From IMG/VR virus record IMGVR_UViG_3300020578_000008, positions 62,001 through 126,000 of that record: DNA of 64,000 bases. One strand, written 5' to 3'. The notes beneath the pieces are model-generated. The model had not been told where the DNA came from. It was given only the letters and a program-made list of their open reading frames with translations, and did not search any database. The position numbers and the translations under genes are program-made. The first letter of the stretch is position 1. Each line of letters begins with the position of its first letter. This document shows, in pieces, positions 1-64,000 of the stretch. Origin of the DNA: a virus.

Positions 1-3000
1 AAATTTCTGATCCTGGATTTACAACAAGAGATACTGTTATTTTTGATGCTCTACAAAATTCTATTAGGTGGAAAGTAAATGATACTGCTACGAAATTTAT
101 ATCTGCTTACCCATCTATCAATTCTCAAGTCAATGATTTAATTTCTGATGTTTCTGCTGTTTATGAAGATGATCAGTATTATTACATATGCTCATCTAGT
201 TTTCCATCTTACACAAACATCTTAAGGAACGATTTAAATCTTGTTTTAGAAGATCAAAAATTATTAAAATTAATTAGAAAACGTCCTATTATAACAACAG
301 AAGTATATTCAACTGGAAATAGAGATGTTGGTATTCTTATTGATGGTACACCAGCGTTTGGATATAGAGATGAGGAGTTTATCAAATATGGAAAAATTGT
401 CAATGTTAATCTAGATTTCAAGGGTAATGCTTATAAGGCAGCACCATTTGTTTTAGTAAATGGATTGCCAAATAAAGCAAGATCAGTTTTGTCTGGCGAA
501 ACAGTTGATTCTATCATTATTGATACCGAAGAAAATTTTACCAAAGATCCTGTAATTACTATTACTTCAGGTAGAAAAGCAAAATTATCTGCTGTTGTCA
601 CCAACGGAAAAATTACTAGTATTAATATTGATGATCCTGGTGAATATTATTCTTCTCCACCAATTATAAAAATATCTGACGATCTAGGTAAAGGAAACTT
701 TGCCGAATATGAAGCTATATTATCTCCTGATGGCAAAATTGAATCTTGTAAGTCAATTAATAATGGAAGATTTTATACAAGAGAAAATACTAGGGTAACA
801 GTTGAACCTGTTGGTACTGGAGCTCAAGCAACAGCTTTAATCAAAAAATGGGTTAAAAATAGATATAAAAAAATTTATGATTCTTTGGATGTTAACAATG
901 GATACGCTTTTATAAATTATGATCCAACAAAAAATTATGGATATGGATCTATTGCTAATCCCAAATTATTGAGATATAGAGTTAATGATAATATAACTGC
1001 TGGATTTGATCAAACAAATACTCTAGTACATTCACCTATTTTAGGATATGCTTATGACGGGAATCCAATATATGGACCATACGGATATTCAAATCCAACT
1101 GATTCTGGATCATCTGTAACACGTTTATCTAGCGGATATCAATTAATTGCTAGTAGAGAAAATGGTCCTAGCATTACAGATTATGAAATGGGAACATTTA
1201 TTGATGATTATGTTTGGTTTCCTAGTGTAAATTCTGGAAAAACAGAATTAGATCAAAATAATGGAAGATTTTGTGTCACACCAGAATATCCAAAAGGTGT
1301 TTATGCTTACTTTATCACAATCGATTCACAAAATACTCCAGTTTTTCCTTATATTTTAGGTGATAATTTTTACTCATTACCTGTAGATTCTAACTACAAT
1401 TCAAAGATTTTACAAGATGATTTACCATTAAATGTCAAGAGATTAAAAACAAATTATTTTGAGAGCAATGGAGAAAATTTATATACTTTTATACAAGATG
1501 TAAAAAGTGGAAATATTTCTTCTGTTCTTATAGAAAATTCTATTCCAAATTTTTCCGTCAACAATTCTTTGATTATTGACAATAATTTTACTGAAGGATT
1601 TGGTGCCACTGCTAGTGTTTCTTCTGTAAAGGGAAAAAATGTTTTATCTATAGAATCAACCGAAACTAAAGCGGTACAAATAAACATTAAAGGAAATGCT
1701 TATTTGTTTAATGGTGATACTATAGAGCAAAGAGATAGCACTGGTGAAGTTTTAGCAGCAGGAACTTTAATTGGAGATGTATTCAATGATAAAGCTTTTG
1801 TATTAAGAGACTGTGAATTTGCTGTCACTAATACTTTAAAATCATTTAATACTACAAACAAACTATTTTCTGAAACTAAAGTCATTAATATAATCTTAGA
1901 TAAAAATGCTAGTTTTACTAAGGGTTCTATAATTACATTAACAGATGGCGAAGATAAAGAAGATTCTAATATTGCTACTGGAGAAGTTTTAGAAGGAACA
2001 AATAGACAAAACTCATTAAAAATTAAAGTAATTCCTTTACAAGGATATACAACAGATTTTATTGTAGATGATGATTACTTTTTAAAAAGTAGTAATTTAA
2101 ATGACACTCCTAAAGCTAAAATTTTAAATATCTTTTCCTTAAGCGAAAACTTAGAGATTTTTAGTGTAGACGATAAAATAGCAATCGTCAATACAGATCA
2201 ACCACACCAATTAGCAGTAAATGATAGAATTAATATTGATATAACTCCAGATGATAATTTAACTGAGACTGTTTATTATGTCAGAAAAAGATTATATCAA
2301 TCAGCAATTTTAAATGAAGTTTCACATTCTTCTATTATTAAAGATACTGGGATAGGAAATTTCACTTATTTAAATACAGGATTAGATTATCTATCAGACA
2401 CTTATACTGATGTAGAATTAATTTTCCAAGATCAAACATTATCTAGAAAAAATATTGGAAAACCAGGAGATCCATATAACGCTAAAGCAACAGTAGTTGT
2501 TACGCCAGGTGGTTATGGTGGTATCCAAAGTATTACATTCACAAACAAAGGAAAAAACTATAGAAGAGGTGATCGTCTAACTATTCCAGATGACATTTTA
2601 TTCAGATCGAATGGTTCTATTAATAATCAAAGAATTTTAATAGAAGTTGATCATGTTGGTTTAGGATATGATAACACATCATTACAGTTAGATAATGTTT
2701 TAAATCTTTCAAATGATGATTACTTACTCATAGGTGAAGAGATTGTAAAAATTACTTCGGTAGACACAAATAATAAAAAAGTATCTATTCTAAGAGCACA
2801 GTTAGGAACTACCCCAGTCAATCATTATGATGGCAAAGAAGTTAGTTTATATAAAGGCAATTACAGATTCAACGCTGGATATAGACCATTTGGTGATGAT
2901 CAAAGTAAACCATTTTATATTTCATATAACAATACAGATAAAGAAATTTTTGTTTCTTATCAATATGGTATTGAATCACCAATTATTTTATTATTAAGTT

Positions 3001-6000
3001 CTACTTTTTATGATAATAGTATTCCAGCAAAATTAGTTACTTTAAAAACTACTTCAAGCCCAGAATATCAATTAGAATTTTCTAGAGATAATATATCGTT
3101 TGTAACAAATCCTATTATTGATGTACAAAAGTATTACAAATATAAATTTGATACCAGTCATTACTCTATGCTTGGTACATATTTAGATTTTTCTGCTAGC
3201 GCCAATTATAATATTTTTACTGAAGAGAAATATACAAATAATATTTCACCAGGAAATGCTGGATCTTTTCTTTCGGTAAAATTTGGATTTGGTCCAAGTA
3301 TTTCTTTAAATTCGTATGAAGATAAAGTGCCTTTGAATTATAGTGCTTTCTTTTATTTTATTAAAGCTTCAAATAATGTAAATACCAAAAATTCTTATTT
3401 AAGAATAATAAATGATCCTTTAATTGGCGAAAAAATTATAACATACACTACGGATAATAGATTTGTATATTCATTGTCAAATATTCCAGCTTATGATGGA
3501 AGTGGAAATATTCGATATACTACATCATCTGAATATGCCATAGGAAAAATTAATAGCATCAAAATTTTAGATACTGGTTCCAACTATAAAAAAATTCCTT
3601 CTGTTGTTGGAGTTGTCCCAACTAGTTCAAAAAAAGCAGAAGTTGAAATTTCTTATGACTCAATCAAAAAACAAATTTCTGGTGTAATAATTAATAATCA
3701 AGGACAAAATTATTCAAAACCACAATTAGTTATTACTAATGGTGATGGTACTGGTGCTAAATTTGATATTATCACATTAAACGGCAAAATTAAAAATGTT
3801 AAAGTAACTGATAGAGGATTAAATTATTCTTACAAACCAACAGCAGAAATTATTGAAACAGATGTAAAAATTTACTTGAGCTCAAATAATATTGGCATTC
3901 CACAAAATGTAAAAATTATCCAGAATGGAGTATCATTTAATAATGACAAATCAACGTTACCATCCTTCAAATCAAATACAACATTAGTTTTAAAAAATAT
4001 TGGTGACAAAGAATTTAGTGAAGGGGAAATTATATACCAACCATCAACAAAATCTAGAGCTAGGGTATCTAAAAATGGGTGGAGGTCAAGAACAAATTTA
4101 TTAAAAGTTGATAGAATAGATGGCATATTTGTTTCTGGCGAATCAATACAAGGTCTTTCTAGTAAAAATACAGCTGTAATTGAAAATCAAATTTACACTG
4201 AGTTTGTTCCACAAATTCAGACATCATATGATAACTTAGGATATTATGCTTCTGACAGAGGAAAATTAAGTACAAACTCCCAAAAATTAACTGATTCTTA
4301 TTTTTATCAAGATTATTCTTATGTAATTAAATCTAGAACTCCTATTGATGTTTGGCGAGATTTAATTAAACAAACTACCCATCCAGCTGGATTCCAATTA
4401 TTTGGTGAAGTTTTAATTGAGTCTGCGGCTTCTACTAGAATGCCCACCAATCAAAAAGTAATAGAATCATATAGTTGTATATCTTTACCACCAATTTCTT
4501 TAACTGTAGTAACAACTAAAAAGCAAATCACAACATCAACTTTATCTGTCGATAGTTTAATTGTTGAGAGAGGTATTGGATCTATATCCGTAGATACGTT
4601 TGATTCTTCTGAATTATTTGCTAGAGAAATAGGATTGCTTACTCCATTTAATGGTGACTTTAGTAATGACACTTCTAAAGCAGATGGTGATAGAGTTTTC
4701 ACAATGTATGATAAAAAAACTAATTTACCAATCAGTGTCAGTAATTCAGAAAATTTAATTATTTCTTTGGACGGTATAGTTCAACATCCAGAAGAAGCAT
4801 TTACTGTTTCTGGCACTCAAATTTCTTTTTCAGAACCTCCTCTTGGTGATAGAATTATAGAGGGTCAATTAGTAGAAAGTCAAAATTTTTATGGAAGATT
4901 AATCAAGTTTAAAAATAGCGGTTTAAATGATAGATATTTTAAACCACTCAAAGATATCACGCCATTGTTTGATGGGGTAGATACAGTTTTTAATTTGTAC
5001 TATTCTGATAATACTATAGTAAAGACAGATAAAAACGAAAATTTATTGGTATTTTTAAATGGAGTATTACAAAAATCAAAAATAGATTCTAATACTCCTT
5101 ATGGCAATTCTTATTATATTGATAGATCAGAAGATCCAAACGAAACTGATAAGATTGTATTTTCTCAACCACCATTAAATCCAGTAACTACTGAAGATTT
5201 ACCAGAAAAGTGCTTTATTTACACTGTAGGTAGTTATGAACGATTAACTATTGATACTGAGGTTATTCAATATAGAGGAGCAGGTCCATATTTAATTAAA
5301 GATGAAGTTAGTGGTAGAGTAAGAAAAATAGATGACTCATACTTTGCTTTAGTTTTTATTGATGGTGTTTTACAACAAGAAAATAAATCATATGAAATTG
5401 TAGGTCCTAATATTACTTTTACATCTCCTATACAAAAATATATTGCCAAAGATGGATTTGAAACTTATCAAGATGTTTCTGTTATCTTGCTATATGGTAG
5501 AGATTTACCAAAAACATTAACAGTGTATGATTTTGAAGCAGATACTTTTTATAATAAAATATCATTAACACTATCTGGTGTAAATCTTATTCCAAATTTT
5601 GATAGTTTAACAAATCTTTATAGTAATCATTCACCAGAATTTTATTCTCAAAATGTAAAAGTACTACAAAATAATATTTTATTAGGAGAATTGAAAAAAG
5701 TTGATAAAATTGCTAACGATCTTAGATTAATTTTATTAACACCAATAAATCTTTTAGATTCAATTATTACTTCTAATAATTTAGTGTTTAGAGTTAATGA
5801 CAAGTATGATTATACTTTGTCTGGATCATACACTATAAATTCATCTTATGCTGTAAATTCAGACGGAGAAAGAATATTAGTTAAAGGTAAAAAACAACCA
5901 TTATGGTTATATGGTTATTCTCTCGGAGATCAAATTGAATCTTACAGAAAAACAAAACATTTCAATTCTTTAGTTGAAGGTGATTTAATTCAGATTGATG

Positions 6001-7334
6001 GAGAAAAATCTTACAGAGAAATCATAAATGTTCCTGATATAGTAAAACCAAAAAATTATAATGATGATGAAATCATTACTAATGATTTTTATTCTAAAAT
6101 TACAGTAACAAATTATAATGAAATAACTAGAGGTGAAGGTTTAAGTATTAATGCTGTTATTGACAACGATGGTTCTGTTATAGATTTAATTTGGAATAAG
6201 AGAGATTTACAATTATTCTTTAGTCAAAATGTTTTACTACAACCAACAGCATATCAGTATTACACAACACCTATAATTGAATTTGTTCCTCAAACAGAAA
6301 AAGGTGGTGGCGCTAGAGCAGAAGTTATATCGTATGGTGGAGATATTTTAGATATTGTTTTACTTGATGGTGGATCTGGATATACAGAAGCTCCAAAGGT
6401 GGTTGTTGCCAGAGGTTATAATAGAATTAAATCTAATCAAAGAAAAATTGATAGTGTAACTAGTTTTGAACTTATACCAAAAATATATCTACAAGGTTTA
6501 ATTTCTTCTTCTAGAATTAGTATAATAGCAAACGGAACATTAGGTGTATCTAATCAGATTGTTTCTGTGGGACAATCTCTTGGTGAAATTAATACTGATA
6601 TCCAAATAAATGAGATTATTACACCGAAACCACAACAATCAATGGTTTCTTATGCTTTTGCTGCTGTATCAAATATTATTTCTACTGATATTATTAAGAA
6701 ATCCTCTACAACTATATCACCAGCAATTTTACCAAATATCACAACCACAATAAGACCAGAATTACAATCTACTACTATTGTAGATACTTCTAGAGAAATT
6801 GACCGTTATATTGATGTTGGATTGTTTGATTATAAATCATCAGAATCTTTTGATGGTAGATATGGATTAACAAATGCTGGATGGAATATAGGATTATATG
6901 AAAACAATGCTTTTACTGGCAGTGGTTCTTCCAATGTATCAGGAATGACCTTAGAAGAATTTGAATATTATTATCCTAATCTGACTATTGAACAATTTGA
7001 AACGAGAAACCTTTCTCATTATCTGGAAGATGGCAGAATTTTTGATTTAGTTCCAGCGTCTGTACAAGAATTTGGAGCATATTTGGATGCCCCATTATCA
7101 CCATCAACTACTGTTGTATATGTTACAAGCACAAAAGGATTTCCATCATCTGGATTGTTATTAATTAACAAAGAAATAGTTAGATACTCTGGAAAACAAA
7201 ATGATCGATTTACTGGATTAGATAGAGGTTATTTAGATACTGGAGGTCAAACACATCCTCCTGGCGACTATATTAGATCTATCGAAATTGCTGATTTGCC
7301 ATTGGATTATCCATTAGATCCAGGTCCTGGATAA
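1..7334 (+). CDS. Very large baseplate/tail structural protein in the gp7 position (5' end outside window)
   Basis: The frame is open from the first complete codon at base 3, with no stop before 7334, so the gene begins upstream. The TTG at 465 is internal and not a convincing start. At least 2443 residues are visible. Around 1039-1340 is a YHYH-like domain with 'GYAYDGNPIYGPYGY' and later 'TPEYPKGVYAYFITID'. GxGY-type beta units occur near 640, 3565 and 6370 ('LDGGSGYTEAPKVVVA'). Three units of a 'hydrophobic-DG/NG-V-Q ... I-F-S-PP' module lie at 4744-5440. No signal peptide or membrane segment is visible. It lies directly before gp8, where T4 has gp7, so a baseplate wedge role is inferred from position only; T4 gp7 is much smaller, about 1030 residues. 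It could instead be an additional tail or fibre protein. The structural assignment is firm; the gp7 identity is not. Confidence 0.7.
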   Translation, partial: ISDPGFTTRDTVIFDALQNSIRWKVNDTATKFISAYPSINSQVNDLISDVSAVYEDDQYYYICSSSFPSYTNILRNDLNLVLEDQKLLKLIRKRPIITTEVYSTGNRDVGILIDGTPAFGYRDEEFIKYGKIVNVNLDFKGNAYKAAPFVLVNGLPNKARSVLSGETVDSIIIDTEENFTKDPVITITSGRKAKLSAVVTNGKITSINIDDPGEYYSSPPIIKISDDLGKGNFAEYEAILSPDGKIESCKSINNGRFYTRENTRVTVEPVGTGAQATALIKKWVKNRYKKIYDSLDVNNGYAFINYDPTKNYGYGSIANPKLLRYRVNDNITAGFDQTNTLVHSPILGYAYDGNPIYGPYGYSNPTDSGSSVTRLSSGYQLIASRENGPSITDYEMGTFIDDYVWFPSVNSGKTELDQNNGRFCVTPEYPKGVYAYFITIDSQNTPVFPYILGDNFYSLPVDSNYNSKILQDDLPLNVKRLKTNYFESNGENLYTFIQDVKSGNISSVLIENSIPNFSVNNSLIIDNNFTEGFGATASVSSVKGKNVLSIESTETKAVQINIKGNAYLFNGDTIEQRDSTGEVLAAGTLIGDVFNDKAFVLRDCEFAVTNTLKSFNTTNKLFSETKVINIILDKNASFTKGSIITLTDGEDKEDSNIATGEVLEGTNRQNSLKIKVIPLQGYTTDFIVDDDYFLKSSNLNDTPKAKILNIFSLSENLEIFSVDDKIAIVNTDQPHQLAVNDRINIDITPDDNLTETVYYVRKRLYQSAILNEVSHSSIIKDTGIGNFTYLNTGLDYLSDTYTDVELIFQDQTLSRKNIGKPGDPYNAKATVVVTPGGYGGIQSITFTNKGKNYRRGDRLTIPDDILFRSNGSINNQRILIEVDHVGLGYDNTSLQLDNVLNLSNDDYLLIGEEIVKITSVDTNNKKVSILRAQLGTTPVNHYDGKEVSLYKGNYRFNAGYRPFGDDQSKPFYISYNNTDKEIFVSYQYGIESPIILLLSSTFYDNSIPAKLVTLKTTSSPEYQLEFSRDNISFVTNPIIDVQKYYKYKFDTSHYSMLGTYLDFSASANYNIFTEEKYTNNISPGNAGSFLSVKFGFGPSISLNSYEDKVPLNYSAFFYFIKASNNVNTKNSYLRIINDPLIGEKIITYTTDNRFVYSLSNIPAYDGSGNIRYTTSSEYAIGKINSIKILDTGSNYKKIPSVVGVVPTSSKKAEVEISYDSIKKQISGVIINNQGQNYSKPQLVITNGDGTGAKFDIITLNGKIKNVKVTDRGLNYSYKPTAEIIETDVKIYLSSNNIGIPQNVKIIQNGVSFNNDKSTLPSFKSNTTLVLKNIGDKEFSEGEIIYQPSTKSRARVSKNGWRSRTNLLKVDRIDGIFVSGESIQGLSSKNTAVIENQIYTEFVPQIQTSYDNLGYYASDRGKLSTNSQKLTDSYFYQDYSYVIKSRTPIDVWRDLIKQTTHPAGFQLFGEVLIESAASTRMPTNQKVIESYSCISLPPISLTVVTTKKQITTSTLSVDSLIVERGIGSISVDTFDSSELFAREIGLLTPFNGDFSNDTSKADGDRVFTMYDKKTNLPISVSNSENLIISLDGIVQHPEEAFTVSGTQISFSEPPLGDRIIEGQLVESQNFYGRLIKFKNSGLNDRYFKPLKDITPLFDGVDTVFNLYYSDNTIVKTDKNENLLVFLNGVLQKSKIDSNTPYGNSYYIDRSEDPNETDKIVFSQPPLNPVTTEDLPEKCFIYTVGSYERLTIDTEVIQYRGAGPYLIKDEVSGRVRKIDDSYFALVFIDGVLQQENKSYEIVGPNITFTSPIQKYIAKDGFETYQDVSVILLYGRDLPKTLTVYDFEADTFYNKISLTLSGVNLIPNFDSLTNLYSNHSPEFYSQNVKVLQNNILLGELKKVDKIANDLRLILLTPINLLDSIITSNNLVFRVNDKYDYTLSGSYTINSSYAVNSDGERILVKGKKQPLWLYGYSLGDQIESYRKTKHFNSLVEGDLIQIDGEKSYREIINVPDIVKPKNYNDDEIITNDFYSKITVTNYNEITRGEGLSINAVIDNDGSVIDLIWNKRDLQLFFSQNVLLQPTAYQYYTTPIIEFVPQTEKGGGARAEVISYGGDILDIVLLDGGSGYTEAPKVVVARGYNRIKSNQRKIDSVTSFELIPKIYLQGLISSSRISIIANGTLGVSNQIVSVGQSLGEINTDIQINEIITPKPQQSMVSYAFAAVSNIISTDIIKKSSTTISPAILPNITTTIRPELQSTTIVDTSREIDRYIDVGLFDYKSSESFDGRYGLTNAGWNIGLYENNAFTGSGSSNVSGMTLEEFEYYYPNLTIEQFETRNLSHYLEDGRIFDLVPASVQEFGAYLDAPLSPSTTVVYVTSTKGFPSSGLLLINKEIVRYSGKQNDRFTGLDRGYLDTGGQTHPPGDYIRSIEIADLPLDYPLDPGPG
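4744..5440 (+). repeat. Three-copy protein repeat (xxxDG/NGxxQ module) inside the gp7-position gene
   Basis: Three related units occur in tandem. One is near 4744-4865 with 'ISLDGIVQHPEEAFTVSG' and 'ISFSEPPLGD'. The second is near 5034-5185 with 'VFLNGVLQKSK' and 'IVFSQPPLNP'. The third is near 5332-5440 with 'VFIDGVLQQENKSYEIVG' and 'ITFTSPI'. Each reads as a beta-strand, a DG or NG turn with V-Q, a spacer, then I-x-F-x-x-P. They look like beta modules for building a tail appendage. The copies are diverged at DNA level, so this is an old duplication. Confidence 0.6.
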
Positions 7335-7338
7335 ACAG

Positions 7339-7352
7339 TATAAATATAAATA
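7339..7352 (+). promoter_or_regulatory. Two overlapping T4-type late promoter motifs before gp8
   Basis: TATAAATA occurs at 7339-7346 and again at 7345-7352, both exact matches to the T4 late promoter consensus. They lie in the 54-base gap just after the stop of the preceding gene and 36 bases before the gp8 ATG. T4-like late promoters are read by host RNA polymerase carrying the phage sigma factor gp55. This 8-mer is expected several times per strand by chance in DNA this AT-rich; the intergenic placement is the support. Confidence 0.7.
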
Positions 7353-7388
7353 ACTTAGAAAAACCTGTCCCGTCATAGAGAAAATTAA

Positions 7389-9215
7389 ATGCCTGCTATT
7401 ATCTCCGATAAATTTAGAATTTTTAATGCTCAGCAATTTCTAGAATCCCTTTCGGAAGGTTCTAGTGATGTTGGCGAAGAGCGTACAAGAATGTATTTCT
7501 TTGTTGGGCGTCCTCAAAGATGGGATGCTTTTTTAGAAATTTATAACAGAAATTCAACTGCTTTTGCTGTAGGGCAAACAGTATTTGTTGGTAACAACTA
7601 TGCTAGTGCTACTTTCAAAGGAGTAATTAGAGAAGTTCGTGAAGATAGTCTTCTCCTCTATTCTATTGGTCCTACTGTTAGTTCTGCTCCTACATTAGGT
7701 TCCACTCTTAAATGTTGGGACGGCACAGCAGAAACTGGGGCTCGAGCATTAACAGGTGTATACAGATATGCTACAGAAGATGTACCACCACTTCCTTTAG
7801 ATAATTTAAAGGAAAAGTTTGAATTATATGATGATATCATTGCTGCCAAAAGAATTACTTCAGACTTTGCTAGAACTGTAATTAGAAGATACAATTGGGA
7901 TTTAACAGCAAATCCAAAATATGATATGTGGAGACCAGATTATTTTGCCACAGCGAATGGTATCATCGGAAATCAAAGTGCTACGGGAGCTGCATCAATT
8001 GCTGATGCTAAATTCTATGTAATTAATTCTCAATACGAAGTATTTAAATGCTTATATAATGGTACTACACCATTATATCAATCTGGTCAAAATGCTACTA
8101 GTGAACCAAAAACAACTCCATCACCAGGATCAGGCACATATGCTGCTGGACTTTATAAGGAAGAAGCAGGAACAGCTGGATATGTTTGGAAGTATATGTA
8201 TACTATTCCAACTGATGATGTAATTAGATTCCTATCTACAGATTTTATTCCTATTGTTCAAAAAACTAACGCTTCTAGAGCTGCTGTAGAAGCTGCTGCC
8301 GTTGCTGGTGCTGTTGATGTTGTTCTTGTTAGAGATCCTGGTGCTAATTTACCAAATGGTACTTTCTATGCTCCAATTGTTGGTGACGGATCTGGCGGCA
8401 AAGTAACTGTTGTTATTGCTGGTGGATCTGTTACTTCATCAACTGTTACTGATAAAGGAAGTGGATATACTTATGCTTCGGTTCCTTTGGCAACTGGTAC
8501 TGGTGCTGGAGCTGCTGCTTATGGTTTATTCACAGATTCTGCTTTAACTGCTTCACAAACTGTTGGAGGAACTGCTACTGGTTCTTTATTTGTGATTCTG
8601 CCTCCTCAAGGTGGTCATGGTGGCGCCAATATGGAACAAGAACTTAATGGCAAACGTGTCATGACAAATATTCGTCTTACATATGCTGAAGGTTCTGGTG
8701 ATTTCCCAGTTGACAATGATTTCCGTAGAATTGGAATTATGAGAGATCCATATACCTACGGAACAACAACTTATGCTACTATCGATACTTTAAATAATTT
8801 ATACGCTGTAAAAATTACTGGGGCAACAGCGGGATATCAAGCAGATGAAATTATTACACAAACAGTTAGCGGTGTGGATGCTTATGGCACTGTAGTTTCT
8901 TGGACCCTAGATAGCGGTTCAACAACTTCTGGTGTTCTTAAATATATTCAAACTCCAGATCTACATGCTTATCAAGGTATTGTTAGAGGTTTTATATCAT
9001 CAGGTGCTAATCCAATTGTAGGAGGATCATCTGGTGCTTCAGGAACTGTTGATGCTACCACCAATGGAACTATTTTGGGAGTTACATTCTTAAATGGTCA
9101 AGCTTCACCAGAAATTGAAGCAAACAGTGGCGAAGTAATCTATGTTGAAAACAGAAGATTAATTACAAGAGCTGCTGATCAGATTGAAGATATTAAATTA
9201 GTAATTGAATTTTAA
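7389..9215 (+). CDS. 8: Baseplate wedge subunit gp8
   Basis: A 608-residue homologue of T4 gp8, the wedge protein that helps join the six wedges around the baseplate hub. Both ends match the family. The N-terminus has 'SDKFRIFNAQQFLESLSE' and 'RMYFFVGRPQRWD', corresponding to SKFR and the FGRSEPW region of T4. The C-terminus has 'FRRIGIMRDP' and 'GEVIYVENRRLITRAADQ', closely following the T4 end. 'AGYVWKYMYTIP' matches the VWEYLFEIP segment. At 608 residues it is much longer than T4 gp8 (334). The extra length includes a GxGY unit ('VTDKGSGYTYASVPLATGTG', near 8440-8500) and a Gly/Ser/Thr-rich stretch near 8930-9090. It starts 55 bases after the preceding gene, behind a double late promoter motif. 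Confidence 0.92.
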   Translation: MPAIISDKFRIFNAQQFLESLSEGSSDVGEERTRMYFFVGRPQRWDAFLEIYNRNSTAFAVGQTVFVGNNYASATFKGVIREVREDSLLLYSIGPTVSSAPTLGSTLKCWDGTAETGARALTGVYRYATEDVPPLPLDNLKEKFELYDDIIAAKRITSDFARTVIRRYNWDLTANPKYDMWRPDYFATANGIIGNQSATGAASIADAKFYVINSQYEVFKCLYNGTTPLYQSGQNATSEPKTTPSPGSGTYAAGLYKEEAGTAGYVWKYMYTIPTDDVIRFLSTDFIPIVQKTNASRAAVEAAAVAGAVDVVLVRDPGANLPNGTFYAPIVGDGSGGKVTVVIAGGSVTSSTVTDKGSGYTYASVPLATGTGAGAAAYGLFTDSALTASQTVGGTATGSLFVILPPQGGHGGANMEQELNGKRVMTNIRLTYAEGSGDFPVDNDFRRIGIMRDPYTYGTTTYATIDTLNNLYAVKITGATAGYQADEIITQTVSGVDAYGTVVSWTLDSGSTTSGVLKYIQTPDLHAYQGIVRGFISSGANPIVGGSSGASGTVDATTNGTILGVTFLNGQASPEIEANSGEVIYVENRRLITRAADQIEDIKLVIEF

Positions 9216-9254
9216 TTATAAATTTCTCGTTAATTTTATAGAGAATAATTTACA

Positions 9255-12200
9255 ATGCCACAGAAGACACCACTTAACGTAGTTCCATATTTTGACGATT
9301 TTGATCAGTCAAAAAATTTTTATAAGGTTCTTTTTAGACCTGGATATGCTGTTCAAACTAGAGAATTAACAACTTTACAATCAATTCTTCAATCACAGAT
9401 TGAAAGTTATGGTAAATTTAATTTTAAGCAGGGAGAACAAGTAGTTCCTGGTGAAGTTGGGTTAAATACAAAAATAAACTACGTTAAGTTGTCTTCTGTA
9501 TCTGAAGTAGCTGTTAGTGAAGGAGAAAATATTGTATACAAAAAATATGATATTAAGACTCTTATTGGATTAAAATTAAGAGGAATTAATTCTAATGTTA
9601 TTGCTAATGTAATTGATTCTCAATATGCTACGGAAACAGACTCCGATACATTGTATGTAACATATTTGACAAGTGGTGATTCCAATAATGAATCTACTTT
9701 TAGACAAGGTGAAACGTTAGAAGTTGTTGATGGAATTAATACACCATTACTTGTAGTAGGTACTGATGGAAGTGTTTTACCAACAAGCATTACAGTTATT
9801 GATCCAATTACAGAAGACACTCTTAATCTAAATAACCCAGCGATGGGATTTGCTTCTGCTGTAAAGGTACAGGAAGGAATCTATTTTGTAAATGGATATT
9901 TTGTAAGGAACGATTCCCAATTATTAATTATTGACAAATATTACGATAAACCATCAGCAAAAATTGGGTTTACGATTGTAGAAGATATTGTTACTCCAGA
10001 AGAAGATCCTTCTTTATATGATATTGCTAGAGGTTATTCAAACTATTCTTCTCCTGGTGCTCATAGATTAAAAATTTCTTTAGAATTAAAGAGATTTGAT
10101 TATAATGCTGTAACTGATAAGAATTTTATTCAATTACTACAGATCAGATCTGGTTCTATCGAATCACTAATTAAACCAGCTGATTATACTTTATTAGAAG
10201 AAACTTTAGCACGAAGAACATACGACGAATCTGGCGATTATGTTGTTAATGATTTTTCATTAGATATTAGAGAATATTATCAAAGAAATGGCAACGATGG
10301 ATTTTATCAATATAATCCATCAACTAAATTAGTAAATGGTCTTTCTGAAACGGAAGCAAGCACTAAAATGGTCCTTGGAGTTGGACCAGGAAAAGCTTAT
10401 GTGAGAGGATATGAAATTGTAAATAAGCAAACAAAATATCTAACAGTAAATAAAGCTAGAGATACTTTAACAAAAGATAACGTAACACTAAAATCTAAAG
10501 GTTTATCAAACTTTAAAATTACTAATGTTTATGGAAGCGTTCCTTTAAATACAGTTGGTGATGAATTAACTGCTTATCCCAATGTTTTTCTAAATGGTTT
10601 ATTTAACGATGGCACCATTGGTTTAAATAACACCGAAACTGATACTTATTTTAAACAAACCGTAGATAGAAGATCACAAAAATTTAGTTTATCTGATGCT
10701 ACTAAAACTATTTACGTCCAAATACAAGGCGATTTGCCAACACTGGCATCTCAATATCCAACAAAACTTTGGTTTATCAAAACAAGATCAGGAAGTGTTC
10801 CATCTAGTGTAGATTATGTTGACGTAATTGGTCACTCTTTAGTAAATAGACCCCAAGTTTCACCTTCTCCAGACCAATATTTCGTAGAGTTAACTATTCT
10901 TGGTAAAAAGTCTTACTTAGATACTTACTTTAAAGAATATGATGATGCTGGAGCAGCTAAATTAAGATATCTTTACCTCACAGAGCAAAATGCCCTTGCC
11001 GCTGGGACGGCTTATTATGGGTGGATTGTCGATTATAATCCAACTATTACCCCTATTATTGGAATAGCAAAACCAAAAGATTTTTCTTTTAATAAGAGAG
11101 CAAACGGATTTAATGAAGATACTGATATTATACTTTCAAGAGGAAAGGTAGGATCTGGTACGGACATAAACAACCCGTTGACTCCTTATACAGCATCATT
11201 CAATTTTTCATATTTTAATCCAGTATTCTTTACCAAGATTATTACAGAATCTGTAATTGATACAGGATTTTCTACAGGAAAATACATTACAGGAAAAACT
11301 AGTAGAGCTTATGGTGTAATTGAAAACGACACAACAGAAAATTACACTTTTGGAAATACTTTATTTGTATCAACTTTATCTGGAACATTTTTACCAGGAG
11401 AAACAATTTTTGATGAGGATGGTAATTCTGTTAAAATTGCTACAGAAAATACTATCTCCCATTTTATTGTTAACTACGGCGGTAATAGTTATAATAATGA
11501 TGGCACAAAATTAATTATTAATGGATCTACAATAGATGCTGCTAATATAAGAGTTGACGCGTTCGGTGGTAGAATTTACAGGGCAGTTATTTTAAATAGA
11601 ACTGTATTATCGGAAACATATGCGGCGCCTCCTGTTGTTACTGCTTTCCCAACGCCAACAGTTCCAGCAAATGTAGCTAATATTACTCCAGTATTATTTA
11701 AAAATACTGTATTAACTTACACACCTCAAAATATTAAATCATTTGCTTCAGATTATAATCAGTATAAATTTACATCTGACGTTGATTTAACAGATACTTC
11801 ATATTCTTCCTATTTACAAATTACTAATTTTACTTTTTCTGGATTGAAGGGAGAAAAATATCTTGAATGTAGCGGATTTGGTGCTAGTTTGTCAAGAGAT
11901 CTTATACAAGGCGACATCATACAATTCAATGATTCCAATAATAATGTAGTAAAGACTATAGTACAATATGTAACGGATCCACAAGGAACTACAAAATCTA
12001 GAATCTATTTGGATTATGCTTTACAAACAAACATTACTAACAGTAGTATAATACGTGTACGTCCAAATGTAGAAAATGTTTCTACTTCTTCATTAATTTA
12101 TCCAACTGGCAGCAAGCAATTAAAATCTTTAATTAATGACAACAGCGACACAAAATTTAAATATTATATCAGAAAAGATTTTACTACTGATTTATCATCA

Positions 12201-15200
12201 AGTGGTGGAACAATCACATTCTCCGCTCAATTACCTGTAGGAACACAAAGATTTGTTACTCCGACAGAAAATAATTATATTTTAACAGTATTAGATAAAG
12301 GATCATCAACTATTGTTGATAATGGAGATATTGTTTACATCGATTTTACAGATCCTTCTGTAGTACAGGTTATTCAATCAACTAATACAAATTCTCAAGT
12401 TACAGCTGGTTCTTTTGTCATCAATTTACCAAATACGTATTTCGGTATTATTAATCAAGGTGGAACATATCCAAAATTAAAACTTACCGCCACAGTAGAA
12501 GTTAACAAAGCAAAAGCAAGATTAAAAACTTCAATAAGCAACAAAAGAATTATAATTGTATCTTCTGGAGATAAAGTTATTCCACTAAGGGGGAAAGATT
12601 ATGATACAGATACAATTGAAGTATTCTCATATTCTGATGTCTATAAACTAAGATACGTTTATGAGGGTACATCTACTAATCCACCTAAAGTTGATGCTAA
12701 CGGTAATTTAATTAGTGGCACGGATATTACTTATAAATTTACTTTTGATGATGGTCAAAGAGATACTTTCTACGATATTTCCAGAATTGTTCTTAAACCA
12801 GGATTTGATGCTCCTTCTGGTCAATTAGTTGTAGCATTTGATTACTTTGAGCATTCTTTAGGAGATTTTTGTACCGTAGATTCATACTTACATGAAGCGG
12901 GAGTTTCTTCGGAGTTAATTCCTACTTTTAATTCTACAGTACATGGAGTTGTTTCATTAAAAGACGTTATTGATTTCAGACCAAAAGTAGATTCTAATAC
13001 TACAATAACTGGATTCCAAGATATATCTATTCTTTCAAATCCAAACAATTTTGATTATGTCAATTTTGTTGGCGCTGGTGGTGTAGTTTCACTTACACCA
13101 GCATCTGATTCTAATTTAGAGTATACAATGTCATTTAGTGAAACACAGTATCTAGACAGAATTGATGGTGTTTTCTTAACGAAGAAAGGAGATTTTCTAA
13201 TTAAAGAAGGTAATTCTTCATTAAATCCTTCAAAACCAGAAGCAGTTGATGATGCTATTAGTTTGTGTTACATACACATCCCATCATTTACTAACACTAG
13301 TAAAGATATTAGAATTCTTCCCGTTGATAACAAACGTTATACAATGAGAGATATTGGCAAATTAGAAAAAAGAATTGAGCGTTTAGAATATTATACTACA
13401 CTAAGCATCTTAGAACAACAAGCATTAAACATGCAAGTCAAAGATGAAATTGGAATGGACAGATTTAAATCTGGTTTTATTGTAGATAATTTCGAAGCTC
13501 ATAAAATTGGTAATTTACAATCAGTTGATTATAAATGTGCTATTGATACTCAGCAATCTGTGTTGAGACCTCAATCAAAAGAAGATAGCATTGGATTAAA
13601 AGAAGTTAATATAAGAGAAGATCAACGTATTGTTTCTGGTTATGTCAATAATAATGGAATTATTACTCTTCCATATAAAGAAGTTAAATTATTAGGAAAT
13701 AGTAATGCCACCAAAACAATCAATCCAAACGAATTTGTTGTCCTACAATACGTAGGAGATTGTGCTATCTTTCCTACTGTAGATCAGTGGTATGATACAA
13801 AAACTGCTCCTTTGGTAGTAGATAGTAATACAAAATTAAATACTATATTTTTAGCTAAAAGTGATGTAAAAGAATCATTTTCTAGTTTACACAACTCATT
13901 TATTATTAATTGGGTTGGAACTAATAAATCATTTTTCAATATAGAATCTTTAGCAAACATTAATAGTGAAGATATTAAATCTTCTGTAAGTTCTGCTTCT
14001 GTGTCGAGTAGTTCAAATGTTAGCCCTCAAAATAATGAATTAGCAAAAGGTGTTGGATCTAAAGTTGTTAATAACACCAAAGTGTCAACTGGATTACAAT
14101 TTTTCGTAAGATCTATTCCTGTTAGATTTATTGTTCGTAGATTAAAACCCAACACTAAAATTTCTGTTTTCATGGAAGGTAGAAATATTAATCGTTGGGT
14201 TGTTCCTGATACTAAATTTACTGGTATTGCAGAAAATTCACTTTCTACATTTAATTCTTCTTTGATTACAGACGATAATGGAAATTTAAGTGGTATTATT
14301 TTAATTCCTAATGGTCTTGCTCCAGTAGAAAACAGTAAGTGGACTGGAGATATTAACACTGTTTCTTATGATGATTCTTCTGAAGAAATTAAATTTACTA
14401 CTGGCACAAAAACAATTATATTGACTTCAGGATCTTCTGGATCAATTACTGACAATGTTGATACTTTTGCTGAAGTCAAGTTTTATGCTACTGGCATTTT
14501 GCCAGAAAATCCTTCTAGTATTGTATCAACAGCACCATCATTCTTCAAAGCTAATGAAGGTGTACAGTTGATTAATAACAACACCCAATCAAAAATTAAA
14601 CCAAATCCTTTGGCACAAACTTTTAAAGTAGAAAATTATGATGGTGGGGTATTTACTACTGGTTTAGATTTGTTCTTCTCAGCAAAAAGTTCTAAGATTC
14701 CTATTAGAGTTTATATTTCAAATATAGATACAGATAAACCAGGAAAATATATTGTACCTGGAACTGAATCAACTTTATATCCAGATACTTATTTAAAGGT
14801 ATATTTAACTGGTGATGTAGAAACAATCAAAATTAAAAAATCAGAAGTAGTAGTTGGCAAAAATTCTAATGCTAGTGGTCCTATTTCTAAAGTGTACGAC
14901 AAAAACAATATTTTAGTTGGGGACGAAAATAGCACAGAATTTGAATTAAATAAAGAACAAGTATATACGTTAGTTTTAAGTAATCATAATGGCAAATCTT
15001 TCGTAGGTGGCAGTACAGGTGAGCCATTGACGATTCCATCAGTTACAACATATAATGCTACTAATAATAAATCAGCATTAATTTCTATCACTAAAGATTC
15101 TGGTAGAGTTGTTGATTTAAAAGTTACTAATTTAGGAGAAAATTACGAAAGTGCTTCTATTGTTATAGAAAGTCCTCAGTTACCTGGAGGCAGCACAGCA

Positions 15201-17366
15201 ACTGGATCTGTTGATGTATCTAATGGAACTATTTACAATGCCAACATTTCCTTATCAGGAAGAGGGTATACAGAACCACCTTCAGTTGTTATTAAAGGAA
15301 TAGGAACAGGTTCTGGAGGAGCCACAATAGAATCACTAATTGAAATTGATACTCCATCTGTACGAATGGGAATTGCTGTAGATTCTGACGGAGCTATAGT
15401 ATCAACAACTCCGACAAGATTTGCTTTTGAATATCCAGTTTATTTACAAAATGATGTTAAGTATGCCTTAAACATTGAAACTGATTCGATTGATTATTTG
15501 TTATGGGCATCTAAGTTAGGAGAAGTTGAAAAAGCAACTAGTGCTGTTGTAACCACCCAACCTTTGCTTGGATCTGTTTACAAATCTCAAAATACGGATA
15601 ATTGGACTGAAGATCTTTCGGAAGATATTAAATTTACTATGTACAGAGCAGAATTTAATATTTCAAAATCTGGTGAATTATTATTATCTAATAAACCATT
15701 AGGTTACGAATTATTAGACAAAGATCCTTTTGAAACTAGTGTACGTTCAAATACAAATGCTACTTCACCATTATTTAAGAACAACAATTATATTGTAAAA
15801 CTTTTCCACAGAGATCATGGGTTTGAAGATAAAGGAAACTCATATGCTTTTTACAGAAATGTAGAAGATGTTGGCGGTATATCATCTGTTTTATTAAATG
15901 CCGAACTATTCAAAGTTTCAAATTCTGGTATTGATACTTACAATATTCTAGGTCCAAATAGAGCAGGATCTAGTACATTTGGTGGAGGAAATAAAGTACT
16001 AGCAACTTATAACAGAAAGTATGAAAAACTTTATGCTCAAGTTGCTTATCTTCAAGTAAATTCTACAAAAATTGATAGTTATGTAAAAACTACAAACATA
16101 GTACCAGTAGATTCAAATACTACTAATTATATTTCATATTCACAATCAGAATACGAAAAAACATTTATCAACGACGAACATTTCTTCACTAATCAAAAAG
16201 TTATTGCCTCAAGAGTTAATGAAACAATGAACGAAATTGGCAATTCACTGACGTATAAATTTTTACTTTCTTCAAAATCAACTAATCTTTCTCCAGTAAT
16301 TGATTTAAGAACTTCTTCTATCAAAACAATAAGCAATAGAGTAGAAAATTCAGCAGGTAAAGAGAATAGATATGGTAAGAGAAATCAAGTTTTATCTTTC
16401 TTACCAATTTATAATTTATCCATTGCTGTTTTAGGCGCAGCAAATTCTATTGAAGCTAACCAAACTTTTATTGGAAATAGTTCAAAAGCAGAAGGTTCGG
16501 TAATTTCTTTAAGTGGGTCCACAGCACAAGTAAAATTAAAAACTAAAACACCATTTATTAAAAATGAAACTGTTACGGTAAAACTAACGAATGGCACCAC
16601 ACTCACGAGTGTTACTGTAACAATTACTGATATTTCTGAATTGACTTATACATTTGATGAAAATTCAAATATAGTTTCTTATTTCCCCCAAAATACTTCT
16701 ATATCTTATCCTAATAAGATTAATGGAAAAGTTGTATCATGGGATTCAGAAGATAAAGAATTGATAGTTGAAAATTCATATGTTCCAATTAATAATAACT
16801 ATACTAGTGAGATAACTACTAATAGTCCATACACAAGAGCAGAAAATTATGATTCACAAATACCTGATATTTTTAGAGCAGGCGATGTAATTAAATCTGC
16901 TGATGGTAAATATGTTGAAGTTGATCAAATGACATTTACATATGGTGTTGATTATGTAGAAGAGACTAATTCAAAAAATAGTTCTTCTCTAGCAAAATAT
17001 GTAACCAAAGAAGTTTCTATTAATAATCCAGGAACTTCAATTGATTTTAGAATGACGGCAAATATCAAAGATACTGAAAATATTAAAGTTCTGTATAAAA
17101 TTAAATTATCATCAGTTCAATCTAATTTTGAAGATATTAATTGGGAATATTTTAATGTAGATGGATCTCCAAATAATAAAGATCTTGCTAAACCAGCGAA
17201 CTCTATATCAGGTCAATTTGAAAAACAAGATTTTTATCAGGAATTGAAATATAGTGCTTCTAATTTACCAGAATTTGCATCATTTGCTATTAAAATTATT
17301 ATGAAAACAGATGATCCAGCATATGTTCCCAAGATTCAAGATATAAGAGCTGTAGCTAGTTATTAA
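9255..17366 (+). CDS. DUF4815-type giant baseplate/tail structural protein (gp9/gp10 position)
   Basis: 2703 residues. The N-terminus carries the DUF4815 signature known from cyanophage tail proteins: 'VVPYFDDFDQSKNFYKVLF' then 'RPGYAVQTRELTTLQSILQ' and 'GEQVVPGE'. Near residues 1366-1420 a predicted coiled coil begins 'RYTMRDIGKLEKRIERLEYY'. GxGY beta units lie near residues 1952-2030, and a 'FLPGETIFDEDG' unit near 11390-11420. No enzyme motif, signal peptide or membrane segment is seen. It follows gp8 by 39 bases and occupies the place of T4 gp9 and gp10, which attach long fibres and carry short-fibre connections; a similar role is inferred. DUF4815 has no established biochemical function, so the product is best described as a virion structural protein. 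Confidence 0.8.
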   Translation: MPQKTPLNVVPYFDDFDQSKNFYKVLFRPGYAVQTRELTTLQSILQSQIESYGKFNFKQGEQVVPGEVGLNTKINYVKLSSVSEVAVSEGENIVYKKYDIKTLIGLKLRGINSNVIANVIDSQYATETDSDTLYVTYLTSGDSNNESTFRQGETLEVVDGINTPLLVVGTDGSVLPTSITVIDPITEDTLNLNNPAMGFASAVKVQEGIYFVNGYFVRNDSQLLIIDKYYDKPSAKIGFTIVEDIVTPEEDPSLYDIARGYSNYSSPGAHRLKISLELKRFDYNAVTDKNFIQLLQIRSGSIESLIKPADYTLLEETLARRTYDESGDYVVNDFSLDIREYYQRNGNDGFYQYNPSTKLVNGLSETEASTKMVLGVGPGKAYVRGYEIVNKQTKYLTVNKARDTLTKDNVTLKSKGLSNFKITNVYGSVPLNTVGDELTAYPNVFLNGLFNDGTIGLNNTETDTYFKQTVDRRSQKFSLSDATKTIYVQIQGDLPTLASQYPTKLWFIKTRSGSVPSSVDYVDVIGHSLVNRPQVSPSPDQYFVELTILGKKSYLDTYFKEYDDAGAAKLRYLYLTEQNALAAGTAYYGWIVDYNPTITPIIGIAKPKDFSFNKRANGFNEDTDIILSRGKVGSGTDINNPLTPYTASFNFSYFNPVFFTKIITESVIDTGFSTGKYITGKTSRAYGVIENDTTENYTFGNTLFVSTLSGTFLPGETIFDEDGNSVKIATENTISHFIVNYGGNSYNNDGTKLIINGSTIDAANIRVDAFGGRIYRAVILNRTVLSETYAAPPVVTAFPTPTVPANVANITPVLFKNTVLTYTPQNIKSFASDYNQYKFTSDVDLTDTSYSSYLQITNFTFSGLKGEKYLECSGFGASLSRDLIQGDIIQFNDSNNNVVKTIVQYVTDPQGTTKSRIYLDYALQTNITNSSIIRVRPNVENVSTSSLIYPTGSKQLKSLINDNSDTKFKYYIRKDFTTDLSSSGGTITFSAQLPVGTQRFVTPTENNYILTVLDKGSSTIVDNGDIVYIDFTDPSVVQVIQSTNTNSQVTAGSFVINLPNTYFGIINQGGTYPKLKLTATVEVNKAKARLKTSISNKRIIIVSSGDKVIPLRGKDYDTDTIEVFSYSDVYKLRYVYEGTSTNPPKVDANGNLISGTDITYKFTFDDGQRDTFYDISRIVLKPGFDAPSGQLVVAFDYFEHSLGDFCTVDSYLHEAGVSSELIPTFNSTVHGVVSLKDVIDFRPKVDSNTTITGFQDISILSNPNNFDYVNFVGAGGVVSLTPASDSNLEYTMSFSETQYLDRIDGVFLTKKGDFLIKEGNSSLNPSKPEAVDDAISLCYIHIPSFTNTSKDIRILPVDNKRYTMRDIGKLEKRIERLEYYTTLSILEQQALNMQVKDEIGMDRFKSGFIVDNFEAHKIGNLQSVDYKCAIDTQQSVLRPQSKEDSIGLKEVNIREDQRIVSGYVNNNGIITLPYKEVKLLGNSNATKTINPNEFVVLQYVGDCAIFPTVDQWYDTKTAPLVVDSNTKLNTIFLAKSDVKESFSSLHNSFIINWVGTNKSFFNIESLANINSEDIKSSVSSASVSSSSNVSPQNNELAKGVGSKVVNNTKVSTGLQFFVRSIPVRFIVRRLKPNTKISVFMEGRNINRWVVPDTKFTGIAENSLSTFNSSLITDDNGNLSGIILIPNGLAPVENSKWTGDINTVSYDDSSEEIKFTTGTKTIILTSGSSGSITDNVDTFAEVKFYATGILPENPSSIVSTAPSFFKANEGVQLINNNTQSKIKPNPLAQTFKVENYDGGVFTTGLDLFFSAKSSKIPIRVYISNIDTDKPGKYIVPGTESTLYPDTYLKVYLTGDVETIKIKKSEVVVGKNSNASGPISKVYDKNNILVGDENSTEFELNKEQVYTLVLSNHNGKSFVGGSTGEPLTIPSVTTYNATNNKSALISITKDSGRVVDLKVTNLGENYESASIVIESPQLPGGSTATGSVDVSNGTIYNANISLSGRGYTEPPSVVIKGIGTGSGGATIESLIEIDTPSVRMGIAVDSDGAIVSTTPTRFAFEYPVYLQNDVKYALNIETDSIDYLLWASKLGEVEKATSAVVTTQPLLGSVYKSQNTDNWTEDLSEDIKFTMYRAEFNISKSGELLLSNKPLGYELLDKDPFETSVRSNTNATSPLFKNNNYIVKLFHRDHGFEDKGNSYAFYRNVEDVGGISSVLLNAELFKVSNSGIDTYNILGPNRAGSSTFGGGNKVLATYNRKYEKLYAQVAYLQVNSTKIDSYVKTTNIVPVDSNTTNYISYSQSEYEKTFINDEHFFTNQKVIASRVNETMNEIGNSLTYKFLLSSKSTNLSPVIDLRTSSIKTISNRVENSAGKENRYGKRNQVLSFLPIYNLSIAVLGAANSIEANQTFIGNSSKAEGSVISLSGSTAQVKLKTKTPFIKNETVTVKLTNGTTLTSVTVTITDISELTYTFDENSNIVSYFPQNTSISYPNKINGKVVSWDSEDKELIVENSYVPINNNYTSEITTNSPYTRAENYDSQIPDIFRAGDVIKSADGKYVEVDQMTFTYGVDYVEETNSKNSSSLAKYVTKEVSINNPGTSIDFRMTANIKDTENIKVLYKIKLSSVQSNFEDINWEYFNVDGSPNNKDLAKPANSISGQFEKQDFYQELKYSASNLPEFASFAIKIIMKTDDPAYVPKIQDIRAVASY

Positions 17367-17373
17367 TTTGTAA

Positions 17374-17589
17374 ATGGATTATTTAAAAGTAAGCGGGCAC
17401 GATGGTCTCGTAAGGGATAATCGTACTGGAGCGATTATAAATACTGATAAAAGTGCCTTCGAAGATGCGAGAAAAACTCGCTTATCTGCTTCATCATTCA
17501 ATCAAATACAACAAGACGTTCAACTTCTTAAAGAAGAACTTTCTGATATCAAAAATCTTTTACGAGAGTTATTAAAAAATGGCAGTTAG
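17374..17589 (+). CDS. Small conserved cyanophage protein with C-terminal coiled coil
   Basis: 71 residues. The N-terminal part reads 'HDGLVRDNRTGAIINTDKSA', a pattern I associate with small proteins near tail genes in cyanophages. The second half, 'FNQIQQDVQLLKEELSDIKN' followed by a Leu-rich end, has heptad spacing typical of a coiled coil. The ATG is 7 bases after the previous stop. The last 11 bases overlap the start of the 3756-residue fibre gene, so the two are probably translationally coupled. A tail-assembly or fibre-attachment role is possible, but nothing in the sequence proves it. Confidence 0.75.
   Translation: MDYLKVSGHDGLVRDNRTGAIINTDKSAFEDARKTRLSASSFNQIQQDVQLLKEELSDIKNLLRELLKNGS
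17436..17443 (+). promoter_or_regulatory. Possible internal late promoter motif for the 3756-residue fibre gene
   Basis: An exact TATAAATA lies inside the 71-residue gene, 135 bases before the ATG at 17579. There is no other late motif in front of that very large gene. Because it is inside a coding region and such 8-mers occur by chance in AT-rich DNA, support is weak. Confidence 0.3.
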
Positions 17590-20500
17590 AAATGTAGCTA
17601 AAACCTTCACTCTAGAGCAGCAGAGACAGCAGCTCAATTTGATTGGAGCAGATTTAGGAGATGTATCTACTTTAAATACTCCACTGCCTAATACTCTTGC
17701 TAGAGCAATTAATTATCTTGATGGTACAGTCTCTTCATATGAAGGGACTGTTTGGTATGTAACTACCAACGGCGTGGATTCTGTGGATGTTGATCCTGAA
17801 TCTCCAGGATATAGAAAAAATCCAGGTAGAACTAGAAATGTTGCTCTTAGAACAGTAAAGTATGCTCTTGCTCTAGCAAGTTCTGGAGACACAATTCATA
17901 TTGGTCCTGGAACATTTGAAGAGATTTTCCCTTTAACAATACCTGCTGGCGTAGTTGTCAAAGGTACAGCAATTAGATCTACAAAAATTGTACCTACTAC
18001 AGCAACAAGAACTAAAGATTGTTTCTTACTTAATGGCGATACTGGTGTAGAAGATCTTACCATTGGTGGTATGCTATTTGATCCCCTTCTCAATACAGGA
18101 TGGGCATTCAGATTTGCGCAAGATAGTATCACATTAGAAAGAAGTCCTTATTTACAAAGAGTTACTGTTCTCAACAAAGGATCAGTAACTTCTGCTACTG
18201 ATCCATATGGTTACGATGCTAATGATGCTGGTGGTGGTATCTTAGTTGATGGTGCTGTTGTACAATACAATACGCTAGAACCAGCTATTCTTTGTAATGA
18301 AATTACACTCATCTGTGCCAATGCTATAGCACTTAAGATTACAAATGGAGCAAGAGTTGAATGGATCAACTGTTTCTCTTATTTTGCTGAGTATGGTATT
18401 CTTGCCGAGTCTGGCGATCTTGGATTATCAGGTCAAGGTAGAACTCGTCTAAGATTATCTGGTGTTACTGGAACTATTTCTCCTAATGATATTGTAAAAT
18501 ATTTTGATGCTTCTGGTAATTTAGTTGCTTCTGGCGTTATAGAATCGACAGCAGTAGGAAATTATTTAATTTTAACTAACAAAGGGACTGGTTTTTTTGC
18601 TAATGCAGCAGATAGGACAGCAAAAGTTGCTACTCTAGTTGGATCTACCGCTATATCTACCAGTCAATTCAAATTTGGTAATGCATCTTTATTCTTTCCA
18701 GAAACAACCAGTTACTTAACTTACGCTTCTGATCCTGATTTTGATTTGGGTACTGGTGATTTTACTGTAGATTTTTGGGTTAGAAGAACAGCATCTAATA
18801 CTCAAGTTTTATATGATCAAAGAACTCTTGCTGGAGACACCCTCCCAGTCATTTATATTTCTGGTGGTGTTTTAAGATATTACACAGCAGGTTCTGATAG
18901 AATTGTTGGTGCCACTACAATGGCAACAAATACTTGGTATCATGTTGCTCTTTCTAGAAAAACTGGAGTAACAAGATTATTCTTAAATGGAAATCTTCAA
19001 GGATCTCCATATACTGATACTAATGTTTATCCCCAAAGCACCATTAGAATTGGTGCTAATTACAATGGTACTAGTGGATTAACAGGTTATATTGATGAAT
19101 TTAGATTAAGTAAAGGTATTGGTAGATATGATACTACTTTCACTCCAGCGTCTTTTGCTTACGCTAATGATGATTTTAATACTTTACTTCTCCATCTAGA
19201 TGGAACAAATAATTCAACAATTATTGTTGATGATTCTGTAGTTATACAAGATATTAGAATTAGAAATGCTGAAGACACAGCAACTGTAGCAACTGCTGCT
19301 AGAATTATTTTGGCAGATTATCAGCAGTTTGGTGCTGAGCTGAGATCTATTTCATCTGCCGCAGAATTCGGAGATTATGGAGTAAAGGCAGATGGAACTG
19401 GATGTAAATTACGTCTCATTTCATTCAACTTAAATTTTGTTGGATCTGGAAAAGATTTTACTGCTGATGAAACTAAGGCTATAGAAGGAAACGAAATTGT
19501 TGAAGCTAATGGTGGCGATGTTTCATATGTTACGATTGACCAAAGAGGAAATGTAAAAATTGGTGATGTATTTGAAGTAGATCAAAGACAAGGAACATTA
19601 AATTTCGGTTCACAAGCTTTTAGTGTATCAAGTCTTTCTAACATAACAGTTACTGATAACGTAGACTCAGTAGTTATTACTCCAACAAATATTACTGTTG
19701 GTAATCTAGATTTTACTGGAAACACTATTGAAACAACAACAGGTGATATTACTATTGCTCCTGCTGGTGCTGGAAGTACAACAATTGATAGCAATTTATT
19801 TGTAACAGGAACATTTGATATAACTGGAGACATTTCTACAAATGCTGATGTTAACTTTGGTGCTATTAGTGATCCTTCAACCGTAACTATTGTCGGTCAG
19901 TTAAATGCCGATAATCTAAGGATTGATGGCAATACTCTATCATCAACAAATACAAATGGTAATATTACTTTAAGTGCTAATGGCACTGGAGTAATTGAAA
20001 CTGTTAATGATGTTAATCTTGGTACATCTGGAGATTCATCTACACTAACAGTTGTTGGTCAATTCAATGCTGATAATTTGAGAATTGATGGGAATACTCT
20101 ATCATCAACAAACACAAATGGTGATATTATTTTAGATGCTAATGGAACTGGAGATGTAGTTCTTACTGGTGGAGCATCACAAGATTTTATTATTAATGAT
20201 GGCACCACACCAACACCAGTAAATAAATTTGTAGTAAATTCAACTACTGGTGATGTTACAACGGAAGGTGACATAACAATTAAAGGTGGTGATATTACTG
20301 TTTCTGCTGTTGCTACTAACGTTGCTATCATTGATAATAACGCTTCTTCGTTTACAATTAAAGAAGGAACGAATTCTTATGTAACTTTAAACACTACTAA
20401 TGGTGGTGAATCAATTACTCTTCACAAAAATACAAACATTGGTGGTAATTTAATTGTAGATGGTGATATTACATTTAGAGCAGGTCAAGGATCTAATGGA

Positions 20501-23500
20501 TCAATAACTTTAGGTGATGTATCTACCGACTCAATTGCTTTCAATGCTCAAGTCAGTTCAAATGTATTACCATTAACAAGTAATACATATGATTTTGGTA
20601 ACACAACATTTAGATGGAAAGATATTTGGACACAATCAAATCTATATGCTGCTAATTTAAGAATCAACACTAATACACTTTCTTCAACAGATACAAACGG
20701 AAATATTATTTTTGATCCAAATGGTACTGGTAGTGTTGTAATTACTGGTGGAGCATCACAAAATTTTGAAATTAACGATGGCGCTACAACTAAATTTAGT
20801 GTTGCTTCTACAACTGGCAATACAGTATCTGAAGGAAATCTTACAGTAAAAGGTGGAACTGTTACTGTTTCTGCTGTTGCTACTAATGTTGCCATCATCG
20901 ATAATAATGCTGCTTCGTTTACAATTAAAGAAGGAGCAAATTCTTATGTAACATTAAATACTACCGATGGTTCTGAGTCCATCACATTACATAAAAATAC
21001 AACTGTTAATGGCAATTTAACTGTAGATGGAGATATTACTTTTAGAGCTGGTAGTGGATCTGCTGGTACTATTACATTAGGTGATATCAATACTGATAAT
21101 ATTGTATTTAATGCTGACATCAACTCAAGCTTCATTCCAGATACAAATGGCACCTACGATTTAGGTTCTACTTCCCAGAAGTGGAGAACTGTCTATGCTG
21201 GCACTGGTGGATATTTTGCCAACCTGTTACTAGATACCAACGTCATTTCATCTACTAATGCTGATGGTAATATTACCGTTGATCCTAACGGCACAGGAGA
21301 CTTCATTTTTAAAGGTGGTACTTCCCAAGACTTCTTGATTAATGATGGTGCTGGAACGCCTGTAACTAAGTTTTCCGTTGCTTCTACAACTGGTGACGTA
21401 GTTGCTGAGGGAGACTTAACTGTAAAAGGTGGTGATATTACTGTATCAGCTGTTGCTACTAACGTTGCTATCATTGACAATAATGCTGCTTCATTTACGA
21501 TCAAGGAGGGAACAAACTCTTACGTCACTTTAAATACCACAGATACTACAGAATCGATTACTTTACATAAAGATACTACGTTCAGTACTAATGTAACTAT
21601 CACTAGTAATCTTACCGTTAATGGTAACACTACTATCGGTGATTCTGCTATTAATGATACGGTTACAGTAACTGCTAGAGTTGCTAGTGATTTTGTTCCT
21701 TCTACAACAGGAACCAGAGACTTTGGTACATCATCACTGAGGTGGAAAGATCTTTATCTTTCTCGTGGAGCCTATATTGGTAACTTGAATGTTGATGTGG
21801 ATGACAACACAATTTCCTCAACAAATACAAACGGAAATATTATTTTTGATCCAAACGGTACTGGTAATTTACAATTTACTGGTGGAGCATCACAAAGTTT
21901 TGTTATCAATGACGGGTCGGTAAACAAATTTAGTGTTGTATCAACAAGCGGAGATACTACTACAGAAGGCAATCTAACAGTAAAAGGCGGAACAATTACT
22001 GTTTCAAATGCTGCTACTAATATTGCTATTATTGATAATAATGCCAATGCTTTAACAATTAAAGAAGGCACCAATTCTTATATTACATTAGCATCCACAG
22101 ACGGTGCCGAATTAATTACTCTACATAGAAATGTATCTGCTAGTGGAACAGTAACTGTAACTGGTAACACCACGCTAAATGGTAGTGTGATACTAGGCGA
22201 TGCTGCTGCTGATACTTTGGCAGTTAATGCTCAAATTACAACTTCAGTAAATCCAAATTCTTCTGCTGCTTTTGATTTAGGAACCAGCTCACTAAAATGG
22301 CGTGACTTACAATTAAGTCAAAAAGCATATATCGGAAATGTAGGTATTACTGCTAATACAATTGGAACAGAAAATGCTAACGGCGATTTAACTATTGATC
22401 CTAACGGCACTGGAGATTTCATTTTCAGAGGTGGAACTTCTCAAGACTTCTTGATCAATGATGGTGCTGCTACCCCAGCAACTAAATTTAGTGTTGCCAC
22501 CACATCTGGTGATATTGTAACTGAAGGAGATTTAACTGTCAAAGGTGGAGATATTACAGTATCAGCAGTTGCTACTAATGTTTCTATTATTGACAATAGT
22601 GCTTCTGCTTTTACAATTAGCGAAGCATCTAATCCATATATCACACTAGCAACAACAAATGGTTCTGAGTCCATCACATTACATAAAAATACAACTGTTA
22701 ATGGCAATTTAACAGTTGATGGCGATATTACATTTAGAGCTGGTAGCAGCACTCCAGGTACAATTACTCTCGGAGATTTAAATACAGATAATATTGTATT
22801 TAATGCTGACATCAACTCAAGCTTCATTCCAGATACAACTGGCACCTACGATTTAGGTTCTACTTCCCAGAAGTGGAGAGATATTTATATTAGTCAAAAA
22901 GCTTATGTCGGTAATTTAGGATTAAGTGTAAATACAATTTCAAGTGAAGATACTGATGGTAATATTTTACTGGCTCCTAATGGAAATGGATATGTTGAAG
23001 TTATTGGAACAAACGCGTTTATATTACCATTAGGATCAACAGAAGAGCAACCAACTGGCATTGCTGGTATGGTTAGATTTAATAGCACAGGAACTTATTT
23101 TGAAGGGTATAATGGAACTGCTTGGGGTTCTCTTGGTGGCGTAAGATCTGTAGACAACCAGACATTTATTCTTCCAGAAAAAAATCCTGGAGAAGCAAAT
23201 AATACTTTAGAATTTCATACAGGTGGTGTTTCAAGATTAACACTTGGCAGAACGCTTCCAACGGATCCTGCTAGTGCTTTATCAATGGAGTTGAGTTCGA
23301 CTATTCCTACATTCAGAATAAATGCTACTACACAATCAACGAGTATCACAACAGGAGCACTTGTTATCGCTGGCGGCGTTGGTATTGAAAAAGATCTTTT
23401 CATTGGTGGTAATATTAATGTTGCTGGAACAACATTATTTACTGGTACAACAACTAATACAGGAACAACTAATTTTGGCATATTAAATGCCACAACAACA

Positions 23501-26500
23501 GCAGATAGTGTCGGTGAAACTATAACTTCTACAGGAACTGTCGGAACTGATTTCTTATTAGCAACGACTATTAGTACTGTTGCTGTTGGTCATAGAATAA
23601 CATTTGCTGGAAATTTTTATGCTGATGTAACAGCAATAACTCCTGGATATATCGCCACAGTAAATACTTCATCAGCTGATCCAACCAGAACTGCTGGAAC
23701 ATATACGGTTGGTCCAGTTTCTGGATCTTTGGCGGGAACTGTTGCTTCTTTCTCTATTACTATTGATGAAAATGGAGCAGCATCAAATGTTACAATTATT
23801 GATGGCGGTGCTGGATTTGCTGTAGCAGAAACTATTACCATACCAGCATCTGATATTGGAGGAACTGGAGATGATTTAACTTTAACCGTTGCTTCTATTA
23901 ATGTAAAAATTACTGCTGGTAGTAATTGGGGAACAACTTTAACAGGAGCATTCTTTATCTATGATCCATTAAAAATTACAGTTACTAGTGCTGTAGGTAT
24001 TTCTGCTGGTCAAGATGTTATTACTTTCTTATCAACAAACATAGCATCAGGAACTACAGTTGATTCTATAACAGCAACTACTATAACATTAAGTCAAAAT
24101 GTAAGTTCTCCTTTATCTTCTACTGAAGTTGTATTTGCTAATATAGGTGATGTTATTTTAACTGGTACTTTTACAGCAGATTATATTAGATTATATGGCA
24201 ACGTATTGAGCACCACAAGAGTAAATACAGATTTAATTTTGAAACCAAATGGTATTGGAAAAGTTACTACAACTAATGATGTCAATTTTGGAATTGCATC
24301 AGACGAATCTATACTCACTATAATTGGTCAAACTAACTTAGATAATATTAGAATTGACGGAAATGTAATTAGTTCTAGTGATACTAATGGAAATATTACC
24401 TTAACTCCTAATGGCACGGGGGTAGTAGAAACGGTAAATGATGTAAACATAGGTAGACCATTTAATATTTTTACAGAAGTTCCTGCCGACGAAGCTATAC
24501 TTACAGTAATTGGTCAGACTAATATAGATAATATTAGGATTGATGGTAATACAATTAGTGTTACTGATTACAATGGAAACTTAGTATTATCACCTAGTGG
24601 AGATGGTTTTGTACAAACATTAAGCGATGTATTTTTTGGTGTTAGTGGAAATGAGTCTAAACTTACAATTGTTGGTGAGTTAGTAGTAGATACATTCAGT
24701 TTGAATGGTTCTACTTTATCTACGTCAGGAAATTTAACTATTCAAGGTGGTCCAACACATACAGTTACAATTCAAACACCAACACAAGTCAATAAAAATA
24801 CAACTTTTGGAAATACAACCACACCATTAGATGTAACAGTAACTGTAAATGGTGATTTACAAGTAGATAATATTAACATTAATGGCAATACAATTAGCAC
24901 AACCAACGACAATGCTGATTTAATTATTACTGGTAATGGCACTGGCGGTGCTTACATTGAACAGATTAGAATAGTAGATAATATTATTTCAACACCAACT
25001 AATACAACTTTAATTTTAGATCCAAAAGTTGTTGGTGATGAAACAGGAGATGTTATAGTAAATGCTAATCTTGCTGTATTGGGAACTACTTCATTAGAAA
25101 GTGTTTCGGTTGAGCAAACCCAATCAGGTAATATTAAAATAGAAAATAATAATATTATCGCTACCAATACCAACGGTAGTATAATTTTAGAGGCTAATGG
25201 TGCTGGCACAATACAAACTATTAACGATGTTAACTTTGGTACTATTGGAGATTTATCAACATTTACTGTTGTTGGTGAAACACAAATTGACAATATTAAT
25301 ATTAATGGTAATACAATAACATCTACAAACAGTGGTGGTCTTATTTTAGAAACATTATCGATAACAAATAATGTATTAGGATCAAGCATTGTAAACTCTA
25401 ATATTGTTATCACTCCTAATGGAGCAGGAAAGACAGTCACTAGTAAAGATGTAGATATCACTGCTACATTAACTGTAGTTGGGCAACTCAATGCTGATAA
25501 TTTAAGGTTAGATGGTAATGTAATTAGTTCTACAAATACTAACGGCAATATTACTTTAACGCCTAATGGATCTGGTGTAGTAGAAACTGTAAATGATGTT
25601 AACTTTGGTACATTAGCAGATTTTTCAACGCTGACAGTAAAAGGTCAGTTTAATATTGACAACGTAAGAATTGATGATAGTACTATTTCTTCTATTGACA
25701 CAACAGGTGTTATTGTAGAAACATTAAAAGTGACGGGCAATGTTCTTTCCTCAATCGGTTCAAATGCTAGTATTGTATTAACTCCAAATGGGGCTGGAAA
25801 AGTTACTACAGTTAATGATGTTGATTTTGGTACTTCTACTGATTTATCAACCTTAACAGTATTAGGTCAATTTAATATTGACAATATTCGTGTTGATGGC
25901 AATGTAATTAGTTCCACAAATACTAATGGTAATATTACTTTAACGCCTGATGGCACAGGTGTAGTAGAAACTGTAAATGATGTAAACATAGGTAGATTAG
26001 AAGATCTTTCTACATTAACAGTATTAGGTCAATTTAATATTGATAATATTCGTGTTGATGCTAGCACTATTTCTTCTATCGACACAACAGGTGTTATTGT
26101 AGAAACTTTACAGATTACTGGCAATACACTTTCATCTGTTGCTACAAATGGAGATATCAATATTACTCCAGATGGAACTGGCAGAATTGTTACTACCAAA
26201 CAAGTAAATATCACGAACACGTTAAATGTAGTTGGTCAATTTAATATTGATAATATTCGTGTTGATGGCAATGTAATTAGCTCCACAAATACTGATGGTA
26301 ATATCACTTTAACTCCTAATGGATTTGGTGTAGTAGAAACTGTAAATGACGTTAATTTTGGTACAGTAGCAGACAATTCTACTTTGACAATAGTTGGACA
26401 GTTTAATGCTGATAATATTAGAATTGACACTAGCACTATTTCTTCTATCGACACAACAGGTGTTATTGTAGAAACTTTAAAAATCACTGGAAATATTTTA

Positions 26501-28849
26501 TCTTCAATAGATGGAAATGCTGATATTGTATTAACACCTAATGGAAGTGGTAAAACAACTACAAGTAAAGATGTAGATATCACTTCTACCTTAACTGTAG
26601 TTGGTGAAGTCAATGCTGATAATTTAAGATTAGATGGTAATGTAATTAGCTCGACAAACGCCGATGGTAATATTACGTTAACTCCTAACGGCACTGGTGT
26701 AGTAGAAACTGTAAATAATGTTAACTTTGGTACAGTTTCTGATTTATCTATACTTACTGTAGTTGGCGAAGTTCAAATTGATGATATCAATATCAACGGC
26801 AGTACCATTACAAATACACAAGTTATTAATGGAGATATTACCATTACAGCGAATGGTAATGGTGGTGTGGTAATTGAAGAAATTAGAATTGTATCAAATG
26901 AAATTACTTCCTCAAATACTTTAATTGTCATCGATCCTGGAGTAGTAGGAAATAATAGCGGTGATGTACAGATTAGAGGTAATTTAATTGTAGACGGAGT
27001 TACAACTACCGTAAACTCATCCACAATTTCTATTGATGATAAAAATATTGAATTAGGTGCCATAGATACACCATCAGATCCTGCTGCTAATGGTGGTGGT
27101 ATTACACTACACGCGACTCAAGATAAGACTATTACTTGGAATGCTTCTAGCAATTATTGGACTACTAATGTAGGTCTAGAAGTTCAAGGCGATTTATATG
27201 TTGATGGTGGTGCTGTATATCATAATTCATTAACCGATAAATTAACCGTCAACAACTTAGAATTTACTACTAATGCTATTAAATCAAATAGTGGTGATCT
27301 TAATTTTGATGTAAGTAACTCAACAAACGATTTTGTATTTAATGGTCAGTTAACTGGTTCAAATGCTATCGTAGCTAGAACTGTTAATTATACTCAGACA
27401 TTAGGAATTGATATTCCTACAGGCAGTTTAACAACCATAGGAGATTTAACTTCAAGAAATATAGTTACTAGAAATGGATTAATTCTTTCTGGAAATCAAC
27501 TAATTCAAAATATTTCTTATAATACAAAATCTTTTGGTGTTATCTGTAGATTAAGTACTTTTGATCCTGATGTTCCTTTAATTAGTAATGGTTCTTATTC
27601 CAACATAGTATTATCTGGCGGATCTGGATCTGGTGCTGTAATTTCTGTATTGGTTGAAAGCCAAAATATTCTACCAGAAAATATTGCTTTTGTAAGTGGT
27701 GGATTTGGTTATTTAATAAATGATTCATTAACTGGTAATATTGGTGGTTATACTATAACTTTCTCAGTTACTGATGTTTCTGGATCTGGTATTAATATCA
27801 AACCATCAACAAATGGTATTGTACAAATTGATACTACTACTGGATTAAGAGTTCCTGTTGGTAATTTCGCTCAAAGACCAACAACAGAAGCTGTTAGGGG
27901 ATTAATTAGATTCAATACCGAACAGTGGGGATTTGAAGGTTATGATGGAAACCAATGGGGATCTGTAGGTGGAGTAAGAGATGTTGATGGTAATACTTAT
28001 TTAATTGCCGAATCTGCTCCAGCAGCAAATGAAAACATCTTCTATTTCTATAATAATTCTGTAAATTCTACTAGATTATCTATTTCAAAATTAGAATTTG
28101 ATACAGTAAGAACTATTTCTACAATATTCAATGCCAGCAAAAAATATGATTTAGTATTCAGTGAATCTGCTGGTGTGAGCAAGTTAGAATTACAAGGCGA
28201 TGTTCTTGAATTAACTTCAACAGTATCATCTGGTAATTTGCTAACTGTTAAAAAATCTAGTGGTGTTGATCCAGAAATTTTAGAACTAAGAAATACAAAT
28301 CTATCATTAAATAATGACATTTTAAATATCAATTTTAATAATGCTCCTATTATTTCAACAAACAAAGATACTCTAACTTTAAATATTAATGGAACTGATT
28401 TTATTAGATTCTCAAATCAAGGATCAGGAACTGCTGCTATTGAAATAGATTATGATGATCAGGGAACATTTGAAACGTTTGTAGATAACACAGGCAAATT
28501 TGTAAATCTAGATGATTTTACAATTAAAGGTATTTCTGGGGTATCATTTACTCAAGACATTATTATTGGTACATGTGATACTAACATTTATAGATCTGGT
28601 AAAGTATTAGTACAAACTTCTTCTGCCGCTTCGGAATATGAAATAACAGAGCTTACATTTGTTGTAGATGATTCCAATAATGTTTATTTCTCCGAAAGTA
28701 GTGATGTATTTACTGGACAAAAATTAGTTGAATATTCATTAGGCGTAATAAATGGTGTGCTAAATATTACAGTAAATAAAATCCCTGGATATGATGATCC
28801 TAATGTTGAATTTACATCAAAATTCACAAGTACTTTAATTAAAAAATAA
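17579..28849 (+). CDS. 3756-residue repetitive tail fibre-like protein with beta-helix and LamG-like domain
   Basis: Domain order: residues ~56-290 form a DUF1565/pectate-lyase-like right-handed beta-helix ('RTVKYALALASSGDTIHIGP' resembles the start of such domains). Residues ~380-530 form a LamG/concanavalin-like jelly roll with 'GTGDFTVDFWVRR', 'NTWYHVALSRKTGVTRLFLN' and 'GYIDEFRLSKGIGRYD'. Residues ~615-680 form a linker module with 'FVGSGKDF', 'GNEIVEANGGDVSYVTID' and 'GNVKIGDVFEVDQ'. Residues ~862-1808 hold five ~190-residue repeats, and ~2201-3121 hold many ~57-residue repeats. Two 'RF-N-x-FEGY-x-G-x-W' modules lie near 1830 and 3440. No chaperone domain is visible at the C-terminus. 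The ATG at 17579 overlaps the upstream gene by 11 bases. LamG domains commonly bind glycans, so host-surface binding is inferred. It could be a tail fibre or another virion appendage. Confidence 0.8.
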   Translation: MAVRNVAKTFTLEQQRQQLNLIGADLGDVSTLNTPLPNTLARAINYLDGTVSSYEGTVWYVTTNGVDSVDVDPESPGYRKNPGRTRNVALRTVKYALALASSGDTIHIGPGTFEEIFPLTIPAGVVVKGTAIRSTKIVPTTATRTKDCFLLNGDTGVEDLTIGGMLFDPLLNTGWAFRFAQDSITLERSPYLQRVTVLNKGSVTSATDPYGYDANDAGGGILVDGAVVQYNTLEPAILCNEITLICANAIALKITNGARVEWINCFSYFAEYGILAESGDLGLSGQGRTRLRLSGVTGTISPNDIVKYFDASGNLVASGVIESTAVGNYLILTNKGTGFFANAADRTAKVATLVGSTAISTSQFKFGNASLFFPETTSYLTYASDPDFDLGTGDFTVDFWVRRTASNTQVLYDQRTLAGDTLPVIYISGGVLRYYTAGSDRIVGATTMATNTWYHVALSRKTGVTRLFLNGNLQGSPYTDTNVYPQSTIRIGANYNGTSGLTGYIDEFRLSKGIGRYDTTFTPASFAYANDDFNTLLLHLDGTNNSTIIVDDSVVIQDIRIRNAEDTATVATAARIILADYQQFGAELRSISSAAEFGDYGVKADGTGCKLRLISFNLNFVGSGKDFTADETKAIEGNEIVEANGGDVSYVTIDQRGNVKIGDVFEVDQRQGTLNFGSQAFSVSSLSNITVTDNVDSVVITPTNITVGNLDFTGNTIETTTGDITIAPAGAGSTTIDSNLFVTGTFDITGDISTNADVNFGAISDPSTVTIVGQLNADNLRIDGNTLSSTNTNGNITLSANGTGVIETVNDVNLGTSGDSSTLTVVGQFNADNLRIDGNTLSSTNTNGDIILDANGTGDVVLTGGASQDFIINDGTTPTPVNKFVVNSTTGDVTTEGDITIKGGDITVSAVATNVAIIDNNASSFTIKEGTNSYVTLNTTNGGESITLHKNTNIGGNLIVDGDITFRAGQGSNGSITLGDVSTDSIAFNAQVSSNVLPLTSNTYDFGNTTFRWKDIWTQSNLYAANLRINTNTLSSTDTNGNIIFDPNGTGSVVITGGASQNFEINDGATTKFSVASTTGNTVSEGNLTVKGGTVTVSAVATNVAIIDNNAASFTIKEGANSYVTLNTTDGSESITLHKNTTVNGNLTVDGDITFRAGSGSAGTITLGDINTDNIVFNADINSSFIPDTNGTYDLGSTSQKWRTVYAGTGGYFANLLLDTNVISSTNADGNITVDPNGTGDFIFKGGTSQDFLINDGAGTPVTKFSVASTTGDVVAEGDLTVKGGDITVSAVATNVAIIDNNAASFTIKEGTNSYVTLNTTDTTESITLHKDTTFSTNVTITSNLTVNGNTTIGDSAINDTVTVTARVASDFVPSTTGTRDFGTSSLRWKDLYLSRGAYIGNLNVDVDDNTISSTNTNGNIIFDPNGTGNLQFTGGASQSFVINDGSVNKFSVVSTSGDTTTEGNLTVKGGTITVSNAATNIAIIDNNANALTIKEGTNSYITLASTDGAELITLHRNVSASGTVTVTGNTTLNGSVILGDAAADTLAVNAQITTSVNPNSSAAFDLGTSSLKWRDLQLSQKAYIGNVGITANTIGTENANGDLTIDPNGTGDFIFRGGTSQDFLINDGAATPATKFSVATTSGDIVTEGDLTVKGGDITVSAVATNVSIIDNSASAFTISEASNPYITLATTNGSESITLHKNTTVNGNLTVDGDITFRAGSSTPGTITLGDLNTDNIVFNADINSSFIPDTTGTYDLGSTSQKWRDIYISQKAYVGNLGLSVNTISSEDTDGNILLAPNGNGYVEVIGTNAFILPLGSTEEQPTGIAGMVRFNSTGTYFEGYNGTAWGSLGGVRSVDNQTFILPEKNPGEANNTLEFHTGGVSRLTLGRTLPTDPASALSMELSSTIPTFRINATTQSTSITTGALVIAGGVGIEKDLFIGGNINVAGTTLFTGTTTNTGTTNFGILNATTTADSVGETITSTGTVGTDFLLATTISTVAVGHRITFAGNFYADVTAITPGYIATVNTSSADPTRTAGTYTVGPVSGSLAGTVASFSITIDENGAASNVTIIDGGAGFAVAETITIPASDIGGTGDDLTLTVASINVKITAGSNWGTTLTGAFFIYDPLKITVTSAVGISAGQDVITFLSTNIASGTTVDSITATTITLSQNVSSPLSSTEVVFANIGDVILTGTFTADYIRLYGNVLSTTRVNTDLILKPNGIGKVTTTNDVNFGIASDESILTIIGQTNLDNIRIDGNVISSSDTNGNITLTPNGTGVVETVNDVNIGRPFNIFTEVPADEAILTVIGQTNIDNIRIDGNTISVTDYNGNLVLSPSGDGFVQTLSDVFFGVSGNESKLTIVGELVVDTFSLNGSTLSTSGNLTIQGGPTHTVTIQTPTQVNKNTTFGNTTTPLDVTVTVNGDLQVDNININGNTISTTNDNADLIITGNGTGGAYIEQIRIVDNIISTPTNTTLILDPKVVGDETGDVIVNANLAVLGTTSLESVSVEQTQSGNIKIENNNIIATNTNGSIILEANGAGTIQTINDVNFGTIGDLSTFTVVGETQIDNININGNTITSTNSGGLILETLSITNNVLGSSIVNSNIVITPNGAGKTVTSKDVDITATLTVVGQLNADNLRLDGNVISSTNTNGNITLTPNGSGVVETVNDVNFGTLADFSTLTVKGQFNIDNVRIDDSTISSIDTTGVIVETLKVTGNVLSSIGSNASIVLTPNGAGKVTTVNDVDFGTSTDLSTLTVLGQFNIDNIRVDGNVISSTNTNGNITLTPDGTGVVETVNDVNIGRLEDLSTLTVLGQFNIDNIRVDASTISSIDTTGVIVETLQITGNTLSSVATNGDINITPDGTGRIVTTKQVNITNTLNVVGQFNIDNIRVDGNVISSTNTDGNITLTPNGFGVVETVNDVNFGTVADNSTLTIVGQFNADNIRIDTSTISSIDTTGVIVETLKITGNILSSIDGNADIVLTPNGSGKTTTSKDVDITSTLTVVGEVNADNLRLDGNVISSTNADGNITLTPNGTGVVETVNNVNFGTVSDLSILTVVGEVQIDDININGSTITNTQVINGDITITANGNGGVVIEEIRIVSNEITSSNTLIVIDPGVVGNNSGDVQIRGNLIVDGVTTTVNSSTISIDDKNIELGAIDTPSDPAANGGGITLHATQDKTITWNASSNYWTTNVGLEVQGDLYVDGGAVYHNSLTDKLTVNNLEFTTNAIKSNSGDLNFDVSNSTNDFVFNGQLTGSNAIVARTVNYTQTLGIDIPTGSLTTIGDLTSRNIVTRNGLILSGNQLIQNISYNTKSFGVICRLSTFDPDVPLISNGSYSNIVLSGGSGSGAVISVLVESQNILPENIAFVSGGFGYLINDSLTGNIGGYTITFSVTDVSGSGINIKPSTNGIVQIDTTTGLRVPVGNFAQRPTTEAVRGLIRFNTEQWGFEGYDGNQWGSVGGVRDVDGNTYLIAESAPAANENIFYFYNNSVNSTRLSISKLEFDTVRTISTIFNASKKYDLVFSESAGVSKLELQGDVLELTSTVSSGNLLTVKKSSGVDPEILELRNTNLSLNNDILNINFNNAPIISTNKDTLTLNINGTDFIRFSNQGSGTAAIEIDYDDQGTFETFVDNTGKFVNLDDFTIKGISGVSFTQDIIIGTCDTNIYRSGKVLVQTSSAASEYEITELTFVVDDSNNVYFSESSDVFTGQKLVEYSLGVINGVLNITVNKIPGYDDPNVEFTSKFTSTLIKK
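20969..21021 (+). repeat. 53-base exact direct repeat, copy A (copy B at 22661-22713)
   Basis: The segment at 20969-21021 is identical, base for base, to 22661-22713, offset 1692 bases (564 codons). It lies in the 'GSESITLHKNTTVNGNL' part of the 190-residue repeats. Identity includes third codon positions, which points to recent duplication or gene conversion. Confidence 0.9.
21095..21187 (+). repeat. 93-base direct repeat with one mismatch, copy A (copy B at 22787-22879)
   Basis: 21095-21187 matches 22787-22879 with a single difference (A at 21147 against C at 22839). The offset is again 1692 bases, the same as for the 53-base repeat just upstream. The two pairs therefore come from one longer duplicated or converted block whose middle has diverged. 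Confidence 0.9.
24180..26940 (+). repeat. Array of ~57-residue repeats in the 3756-residue fibre gene
   Basis: Repeated units contain 'DNIRIDGNVISSTNTNGNIT', 'LTPNGTGVVETVNDVNFGT' and 'DLSTLTVVGQ'. The unit recurs many times between 24180 and 26940, with earlier copies near 19890-20150. Some copies alternate with a shorter version containing 'TISSIDTTGVIVETL'. The repeat is strand-turn-strand in character, consistent with a beta-rich shaft. Confidence 0.85.
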
Positions 28850-28851
28850 TA

Positions 28852-29415
28852 ATGTCTAAGCAAAATTTTATTGCTGGTAAAGGATTCAGTGTAGAAGATA
28901 ATGATGGTGTAGTAACTTCTTTTATAGAAGTAGCTTCTGGTCATAATATTGAACTAAAAAACTTAACGACGCTTAATCAAAATCATACTTTTTTGGGTGA
29001 CCTGTCCCAAAAAAATGATTATATTTTAGTTGCTAGAACTACTTTTAATCAGGCTACTCAAACTTTTACATTGGGTGATTATACACAGACATTAGGTGTT
29101 TATCCACAACTTCCCAATAACTCGTTGAACATAATAAAAAGTAGTATTGTTGCTACAAATGCTTCCGATAGTTCTTACAGACTATCTTTAAATTATGATC
29201 TGTCTGTTTTATGTACTAATAATACTATTACACAAATTAGTGATATTGAAACATCTTTTGCCGAAGATTTTCCAACAGGATTTATTTGGTCTGTAGTACC
29301 ATATATACAAAATAGATTTTTATCATTTACTGCTACTGGTAATCCAGGAACTGCTAATCAGCAAGTTTTGTGGATGTGTTATCTACAAATCATCTCATCA
29401 ACATTTTTAACATAA
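28852..29415 (+). CDS. Unknown 187-residue protein between the two giant fibre genes
   Basis: I do not recognise this protein. It starts two bases after the 3756-residue gene stops, so translation is probably coupled. The sequence is rich in Thr, Ser, Asn and hydrophobic strand-like segments ('FIAGKGFSVEDNDGVVTSFI', 'SSYRLSLNYDLSVLC'). It has no visible signal peptide, membrane segment or catalytic motif. The stop codon at 29413-29415 lies inside a late promoter motif. Its placement between two giant fibre genes suggests a tail-fibre accessory, tip or connector protein; this is inference from position only. Confidence 0.7.
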   Translation: MSKQNFIAGKGFSVEDNDGVVTSFIEVASGHNIELKNLTTLNQNHTFLGDLSQKNDYILVARTTFNQATQTFTLGDYTQTLGVYPQLPNNSLNIIKSSIVATNASDSSYRLSLNYDLSVLCTNNTITQISDIETSFAEDFPTGFIWSVVPYIQNRFLSFTATGNPGTANQQVLWMCYLQIISSTFLT

Positions 29416-29418
29416 ATA
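29411..29418 (+). promoter_or_regulatory. Late promoter motif overlapping a stop codon, before the giant fibre gene
   Basis: CATAAATA at 29411-29418 differs from the T4 late consensus TATAAATA only at its first base. Its TAA at 29413-29415 is the stop codon of the 187-residue gene. It lies 53 bases before the ATG of the giant fibre gene, a typical leader distance. Confidence 0.65.
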
Positions 29419-29438
29419 CCTTTATATAAAAGGTTTTT
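29418..29438 (+). terminator. AT-rich terminator-like hairpin before the giant fibre gene
   Basis: ACCTTT at 29418-29423 pairs with AAAGGT at 29429-29434 around a five-base loop, followed by a run of T to 29438. The stem is only six base pairs with two G-C pairs, so it would be a weak rho-independent terminator. It begins at the last base of the late promoter motif. Confidence 0.45.
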
Positions 29439-29471
29439 CACTTTTAACAGCAAATACGGGGCTATTGAAAA

Positions 29472-32400
29472 ATGAGCTTAAAGTTCAATCCTAACAAGCA
29501 AATTATTGAATCAACTGAGCTTAATATAAACGGTAAATCTTTCGTAACTATAAGTTCGGGAGAAGGACTTGAAAGTAAGGAAATTATTAGAGTAGTTAGA
29601 AAAAATGGTGCTTCTAGAGTAGGTCTTAATAGGACTGGCGAAAGGATAGCAAAAGTAAATATTACTAATCCTGGAGTTGGATATTTAATTACTCCAACTA
29701 TTACAGTATCACAACCAGATATTATTAGCCGAAATTCAAAAGTAGCTGTTCTAAGTGCTGTAAGAGATCCAGATACTGGAAGTATTATTTCAGTTATTAT
29801 TACAGATCCTGGTAGAGGATATTCTCAACCACCAACAATAGTATTTGCAGAAGCTCCTTTAGGTGGAGTTACCGCTCAGGGTACGTGTGAATTAGACACT
29901 ATTGACTTTGAATTAGATGTTCTTGGTGCTATTAGAACATCTGCTTCTATTGTTAGCGATAGTGCTACGGTTACTAATTTAAACGTACAAAATTTTGTAA
30001 CTCCTGGTATTTTACTTAGAGCTCCACGTCTAGGTTCATACACAAATTTAACAAATGCGAATCTACCTTTTTACGGTCAAACTGTTTATCCAGAGTTAAC
30101 TGCTACTCCTCCTCTACAAGATCAAAGTAGAAGAATTGCCACCACAGAATTTGTTTACAATGTTGCCACAAATGACGTAGGTGGTCGTATCTATGTTTCT
30201 TCTGAAATTGGTAGTGATACAAATAATGGTAGATCTCCTGCCAAACCAGTTAGGACAATCAAAAAAGCTGCTCAATTAGCAGCTGCTACTCCAAGTAGAG
30301 AAACTTTAATTGTTGCTGGTGGCGAATATTACGAAGATAACCCAATTTCAATTCCACCATTGTGTTCGGTTATTGGTGATAACTTACGTTTAGTAATCGT
30401 TAGACCAGTAAATCCAGGGCGCCATATGTTCAAGGCGTCCAACCAAAACTATATGAATGGTCTTACCTTCCGTGATGCTTTGGATTCGGAAGGTAACCCA
30501 GTATATACTCATAACTTTGCTTTTGTATTTGATGATAAGCAAAGATTTTACTTTGATGATGAGATTGGTGGAAATGATACTAGAATTGATGGGACAGAAT
30601 CTTTCAGAAGAAGGTTCCCAATCGGTCACAAAATGTTCGGGCAAAAAAGTGCCATTCTTAACATTAAAGAACATACTGGTGACGTTGCTAAATTAAATGC
30701 TTTAATTACAGCAGGAACTAATATTGTTGGGCAACAAACGTCGTGTTCAGCAACTTTAACGTCTATTATTTCTGCTACTCCTGCTCCTGATTATGTGTGG
30801 GAAGCTGAGCAAGAATATTTAGTTGGGGATATTGTAAGAGTAAGCAATTCAATTTATAAAGTAACCACCTCAGGAAGTAGTGGAACTATTGCTTATAGTG
30901 GTGTATTAGCTACACCAAAAAATGCTGTAAACGGATCATCTGCATATATCTATTTGGGTGATAGAAGAGAAGCATCTTTAAATATTACAGTAAATGATAA
31001 TTCTCCATCACAGTCTTTTGCTGATGATGAAGTTATTTCATACGTAATAAATTCTGTTACTTATCTAGCTAACGTAGCATTATTTAAATCAACTAGAGCA
31101 GAAGGTGAAGTTGTAAAATATGGCGAGACAGAATTAAGAGAATACATTGTAGAAGAAATTGATGCTAGTAAATGGTCTACTCACCCAACGCCAGGTGATA
31201 ATGGTCAATTAACTCCTGGTAGTGGTGGTATAATTTTTAAATTTGCTGGTCTTCATGAATTTAAAGAATTCGATATTGTTTTTATATCAAAACCAAATAA
31301 TGCCCCAGTTGCTTTAAATTCATTCTTTGGTTTTCAAAGAGTTGATCAAGTTTTATATGATGCTGACGGTTTTTCTAGAAGAATTGTCGTTAAGAAACAA
31401 ATTCAACCAAGTTACACCTCAGTATATTTACCACCAATTGGACAGTGTAAAGCAAAAGCAAAAACAAAGTATGTCGAGATTTCGCTATTAAACTCTCCAT
31501 ATGGATTTACTGATTCTACATTTACATCATATAGATTTATAGATGCTGTAACATTTATTAGAAATAATAGAGATTTTATCGCTGAAGAAATTACTGGAGC
31601 AATTAGTTCTCGTTATCCAGATTTTGTCTATCCTGGTACAAATGCTAGTAGATTAAGATTTAAAGATGCTAGAAATTTAATCTACAAAAATTTAGATTTT
31701 ATTGCCGATGAAGCTATTGGATGGTTGTGGAATGAATCAAACTTTGCTACTTGGGGAGCAGCAAACTTAGCATTAAAAAGTAAATGCCGTAGAGATGTCA
31801 AGATCTTTTTAAGAGGTCTGGCAAATGATTTATATGACGGATCAAATAAGAGTACAATTGTTGTAACCAGATCTTATTTTAATGCCATTACTGGAGTGCC
31901 AATTCCTAATGGTCTTGTTGGTGTTGAACCTCAATCTATTGCTGTTTTCACCAAAGCTGCTGAATATGCAAAATTAGCTGTTAACAATTCATTGCCTATA
32001 ACTCCAACTTATTCGCCGTTAAAAGCATATAGAGATCTTTCAATAACTCATGATCCAACAACATACTTAACTGTTGGGGAAAATAATTGTGCTAACGTTA
32101 AAACCGCTATTACTACTTTAACAACCATTTTAACTAGTGCTATTAGTGCTGGCAATTTGACTGGATTACCACCAGTTAGTTCTGACGATGGTGCTTCAGA
32201 TGGAGAAAATCTTTGTAAGAGAGATCTTAAACATATTTTAAATGCTGTTATTGCCGATCTCCCATATGGTGGCAACGCTACTTCAATCGAAGCGGCAAAA
32301 TCATATAGAAATAATTCTACTCAATCAGTTGAATATATTGATAACCAGCATAGACAATCTCGTTTTGCTTTCCAATTAGCAAGAGATTATGCTATTCTTG

Positions 32401-35400
32401 CCATGAGAAATTGGCAAACAAAAATTAGTCTGAAGTTTAAAAAAGATAGTGATATTGTTGAAGTTGTTTCAGCAGCAGGAACAATTGGTCTTGTTCCCAA
32501 AATGAGATTATATTCTTATAATAATCTAGAACAACAAGTAGAAACAGATTACTTCATTAAAGAAGTTGTATCTCCAACTCAAATAAGAATCTGGAAATTT
32601 AATACAGGTCTTTCTGGAGCAGATCACACTTTTGCTGATGGTGAAATAACAGGCTTTAAAACAAGAAATATTAATTTAAAACTTAGTGAAGGTGAAACAT
32701 CATTTACACCAATTTGGACAGATGATTTAGTTCCAAGAACTACCAACTATCCAGAATTTCCAGAATGTACTAACGTTGCTGTTACATTAACAAACTTATT
32801 TACTTTAATTGATGATATTGTAGTAAACAATACGGATGATCGTTACTTTGACGCTACAAATCAGATAGAATTTAATAAAGATTTTATTGCTGAGGAAGTT
32901 AATGGTTGGTTAAAAGAGACATATGATGGATTTGCTTATCCATTACCAACTTTTACCAAAACAGTTATTGATACTTCAAACGCTGATGCTTATCCATCTT
33001 TTATTCAAATAACTAATACTGCAAAAGTAAAGGTAGGGCAATTAGTAACTAGCGGTGACGCTATTCAAGATAATACATACATTACTTCTATTGATGTAGA
33101 AAATAAAATTTTATATCTAAGTAAATCATTAGAAAGTGAGATGGATAGTGTTACTATTCATCCTGATGTATATCTTGATGAGTCGATGAGATATAAGGAC
33201 GCTTCTAACCTTATTCTCAAAAACAAAAACGAAATTACTGACAAAGCACTTGCTCAGATTGCTGTAGAATTTCCAGACTTCGTTTTCCCTGGAAATTCAG
33301 TTACTGACGAATTCAGTAGATTTGCTGATGGATACCGTTTAATTACTCAAAATATCAAAGAAATTGTTGATCGTTCTTCAGCAGAAGTTGCTGTACAACA
33401 TCCAGATTTTTATTTCCCTGCCGATGCTCAAACTACAAAGAGATCAAGATTTAAAGATGCTTATCGATTAATCCAATTAAACAAACAGGAAATTATTGAT
33501 ACTGCTTATGCTACTATGGAAGCAAATGGTCTTCCATCCCCAGCTCCAACTGATCTAGAATCTAAGTGTAAGCGTGACATTGGTTTGTTAGTTGATTACG
33601 TATCACTTGATGTATTTGTTGGTGGCAACACCTATGCCAGAAAGTTTGTTCTAACATATTTCAATGGCAACACATTTATTCCAGATGGTTTGGAAGGAGA
33701 AGTTCCTCAGTCAATAACAGCATTCAATGCTGCTAGAGATTTGATGAAGCAAGCTATTGCTAATCAATTAACAGTTAAAGATTTAACCATCACTCCTGGT
33801 GCTGCTACTTATGGTGGAGGTGGTGGAAACATTCCAAATGATAATGTTGGCGCTTGTGCTGATGTTCAATCTGCTATCACATCATTAGTTGCTGTTGTAA
33901 CTGACGTACTAACATCATTAAACATCAATAATCTAGTAAAAGAAAATGATGGCAACAATAACCGTTACGAAGATTCGGCGGATTTAATTTATAATAACAA
34001 GCAAGAAATTATTGATCGTGCTGCTGCTCAGATTGCTGTGGAGTATCCAGATTTCTATTATCCTGGCGATCCTCAAACTACATCTTCTTCAAGATTTAGA
34101 GATTCGTATCGTTTAATTCAGCAGAATAGGCAGCAAATTATTGACCGTGCTGCTGCTGAAATTGCTATACAATTCCCAGATTTCTATTATCCTGGAGATG
34201 CTCAAACAACTCCTACATCTAGATTTAAAGATGCTTATCGTTTAATTCAATTAAATCGAGATGAAATTATAGCAAATGCTTATGCTGCTATTTTAATATT
34301 CAATCCAGAATTTGTAAATCCAAATCCACAAAAATGCCAGAGAGATATTGGTATTTTCGTCGATGCTTTATCTTTGGATATTTCTAATGGTGGTGGTAAT
34401 ACATATACTCGTAAATTTGTACTACAATATTTTAATAATGGTATTCCTATTTCCAATGGTCTTCTAGGAGAAGAAGCGGAATCAAATGTTGCTTTTAATA
34501 AAGCAAGAGACGAGATGAATAGGGCTGTTGCTAACCAGTTAACAGTTAAAGATCTTACTATTACCGCAGATCCAACACCTGGATCTGGAACTGTATCGAA
34601 TACAAATCCCGACTCCTGTGCTAACGTTCAAGCAGCTATTACTAGCTTAGCACTTATTGTCACAGATAGAATTACTGCTGGTAATATAATTGGTTTACCA
34701 TCTGAAACAACAGGAACGATTCCTGCTGGGGAAGCAAAGTGTAAGAGAGATTTAGCATACTTTGTTGATTCTGTATCTCTAGATTTAACTTTAAAATCAA
34801 ACAAATATTCACGTAAATTTGTACTACAATATTTTAATAATGGTATTCCTATTTCCAATGGTCTTGTAGACGAAACAGCTCAATCTGTAGTTGCTTTTAA
34901 CATGGCTCGTGACATGATGAAGAATGCGATTACTAACCAGTTGTTCGCTAAAGATCTTACAATTACTCCAGACCCAGCACCTGGATCTGGAGCTGTATCA
35001 AATACAAATCCTAACTCCTGTACTAACGTAAGATCTACTATTGATACTTTATCTTCATTGATTACAGCAAGAATTACCGCAGGTAATTTAACTGGTCTTC
35101 CAGCAGAAGTAGAACCAGTTACACTCAAGGGAGAAACAAAGTGTAAGAGAGATATTGGGCAATTTGTTATTGCTATTGAAGCTGATTTACGTCAATTAAC
35201 CGATTTCAATACGAGAACATTCTTATCACGTTATTTCACTCCCGATGGTTCTTCTTGGATTAGTAATGGATTACAAAATGAGGAAGCACAATCTGTAGTT
35301 GCTTTTAACAAAGCAAGAGATGTAATTAATCAAGCGATCACCAATCAACTTTATTACAAAGACCTCACAATTACAGCAGATCCTGTAACAGGAAGCAATG

Positions 35401-38400
35401 CCAATCCTTCTTCGTGTGCTGATGTTCAAACAGCAATTACAACTCTAACGACACTTGTAACAACCAGAATTACTGCTGGAAACTTAGGAACAACCAAAAG
35501 TTCTTTCCTTGCTGCTGCTACTTACGATGTTTTAGTTGGAGAAATTAAGTGTAAGCGTGATGTTAAGAAGTTTGTAGAAGCAGTTTCTTTAGATGTATTT
35601 ACTAAAGGTAACAAATATTCAAGAGAATTTGTAAATCAATATTTCACAAATGTTTCAAGTCCTCTTTCAAATGGATTAGTAAACGAAGAAACTCAATCTA
35701 TCACAGCATTCAACATGGCTCGTGATATGATGAGGAAAGCAGTAACTAATCAATTAACAATTAAGGATTTAACTATTACTGCAGGACCAGCCCAATATAA
35801 CGGAAGTGGTGGCAATATCCCAAATCTGCCTTCAGGAACTGCTGCAGCATGTGTTGATGTTCAAGCAGGAATCGCATCGTTAAGTAAGATTATTACTGAT
35901 GTCATTACTGCTGGATCTTTAACTGGATTAGATGCTTTCCCAGAAACACAAGGAGTGTTTGGAATTGGTGAAACAAAATGTCGTAGAGACATTGGTATCA
36001 TTGTTGATGCTGTAGCAAAAGACGTTGCTGACGGTAGTAACTGGAGATCAGTAACTGCTGCTAGATCTTATTTCCAAGAAGGGCAACCAATTTCAAATGG
36101 TCTGGTTGATGAAGAAGCAGCATCTATTTTTGCTTTTAATAAAGCAAGAGATCTCATGATTCTTGCCATAAGAAACCAATTGAACTATCGTGATTTATCA
36201 ATTACTGCTGATCCAGAAAGATTAACAAACTTTGATAAATTTGTCTGCTCTGATGTTGCTTCAGGAATTACTACTTTAGTTTCTATTATTACTACAACTA
36301 TTAATGATGGTGATTTAGATTCTTTATCTGGAATAACTGTAAATAGAGGAACATATTCATTTAACGAAATTAAGTGTAAGAGAGATATTAAGCTTCTTAT
36401 TGATGCTGTCATTAATGATATAACTTTAAATGATAGCAACGCAAATAGTATTAACTATGCCAATTTATACAAGGAGCAAAACGGTAACATCAAATTAATC
36501 GATAATCAACTAATTCAATCTGTTGCCGCTTTCAGAAAAGCAAGAGATCTATGTATCCTTGCTATGAGAAATTGGATTGAATTCCCAGGAAAACAATATT
36601 ATCAGAAGGAGTATACAGATCTTGATTATGTAAGAGATGAGTTCTTAATTATTGATACTGAAACTCCTTATTGCCAGAATGTTGCCACTGCTATTACAAA
36701 TAGATTTGATTTAATCATTAATATTTTAACTGGTGATGCTGAAAATTCAAATCTAGATACAGCTAATCAAATTGCTATTAATGAAAACTTTATTATTAAC
36801 GAAGCATTAGCATCAGGAGAAGTTTCTTTCCCTGGTGTTTCAATTCCAAACATTACTAAATGTAAGAGAGATTTAAGAATTATCCTTCGCTCCGTACAAC
36901 GTGATATAATTCTTGGTGGTACTGTTGGTATTGTTCGTTCAGCAGATTCTTATTTAACTGGAGCAACTTTAGATGTAGGTTTTGTTGGCGATCAATTAGG
37001 TAAGACTTTACACATTTACGATTATGCCAAGCATATGGCAATTGCTGCCACAAGAAATTGGAATTTTGAAATTAGAGACTGTACGACAGTAAGCGGAAAT
37101 AATGTAGTAACAGTTCCTAACACAAATGGCGTTGTTCTTGGAATGAGAGTATCTGCTAATGAGTTTAGATACACTGATCTTACCCCAGATTCATATGCTT
37201 ATGTAATTGGAATTAATAGAGGAAGCAATACAATAACTTTAGGTAACTCTAAGTCATTGACAGCTGCTGCTTTCCCAGCAAATGCTTCAACAACAACAGC
37301 AAAACTATTCTTCTCATTTAGTGAAGTAGGTGCTCCATGGTTTGATGCTGCTAATAACATCACTGCTAATAAGACATTTATTAAGCAGGAAGCAGTTGGA
37401 TACATTGAAAATATCTATCCATATCTAACCACACTTAATCCTTCAACTTCATTAGCTAATCTTGTTTCTCAGTATGATAATGCTACATGCCAAAGAGATA
37501 TTGGTTATGTATTAGATGCTCTCATTTTTGATTTAAGATATGGCGGCAACTCAGAAACTATTAAAGCTGCCGAATTATATAGAAATGCTTCTGGTCACCT
37601 TGACTATATTGGTAATCAACTAGTTCAAAGTATAGAAACTTTTGAAAAGGTAAAAGATCTAGCAGTCCTTGCTATGAGAAATTGGAAGACTAGTGCTACT
37701 ACAACGTATACTAAACAATTTGCCACAGCAGATTATGTCGTAAACAATGATATATTACCAGATCCTGCTGGATATCCACAGTGTGCTTTCGTGGAAGCAT
37801 CAATAGAATCTTTATTCCAGCAGTTTGTTGACATCATCACAAATGATTCTGGAGGAACTAAAATTGATGCTGCTAGACTTATTGCTAGAAACTTTAAATA
37901 TATCGCTGAGGAAGCAGTAGGTGCTGCTAACGAGGAGTATCCTCTTGTAACAATTCCAAATGAAGCAAAATGTTTGAGAGACACTCAATTAATTATGACC
38001 GCTTGGATTAAAGATTTAATTACTGGAGGCAACTCTGCTACAATTCAAGCAACTCAATCTTATTTAACAAATACTGGCGCTGTTACTTTTATTCAGGATG
38101 AACTACAAAAGAGTAGATATGCTTATGAGTACGCTAAAAATCTAGTTAAATTAGCAGTTACAAATAATTTACCTGATCCAGGAGAATATACAGACGAAGA
38201 TCCATTTACTGATTTATCTATTCTCCCAGATCCTCTTACTAATGACAATACAGATCCAACGTCATGTGCTTCAGTACAAAGCACCATAGAAACTTTATGG
38301 AGTATTCTTGATAGTACTTTAGCTCAATCTGGAGCTCCATTACCAGCAGCTACTTATGGCACTCAATACAATCCTCGTAAATACTTCCCAGCAAACTTCC

Positions 38401-41400
38401 CTGGTATTTTTGCTGGTGATTATTTCCAAGGTTTACAAAGAGCGTCTACGGATGAATTCATTACAGAAGACACATCCTATCCAGAATGTGCCAATATTAT
38501 TACTACATTAATTAATCTATTTGCCATCTTAGATGCTGTGCTAAATGGTGGAGATTTACCAGAGGCTACTAATGATAACGTTGCTTTAGTTGTTAGAAAT
38601 CGAGGAACTCTTTACAACCCAACAATTGTACAAGGTTCTGGTACAATGATTGATGCTGGTAACAGACCAGTAATTCGTGGTAGAATGATTAATGCCAATG
38701 ACATTATTGAAACTTCTCCATATATTCAAAACTGTTCGATTATTTCATTCTTAGGTGGTGGTGGTTGTGAAGTTGATGGTTCTAAGATTAAACAAATTAA
38801 CGTTCCTCGTCCAGGTTTGAAAGAAGATGGATCATCAAAGCTTGCCCCACAAGGTAAATCGATGGTTGCTAACGCCTTCACTATTATTTCACAGGGAGGC
38901 ACTGGATACTTAGTTAAGAATGATGGTTACACTCAGTTGGTATCTGTATTCTGTATCTTCTGCCAAGATGGTATTCTTGCCGAATCTGGTGGATATGCTT
39001 CTGTTACCAACTCTGCTTCAAACTTTGGTACATATGCTCTACGTGCTACTGGATATAGAGAAGAACCATATGTATTTGATATTGCTACCATTAGCGAAAT
39101 TGGTGTTACGGGCGCTGGTAAAACAATATTCCGTGTAGATGGATTAGGAAGAAGACCACAAGAAAACTTTGTTGTTAAAATTGATGGATATGAAAATGTC
39201 GTATCAGACATTGAATTTTTTATAACTGTAGTATCTCAAACAACAGTTGGTGGAACTGGAGAAGTTAGTTCTAGAATTGAGTTAAATGATGCTCTTTTAA
39301 TAAAAAATAAAGAATCTGGTCAGATAGTCAATCTCAACACTTCAGAATTAATTAATAAAACAATTAGATTATTCAGACCATCTATCATTAACTCTTCTGG
39401 TCATTCGTTTGAATATATTGGTTCTGGTATTAATTACTATGCTCTACCAGAAAATGGTGGACAGAAGATTGAAGATAACGAGCAAGTATCACAAAGTTAC
39501 GGTAGAGTATATGCTTCTGGTACTGATGAGGCAGGTGACTTCAAGGTAGGTCGTACCGTGAAGATGGAAAACAGAACTGGTAACATTTACTTTACTGGTC
39601 AAGTATCTATCTCGGAAATTGAATTCTTACGTATTCGTGGTGGTGATCTTGTTGTTACTGGATTTGATGCTTCGCCAACATTAGGTGGTGCTGCTGCTAC
39701 AAACCAAAAACTACCAACACAGAAAGCTGTTAGAGACTTTGTAACTAATAACCTAGGTCCATATTTTGGTAAACCATATTCAACAAATCCAGTTCCAAAT
39801 GCTCTTGTAGAACTAGGAAATGATGGTAAGATTAATCTAGATCAAATTCCACCTATCAGACCATTTAAAGTTTATACAGTAGAAAACACTTCCCAAAGAC
39901 TTGCTTTAGAAGGATTAAATTCTGGTGATATTGCTGTACAAGTTACAAGATTGAATGATACTATCAGTGCTTCTGATGTTGATGTAGCAAATAATAAAAT
40001 CTTTACTCCTAAAACTGGATTCTCTAGCGGTCAAATTCTTTCAATTGTATCAAGTCCAGTTAACCCAATTCAAACAACTGATGGTCCTATAGTTGCTGGA
40101 GAGTCTTATTATCTTATTGTTCTTCCAAATAATTTTGTTCAGTTAGCAGCATCTCCAGAAAATGTTATTGACGAAATTCCTATAACAATTACTGACGCTG
40201 GATCTGGCAATACAGAAGTTCAAATCGCTACTGGTACAGTTTCATATATTTTAAATAATGATGTAGATACTCAATTTTTAGCTTATCCTCCAAATATATC
40301 CACAACATTTACAACTGGATCATTAGTTATTGGTTCGGCAACAGGTGCTATTGGTTCAGTAACTAGTACTTTATATGGTACTGTATTCTCAATTTCAGTT
40401 TCTGGCGGTGGTAATGTTTATTTAAATGAAACTCCATCTGTAGTTATCTCTGCTCCGAATCAAGGTGATGGTGTTCAAGCAACAGCAACTCCTGTTGTTG
40501 TTGGTAGTAGAATTTCGGCAGTTGAAATTACCAATAAAGGAAGTGGATATGATACCACACCAACTGTATCTATTTCTATAGGAGAAGTTGCTTGGTCAGC
40601 AAATCAAACATATCTTGTCGATGATTTAATTTTTGTTGGAACAAATCTTTATAAAGTAACAACAGAGGGAACTTCAGGAACATCTGCTTTCTCTGGTCAA
40701 TCTGGCATTCCTCAACCAGCAGATGGTGGTACATGTTTCTATGTTTACGTCGGGGAAAGAGCTCAATTAACATCTTTTGTTGAAAGTAGAGTTTCTATTA
40801 ATATTGAAAATTCTGTTAAATTTACTGATGTTGACAATATTAATAGTCATAATGCTACTCCTGTCACAGTAAACATATCTAGAGTTGTTAATACATCAGG
40901 ATCAAATGAATTTAACTGGGTTCCACTGACATCAGCTTCTATTGATGCTGCTTCTATTACTACTGGTACTATTTCTACTTCTAGATTAGCATTACCTAAT
41001 ACTGGTTCAGCAAACTCGTTTACATTCTTAAGGGGCGATCAATCATTTAAACCAGTTGTACAAGGTGTTAAATTACCAGAATCTAAATTCTTAGTAAAAA
41101 CTGTTCTATTCTCACCTGGAAGTGGTGATCCTTTAATCCCGCCAGTAAACTACATCACTATTCCATTAACGAGTTTAATACAAACTGGACAGAGAGTTAT
41201 TGGTAATGGTGTGTCAGCAGATACAATTGTTCTTGAAATATTAACTGTTGGTGGTAATACTAGAGTTGTATTAAGTTCTACGCTAATTAATGATGTCCCT
41301 GTTGGTACAGTATTTACCATTATAAGAACAGAAACTGCATTACAATTTGATTCTAACTTTACCAAAGGAGCATATGCTGCTGGCATCTTTATAGAAAGTC

Positions 41401-44400
41401 CAGGTAACTATTACACTTCAACTATTACCAATGGTAATATAGGAGAAAATACAATTAGCGTAGTTGACGTTACCAAAGCTGTTATTGGGCAAAAGGTAAC
41501 TGCTGAGGGAGTTGCTACCAATGCTATTATCACCAGCATTCAGCTTGATAGTGGAACTTCGGGAACAATTACTTTATCAGCAAATAATACTGCTAATATA
41601 GTAAACAAAGAAGTTCAGTTTGGAGTTCCATTCTCAACTGGTACGTTCAATAACGTAGAACTATTCGGTTCAAATACAGGTTCTGGTGCTAAAGCAACAT
41701 TTACTGTTCAAAATGGTTTAATTACTAATGCCCTTATAACTGATGGTGGTAATGGATATACAGAAGATTTTGATATCGATCCCATTCCAGGTGCTTTAGG
41801 ATTAGGAACTGGCGCTAAACTTACTGTTCTTGCTTCAACTCAGCAAACATACTTCTCTAGCATCGAAATGGATGTCAAGAGAGTTACAAATCAAACAACA
41901 TCATTAGATCCTTTTGGTACAGTTGGTGTTGCTAGATTCCAGAAATCACAATATACATATGGTCCTGATGGAGCAGTTACTTTAAAAACTGGTCCAGAAT
42001 CAGGATTAGATTCTGACTTACTTGATGGTAAGCAAGGTGTATTCTATCTTGATGCTTCAAACTTAGAATCTGGCACTCTAAGACCAGATAGATTATCTGG
42101 TACATATTCAATTGATATTACTGGCAAATCTGGTACTACAACTAGAGTAGAAACTATAACAGATTCCATCAACGCTGTACCAGCTCCTTCTGCTTACGGA
42201 TCAGGTTTAAGTTTGGCAGCAAGAATATCTTCTAATTTTAGATCTTCTCTAGTTGATAGAACCTTAGAAGATGAAGGAGAGCGTGTAACATTACTGACTA
42301 TTAGACCATCTGGTATTGGTACAGATGCTAGTAATGGTGGTTTAAAACAGTTAGCATTTACTGATGGTACTCTTAACGTTGGTACAGGTGGTGGTGGTGC
42401 TAGTTCTTCTACAACTCTTGATGATGTTGTTCCAAATATGTACATTCGTGGTACAGGAAACATTATCCCAACTGATCCAACAAACGCTTTCTCACCTTGG
42501 TATAAGGTATGGACTTCTGGTAATGATGGATTTGGATCTGGATTAGATGCTGATAAACTACAAGCAAAAGATGCCAAGTTCTATACAAATGCTCTAAACC
42601 TTGATGGTGGCAGCATCAATGATTCCAGATTACAACCAATAATGTCTTCTAAGAAATTCTTAGAATCATTAACTACTGTTAGATATATTGACAAAGCACA
42701 CTATGAAATTTATTTCTCTGGAAGATTAAATAACGGAGATCTTAACTTCGTAATTGGCACCACTTACTCATTATACAATGATATTCTCCAAGTAGTTGGT
42801 CAAGCAACATTAAAGCTGATAGAGCAAAAATTCCCTGTAGAAGAGGTTAAAACAGAACTTAATTACGTAATTCTTACAATTCAATTAGATAGTGGTTCTA
42901 TTGGTTCTGCTACAAAAATTGGATTTACTGGTTTTGAACAAACATGGAATTCACTAAGACTTTCGCCATTTGCCACCTATACTTCTTCTACATTACAAGA
43001 TGATGGTACTGGAGCTAGATTAATCTTAGGAAGAAATGATGGTAACAATGTTGCCAACAACACTCCTTCTAGTGGTGCTATCATTGATTTCCATTCAAGC
43101 GGAGCATTCAATGAATATGATGTAAGATTCCAAGTCACTGGGGGTACTACTAATAGTGGTAATGGTGCTTTAAATATTACTGGTAATGGATTTACTTATA
43201 ACAGCAATACTGTCTGGCACTCTGGAAATGACACTGATATTTCAGGTCTGAATGCCAACTTCTTACAAGGTATTACAAAATCTCAGGTAATGAGATCTGA
43301 TGAGAATACAGCAACGGCTGGATCATTAACCGTAACTGGAGTTACAACATTATCAAGTTTCGTAACTATTAATGACGCTGCTCAATTAGCAGATAACACA
43401 ATTATTGATCCTGATATTTATTCTAACAAAGTTATTGCTGGTAATTTAGCAGATGGTGGAGGATTCTCTGTTATTGGTATTGGCGGTAATGCTGGAGTAG
43501 GTAAATCTTGGGCAATAGGTCATAATGGAACTTCATTGTACTTTGGTATTGGCGATGGAAGTGCTGCTGATACATTAACAACATGGGCACAAGTAGATGC
43601 CGACAGAACAATTAGATTCTTTGCTAAAAATAATAGCTCAATATTCTTCAGTTCTGGTACTAATGATTATAGAATTTGGAATGAAAATAATGATGGTTCT
43701 GGTTCTGGTTTAGATGCCGATCTCTTAGATGATAGAGATTGGAACTCTAGAGATAAATCAATTCTCAGAACTTCTGGATCTCATATTGCTGGTGGTTTAT
43801 ACATTAATGATGGCACTAAATATCAAACTTCAAACTTTGGTTTCTTAATTAGGCATTCTGATGCCAATGGTGTAAGTGCTGGTGCTGGTGGTAGACTAGA
43901 TTTTGTATTTGGAGACGATGCTTCTAAAGCAGCAGATCAAACTGTATCAACTCTTCGTACATTCTCATTTGATAAATCTGGTCAATTAATTCTTCCAGCG
44001 CCTACAGGTACTTCTCCATTATCTGTAACTTCTACGACTAAAGTAACAAATTTAAATGTTGATTTACTAGATGATCAGGATGGTAGTTATTATACAAACG
44101 TCAACAATGCTAATGCTGGTACTTTAGCTGCTGTTAGAGGTGGTACAGGAATCAATGCTTATGCTATTGGTGATATGTTGTATGCTTCAGCAACAACCCC
44201 AACACTAGCAAAATTAAATATTGGTACTACCAACCAAATTCTTACAGTAAATTCTGACGCCACTGCTCCTAAATGGACCTCACCATCAGCGATTAATATT
44301 GGATCAGCAACTAAAATTGCTGTTACATCAGATGCTGCTACATCAACTAATTTGGTGGTTGGATTCTTCTCATCTACAGAAACCCCAGCAGATATTAAAT

Positions 44401-46586
44401 ATAGCTCAGACTCTTCACTTGGATTATTCTTTAATCCATCTGTAGGAAGATTAACAGCTAAAACATTCAATGGAGCTTTAAGTGGAAATGCTACAAGTGC
44501 TACTAACGTTTCTGCTGGTGGTGCTGCTGGATCTCTACTTTATCAATCAGGAACAAATACAACAACAGTTTTAGGAATTGGTACTTCTGGTCAGGTATTG
44601 GTAGTAGGTGGGTCTTCGGCTCCTATTTGGACAGCACAAATTAACATTACTGCTGGTAATATTAATGGTGGAGTTCGAGGGCAAGTATTATATCAATCTG
44701 GCGTTGGAGCAACAGCAAAATTACCTGTAGGTGCTGCTGGATCTTTACTCCAGACTAATGGAACTAATCAAAATCCTTCATGGGTGGCACAAAATACAAT
44801 CACTGCTGGCAACATACATGCTGGTGTTGCTGGCGATCTCTTATATCAATCTGCTGCCTCAACAACTTCTAAGTTAACCATTGGATCTGCTGGTCAGGTA
44901 TTGGTAGTAAATACCAATGCTACGGCTCCTTCTTGGACAGCACAAAGCAATATTACTGCTGGTAATATTGCTAGCGTTGATGGTGATACTGGATCTTTAC
45001 TATATCAATCTGCCGTAAATGTTACGTCCAAGTTCTCACAAGGAACAGCTGGTCAAGTATTAAGTTCACAAGGAACTGGAGCAGCTCCTCTTTGGATCAA
45101 CCAATCTTCTATTACTGCTGGTAACATACATGCTGGTGTACGTGGCGATCTCTTATATCAATCTAACGTTGGAACAACTGTTAAATTAAATATTGGATCT
45201 GCTGGTCAGGTATTGGTAGTAAATGCTGGTGCTACGGCTCCTTCTTGGGTAGCACAAAATACAATCACTGCTGGTAATGTGGATGGTGGAGCTATTGGTG
45301 AAGTTCTATATCAATCTGCTGCTGGAGCAACAGCTAAATTGCCAGTATCAAATTCTGGATTTATTTTATCAACTCAAGGAGCAAATAACCCACCTGCTTG
45401 GATTAATCCAAATACAATTACTGCTGGTAATATTAGTGGTGGTGCTGCTGGAGAAATTCTATATCAATCTGGTACTGGAGCAACAGCAAAACTTCCTGTG
45501 GCAGCAGCATCTGCTGGACAAGTTCTTGCTCTAAGTTCCTCCAAATTACCAGTTTATATTAATCAATCTTCAATTGTTGCTGGCAACATTACCAGCATCG
45601 CCGCCGATACCAATAAAATTTTGTATCAGTCTGCCGTTAATACTACATCTAAATTACCAACAGGCGAGGCTGGTCAAATATTAAGGTCTGGTGGAAGCCT
45701 TGCTGTTCCTGGTTGGGTTGCCCAATCAACTCTTACTGTTGGAGCTGCTGCTAACGTATCAGGTGGTGGTGCTGGACAAATACATTACCAAAGCGGTCCT
45801 GGAGCAACGGCATTCTTAGCGGCAGGACAGAATACACAGGTTCTGATTGGTGGAGCAGCGGCGCCTGCTTGGTCTAATATTTCTGGTCTTTCTGTTGCCT
45901 CTGCTGCAAATATTACTGCTGGTGTTGCTGGCGATCTCTTATATCAATCTGCTGCCTCAACAACTGTTAAATTAAACATTGGATCTGCTGGTCAGGTATT
46001 AGTTGTTAACACTGGCGCTAGTGCCCCAACGTGGGTTAACCCATCAACATTAACCGTAGGTAATGCTACCACAGCAGTCAATACCACTGCTGGTATGCCT
46101 AATAATACTGACACTGTTTTAAATGCTCGTATTATTAGAAACAACAATAGCACCAGCGCCAATGACGGTATGTATATTGGTTATGGTAATACTAATAGTG
46201 GTCTTACTAGATTGTATGGCGGTGGTTCTACTTCAAATAGGTTAGAAATCAATTCCGCAGGTAATGTTACTGTAACTGGTACAGTAACAGCAAGTTCTGA
46301 TATCAGACTTAAGAAAAATATCAAAACAATTGAAAATGCTTTAGATAAAGTTCTAAATCTTAGAGGTGTAGAATTTGATCGAATTGATATTGATACTCAC
46401 CAGATTGGTTTAATTGCTCAAGAGGTTGAGGAAGTTATTCCAGAAGTTATATTTGAAAATGAAGATGGCATGAAGACTGTTGCTTATGCTAATATGGTAT
46501 CAGTCCTCATTGAGGCAATCAAAGAACAACAAATTCAAATAAATATGCTACAAGAGGAAATTAAATCTCTCAAAGACAAACCATAA
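29472..46586 (+). CDS. 5704-residue giant tail fibre with C-terminal S74 intramolecular chaperone
   Basis: Domain order: residues ~60-150 hold two GxGY units ('ITNPGVGYLITPTITV'). Residues ~237-360 begin a DUF1565-like beta-helix ('GSDTNNGRSPAKPVRTIKKA'). Residues ~770-3017 are twelve Cys-containing repeats, apparently helical. Residues ~3063-3213 look like the continuation of the beta-helix ('SPYIQNCSIISFLGGGGCEV'). Residues ~3310-3380 are a linker shared with the 3756-residue fibre. Then come GxGY units, 'SGNDGFGSGLDADKL'-type fibre modules near 42000-43740, and an 11-copy array at ~4886-5531. The last ~100 residues are a Peptidase_S74 domain ('SSDIRLKKNIKTIENALDKV', 'IGLIAQEVEEVIPEV'). Such domains trimerise fibres and then cut themselves off, here expected at Ser5609. 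A host-recognition fibre is the likely role. The length is exceptional. Confidence 0.85.
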   Translation: MSLKFNPNKQIIESTELNINGKSFVTISSGEGLESKEIIRVVRKNGASRVGLNRTGERIAKVNITNPGVGYLITPTITVSQPDIISRNSKVAVLSAVRDPDTGSIISVIITDPGRGYSQPPTIVFAEAPLGGVTAQGTCELDTIDFELDVLGAIRTSASIVSDSATVTNLNVQNFVTPGILLRAPRLGSYTNLTNANLPFYGQTVYPELTATPPLQDQSRRIATTEFVYNVATNDVGGRIYVSSEIGSDTNNGRSPAKPVRTIKKAAQLAAATPSRETLIVAGGEYYEDNPISIPPLCSVIGDNLRLVIVRPVNPGRHMFKASNQNYMNGLTFRDALDSEGNPVYTHNFAFVFDDKQRFYFDDEIGGNDTRIDGTESFRRRFPIGHKMFGQKSAILNIKEHTGDVAKLNALITAGTNIVGQQTSCSATLTSIISATPAPDYVWEAEQEYLVGDIVRVSNSIYKVTTSGSSGTIAYSGVLATPKNAVNGSSAYIYLGDRREASLNITVNDNSPSQSFADDEVISYVINSVTYLANVALFKSTRAEGEVVKYGETELREYIVEEIDASKWSTHPTPGDNGQLTPGSGGIIFKFAGLHEFKEFDIVFISKPNNAPVALNSFFGFQRVDQVLYDADGFSRRIVVKKQIQPSYTSVYLPPIGQCKAKAKTKYVEISLLNSPYGFTDSTFTSYRFIDAVTFIRNNRDFIAEEITGAISSRYPDFVYPGTNASRLRFKDARNLIYKNLDFIADEAIGWLWNESNFATWGAANLALKSKCRRDVKIFLRGLANDLYDGSNKSTIVVTRSYFNAITGVPIPNGLVGVEPQSIAVFTKAAEYAKLAVNNSLPITPTYSPLKAYRDLSITHDPTTYLTVGENNCANVKTAITTLTTILTSAISAGNLTGLPPVSSDDGASDGENLCKRDLKHILNAVIADLPYGGNATSIEAAKSYRNNSTQSVEYIDNQHRQSRFAFQLARDYAILAMRNWQTKISLKFKKDSDIVEVVSAAGTIGLVPKMRLYSYNNLEQQVETDYFIKEVVSPTQIRIWKFNTGLSGADHTFADGEITGFKTRNINLKLSEGETSFTPIWTDDLVPRTTNYPEFPECTNVAVTLTNLFTLIDDIVVNNTDDRYFDATNQIEFNKDFIAEEVNGWLKETYDGFAYPLPTFTKTVIDTSNADAYPSFIQITNTAKVKVGQLVTSGDAIQDNTYITSIDVENKILYLSKSLESEMDSVTIHPDVYLDESMRYKDASNLILKNKNEITDKALAQIAVEFPDFVFPGNSVTDEFSRFADGYRLITQNIKEIVDRSSAEVAVQHPDFYFPADAQTTKRSRFKDAYRLIQLNKQEIIDTAYATMEANGLPSPAPTDLESKCKRDIGLLVDYVSLDVFVGGNTYARKFVLTYFNGNTFIPDGLEGEVPQSITAFNAARDLMKQAIANQLTVKDLTITPGAATYGGGGGNIPNDNVGACADVQSAITSLVAVVTDVLTSLNINNLVKENDGNNNRYEDSADLIYNNKQEIIDRAAAQIAVEYPDFYYPGDPQTTSSSRFRDSYRLIQQNRQQIIDRAAAEIAIQFPDFYYPGDAQTTPTSRFKDAYRLIQLNRDEIIANAYAAILIFNPEFVNPNPQKCQRDIGIFVDALSLDISNGGGNTYTRKFVLQYFNNGIPISNGLLGEEAESNVAFNKARDEMNRAVANQLTVKDLTITADPTPGSGTVSNTNPDSCANVQAAITSLALIVTDRITAGNIIGLPSETTGTIPAGEAKCKRDLAYFVDSVSLDLTLKSNKYSRKFVLQYFNNGIPISNGLVDETAQSVVAFNMARDMMKNAITNQLFAKDLTITPDPAPGSGAVSNTNPNSCTNVRSTIDTLSSLITARITAGNLTGLPAEVEPVTLKGETKCKRDIGQFVIAIEADLRQLTDFNTRTFLSRYFTPDGSSWISNGLQNEEAQSVVAFNKARDVINQAITNQLYYKDLTITADPVTGSNANPSSCADVQTAITTLTTLVTTRITAGNLGTTKSSFLAAATYDVLVGEIKCKRDVKKFVEAVSLDVFTKGNKYSREFVNQYFTNVSSPLSNGLVNEETQSITAFNMARDMMRKAVTNQLTIKDLTITAGPAQYNGSGGNIPNLPSGTAAACVDVQAGIASLSKIITDVITAGSLTGLDAFPETQGVFGIGETKCRRDIGIIVDAVAKDVADGSNWRSVTAARSYFQEGQPISNGLVDEEAASIFAFNKARDLMILAIRNQLNYRDLSITADPERLTNFDKFVCSDVASGITTLVSIITTTINDGDLDSLSGITVNRGTYSFNEIKCKRDIKLLIDAVINDITLNDSNANSINYANLYKEQNGNIKLIDNQLIQSVAAFRKARDLCILAMRNWIEFPGKQYYQKEYTDLDYVRDEFLIIDTETPYCQNVATAITNRFDLIINILTGDAENSNLDTANQIAINENFIINEALASGEVSFPGVSIPNITKCKRDLRIILRSVQRDIILGGTVGIVRSADSYLTGATLDVGFVGDQLGKTLHIYDYAKHMAIAATRNWNFEIRDCTTVSGNNVVTVPNTNGVVLGMRVSANEFRYTDLTPDSYAYVIGINRGSNTITLGNSKSLTAAAFPANASTTTAKLFFSFSEVGAPWFDAANNITANKTFIKQEAVGYIENIYPYLTTLNPSTSLANLVSQYDNATCQRDIGYVLDALIFDLRYGGNSETIKAAELYRNASGHLDYIGNQLVQSIETFEKVKDLAVLAMRNWKTSATTTYTKQFATADYVVNNDILPDPAGYPQCAFVEASIESLFQQFVDIITNDSGGTKIDAARLIARNFKYIAEEAVGAANEEYPLVTIPNEAKCLRDTQLIMTAWIKDLITGGNSATIQATQSYLTNTGAVTFIQDELQKSRYAYEYAKNLVKLAVTNNLPDPGEYTDEDPFTDLSILPDPLTNDNTDPTSCASVQSTIETLWSILDSTLAQSGAPLPAATYGTQYNPRKYFPANFPGIFAGDYFQGLQRASTDEFITEDTSYPECANIITTLINLFAILDAVLNGGDLPEATNDNVALVVRNRGTLYNPTIVQGSGTMIDAGNRPVIRGRMINANDIIETSPYIQNCSIISFLGGGGCEVDGSKIKQINVPRPGLKEDGSSKLAPQGKSMVANAFTIISQGGTGYLVKNDGYTQLVSVFCIFCQDGILAESGGYASVTNSASNFGTYALRATGYREEPYVFDIATISEIGVTGAGKTIFRVDGLGRRPQENFVVKIDGYENVVSDIEFFITVVSQTTVGGTGEVSSRIELNDALLIKNKESGQIVNLNTSELINKTIRLFRPSIINSSGHSFEYIGSGINYYALPENGGQKIEDNEQVSQSYGRVYASGTDEAGDFKVGRTVKMENRTGNIYFTGQVSISEIEFLRIRGGDLVVTGFDASPTLGGAAATNQKLPTQKAVRDFVTNNLGPYFGKPYSTNPVPNALVELGNDGKINLDQIPPIRPFKVYTVENTSQRLALEGLNSGDIAVQVTRLNDTISASDVDVANNKIFTPKTGFSSGQILSIVSSPVNPIQTTDGPIVAGESYYLIVLPNNFVQLAASPENVIDEIPITITDAGSGNTEVQIATGTVSYILNNDVDTQFLAYPPNISTTFTTGSLVIGSATGAIGSVTSTLYGTVFSISVSGGGNVYLNETPSVVISAPNQGDGVQATATPVVVGSRISAVEITNKGSGYDTTPTVSISIGEVAWSANQTYLVDDLIFVGTNLYKVTTEGTSGTSAFSGQSGIPQPADGGTCFYVYVGERAQLTSFVESRVSINIENSVKFTDVDNINSHNATPVTVNISRVVNTSGSNEFNWVPLTSASIDAASITTGTISTSRLALPNTGSANSFTFLRGDQSFKPVVQGVKLPESKFLVKTVLFSPGSGDPLIPPVNYITIPLTSLIQTGQRVIGNGVSADTIVLEILTVGGNTRVVLSSTLINDVPVGTVFTIIRTETALQFDSNFTKGAYAAGIFIESPGNYYTSTITNGNIGENTISVVDVTKAVIGQKVTAEGVATNAIITSIQLDSGTSGTITLSANNTANIVNKEVQFGVPFSTGTFNNVELFGSNTGSGAKATFTVQNGLITNALITDGGNGYTEDFDIDPIPGALGLGTGAKLTVLASTQQTYFSSIEMDVKRVTNQTTSLDPFGTVGVARFQKSQYTYGPDGAVTLKTGPESGLDSDLLDGKQGVFYLDASNLESGTLRPDRLSGTYSIDITGKSGTTTRVETITDSINAVPAPSAYGSGLSLAARISSNFRSSLVDRTLEDEGERVTLLTIRPSGIGTDASNGGLKQLAFTDGTLNVGTGGGGASSSTTLDDVVPNMYIRGTGNIIPTDPTNAFSPWYKVWTSGNDGFGSGLDADKLQAKDAKFYTNALNLDGGSINDSRLQPIMSSKKFLESLTTVRYIDKAHYEIYFSGRLNNGDLNFVIGTTYSLYNDILQVVGQATLKLIEQKFPVEEVKTELNYVILTIQLDSGSIGSATKIGFTGFEQTWNSLRLSPFATYTSSTLQDDGTGARLILGRNDGNNVANNTPSSGAIIDFHSSGAFNEYDVRFQVTGGTTNSGNGALNITGNGFTYNSNTVWHSGNDTDISGLNANFLQGITKSQVMRSDENTATAGSLTVTGVTTLSSFVTINDAAQLADNTIIDPDIYSNKVIAGNLADGGGFSVIGIGGNAGVGKSWAIGHNGTSLYFGIGDGSAADTLTTWAQVDADRTIRFFAKNNSSIFFSSGTNDYRIWNENNDGSGSGLDADLLDDRDWNSRDKSILRTSGSHIAGGLYINDGTKYQTSNFGFLIRHSDANGVSAGAGGRLDFVFGDDASKAADQTVSTLRTFSFDKSGQLILPAPTGTSPLSVTSTTKVTNLNVDLLDDQDGSYYTNVNNANAGTLAAVRGGTGINAYAIGDMLYASATTPTLAKLNIGTTNQILTVNSDATAPKWTSPSAINIGSATKIAVTSDAATSTNLVVGFFSSTETPADIKYSSDSSLGLFFNPSVGRLTAKTFNGALSGNATSATNVSAGGAAGSLLYQSGTNTTTVLGIGTSGQVLVVGGSSAPIWTAQINITAGNINGGVRGQVLYQSGVGATAKLPVGAAGSLLQTNGTNQNPSWVAQNTITAGNIHAGVAGDLLYQSAASTTSKLTIGSAGQVLVVNTNATAPSWTAQSNITAGNIASVDGDTGSLLYQSAVNVTSKFSQGTAGQVLSSQGTGAAPLWINQSSITAGNIHAGVRGDLLYQSNVGTTVKLNIGSAGQVLVVNAGATAPSWVAQNTITAGNVDGGAIGEVLYQSAAGATAKLPVSNSGFILSTQGANNPPAWINPNTITAGNISGGAAGEILYQSGTGATAKLPVAAASAGQVLALSSSKLPVYINQSSIVAGNITSIAADTNKILYQSAVNTTSKLPTGEAGQILRSGGSLAVPGWVAQSTLTVGAAANVSGGGAGQIHYQSGPGATAFLAAGQNTQVLIGGAAAPAWSNISGLSVASAANITAGVAGDLLYQSAASTTVKLNIGSAGQVLVVNTGASAPTWVNPSTLTVGNATTAVNTTAGMPNNTDTVLNARIIRNNNSTSANDGMYIGYGNTNSGLTRLYGGGSTSNRLEINSAGNVTVTGTVTASSDIRLKKNIKTIENALDKVLNLRGVEFDRIDIDTHQIGLIAQEVEEVIPEVIFENEDGMKTVAYANMVSVLIEAIKEQQIQINMLQEEIKSLKDKP
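31779..38520 (+). repeat. Twelve Cys-containing, apparently alpha-helical repeats in the giant fibre
   Basis: Twelve units start with a C-K/R-R-D motif, for example 'KCRRDVKIFL', 'KCKRDIGLLV', 'KCQRDIGIFV', 'KCKRDLAYFV', 'TCQRDIGYVL' and 'KCLRDTQLIM'. A second motif of the form C-x-N/D-V-x-x-x-I occurs twelve times ('SCANVQAAI', 'SCADVQTAI', 'ECTNVAVTL'). Between them lie amphipathic segments such as 'SVVAFNMARDMMKNAITNQL' and 'RKFVLQYFNNGIPISNGL'. Units are mostly 130-190 residues. A shorter ~35-residue unit with 'YPDFYYPGD' is interspersed near 31600, 33260-33420 and 34040-34200. The helical character is judged from residue pattern only. Confidence 0.85.
34410..34463 (+). repeat. 54-base exact direct repeat, copy A (copy B at 34812-34865)
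   Basis: 34410-34463 is identical to 34812-34865, offset 402 bases (134 codons). It encodes 'RKFVLQYFNNGIPISNGL' in two neighbouring Cys repeats. Identity at all synonymous positions, in contrast to the diverged flanks, suggests recent gene conversion or slippage between adjacent repeat units. Confidence 0.9.
44127..46065 (+). repeat. Eleven-copy ~50-residue repeat near the giant fibre C-terminus
   Basis: Units read roughly 'ITAGNIxGGxxGxxLYQSGxG', then 'ATAKLPVGxAGQVL' and 'APxWxAQ'. I count eleven between 44127 and 46065, immediately before the S74 chaperone region. The conserved 'LYQS' and 'P-x-W' positions and short strands suggest a trimeric beta shaft near the receptor-binding end. Several copies share long stretches of DNA identity, such as the one encoding 'GDLLYQSAAST'. 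Confidence 0.85.
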
Positions 46587-46589
46587 ATA
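46582..46589 (+). promoter_or_regulatory. Late promoter motif overlapping the giant fibre stop codon
   Basis: CATAAATA at 46582-46589 contains the TAA stop of the giant fibre gene (46584-46586). It is 48 bases before the ATG at 46638, a spacing that supports the downstream start rather than the upstream in-frame ATG at 46593. Confidence 0.6.
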
Positions 46590-46622
46590 ATTATGTTACA
46601 ATATCCTTCGTACAGTATTATT

Positions 46623-46630
46623 AAAGAGGA
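46623..46630 (+). promoter_or_regulatory. Ribosome binding site deciding the start at 46638
   Basis: AAAGAGGA at 46623-46630 is a good Shine-Dalgarno sequence seven bases before the ATG at 46638. The in-frame ATG at 46593 has no such sequence and lies only four bases after the late promoter motif, so it may not even be within the transcript. Confidence 0.65.
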
Positions 46631-46637
46631 ACTTATT

Positions 46638-46850
46638 ATGTCTACTGACACTACCGCTCTTAGAGAAAATTTTGAGAATCAACTCAAAAATATTAATGAG
46701 CAAATTACCAAACTTGAAGAAGATCTATCAAAAGCAAGAGAGTATAGAACCAAACTACAAGGGGGTCTAGAAACTCTCCAAATTTTAGATCCTAAGGAAG
46801 AAGTTTCAGCAGAAGAAACTCCCGTTTCCGAAACTGAAGTTGTAGAATGA
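46638..46850 (+). CDS. Small coiled-coil protein of unknown function
   Basis: 70 residues starting 'MSTDTTALRENFENQL'. Residues 8-45 ('NINEQITKLEEDLSKAREY') have a strong heptad pattern and high charge, typical of a coiled coil. The C-terminus is acidic ('KEEVSAEETPVSETEVVE'). The start was chosen by its Shine-Dalgarno sequence and distance from the late promoter. The gene stands alone between the giant fibre gene and a strong terminator, so it is probably made at high level on a short late transcript. No family was recognised; a scaffold, fibre-assembly or anti-host role cannot be distinguished. Confidence 0.75.
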   Translation: MSTDTTALRENFENQLKNINEQITKLEEDLSKAREYRTKLQGGLETLQILDPKEEVSAEETPVSETEVVE

Positions 46851-46857
46851 TTAAACC

Positions 46858-46878
46858 ACCCCCTTCGGGGGGTTTTTT
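46858..46878 (+). terminator. Rho-independent terminator after the coiled-coil gene
   Basis: ACCCCC at 46858-46863 pairs with GGGGGT at 46868-46873 around a stable TTCG tetraloop, followed by a T run to 46878. It ends the tail-fibre transcription unit, before the CpeT-like gene. Confidence 0.9.
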
Positions 46879-46891
46879 ATTGTGAGGTGAT

Positions 46892-47335
46892 ATGAAATTT
46901 GAATCTATTATAGGGCAATATTTAAATAAAAAACAAGCGTTTTCTTATCCATCACAATTCGCAATGATCCGTATTGTGTATAAAGATTTGGGCGATAATA
47001 AATTGATGTCTCAAAATTGGTATGAGTATCAATATCCTAGGGGTAGACCTTATAGACAAGAGTATCATAAGTATGAATATATTACAGAAAAAGAAGTAAT
47101 ATTTCAATCATATAATATGGATTGGGAATTGAATTGTAATTATCAATTTAATTATGTGAACGGATTTTGGATTGCCATGCCTTGTGGGGAATGTATCGTA
47201 AAAGGAATTAGAATTAACAGTGAGGTTAAATTTAATGATTCTCAGTACATAGCAAAAGATACTGGTTATGATGCTGACGGTAGATTAGTTTTTGGCAAGT
47301 CTACTGGCGGACCCTTCATTTTTGATAGGGTATAA
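46892..47335 (+). CDS. cpeT: CpeT/CpcT-like phycobiliprotein lyase (auxiliary metabolic gene)
   Basis: 147 residues matching the CpeT/CpcT family from end to end, though divergent. CpeT/CpcT proteins are chromophore lyases that attach or help attach bilins to phycobiliproteins. Visible family features are an N-terminal 'GQYLNKKQAFSYPSQFAMI' region, 'WYEYQYPRGRPYRQE' (family YxEQxYxxxxxPYRQR), 'CGECIVKGIRINSEVKF' (family GxxCxVxRxGRxTYxxSE), 'DTGYDADGRLVFG' (family DRGxDxxxxxxWGS) and the end 'GGPFIFDRV'. It is shorter than host proteins (about 200 residues), as in other phage copies. GAGGTGA lies just upstream of the ATG. It follows a strong terminator by 13 bases and precedes gp13, whose late promoter overlaps its stop. 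A role in host light harvesting during infection is inferred. It could instead bind chromophore without lyase activity. Confidence 0.82.
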   Translation: MKFESIIGQYLNKKQAFSYPSQFAMIRIVYKDLGDNKLMSQNWYEYQYPRGRPYRQEYHKYEYITEKEVIFQSYNMDWELNCNYQFNYVNGFWIAMPCGECIVKGIRINSEVKFNDSQYIAKDTGYDADGRLVFGKSTGGPFIFDRV

Positions 47336-47338
47336 ATA
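47331..47338 (+). promoter_or_regulatory. Late promoter motif before gp13
   Basis: An exact TATAAATA at 47331-47338 overlaps the TAA stop of the CpeT-like gene (47333-47335). It is 21 bases before the gp13 ATG and probably starts the neck-terminase transcript. Confidence 0.7.
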
Positions 47339-47359
47339 TAAAAAAGAGTATTTAAATAC

Positions 47360-48190
47360 ATGGCAAGACCATCTACTCGCCAGGGGTTAATTGATTACTG
47401 TAAACGTCAACTTGGTTATCCTGTGTTACAGATTAACATAGATAATGATCAAGTTGATGATATTATTGATACAGCTATTCAGTTTTATCAAGAGTGGCAC
47501 TATGATGGCGTGGAAACAATGTACTTAAAGCATGAAATTACCGAAGACGATTATAATAGATTTGACAGTTCAGACGAATCAGAAACTACCTTAGATCCTT
47601 ATTCTGCTACGTGGGAAAATAGAAATAATTTTATAGAAGTTCCAGATCATGTTATTGGTATCACCAAAGTATTTGGCGTTTCTTCTAATTGGGTTCGTAA
47701 TGATTTGTTTGGTTTAAGCAACCAGTATTTCTTGATGGATATTTTTTCATTCTCATCTGGGTTTGCTTTTGGTAATTTTGACATGCCAAATTATTATATG
47801 ATTCGTCAGTATTTTGAAACGCTTGACATGGTTGTTAATACTGGTGCTGTAGTACAATTTAGATTTAACAAACGTCAAGATCGTTTATATATTGATATTG
47901 ATAAATCAAGATTGATACCAGGCAATTATCTATTAATCGAATGCCATCGTGCTTTAGATCCAGAAAACTGGTCTCAAGTATATAACGATAGCTTCCTCAA
48001 AAGATATGCTACTGCTTTAATGAAGAAGCAATGGGGACAGAATTTAATTAAGTACAATAACATAACTCTTCCTGGTGGAGTAAATTTAAATGGAAGACAG
48101 TTGTATGAAGATGCTATTGCTGAGATACAACAATTAGAAGATGATATGCCTACTAAGTATACACTCCCACCAATCGATATGATCGGATAA
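47360..48190 (+). CDS. 13: Neck protein gp13
   Basis: 276 residues, homologous to T4 gp13 (309 residues), which with gp14 completes the head after packaging and forms the joining surface for the tail. The N-terminus 'STRQGLIDYCKRQLGYPVLQ' and 'IDTAIQFYQEWHYDGVETMY' are characteristic of the family. A Tyr-rich middle ('MPNYYMIRQYFETLD') and 'LIECHRALDPENWSQVYNDS' follow. It begins a tight run 13-14-15-16 in T4 order, with one base between its stop and the gp14 ATG. Confidence 0.93.
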   Translation: MARPSTRQGLIDYCKRQLGYPVLQINIDNDQVDDIIDTAIQFYQEWHYDGVETMYLKHEITEDDYNRFDSSDESETTLDPYSATWENRNNFIEVPDHVIGITKVFGVSSNWVRNDLFGLSNQYFLMDIFSFSSGFAFGNFDMPNYYMIRQYFETLDMVVNTGAVVQFRFNKRQDRLYIDIDKSRLIPGNYLLIECHRALDPENWSQVYNDSFLKRYATALMKKQWGQNLIKYNNITLPGGVNLNGRQLYEDAIAEIQQLEDDMPTKYTLPPIDMIG

Positions 48191-48191
48191 T

Positions 48192-49076
48192 ATGCCTACC
48201 AGTCCTTATTTTCCCACGTATTATGATGGATACCAAGGGGAACAAAATCTATTACAAGATTTAGCAGACGAACAGATTAAATTGTTTGGTTCTGATATCT
48301 ACTATCTACCCAGGACTATTTTAAAGGAAGGTCCTTTGGGGGATGATGATGTTATCTATTCAAAATATGAAGATCAATTTCAAATTGAAATGCTTCTACA
48401 AAATGTAGAGGGATTTGGAAATCAATCAGAATTCATTAGTAAATTTGGATTAAGAATTACTGATGAAATTAGATTTACTGTGTCTCAAAGAAGATGGCAA
48501 CAAGCTTCTAATAATCATACATTAACAATTCCAGAAAGACCCAATGAAGGTGATTTGCTTTACGTCCCATTGACTAAAGCTTTATATGAAATAAAATTTG
48601 TACAAAGAATTAGTCCTTTTTTCCAGTTGGGAAAAATTTATTTCTACACTATTGTAGCAGAAATTTACGAAATTGGCAGTGATAATATTGATACTGGTGT
48701 TGATGAAATTGATGAAATAGAGCAGTTGTTTAGTTCTGCTATTGGTTTAATTATGAGTTCTGGTGGTATTGGAAATTTCACACCAGGAGAATTAGTAACT
48801 AGCACCCCTGGTAATATTATGGCAAAAGTTAAATCATGGGATTCAACAACCAGAGTATTACAATTAGTTAATCGTACTGGAAATTTTGCTGACGAAGACA
48901 CCATTACTGGGGATGATAGCGGAGCTGTGTGGGAGGTAGGATCATTTGATACTCTAAATAATACTAATAGCAATTATGATAAGAATAGAGATTTTGAAGA
49001 TGCTGGTGACGATATAGTTGACTGGGCAGAAAGAAATCCTTTTGGTGAATATGGTAATTTTACAGGTAGTATCTGA
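48192..49076 (+). CDS. 14: Neck protein gp14
   Basis: 294 residues, homologue of T4 gp14 (256 residues), partner of gp13 at the head-tail neck. Family features include 'YYDGYQGEQNLLQDLADEQI', 'GSDIYYLPRTIL' and 'SKFGLRITDEIRFTVSQRRW'. Near residues 195-250 there is an extra module, 'FTPGELVTSTPGNIMAKVKS' then 'NRTGNFADEDTITGDDSGAV'. It resembles modules in the large baseplate proteins of this window and may explain the extra length. Its TGA overlaps the gp15 ATG by one base (TGATG). Confidence 0.92.
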   Translation: MPTSPYFPTYYDGYQGEQNLLQDLADEQIKLFGSDIYYLPRTILKEGPLGDDDVIYSKYEDQFQIEMLLQNVEGFGNQSEFISKFGLRITDEIRFTVSQRRWQQASNNHTLTIPERPNEGDLLYVPLTKALYEIKFVQRISPFFQLGKIYFYTIVAEIYEIGSDNIDTGVDEIDEIEQLFSSAIGLIMSSGGIGNFTPGELVTSTPGNIMAKVKSWDSTTRVLQLVNRTGNFADEDTITGDDSGAVWEVGSFDTLNNTNSNYDKNRDFEDAGDDIVDWAERNPFGEYGNFTGSI

Positions 49077-49885
49077 TGTTAGGACGACATTTTTATAACG
49101 AAGCAATTAAAAAAACTGTAGTTGGTTTTGGAACTCTATTCAATAATATTGAAATTAGAAAGATAGATCCACAAACAGGAGATGTTCTAGAAGTTGAAAA
49201 GGTTCCTATTGCTTATGGTCCTAAACAAAAATTTCTAACTAGGATTGAACAGAATTTAGATACTACTTCAAAAAGAAGAGTTGCTATCGTATTACCTAGA
49301 ATTTATTTTGAATTGTCTAACGTATCTTATGATGGGTCTAGAAAAACTAGTCCGATTCAAAAGTATAGAAATATTATAGATGACAACGGAAATGAAGTAA
49401 AGGTTCAATATGTTCCCGTACCTTATAATTTAGAATTTGAACTTGGTATTATTGCTAAGAACCAAGATGATGGTCTACAAATTTTAGAGCAAATATTACC
49501 ATTTTTTCAACCAAATTTTAATATCACTCTTAACATGATCCCAGACATGAATGAGAAAAAAGATATTCAAATTTGTTTAAATAATATTAATTATGAGGAT
49601 GATTGGGATGGAGATTTTCTATCAAGAAGAACAATTGTTTGGACTTTAAATTTTACAGCAAAATCATATATCTACGGTCCATTTAACCAGGCTGATATCA
49701 TTCGTAAAGCAATAATTTACGAGACACTCGGAGATCTGAATGAACATAAGAGAAATGCTAAATTTACATATACACCAAAAGCTCTCCAAGATAAAGATGC
49801 AGATGGAGATATTGATCAAGCTGATGATTTGTTAGTTGTTGCTGACGATGACTTTGGATTTAACGAGGGCATAGAATTGTATTGA
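49076..49885 (+). CDS. 15: Tail sheath stabiliser / tail terminator gp15
   Basis: 269 residues, close to T4 gp15 (272). gp15 caps the tail tube and sheath and joins the tail to the neck. The family pattern 'MLGRHFYNEAIKKTVVGFG' with 'LFNNIEIRKID', 'PIAYGPKQKFLTRI' and 'IVLPRIYFELSNVSYD' corresponds to the T4 FYN, LFSNIQI, PITYASKEHF and LPRI positions. It is translationally coupled to gp14 and is followed four bases later by gp16. The C-terminus carries a short acidic extension ('DKDADGDIDQADDLLVVADD'). Confidence 0.93.
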   Translation: MLGRHFYNEAIKKTVVGFGTLFNNIEIRKIDPQTGDVLEVEKVPIAYGPKQKFLTRIEQNLDTTSKRRVAIVLPRIYFELSNVSYDGSRKTSPIQKYRNIIDDNGNEVKVQYVPVPYNLEFELGIIAKNQDDGLQILEQILPFFQPNFNITLNMIPDMNEKKDIQICLNNINYEDDWDGDFLSRRTIVWTLNFTAKSYIYGPFNQADIIRKAIIYETLGDLNEHKRNAKFTYTPKALQDKDADGDIDQADDLLVVADDDFGFNEGIELY

Positions 49886-49889
49886 TCTT

Positions 49890-50306
49890 ATGAATGAGTT
49901 TGAAAAAAATATGGAACAAATATTTGACATTGATGTTGTAAAACCAGAGAATATTGAAATAACACCAGTTGCTCCTAAGAAGCAAGAAGACCCAGAAAAA
50001 GATTATGAATATACCAGGGGTCAGTTATACGATCTCATAGAGAAAGGTCAGGAGGCGGTACAAGGCGCCTTAGAGGTTGCTCAGGAGTCTGGACACCCTA
50101 GAGCGTATGAAGTCGCTGTAAACGCTATGAAGCAGGTCTCAGACATGACCGATAAGCTTATAGATTTACAGAAGAAGATGAAAGATCTAGATGCTCCAAT
50201 AAAAGGTTCTGCTCCAACAACTGTAAACAATACTATGTTTCTTGGTTCTACAGCTGATCTACAGAAGATGCTCAAAGAAATGGGCAAGAAAATTTCAGAA
50301 GAATAA
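49890..50306 (+). CDS. 16: Terminase small subunit gp16
   Basis: 138 residues (T4 gp16 is 164). gp16 recognises and regulates packaging of concatemeric phage DNA by the large subunit gp17. The central helical part, 'DYEYTRGQLYDLIEKGQEAV', 'GHPRAYEVAVNAMKQVSDMT' and 'LIDLQKKMKDL', aligns with the T4 coiled-coil core, in which 'SPRHMEVFATLM' and 'LKLHKDMKD' are equivalent. The variable acidic N-terminus is normal for the family. In T4, genes 16 and 17 are adjacent; here about 590 bases with two small genes separate them. Confidence 0.88.
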   Translation: MNEFEKNMEQIFDIDVVKPENIEITPVAPKKQEDPEKDYEYTRGQLYDLIEKGQEAVQGALEVAQESGHPRAYEVAVNAMKQVSDMTDKLIDLQKKMKDLDAPIKGSAPTTVNNTMFLGSTADLQKMLKEMGKKISEE

Positions 50307-50319
50307 ATAATAATAAAAA

Positions 50320-50577
50320 ATGTCTTACATTAGATACGATAAGGATAACAATCCAGTTGATGCTCAACCAGAATCATATTCAGTTACTCTTTATTCTGGA
50401 ACTGAAGGTTGGTCAACTATGACATATGATGTATGGAATGGTGATTATGTGCCAAGGAATTCAGACAATACTGTAAGAACTCCTGGAACATATCAAGCAA
50501 GAAATTCTGATAATACTACCAGAACTCCTGCTGCCTATCAACGTTATGATACAACTAACAATCCAATACTAATATAA
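50320..50577 (+). CDS. Small unknown protein with an internal duplication
   Basis: 85 residues, not recognised. The C-terminal half carries two copies of a short unit, 'RNSDNTVRTPGTYQARNSDN' followed by 'TTRTPAAYQ', encoded near 50450-50540. Aromatic, Asn and Asp residues dominate, and there is no signal or membrane segment. It starts 13 bases after gp16. The sequence looks like a soluble, partly repetitive virion or accessory protein; no function can be assigned. Confidence 0.65.
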   Translation: MSYIRYDKDNNPVDAQPESYSVTLYSGTEGWSTMTYDVWNGDYVPRNSDNTVRTPGTYQARNSDNTTRTPAAYQRYDTTNNPILI

Positions 50578-50614
50578 ACTTCGTGCTTGGGATTGCTAAC
50601 ATAACATGTCTTAA

Positions 50615-50649
50615 TTGCTACTTCACGATACTAAAGTATACTATATAAT
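50615..50649 (+). promoter_or_regulatory. Possible sigma-70-type promoter before the Cys-rich gene and gp17
   Basis: TTGCTA at 50615-50620, a 16-base spacer and TATACT at 50637-50642 resemble -35 and -10 elements (four and five of six consensus bases). A perfect TATAAT also lies at 50644-50649, but at too long a spacing. This is in the only sizeable gap (98 bases) of the terminase region, 25-60 bases before the ATG at 50675. It may allow expression independent of the late sigma factor, but AT-richness makes chance matches likely. Confidence 0.35.
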
Positions 50650-50674
50650 AAATTGCCGTCTTATTGTAAGTCTT

Positions 50675-50905
50675 ATGAATATTAAAACCTGTCCTAAATG
50701 CGGGGCGAACTGGATTAATGGGCAGCATTACTGGAGTGGAACTAACAAAAAAGGAGATGATACAACATTAGCTTCTTTGGTTTGTGATAAATTCGGTGAT
50801 AATACTTGCATCAATCCATGTAAAGGAACTACAGAAGGTGATGGGTGGAAGAAGAGAATGGAAGATTTAAATTTAATGTCCGTTTATAAACAAAATTATG
50901 GCTGA
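50675..50905 (+). CDS. Small Cys-rich (zinc-ribbon-like) protein upstream of gp17
   Basis: 76 residues from the ATG at 50675. An in-frame upstream start at 50615 would place a 20-residue extension over the promoter-like sequence and is not favoured. Cysteines at 6, 9, 37, 45 and 49 are arranged as 'CPKCGANW' and 'CDKFGDNTCINPC', suggesting a metal-bound ribbon or knuckle. It overlaps the gp17 start by 8 bases, so it is coupled to the large terminase. No enzyme family is recognised. A nucleic-acid-binding or packaging-accessory role would fit the place and the fold type but is inference. Confidence 0.72.
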   Translation: MNIKTCPKCGANWINGQHYWSGTNKKGDDTTLASLVCDKFGDNTCINPCKGTTEGDGWKKRMEDLNLMSVYKQNYG

Positions 50906-52547
50906 TGGTGTATATCTTGGTAATCCTTTATTAAAAAAAGCAAATGTTCCTATTGATTTTACTAGGGAACAAATTGAAGAATATATTAAATGTAAAGAAG
51001 ACCCCGTTTACTTTGCTTTAAATTATGTCAAAATTGTTTCTGTTGATGAAGGTCTTATTCCTTTTAGGATGTATGAATTCCAAAAAGAATTAGTTGATAA
51101 ATTTCATAACAATAGATTCAATATTGCTAAGTTGCCACGTCAGACAGGCAAATCTACTGTTGTGGTTTCTTATCTACTTCACTATGCTTTGTTTAATGAT
51201 AGTTCCAACATTGGTATTCTTGCCAACAAAGCATCCACTGCTCGTGACCTATTAGGAAGATTACAGACAGCATACGAGAATCTTCCTAAATGGTTACAGC
51301 AAGGTGTGATCGTTTGGAACAAGGGTTCTATGGAACTTGAGAATGGTTCCAAGATTATGGCGGCATCTACATCAGCATCTGCTGTTCGAGGGATGTCATT
51401 TAATATCATCTTCCTGGACGAATTTGCTTTCGTTCCAAATCATATTGCAGATGACTTTTTCTCATCTGTATATCCTACTATTTCATCTGGACAAAAAACT
51501 AAAGTTATTATTATTTCTACTCCATATGGTATGAACCACTTTTATAAGTTGTGGGTAGATGCACAAAATGAACGCAACAATTATATTTGGACAGAAGTTC
51601 ATTGGTCTGAAGTTCCTGGTCGTGATTCAAAGTGGAAAGAAGAAACAATCAAGAACACTTCAGAACGCCAGTTTACTCAAGAATTTGAGTGTGAATTTTT
51701 AGGGTCTGTTGATACATTAATTGCTGCTTCTAAATTACGTTCATTAGTTTTTGATACTCCAACTAGTAGTAATAAGGGATTAGATGTTTATGAATCTCCC
51801 AACGAGAAATCAGAATATATCATAACAGCTGACGTGTCAAGAGGCATTGGTGGTGATTACTCTGCTTTCATTGTATTTGATATTACTACAGTTCCATATA
51901 AAATTGTAGCGAAGTATAGAAACAATGAAATAAAACCAATGTTGTTTCCTAATATAATTAATGATTTAGCAAGAGCATATAATAATGCTTACGTGTTGTG
52001 TGAGGTTAACGATGTTGGAGATCAAGTAGCATCTATTTTAAACTATGATTTAGAATATCCTAATGTATTAATGTGTTCAATGCGAGGTCGTGCTGGACAA
52101 ATAGTTGGACAAGGATTTTCTGGAAGTAAAACTCAACTTGGAGTTAAAATGAGTATTACTGTCAAAAAAATTGGTTGCGCCAACCTCAAAACAATTATTG
52201 AAGATGATAAATTATTGTTTAGAGATTATGAAATTATATCTGAACTCACTACATTTATCCAGAAAAAACAATCATTTGAAGCAGATGAAGGTTATCATGA
52301 TGACTTAGTAATGTGTTTGGTTATTTTTGCTTGGTTGGCAGTACAAGATTACTTTAAAGAAATGACGGATAATGATGTTCGTCAAAGAATTTACGAAGAG
52401 CAAAAAAATCAAATTGAACAAGATATGTCTCCATTTGGTTTTATTGTAACTGGATTGGAAGGTGATGAGGGATTTGTTGAAAGTGGTTCTTTATGGGAAT
52501 ATGGTGATACTCAAGAAGATGTCTCGTATATGTGGAGTCATTATTAA
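50898..52547 (+). CDS. 17: Terminase large subunit gp17 (ATPase-nuclease packaging motor)
   Basis: 549 residues (T4 610). The N-terminal ATPase has Walker A 'RQTGKST' (81-87), Walker B 'IIFLDE' (170-175) and coupling motif 'STP' (207-209). The C-terminal RNase H-like nuclease shows Asp312 in 'ITADVSRGIGGDYSAF', Glu369 in 'VLCEVNDVGDQ' and Asp468/469 in 'EGYHDDLVM', matching the T4 metal-binding triad. gp17 pumps DNA through the portal gp20 and cuts the concatemer at the end of a headful. The start overlaps a Cys-rich gene by 8 bases, and the stop shares its last base with the ATG of a second Cys-rich gene (TAATG). Confidence 0.97.
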   Translation: MADGVYLGNPLLKKANVPIDFTREQIEEYIKCKEDPVYFALNYVKIVSVDEGLIPFRMYEFQKELVDKFHNNRFNIAKLPRQTGKSTVVVSYLLHYALFNDSSNIGILANKASTARDLLGRLQTAYENLPKWLQQGVIVWNKGSMELENGSKIMAASTSASAVRGMSFNIIFLDEFAFVPNHIADDFFSSVYPTISSGQKTKVIIISTPYGMNHFYKLWVDAQNERNNYIWTEVHWSEVPGRDSKWKEETIKNTSERQFTQEFECEFLGSVDTLIAASKLRSLVFDTPTSSNKGLDVYESPNEKSEYIITADVSRGIGGDYSAFIVFDITTVPYKIVAKYRNNEIKPMLFPNIINDLARAYNNAYVLCEVNDVGDQVASILNYDLEYPNVLMCSMRGRAGQIVGQGFSGSKTQLGVKMSITVKKIGCANLKTIIEDDKLLFRDYEIISELTTFIQKKQSFEADEGYHDDLVMCLVIFAWLAVQDYFKEMTDNDVRQRIYEEQKNQIEQDMSPFGFIVTGLEGDEGFVESGSLWEYGDTQEDVSYMWSHY

Positions 52548-52777
52548 TGGATATAGAAGATCAGTTTACACTAAATCATCTTTTATTTAAAGAGAGAAGG
52601 TGTAGGTCTTGCTTAAAAGTAAAAGATCTTCTATCAGATTTTTACTTAACCAGAAAAGACAGGTCATCGTGTTTATCTGCTTATTCATATGAATGTAAAG
52701 AATGTACGTCAAAGAGAATAAAGCAATCAAGAAAAAATAAAAATATCGATTTTAAATGGGAGTATCCTGATTGGTAA
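52547..52777 (+). CDS. Small zinc-finger-like protein downstream of gp17
   Basis: 76 residues from the ATG at 52547, which forms TAATG with the gp17 stop; a GTG fifteen bases upstream is a less likely start. Two Cys pairs, 'RRCRSCLKVKDLLSDFYLTR' and 'YECKECTSKRIKQSRK', form a CxxC ... CxxC finger of the type found in front of HNH-like nucleases and small phage DNA-binding proteins. The Lys/Arg-rich tail supports nucleic-acid binding. No nuclease motif is present. Its link to the terminase is positional. Confidence 0.72.
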   Translation: MDIEDQFTLNHLLFKERRCRSCLKVKDLLSDFYLTRKDRSSCLSAYSYECKECTSKRIKQSRKNKNIDFKWEYPDW

Positions 52778-52817
52778 AGTGTTCATGCACTCTTTCCCCA
52801 GTTAAAAGAATCAATTT

Positions 52818-52825
52818 ACTAAATA
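52818..52825 (+). promoter_or_regulatory. Cyanophage-type late promoter motif before gp18
   Basis: ACTAAATA at 52818-52825 contains CTAAATA, the form of the late motif described for cyanomyoviruses. It lies in the 86-base gap before gp18, 38 bases ahead of its ATG. AAGGAG at 52853-52858 supplies a strong ribosome binding site for this highly expressed protein. Confidence 0.65.
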
Positions 52826-52863
52826 ATTTTAGATCAAAATGAAATCTTTACAAGGAGAAAAAC

Positions 52864-55293
52864 ATGGCAAGTCAGGTATCGCCTGGAATTACTATTAAGG
52901 AGCGTGACCTATCTAATGCTGTTGTTATTGGTGCTCAACAAATCAACGCCGCTTTTGCATCTTCATTCAAAAAAGGACCAATTGGAAAAGTAACTAGCGT
53001 AAGTTCACAAAAAGAACTTGTTAATATTTTTGGGAAACCCTCGGACGCTAACGCAGAAGATTGGTTTGTTGCATCTGAATTTTTGGGTTATGGTGGTAGA
53101 TTGTCAGTTGTACGCGCTGCTACTAATGTGTTGAACGCAACTAGCGGCACAGCTGGTGTCCTAGTTAGAAACGAAACGGATTGGGCAGCAGGAGCTGGCA
53201 CATCAGAAGTTTATGTTGCCAAAACATCTGGATCTTGGGGTAATAGTTTAAAAGTAGTTTTAGTAGATCGTGGTGCAGATCAATACGTTACATTCTCATC
53301 AGTTCCATCTGGAATGGCGGCAGGTACTGACGTTGCATTTAGCGGTGGTAAACTAGGAGAGGTTCTTTCTTGGGACACAACAACTAAAACCGCAGCAGTT
53401 ATTTTAAACGATCCCACTGTTCGCCTAACCACTAGTGATACGTTAGCATCACCAGAACTTGGTGTAGTTGCTACAACATCTAACCTGTCTGGTGGTACAC
53501 TTTATACTGCTGCAACTGGCGTAGCAACTACTGGTGGATCTGGAACTGGTCTAACAGTAAACACCACAGTTACTGTTGGTTCGGTTCTAACTTTTGCGGC
53601 AGGAAGTGGCGGAACTTTATATGTAACCGCAAACAACGTTACCACAACTGGCGGAACTGGAACTGGTTTAACAGTAAACATTGTTGCAGCTGCAGGATCA
53701 ATTACTGGAATCGTAATTGCAAACGCTGGTACTGGTTATACAGTTGGTGATACAATCACAATTGCTGGCGGTGGTAGTAATGCAACATTTGTTGTTTCAA
53801 CAGTAAAAGGTGCAGTTTCTGCAGTTGCAGTTGCTGCTGGCGGAGTTGGTTATCTTGTTAATGATACAATAACTATTTCTGGTACAACAGGAACATCCGC
53901 TACTTTCAAAGTTGCTACTGTTACTGACACAAATATTTCTATTACTGCAGTATCAGATTGGTATTCAAATACAAATATTCCAGGCACAGATCTCAAACTA
54001 ACTGCTATTGGCATAAGACCAGGAACATCACAATATGCATCTGATACTGGTGTTTCTTATGATGAACTTCATGTGGTAGTTATTGATATTGATGGTCAAG
54101 TTTCTGGGGCAAAAAATACTATTCTAGAAAGATTGACACACCTTTCCAAGTTAACAGATGGTAAGAGTTCAGAAGGTGCCGCAACTTATTATAAAGATGT
54201 AATTAATTCAAATTCAGCATACATCTTTGCTGGTGCTACTGTTAGTGGTTTTACAAATCCTTCTTCTCTCGGGGCGGGACAAACTTGGGATCAAACAGCA
54301 TCTGCATCTGCTGTAAGTGGCGGAAAACTTAATCTTTCTGGACTAAAAGTTTCAGATCTTAAGTTTGGAATAGATGATTATGCATATACTAATGCTGAAA
54401 TTGGAGATGCTTATGATCTATTTTTAGACACAGAAACTATTAAGATTGATTTTATTTTGATGGGTGGTTCTATGACTTTAGAAACTAACTCAAAATCAAA
54501 GGCATCAAAAGTTATTTCTATTGCCGCTAGTAGAAAAGATTGTGTCGCTTTCGTTTCTGCTCACAAAGGAAATCAAATCGGAACTAATGGTGCTTTAACT
54601 GCTACTCAACAAAGAGAGAATACAATTAACTTTTTCAATGGTTTAACTTCAACTTCATACGCTGTGTTTGATAGCGGTTACAAATATTTCTATGATCGCT
54701 TTAATGACAAGTATCGTTACTTACCATGTAACGGTGATATCGCTGGTCTATGTGTATCTACTTCTGCTGCCTTAGATGATTGGTATTCTCCTGCTGGTTT
54801 AAACAGAGGTTCTTTAAGAAACGCTGTTAAACTTGCTTATAACCCAAATAAAGCAGATAGAGATGAACTCTATCAGAATAGAATCAATCCTATTGTTTCT
54901 TTCCCTGGTTCTGGCGTAACTCTATTTGGAGATAAGACCGCTCTTGCTTCTCCTTCCGCATTTGATAGAATTAATGTTCGTCGTTTATTCCTCAATATTG
55001 AGAAGAGAGTAGAAGGTCTTGCTAAGCAAGTTCTATTTGAACAGAACGATGAGATCACAAGATCATCGTTTGCTAGCGCCATTAATTCGTACATGGCAGA
55101 AATTCAAGCAAGAAGAGGCGTGACCGACTTCTTAGTTGTTTGTGATGACACTAACAATACACCTGATGTTATTGATCGTAACGAATTTGTTGCTGAATTG
55201 TTTATCAAACCAACTCGTTCAATCAATTATGTATCAGTAACATTTACTGCTACTAAGACTGGTGTTTCGTTTGCTGAAGTAATTGGTCAGTAA
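52864..55293 (+). CDS. 18: Tail sheath protein gp18, with an added repeat insert
   Basis: 809 residues (T4 659). The N-terminus 'ASQVSPGITIKERDLSNAVV' and 'GPIGKVTSVSSQKELVNIFG' is typical of T4-like sheath proteins. The C-terminal domain ('NVRRLFLNIEKRVEGLAKQV', 'VTDFLVVCDDTNNTPDVIDR') contains the conserved core that packs along the tube. Residues ~200-359 are an insertion rich in Gly, Thr, Val and Ala. It holds a twofold repeat ('GGTLYTAATGVATTGGSGTG', then a second copy) and two GxGY units ('ANAGTGYTVGDTITIAGGG'). It contracts to drive the tube into the cell. The ATG is preceded by AAGGAG. The identity is certain; the role of the insert is unknown. Confidence 0.96.
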   Translation: MASQVSPGITIKERDLSNAVVIGAQQINAAFASSFKKGPIGKVTSVSSQKELVNIFGKPSDANAEDWFVASEFLGYGGRLSVVRAATNVLNATSGTAGVLVRNETDWAAGAGTSEVYVAKTSGSWGNSLKVVLVDRGADQYVTFSSVPSGMAAGTDVAFSGGKLGEVLSWDTTTKTAAVILNDPTVRLTTSDTLASPELGVVATTSNLSGGTLYTAATGVATTGGSGTGLTVNTTVTVGSVLTFAAGSGGTLYVTANNVTTTGGTGTGLTVNIVAAAGSITGIVIANAGTGYTVGDTITIAGGGSNATFVVSTVKGAVSAVAVAAGGVGYLVNDTITISGTTGTSATFKVATVTDTNISITAVSDWYSNTNIPGTDLKLTAIGIRPGTSQYASDTGVSYDELHVVVIDIDGQVSGAKNTILERLTHLSKLTDGKSSEGAATYYKDVINSNSAYIFAGATVSGFTNPSSLGAGQTWDQTASASAVSGGKLNLSGLKVSDLKFGIDDYAYTNAEIGDAYDLFLDTETIKIDFILMGGSMTLETNSKSKASKVISIAASRKDCVAFVSAHKGNQIGTNGALTATQQRENTINFFNGLTSTSYAVFDSGYKYFYDRFNDKYRYLPCNGDIAGLCVSTSAALDDWYSPAGLNRGSLRNAVKLAYNPNKADRDELYQNRINPIVSFPGSGVTLFGDKTALASPSAFDRINVRRLFLNIEKRVEGLAKQVLFEQNDEITRSSFASAINSYMAEIQARRGVTDFLVVCDDTNNTPDVIDRNEFVAELFIKPTRSINYVSVTFTATKTGVSFAEVIGQ
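53460..53940 (+). repeat. Repeat-bearing insertion within gp18
   Basis: About 160 codons with two related 26-residue units ('GGTLYTAATGVATTGGSGTG' and 'GGTLYVTANNVTTTGGTGTG', each followed by a 'LTVN' stretch). They are followed by two GxGY beta units ('NAGTGYTVGDTITIAG', 'AGGVGYLVNDTITISG'). This is extra relative to the T4 sheath and probably displayed on the outer tail surface. Confidence 0.75.
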
Positions 55294-55324
55294 TTTCATC
55301 ACAAATTTTACGAGGTAAAAAACA

Positions 55325-55948
55325 ATGGCAACCAAAATTTCTAATTTCATCTCACAGATTGGACAAGGCGTTAAGCCTAATATGTTCTATGTTGAGATTC
55401 CTTTCCCAACCGCTGGCAACGGATTGAAAGGTGGAACAATTAGCGCCGATGACCAAGGATTAGTTAACTTACTTTGTAAGTCAGCAGCTCTTCCAGCATC
55501 ACAATTAGGTGTTATCGAAGTTCCTTTCCGTGGAAGAACAGTCAAGATCGCTGGTGATAGAACCTTTGATACTTGGACTGCTACCTTCTTCAATGATAAA
55601 GATATGAAGATTCGTGGATTATTCGAGCAGTGGTTAGAAGCTATCAACACTCATGATAACAACAACGCCCCTCTCTTTACTCCATCTGTAGATGGTTCAA
55701 CTGGTTATGCTCAACTTCTAAAAGTTAAGCAACTAGAAAAGAACTCATCGACAGAACCAACAACTGCTGCTATCTTAAGAGAGTATTCTTTACACTATGC
55801 TTTCCCAACTAACGTTTCTCAAATTGATCTTGCTTATGATAGCAATGATCAGATTGAAGAATTTACAGTTGAATTCCAATATTCTTATTGGACAGTTGCA
55901 ACTGCTGGTACAAGATCTGGTTCTTCAAACCGTATTGTAAATCAGTAA
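55325..55948 (+). CDS. 19: Tail tube protein gp19
   Basis: 207 residues (T4 163). gp19 forms the inner tube through which DNA passes. Family features are 'GQGVKPNMFYVEIPFP', 'LLCKSAALPASQLGVIEVPF', 'RGRTVKIAGDRTFDTWTATF' and 'EFTVEFQYSYW' near the end. GAGGT lies ten bases before the ATG. The gene is 31 bases after gp18, consistent with joint expression of sheath and tube. Confidence 0.96.
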   Translation: MATKISNFISQIGQGVKPNMFYVEIPFPTAGNGLKGGTISADDQGLVNLLCKSAALPASQLGVIEVPFRGRTVKIAGDRTFDTWTATFFNDKDMKIRGLFEQWLEAINTHDNNNAPLFTPSVDGSTGYAQLLKVKQLEKNSSTEPTTAAILREYSLHYAFPTNVSQIDLAYDSNDQIEEFTVEFQYSYWTVATAGTRSGSSNRIVNQ

Positions 55949-55954
55949 TAAATA
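55947..55954 (+). promoter_or_regulatory. Late promoter-like motif before gp20
   Basis: AATAAATA at 55947-55954 shares bases with the gp19 stop TAA (55946-55948). It lies 26 bases before the gp20 ATG, which has no clear Shine-Dalgarno sequence. The match to the late consensus is seven of eight. Confidence 0.5.
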
Positions 55955-55980
55955 GTATATAACTGAGTTCTACCATTACT

Positions 55981-57711
55981 ATGAGTCAACTATTTGGATT
56001 TCTAATTAACAAGGAGGGTGGAAATAGGGGTCAATCTCCTATTTCCCCAAACCAAGATGATAACATAGCCACCGTAGCAGGTGGCTATTTTGGCACATAT
56101 GTAGATACAGAAGCTGTTGCTAAGAACGAATACGAATATATCAAAAGATATAGGGATATGGCAATGCACCCTGAATGTGATTCAGCGGTAGATGAAATTG
56201 TCAACGAGTTTGTTGTTAGCGATGCTGATGATTCCCCTGTACAGGTTGAGTTATCTAATTTAGAAATTAGTGATACATTAAAATCAAAAATTATCAATGA
56301 ATTTAATTACATTAAAAGGTTATTACAATTTGATAAAAAATGCCATAACATTATTCGTAATTGGTATGTAGACGGAAGAATATTTTACCACAAAGTTATT
56401 GATTTAGACAACCCCAAAAAAGGTATTTTAGAATTAAGGTATGTCGATCCGCTCAAATTAAAAAAAGTAAGGCAGCAAATTAAAGATACAAATGCTGATG
56501 CTCACTTAATGAGAGGGTCAGCAATGGAATATGATTGGGGAGATTATATAGAATATTATCTTTACAATCCAAAAGGTTTTACTACTTCATTACCATCTAA
56601 TTCCCCATCAGATTATTCTGTTGCTAACGGTATTAAGATAGCAGTAGATTCTATTGCTACTGCTGATTGTGGTGTAAAAGATCTTAACAAAAAGATGACG
56701 TTAAGTTTCTTACACAAAGCAATCAAAGCACTCAACCAGTTAAGAATGATTGAAGATTCGCTGGTTATCTATAGATTATCTCGTGCCCCAGAAAGAAGAA
56801 TTTTTTACATTGATGTTGGTAATCTTCCTAAAGTAAAAGCAGAGCAATACCTTCGTGAGGTTATGGCTCGCTATAGAAATAAACTTGTCTATGATGCTAG
56901 CACTGGAGAGATTCGTGATGATAAAAAGCATATGTCGATGCTTGAAGACTTCTGGTTACCTCGCCGTGAAGGTGGTAGAGGAACTGAAATCACTACACTC
57001 CCAGGCGGTCAGAACCTTGGTGAACTCAAGGACGTTGAGTATTTCAAAAAGAAACTTTACAACTCACTCAACCTACCACCTTCCCGCCTTACTGATGACA
57101 ACAAAGGGTTTAATCTTGGTAAGACCACAGAGGTTCTCAGGGATGAACTTAAGTTTACTAAATTTATCGGAAGACTTCGTAAAAAATTCAGTGAGTTATT
57201 CCACGATATTCTCAAAACACAATTAATCCTCAAAGGTATTATCACTCCCGAAGATTGGGAGGATATGGAAGAACATATCCAATATGACTACTTGTTTGAT
57301 AATCACTTTAATGAATTAAAAGAACAAGAACTCAATCTTCAAAGAATTCAACTTGTTACCCAAATGGATCCATTTGTTGGTAAGTATTTCTCAGTTGAAT
57401 ATATTCGTCGCCAAGTATTAATGCAAACTGAGCAAGAATACAAGGAAATGGATAAGCAAATGAAGAAAGAAATTAAATCTGGATTGGCAGTTAATCCTGT
57501 AGATCTTAATGCCATGAGTACAATGGATGCTCAAAATTCTGCTTTCGCTCCAGAGATTCAGGATATGCAAGCACAAGCTTCATTTGATAGAGATCAAGAA
57601 TCCGCTGATGCTGCATTTGATAGGAATGAAAAATCTGCTGATGCTGCTGCTAGTAGAGAAATGAAGGCGCTAAAGTCTCAACCAAAACCAAAAACAAGTT
57701 CTACTAAATAG
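55981..57711 (+). CDS. 20: Portal protein gp20
   Basis: 576 residues (T4 524). gp20 forms the dodecameric portal that starts prohead assembly and acts as the DNA channel with gp17. Typical motifs are 'YEYIKRYRDMAMHPECDSAV', 'IRNWYVDGRIFYHKVIDLDN', 'RLSRAPERRIFYIDVGNLPK', 'LEDFWLPRREGGRGTEITTL' and 'RLRKKFSELFHDILK'. The C-terminal tail contains a short duplication, 'ASFDRDQESADAAFDRNEKS' then 'ADAAASREM', a charged extension absent from T4. The identity is certain. Confidence 0.96.
   Translation: MSQLFGFLINKEGGNRGQSPISPNQDDNIATVAGGYFGTYVDTEAVAKNEYEYIKRYRDMAMHPECDSAVDEIVNEFVVSDADDSPVQVELSNLEISDTLKSKIINEFNYIKRLLQFDKKCHNIIRNWYVDGRIFYHKVIDLDNPKKGILELRYVDPLKLKKVRQQIKDTNADAHLMRGSAMEYDWGDYIEYYLYNPKGFTTSLPSNSPSDYSVANGIKIAVDSIATADCGVKDLNKKMTLSFLHKAIKALNQLRMIEDSLVIYRLSRAPERRIFYIDVGNLPKVKAEQYLREVMARYRNKLVYDASTGEIRDDKKHMSMLEDFWLPRREGGRGTEITTLPGGQNLGELKDVEYFKKKLYNSLNLPPSRLTDDNKGFNLGKTTEVLRDELKFTKFIGRLRKKFSELFHDILKTQLILKGIITPEDWEDMEEHIQYDYLFDNHFNELKEQELNLQRIQLVTQMDPFVGKYFSVEYIRRQVLMQTEQEYKEMDKQMKKEIKSGLAVNPVDLNAMSTMDAQNSAFAPEIQDMQAQASFDRDQESADAAFDRNEKSADAAASREMKALKSQPKPKTSSTK
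57703..57710 (+). promoter_or_regulatory. Cyanophage-type late promoter motif before gp67/gp21
   Basis: ACTAAATA at 57703-57710 (CTAAATA core) overlaps the gp20 stop TAG (57709-57711) and is 21 bases before the small gp67-like gene. It could drive the prohead core and protease genes. Confidence 0.5.
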
Positions 57712-57731
57712 AATATAACTTTATTATTAAT

Positions 57732-57902
57732 ATGGAATCGACTTTAGATATTATTAATTTACTTCATGCCAATAAAAAGGCAGATGCTTTAGAGAAGATT
57801 GATGATCTTCTCTACAAAAAAGCTGCCGAAGTTATTGACAATTATAAGAAAGTAGTTGCCGCTACTTACTTTGACGAACCAGTAGACACAGAAGAACAAT
57901 GA
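57732..57902 (+). CDS. 67: Prohead core protein gp67-like
   Basis: A 56-residue gene read directly from the sequence: ATG at 57732, TGA at 57900-57902. The product begins 'MESTLDIINLLHANKKADAL' and ends in acidic residues ('YFDEPVDTEEQ'). T4 gp67 lies at exactly this place between genes 20 and 21 and has the same design: a hydrophobic start, a short helical body ending in a 'K..iA..yF' pattern and an acidic tail. gp67 is an internal core protein needed for correct prohead shape. The T4 acidic tail is longer. The TGA overlaps the gp21 ATG (ATGA), so the two are coupled. No gp68 equivalent is seen. Confidence 0.8.
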   Translation: MESTLDIINLLHANKKADALEKIDDLLYKKAAEVIDNYKKVVAATYFDEPVDTEEQ

Positions 57903-58543
57903 AACTCATCACGGAAAATATCGAGAACGTTCAAGTACTCGTAGAAGAAAAGAATGGAAAGAAAAATCTTTACATTGAAGGAGTGTTTCTACAATCAGAA
58001 ACAAAAAACCGCAATGGAAGGATTTATCCTTTCGATATTTTAAATCGTGAAGTAGAAAGATACAATCAAGAATATGTATCTGCTGGTCGTGCTCTAGGTG
58101 AACTAGGACATCCTGATGGACCTAGCGTAAATCTAGATCGTGTATCCCATAAGATTGTGTCTCTTCGCTCTGAAGGCACAAACTTTATTGGTAAAGCACG
58201 TATCTTAGATACACCTATGGGACAAATTGCTAAGTCACTTCTTGAGGAAGGAGTAAAGCTTGGTGTTTCTTCTAGAGGCATGGGTTCTTTAGAAGAAAAG
58301 AATGGTGTGAAATATGTTCGTGATGATTTCATGCTTGCTACTGCTGCTGATATTGTAGCAGATCCCTCCGCACCTGACGCTTTTGTTCAGGGAATTATGG
58401 AAGGTAAAGAGTGGGTCTGGGACAACGGACTTCTAAAAGAATACCGTGTTTCCGAAATTAAGCAATATATTTCGGGAGCGACCCGTAAAAATTTAGAGGA
58501 AAGAAAGTTAAAAGCATTTACTGCTTTCCTTTCAAATCTATAA
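57899..58543 (+). CDS. 21: Prohead core protease gp21
   Basis: 214 residues (T4 212), a serine protease of the T4 prohead protease family (MEROPS U9/S80 type). It cleaves the scaffold and shell proteins at L/I-x-E sites during head maturation. Family signature segments are 'NRNGRIYPFDILNREV', 'GELGHPDGPSVNLDRVSHKI' with the likely catalytic His71, 'GVKLGVSSRGMGSL' with the likely catalytic Ser124 or Ser125, and 'ATAADIVADPSAPDAFVQGI' with conserved Asp residues. The ATG overlaps the gp67 stop. Confidence 0.95.
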   Translation: MKLITENIENVQVLVEEKNGKKNLYIEGVFLQSETKNRNGRIYPFDILNREVERYNQEYVSAGRALGELGHPDGPSVNLDRVSHKIVSLRSEGTNFIGKARILDTPMGQIAKSLLEEGVKLGVSSRGMGSLEEKNGVKYVRDDFMLATAADIVADPSAPDAFVQGIMEGKEWVWDNGLLKEYRVSEIKQYISGATRKNLEERKLKAFTAFLSNL

Positions 58544-58547
58544 ATTT

Positions 58548-58555
58548 GATAAATA
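58548..58555 (+). promoter_or_regulatory. Late promoter motif before gp22
   Basis: GATAAATA at 58548-58555, seven of eight bases of the T4 late consensus, lies in the 55-base gap between gp21 and gp22, 43 bases before the gp22 ATG. An ACGAGGA ribosome binding site follows near 58584-58590. Confidence 0.6.
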
Positions 58556-58598
58556 ATTCATAGAATAAATTTAATGTAGAATTACGAGGAATACTCAA

Positions 58599-59762
58599 AT
58601 GTCAGATAGATTAAACGAAAAGTTTGAGGAGCTTGTATCTGGTGCTGGAATTATTGTAGAAGCTGGCGACCCAATGCCTACCGTTAATGCTTCTGTAATT
58701 CCTGGAGGATCAGGTTCTGCTCCTAGCGGACAAGTTAATGATGCTCAAACTAGAGGTGGTGGTCATGATCCACAACCTACAGTAACAACACAAGCTGTTG
58801 CTCCTTACCACCAATCAATTACTGATCTTGGCGGAACTTCAACAACTCCACATGAGCATGATGAAGATGGTGAAGAAAATCCTGGTGCTAAAGCAGCTGC
58901 TCCTGTTGGTGCTAAGGCTGCTCAAAGCGATGGAACCGCTCAAACTTCTCACATTCATGACCCAGGCGAAATGGGTAAAACTCCTAGTGTTGGTGTAGAA
59001 GTAGCGTATGGTACTCACACTGGTCCAAATGTAACCTACCCAATTAAGCCTTCATACGAAGAACTTGATCTATCTAGCGACGTTGCTGCTCTCACCGAAG
59101 GGGAAGATCTTTCGGAAGATTTCAAAGCAAAAGCAAAAACAATTTTAGAAGCCGCCGTAACTTCAAAATTAAATGAAGAGTATGCTAAATTAAACGAGCA
59201 GTTTGAAGCTCGTGTTGCTGAGCAAGTAGAAATTGTTAAGAAAGAACTTGCTGAGCAAGTAGAAGGAACAATCAATTATGCTATCAACAACTGGCTAGAA
59301 GAAAATCAAGTCAGTGTTGATCGTGGTGTCCGTAATGAAATCACTGAAGATTTCATTGCTGGTCTCAAAAATCTATTCCAAGAACATTACATCAGCATTC
59401 CTGATGAAAAAATTGATGTTCTTGAAGGAATGACCGACGAGCTTCGTGAGATGGAACAACGCCTCAATGAACAAATTGAGCGTAACGTGGAATTAAATAA
59501 TCGTCTTTCTGAGTCAACCCGTGTAGTTATTCTGAATCAAATTTCAGAAGGACTTGCCGATACTCAGAAAGAAAAGCTTGCTTCTTTATCAGAGGGTGTC
59601 AATTTTGAATCCCCTGAAAAATTTGCTGAAGCAGTAAAGACTCTACGTGAGTCATATTTCCCTCAGTCAGTTACTAAAGAAGTAAGTGACGAAACTCCAG
59701 TAGATGGCGATGTAACACCAGCAATGGCTGCTTACCTCAATGCTATCGCTCGCTGGAAGTGA
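58599..59762 (+). CDS. 22: Prohead scaffold core protein gp22
   Basis: 387 residues (T4 269). gp22 is the major internal scaffold on which gp23 assembles; gp21 then degrades it. Residues ~155-340 form long charged helices ('KLNEEYAKLNEQFEARVAEQ', 'MTDELREMEQRLNEQIERNV') typical of scaffold coiled coils. They are followed by the conserved 'LASLSEGVNFESPEKFAEAV' and 'LRESYFP' near the end and 'AAYLNAIARWK' at the C-terminus. The first ~140 residues are unlike T4: low complexity, rich in Gly, Pro, Thr and His ('RGGGHDPQPTVTTQAVAPYH', 'STTPHEHDEDGEENPGAKAA'). The placement directly before gp23 is as in T4. Confidence 0.93.
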   Translation: MSDRLNEKFEELVSGAGIIVEAGDPMPTVNASVIPGGSGSAPSGQVNDAQTRGGGHDPQPTVTTQAVAPYHQSITDLGGTSTTPHEHDEDGEENPGAKAAAPVGAKAAQSDGTAQTSHIHDPGEMGKTPSVGVEVAYGTHTGPNVTYPIKPSYEELDLSSDVAALTEGEDLSEDFKAKAKTILEAAVTSKLNEEYAKLNEQFEARVAEQVEIVKKELAEQVEGTINYAINNWLEENQVSVDRGVRNEITEDFIAGLKNLFQEHYISIPDEKIDVLEGMTDELREMEQRLNEQIERNVELNNRLSESTRVVILNQISEGLADTQKEKLASLSEGVNFESPEKFAEAVKTLRESYFPQSVTKEVSDETPVDGDVTPAMAAYLNAIARWK

Positions 59763-59767
59763 TACTT

Positions 59768-59775
59768 TATAAATA
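59768..59775 (+). promoter_or_regulatory. Exact T4-type late promoter motif before the major capsid gene
   Basis: TATAAATA at 59768-59775 is an exact match to the late consensus, 49 bases before the gp23 ATG. AAGGAG at 59813-59818 gives a strong ribosome binding site. This pairing suits the most highly expressed virion gene. Confidence 0.75.
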
Positions 59776-59824
59776 ATTATCATCAAACCCACACAATCTT
59801 TTCCAAAAAAAGAAGGAGAAACAA

Positions 59825-61231
59825 ATGTTTAACGCTAAACTTCTCCAGGAAAAGTGGGCACCTGTTCTAAATCACTCGGAAGCTCCCGCTATCCAAGATC
59901 GTTACAAGCAGGCTGTTACCGCTGTTCTCCTGGAAAATCAAGAAAGAGCCCTACGTGAAGAGCGTAACATCCTCAATGAGGTTGCTGTAAACTCACTAGG
60001 CGCTGGAACTATTGATCCAGCTGGTTCAGCTCTATCAACCGCCAACACTGGTGGACTTGCTGGTTTCGATCCAATTCTAATCAGCCTAGTTCGTCGTTCA
60101 ATGCCAAACCTCATGGCTTATGACGTTTGTGGTGTTCAACCAATGAGCGGTCCTAATGGACTTATCTTTGCCATGAGATCACGTTACGAGAATCAAGCTG
60201 GCGAAGAAGCTCTATTCAACGAACCAGATACTGGATTCACTGCTGGTTACGACGCAACTACTGGCGCTTACACCCCAAGAACTGGTGCTGGTGTTGGTGG
60301 AGATTCTGAAGGTAACAATCCTTCTCTACTTAACGACGCTACCCCTGGCACTTATGAAGTTGCTCGTGGTATGAGCCGTGAAGACCTAGAAAGAATGGGC
60401 GAGTCAGGTCGTCTATTCCGTGAGATGTCATTCAGCATCGAGAAGACTTCGGTTACCGCCAAGTCAAGAGCCCTCAAAGCTGAGTACACTCTAGAACTTG
60501 CTCAAGACCTTAAGGCTATTCATGGTCTTGATGCTGAGCAAGAACTTGCTAACATTCTTTCAAGTGAAGTTCTTGCCGAAATCAACCGTGAAGTTGTTCG
60601 TACCGTTTACCGTGTTGCCAAGAAAGGCGCTCAGAATAACGTTGCTACCGCTGGTGTATTTGACCTCGACGTTGATTCCAACGGTCGTTGGACGGTTGAA
60701 AAGTGGAAGGGTCTACTCTTCCAGATTGAAAGAGATTGTAACGCTATTGCCCAAGACACTCGTAGAGGCAAGGGTAACTTCCTCATCTGCTCAGCTGACG
60801 TTGCTTCAGCTCTAGCGATGGCTGGTACTCTCGATTATTCCTCAGGTCTCGGCGGCGCTGGTGGTCCTTCCCTCAGTGGTGTTGATGACACTGGCAACCT
60901 TGCTGTTGGTACAATCAATGGTAGAATCAAGGTCTTTGTTGATCCTTATGCTGCTAATGTTTCTGATAAGCATTACTACCTCGTAGGTTATAAGGGTTCT
61001 TCACCATATGACGCTGGATTCTTCTACTGCCCATATGTACCCCTCCAGATGCTCCGTTCGATTGATCCTAACACCTTCCAGCCTAAAATTGGCTTCAAGA
61101 CTCGTTACGGCATGGTATCGAACCCATTCGTCACCACCAACGGTGCTTACAACGGCACTCCAGATGGCGAGACTCTCACCCCTAATGCTAACATGTACTA
61201 CAGAAGAGTACAAGTTAAGAACCTCATGTGA
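59825..61231 (+). CDS. 23: Major capsid protein gp23
   Basis: 468 residues (T4 521), the hexameric head shell protein. Hallmarks are 'LVRRSMPNLMAYDVCGVQPM', 'GPNGLIFAMRSRYE', 'EMSFSIEKTSVTAKSRALKA', 'EYTLELAQDLKAIHGLDAEQ' and the C-terminal 'KTRYGMVSNPF'. A likely gp21 cleavage site is after Glu52 in 'RNILNEVAVNSLGAG', which fits L-x-E and corresponds to the T4 site after LTE. Codon choice differs from the fibre genes, with many C-ending codons (AAC, GAC, TAC) and higher GC, as expected for a very highly expressed gene. A strong terminator follows. No gp24 vertex paralogue is in the window. Confidence 0.97.
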   Translation: MFNAKLLQEKWAPVLNHSEAPAIQDRYKQAVTAVLLENQERALREERNILNEVAVNSLGAGTIDPAGSALSTANTGGLAGFDPILISLVRRSMPNLMAYDVCGVQPMSGPNGLIFAMRSRYENQAGEEALFNEPDTGFTAGYDATTGAYTPRTGAGVGGDSEGNNPSLLNDATPGTYEVARGMSREDLERMGESGRLFREMSFSIEKTSVTAKSRALKAEYTLELAQDLKAIHGLDAEQELANILSSEVLAEINREVVRTVYRVAKKGAQNNVATAGVFDLDVDSNGRWTVEKWKGLLFQIERDCNAIAQDTRRGKGNFLICSADVASALAMAGTLDYSSGLGGAGGPSLSGVDDTGNLAVGTINGRIKVFVDPYAANVSDKHYYLVGYKGSSPYDAGFFYCPYVPLQMLRSIDPNTFQPKIGFKTRYGMVSNPFVTTNGAYNGTPDGETLTPNANMYYRRVQVKNLM

Positions 61232-61249
61232 TTCATCACTGGTTCATCT

Positions 61250-61273
61250 AGACCCCTTCGGGGGTCTTTTTTT
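61250..61273 (+). terminator. Rho-independent terminator after gp23
   Basis: AGACCCC at 61250-61256 pairs with GGGGTCT at 61261-61267 around a TTCG tetraloop, followed by a T run to 61273. It lies 18 bases after the major capsid stop codon and would insulate the capsid transcript from the tail-completion and recombination genes. Confidence 0.92.
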
Positions 61274-61278
61274 ATGCA

Positions 61279-61286
61279 GATAAATA
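61279..61286 (+). promoter_or_regulatory. Late promoter motif before the gp3-like gene
   Basis: GATAAATA at 61279-61286 directly follows the gp23 terminator and is 21 bases before the next ATG. It differs from the T4 consensus at the first base only. Confidence 0.6.
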
Positions 61287-61307
61287 GTAGTAGCTTGGGA
61301 AGTTGAC

Positions 61308-61817
61308 ATGCCTGCCAAATGGTTTGATGAACAACCAAAAAATAGGAATTTCTTAACTCCTATTGGTTTTAAATTAAATTTAGAAATTTTTAATAGTGTA
61401 GATTTTTTCTGCCAATCAATAAATCTTCCTGATGTAAACATGCCGTTTACTGACGTACCAACAAGATTTAGATCGTTTCCAATTGTTCCTGGTGGTGGAA
61501 TGCAATTTGGTGATCTAAGAATTAGATTTATTATTGATGAAGATTTACACAATTATAACTCTATTCATTCGTGGATCAAAAAAAATTCTGGGGCTAACGA
61601 ACATCCAGATATGCCAGAGTATTCACATGGTCAATTGTTTATTCTGACATCTAATTTTAATACAAATAGAATTGTAGATTTTGAAAATTTATTTCCTATT
61701 AGTTTAACTGATATTACTTTTGATTCTACAGCAACCGATGTAGAATATTTTACTGCTGACATATCATTCAAATTTACTGACTACACTATTCGTGATAAAA
61801 ACTTTAAACCAATATGA
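61308..61817 (+). CDS. 3: Tail completion / sheath stabiliser gp3-like protein
   Basis: 169 residues, close in length to T4 gp3 (176), which caps the tail tube end. The pattern 'NRNFLTPIGFKLNLEIFN', 'FFCQSINLPDVNMPFTDVPT', 'FGDLRIRFIIDEDLHNYNSI' and a final 'ADISFKFTDYTIRD' is that of a tube-fold protein related to gp19, gp48 and gp54. Cyanophages commonly place gp3 between gp23 and uvsY, which decides for gp3. A gp54-like tube initiator remains possible from the fold alone. Its TGA overlaps the uvsY ATG (ATGA). Confidence 0.65.
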   Translation: MPAKWFDEQPKNRNFLTPIGFKLNLEIFNSVDFFCQSINLPDVNMPFTDVPTRFRSFPIVPGGGMQFGDLRIRFIIDEDLHNYNSIHSWIKKNSGANEHPDMPEYSHGQLFILTSNFNTNRIVDFENLFPISLTDITFDSTATDVEYFTADISFKFTDYTIRDKNFKPI

Positions 61818-62290
61818 AATTTGAAACTATAGTATCTCTCTTTGAAGGCATAAAAAATCAATGGAAAGAAGATTCAGAAATTGATTTCCAATTTAAAAAT
61901 AAACAATATTCGGAAGATCTAGCAAGGTTATCTTTAGAGATACCTTTTCAACACAATAAATATTTAAACCATTATACAGATCTTAATGGTATTAAAACCA
62001 GTTTAGAATTTAATCTTAGAAAATTAATAAAAAATAAAAGAGAATATTACGGCGGCGAAGCAGACGCTAAAGTATATGCCGAAAAACCATTTGGATCTAG
62101 TATTAAAACATCAGACAAGATGAGAGTTTATCTTGAATCAGATGAGGATATTATTAATTTAGAAGCAAAAATTAAATACGTAGACCAAGCATTATATTTT
62201 CTAGATCAGGTTTTAAGAATGATTTCGCAAAGAAATTATCACATTAAGAATGCTATTGAATGGGAAAAATTCATCAATGGAAATACATGA
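61814..62290 (+). CDS. uvsY: Recombination mediator protein UvsY
   Basis: 158 residues (T4 137). UvsY loads the UvsX recombinase onto single-stranded DNA covered by gp32. Matching features are 'LSLEIPFQHNKYLNHYTDLN' (T4 YSKWLNKHSSIK region), 'LIKNKREYYGGEADAKVYAE' (T4 ARLDYYSGRGDGDEF), 'SDEDIINLEAKIKYVDQALY' and 'ISQRNYHIKNAIEWEKF' at the end. It overlaps the preceding gene by four bases and shares its stop region with the start of uvsW, as in the T4 uvsY-uvsW neighbourhood. Confidence 0.93.
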   Translation: MKFETIVSLFEGIKNQWKEDSEIDFQFKNKQYSEDLARLSLEIPFQHNKYLNHYTDLNGIKTSLEFNLRKLIKNKREYYGGEADAKVYAEKPFGSSIKTSDKMRVYLESDEDIINLEAKIKYVDQALYFLDQVLRMISQRNYHIKNAIEWEKFINGNT

Positions 62291-63753
62291 TGTCAAATAT
62301 TATCATCCGTAAGAAGAACGAAGTCTTTTTAAAGTTGGAGTCCGAACCTCATGTTCATCGTGAGTTGTCGGACTATTTTTCTTTTGAAATGCCAGAAGCA
62401 AAATTTTTAAAAAGAAATCCTAGATATCGTTATTGGGATGGGGTCATTCATTTGTATTCCCCAGGTACAGGAGAATTATATGGCGGGTTACTTCCCCATT
62501 TAAAACAATGGTGTCAAGAAAGAAGTTACCAGTTATCTTATGAAACAGATAAATGGTATGGCGATGTAGAAGAAAAAAATCAAATGGTTTCTCCCGCTGG
62601 GGTTAAAGTGTTTATGGATAAGATCTGTAAATTTGCTCCTAGAGATTACCAGTACTCAACTGTATATCAAGCATTAAAAAATAATAGAGGGTTGTTTTTA
62701 TCTCCTACAGGATCTGGTAAATCATTAATGATCTATTCGATTGTGAGATATTATGTAGCTACGGGAAAGAAAATTTTATTAGTTGTTCCTACTACTTCTC
62801 TCGTTGAACAAATGGTAAAAGATTTTGGAGAATATGGTTGGAGCACCGAGGAGAATGTACATACAATATATTCGGGCAAAGATAAGAACACAGATAAGCC
62901 TGTCATCATTTCTACATGGCAGTCAATCTACAAATTCCCCAAAAGGTATTTTGACGATATTGACTGTGTTATTGGCGATGAAGCACACCTATTTAAGTCA
63001 AAGTCCCTCACAGGAATTATGACAAAACTTCATAATGCCAAGTATCGTTTTGGATTTACTGGAACATTAGATGGATCTAAGACACATAAGTGGGTGCTAG
63101 AAGGATTGTTTGGTGCCTGTGAAAAAGTTACAAAGACTGATGATCTAATTAAACAAGGGCACCTATCAAATCTTCGTATCAAAATTCTTGTATGTAAACA
63201 CGAGTATCAATATTTTGAAGACTATCATTCTGAAATTGAATACTTAGTGAACAATCGTAAAAGAAACAATTTAATTAAAAACCTTGTACGTGATTTAGAA
63301 GGCAACACATTAGTTTTATTTAACTATGTCGAGAAACATGGTGAACCTTTGTATGAATTAATAAATAATGATATCGGAGAAAAAAGAAAAATTTTCTTCG
63401 TACACGGTTCCGTTGATGTTGAAAATAGAGAGCAAGTTAGAGTAATTACTGAGCAAGAAAATGATGCTGTAATTATTGCTTCTTACGGAACATTCTCAAC
63501 TGGAATTAATATTAAAAGATTACACAATATTGTATTTGCTTCACCATCTAAATCAAGAATTAGAAATCTTCAGTCAATCGGAAGAGTTCTTCGTAAAGGT
63601 GAAGGAAAAGATATAGCAACTCTTTATGATATAGCTGATGATATATCAAATGGTAATCGTCAAAATTATACTTTAAATCATTTGGTAGAACGCATCAAAA
63701 TTTATCAAGAAGAAAATTTTAAATACGAAACTATAACAATAAATTTAAAATAA
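62290..63753 (+). CDS. uvsW: Recombination DNA-RNA helicase UvsW
   Basis: 487 residues from the ATG at 62290 (T4 about 500). An ATG immediately upstream at 62287 is equally possible; a start at 62260 would lie well inside uvsY and adds nothing family-like. UvsW is a superfamily 2 helicase that unwinds R-loops and branched DNA, shifting replication from origin use to recombination. Motifs are an N-terminal substrate-binding part ('LSDYFSFEMPEAKFLKRNPR', 'RYWDGVIHLY'), Walker A 'PTGSGKS' (139-145), 'VVPTTSLVEQM', the DEAH box at 230-233, 'GFTGTL' (255-260), 'IIASYGTFSTGIN' and motif VI 'LQSIGRVLRKGEG'. The stop overlaps the next gene by one base. Confidence 0.95.
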   Translation: MSNIIIRKKNEVFLKLESEPHVHRELSDYFSFEMPEAKFLKRNPRYRYWDGVIHLYSPGTGELYGGLLPHLKQWCQERSYQLSYETDKWYGDVEEKNQMVSPAGVKVFMDKICKFAPRDYQYSTVYQALKNNRGLFLSPTGSGKSLMIYSIVRYYVATGKKILLVVPTTSLVEQMVKDFGEYGWSTEENVHTIYSGKDKNTDKPVIISTWQSIYKFPKRYFDDIDCVIGDEAHLFKSKSLTGIMTKLHNAKYRFGFTGTLDGSKTHKWVLEGLFGACEKVTKTDDLIKQGHLSNLRIKILVCKHEYQYFEDYHSEIEYLVNNRKRNNLIKNLVRDLEGNTLVLFNYVEKHGEPLYELINNDIGEKRKIFFVHGSVDVENREQVRVITEQENDAVIIASYGTFSTGINIKRLHNIVFASPSKSRIRNLQSIGRVLRKGEGKDIATLYDIADDISNGNRQNYTLNHLVERIKIYQEENFKYETITINLK

Positions 63754-64000
63754 TGGAAGAAGAATTTTATTCAATTATAAAATTAGTATCAGGTGAAGAA
63801 ATTATTGCTAAAGTATGTTACTTGCCAGATGAAGATAGTTTATTAATTGAAAATCCTTTAAAGGTAGAAAGAATGTCACATAAGAAAGGATCTCATTCTG
63901 ATGGGTTTACTCTCAACGAATGGATCCATGCTACTTATGATAATATGTTTGTAATACCTAAAAGTGCTGTTATTACAATGACTGAACTAGATAAAAAAAT
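63753..64000 (+). CDS. Small unknown protein downstream of uvsW (3' end outside window)
   Basis: The frame opens with TAATG overlapping the uvsW stop and stays open to the window edge (82 codons). The start 'MEEEFYSIIKLVSGEEIIAK', with later 'LLIENPLKVERM' and 'FVIPKSAVITMTEL', has the strand pattern of small Sm-like/LSM-type phage proteins often found between uvsW and gene 55 in cyanophages. The fold assignment rests on this pattern only and the function is unknown. It is translationally coupled to uvsW. Confidence 0.65.
   Translation, partial: MEEEFYSIIKLVSGEEIIAKVCYLPDEDSLLIENPLKVERMSHKKGSHSDGFTLNEWIHATYDNMFVIPKSAVITMTELDKK

Follow-up and report, generated by a model that had tools for sequence, protein, structure and literature searches.

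The window analysed here is a 64,000-nucleotide stretch of a virus that infects photosynthetic bacteria (positions 62,001 to 126,000 of IMG/VR record IMGVR_UViG_3300020578_000008). It harbors a CpeT-type gene placed between a gene for a small protein and a neck gene, with the following features:

46583..46589, plus strand: ATAAATA late-promoter motif ahead of the PHROG-580 gene (motif scan)
46594..46602, plus strand: extended -10-like element TGTTACAAT (consensus match only)
46638..46850, plus strand: PHROG-580 gene for a small coiled-coil-like protein, the upstream neighbour (PHROG)
46858..46879, plus strand: intrinsic terminator after the PHROG-580 gene and before cpeT (hairpin and T-run)
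46892..47335, plus strand: CpeT-type (PHROG 488) gene of 147 amino acids, the derived gp13-adjacent copy (translation, Pfam, PHROG, fold, tree)
47331..47338, plus strand: late-promoter motif TATAAATA that runs across the cpeT stop and serves gp13 (motif scan)
47360..48190, plus strand: gp13-type neck or head-tail adaptor gene (PHROG 211), the downstream neighbour (PHROG)

The gene at 46892-47335 is a genuine member of the CpeT/CpcT family, as the original prediction proposed. Its frame of 147 codons is free of stops on translation. The product matches the Pfam CpeT profile (PF06206) at E 7.6e-9 and 36.1 bits, against a curated cut-off of 21 bits, and PHROG 488, the 'CpeT-like antenna protein' family, at E 8.9e-32 over residues 4-146; both matches are far beyond chance. 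A PDB search with a profile of 34 relatives retrieved Nostoc CpcT (4O4O, 1.6e-22) and the phage protein PhiCpeT (5HI8, 1.3e-18). The AlphaFold2 model has a mean pLDDT of 93.6, and its top folds in Foldseek are 4O4S, 4O4O, and 5HI8 at query TM-scores of 0.74-0.77. The predicted fold is the beta-barrel of T-type lyases, matching CpcT and PhiCpeT rather than another fold, in agreement with the family assignment. Relatives are present in 327 phage records; the nearest isolates are cyanophages, at no more than 41% identity. A phage-type CpeT also lies on a contig labelled Nonlabens xiamenensis, of the Bacteroidota (L110:2986-3453), where cyanophage contamination is possible. A role of the window protein in defence was considered and rejected, there being no PADLOC match.

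Phage-type lineage and a second copy

The phylogeny consists of 135 rows: 51 phage-type CpeTs, 83 host proteins, and a host-like CpeT that another phage carries as its second copy. A single branch (support 100/100, length 1.32) places the 51 phage-type proteins on one side and the host proteins, together with the host-like copy, on the other. The window protein groups with the phage-type CpeTs, neither with a non-lyase family, the outcome named in the original prediction as contrary to it, nor among host CpcT or CpeT. Features of the protein itself also set it apart from host orthologs, as CpcT segment 92-114 and R141 are absent and W175 is replaced by F134. The full-length profile match and the position within the phage clade assign it to the phage T-type subfamily (PHROG 488). 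Because this clade stands apart from the hosts at 100/100, recent acquisition of the gene from a host is ruled out. Foreign composition was rejected as well, since the GC content (0.311) and GC3 (0.25) of cpeT resemble those of the neighbouring genes.

The gp13-adjacent copies form a clade of six (99/97) that is sister (100/98) to a clade containing the virus's own second copy and the copies of contigs L021 and L040 (99/95). Pairwise dN/dS (Nei-Gojobori) among the six genomes ranges from 0.025 to 0.136, the ratios being rough because some dS values exceed 2, near saturation. These values clearly point to purifying selection on the window gene.

The second CpeT gene is located at C1:2222-2674 of G000, the phage record of the same virus (156,598 bases, linear, and incomplete). 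Its product is 46% identical to the window copy and gives the same outcome in structure searches. Seven tRNA genes lie within ∼2 kb, and a 2OG-Fe(II) oxygenase gene is found just upstream. Separate contigs back each cpeT locus (L011/L012 and L017/L018); no other single contig spans both, and a mis-join in G000 is formally conceivable. Each of the five cultured phages checked has one CpeT, at a locus that also harbors CP12 or oxygenases and the gp5 hub gene, often together with tRNA genes. As this locus resembles the neighbourhood of the second copy, the second copy appears to occupy the more usual position and the window copy to have moved. Treating the oxygenases beside cpeT in S-SZBM1 and G000 as one gene is unsupported (17% identity, E 0.04).

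This tree would result from an old duplication, after which the L021 lineage lost its gp13-adjacent copy, or from a related phage having supplied the second copy. In the L021/L022 lineage, one CpeT is phage-type and another host-like; thus, possession of two T-type genes by a phage evolved on at least two occasions. Host-like CpeTs are also present in other large phage records (L195/L196 in G143/G144 and L288 in G157, at 133 and 108 bits), and one lineage among these pairs the host-like gene with a phage-type copy. A search of open-access papers returned no report of two CpeT copies in a cyanophage. Within the literature searched, neither the pair of paralogues nor the gp13 junction appears to have been described.

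Retained and altered residues

All motifs quoted in the original prediction are present: PYRQ at residues 53-56, CIV at 101-103, DTGYD at 123-127, FGK at 134-136, and GGPFIF at 139-144. In CpcT numbering, the positions invariant in the hosts (83/83 proteins) are N20, Q23, P28, Y65, C116, D163, G165, W175, and G176. The window protein retains N12, Q15, P20, Y54, C82, D123, G125, and G135, each 100% conserved in the 83 host proteins, and the sole host-invariant position to have changed is W175, now F134. Also retained are the equivalents of the pocket motif (Tyr65, Arg66, and Asp163 of CpcT; Y54, R55, and D123 here) and of the two cysteines (Cys116 and Cys137; C82 and C101). Phenylalanine at the W175 position is found in 6/6 gp13-adjacent copies and in 15% of other phage copies; the paralogue clade has tryptophan.

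The protein had been described as divergent, with F-G-K in place of W-G-S and several arginines changed. The tryptophan-to-phenylalanine change is a genuine departure, fixed in the gp13-adjacent clade, whereas the lysine is the commonest residue at its position in phage copies and most of the divergence is common to the whole phage clade. The arginine losses are not peculiar to this protein, as they are widespread among phage copies. Segment 92-114 of CpcT, within which R97 and R101 fall, is missing from each of the 51 phage-type copies, and R141 is lost in most of the clade. The window protein further differs from CpcT by R68 to glutamate (E57), R164 to threonine, and R166 to tyrosine. Arginines at the mouth of the CpcT pocket hold the bilin propionates.

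Between the gp13-adjacent and paralogue clades, 10 positions are fixed differently, the W175 position among them. Five residues, M25, R27, E45, C98, and I108, are common to these two clades as against other phages. Cys98 is an extra, lineage-specific cysteine in both paralogues.

The gp13 junction

In its small clade, the window-type cpeT always lies between the PHROG-580 gene and gp13, a synteny that is fixed in seven contigs. The longest ORF of the PHROG-580 gene begins at 46593, and homology starts near Met16. Among 80 gp13 relatives compared, cpeT precedes gp13 only where the gp13 proteins are at least 86% identical; in the remaining relatives with a readable upstream region, PHROG-580 or another ORF abuts gp13. 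The late structural location noted originally is correct in that cpeT adjoins the neck genes, but such a location is usual for phage cpeT. Further upstream, 29472-46586 is a single tail-fibre-like ORF of 5704 amino acids, beside ORFs of 3756, 2703, and 2289 amino acids, which are unusually large tail genes.

The terminator and the gp13 promoter motif named in the original prediction are both present. The terminator consists of ACCCCCTTCGGGGGGT and a T-run at 46858-46879 and folds at -13.7 kcal/mol (z -1.9); an equivalent hairpin and T-run precede cpeT in 5/5 relatives compared. The motif ATAAATA at 47332-47338 overlaps the TAA of cpeT. On the plus strand of the window, 12 of 20 ATAAATA or CTAAATA sites lie within 75 nt upstream of gene starts, a region that represents 3% of the window (p ∼6e-14).

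Relatives with PHROG-580 but an empty site (n=16) have a junction hairpin ∼35 nt before gp13, with ATAAATA or CTAAATA in its loop; four of these hairpins, when folded, gave z values of -3.8 to -6.2. In these relatives (L212-L265), the late motif sits exactly in the hairpin loop, forming a compact combined stop/start element. The window clade has a separate terminator right before cpeT and a late motif over the cpeT stop. Judged from these layouts, the inserted cpeT separates what relatives have as one terminator/late-promoter element. Elsewhere in the window, at 61220-61308, this pairing recurs with no inserted gene: a strong terminator is directly followed by the motif ATAAATA, and then by a gene.

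The arrangement leaves no obvious promoter of cpeT's own, as the gene is flanked by the terminator and the late motif. The gp13 promoter cannot drive cpeT because its motif lies downstream, over the stop. The nearest conserved late motif upstream is the ATAAATA at 46583-46589; this motif and TGTTACAAT, which is exact in 5/6 clade members, are ∼300 nt away with the terminator in between. The late expression originally proposed for cpeT is weakened, and the gene may be expressed early, late, or both. Transcription most likely starts in the promoter region before PHROG-580 and reaches cpeT through partial read-through of the terminator, with TGTTACAAT a possible sigma-70 start for a joint transcript. 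A ribosome-binding site before cpeT is conserved in most clade members. At L015:5968-6444, the cpeT frame may begin at the PHROG-580 stop (ATGA), with translation passing across the terminator hairpin, an arrangement consistent with co-transcription.

Function and comparison with known systems

We lean, with some reserve, towards a phage T-type protein that binds and holds bilins, a second and derived paralogue expressed by read-through. The compact lipocalin-like beta-barrel, of the PhiCpeT (PHROG 488) subfamily of CpeT/CpcT, would most likely bind an open-chain bilin (phycoerythrobilin or phycocyanobilin) through Tyr54/Arg55 and Asp123. During infection, the protein would hold this bilin for host enzymes that mature or turn over phycobiliproteins, presumably to the benefit of the phage, and alone it probably does not ligate the bilin. 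One paralogue lies in the tRNA/2OG-oxygenase neighbourhood, as in other cyanophages, and the other, between the PHROG-580 gene and gp13, is kept by purifying selection, perhaps with a shifted use. The changes W175 to F and R68 to E and the missing host segment 92-114 count against this reading, as does the strength of the terminator to be read through. Searches for psbA/psbD, bilin reductase, and NblA (PF00124, PF05996, PF04485) gave no match in the 156.6 kb of G000, an incomplete linear record in which such absences carry little information. A tentative extension is that the two diverged bilin-binding paralogues divide their roles, the gp13-adjacent form being specialised (W to F, Cys98) for another infection phase or another bilin or subunit.

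The term lyase in the original prediction sits poorly with a clade that lacks CpcT 92-114 and mostly lacks R141. As a true T-type lyase, the protein would attach bilin to a cysteine in the beta subunit of host phycobiliproteins, and its preference for bilin or subunit might differ from that of the paralogue. The CpcT fold, Tyr54/Arg55/Asp123, and Cys82/Cys101 are all retained, and the 10 fixed differences might allow each paralogue a substrate of its own. The features missing throughout the phage clade, and the W-to-F and R68-to-E changes of this copy, nevertheless make a lyase unlikely. For PhiCpeT of Prochlorococcus phage P-HM1 (5HI8), Gasper and colleagues reportedly observed in 2017 tight binding of PEB, no transfer of PEB by PhiCpeT on its own, and an ability to assist CpeS. 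Less likely still is a trap that diverts or stores bilins, for dismantling of the antenna or protection against free bilins, with no aid to antenna assembly. The barrel is compatible with tight bilin holding, a copy located with structural genes would be active at a stage when building the antenna is less important, and Cys98 is an extra cysteine in both paralogues; against this, the incomplete record G000 has no NblA match, and irreversible binding would have to be assumed.

Recruitment to a task unrelated to bilins, such as an accessory role in the neck or in assembly with expression alongside gp13, would suit the fixed synteny and the W-to-F change with its nine companion differences from the paralogue clade. 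It is improbable given that the pocket-motif residues are retained and most gp13 relatives do without cpeT. That the gene is a functionless, decaying leftover of duplication is scarcely credible: its lack of a separate promoter downstream of the terminator would suit this view, but the dN/dS values across six genomes contradict decay, and the 147-codon frame is intact with a ribosome-binding site that most members conserve.

The holding protein favoured here belongs to a known family and a known kind of auxiliary gene, and departs only modestly from a gene familiar in phages. The new elements are the second, 46% identical CpeT, the small gp13-adjacent clade, and the placement of cpeT with a terminator on one side and the late promoter of gp13 on the other. 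The role of phage CpeT during infection has been termed unresolved (PMC3037559). Two selected CpeT genes at different loci with few fixed differences provide a matched pair for the question of whether such proteins ligate, hold, or trap bilins, and the gp13 junction provides a clear before-and-after view of how an additional gene splits a terminator/late-promoter element.

Promoter/stem-loop cassettes (PeSLs) of T4-like phages (Arbiol 2010, Comeau 2014, as cited in PMC4503421) are, like the window junction, compact terminator-promoter elements where gene content differs between relatives. PeSLs carry early promoters, whereas the window-type element carries a late-type motif, which at empty sites is in the hairpin loop. 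Where a PeSL couples an early sigma-70 promoter to its stem-loop, the element here has ATAAATA/CTAAATA in or beside the hairpin.

The cpeT genes of cultured T4-like cyanophages (S-SZBM1, syn9, S-WAM1, S-H38, and S-B64) are of the same family, at no more than 41% identity, and lie among tail/baseplate genes; these phages have one CpeT per genome, at the CP12/gp5/tRNA locus, away from gp13. CpcT of Nostoc PCC 7120 (4O4O; 4O4S with PCB) has the same fold and equivalents of the pocket and cysteines. The window protein is ∼50 residues shorter, lacks segment 92-114 and R141, and differs by R68 to E, W175 to F, R164 to T, and R166 to Y. PhiCpeT of P-HM1 (5HI8) belongs to the same subfamily (PHROG 488) and is likewise a compact single-domain barrel without the host segment 92-114, at 22% identity in the fold alignment. 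Unlike PhiCpeT, the window copy is a second paralogue that adjoins gp13 and carries F134 and Cys98.
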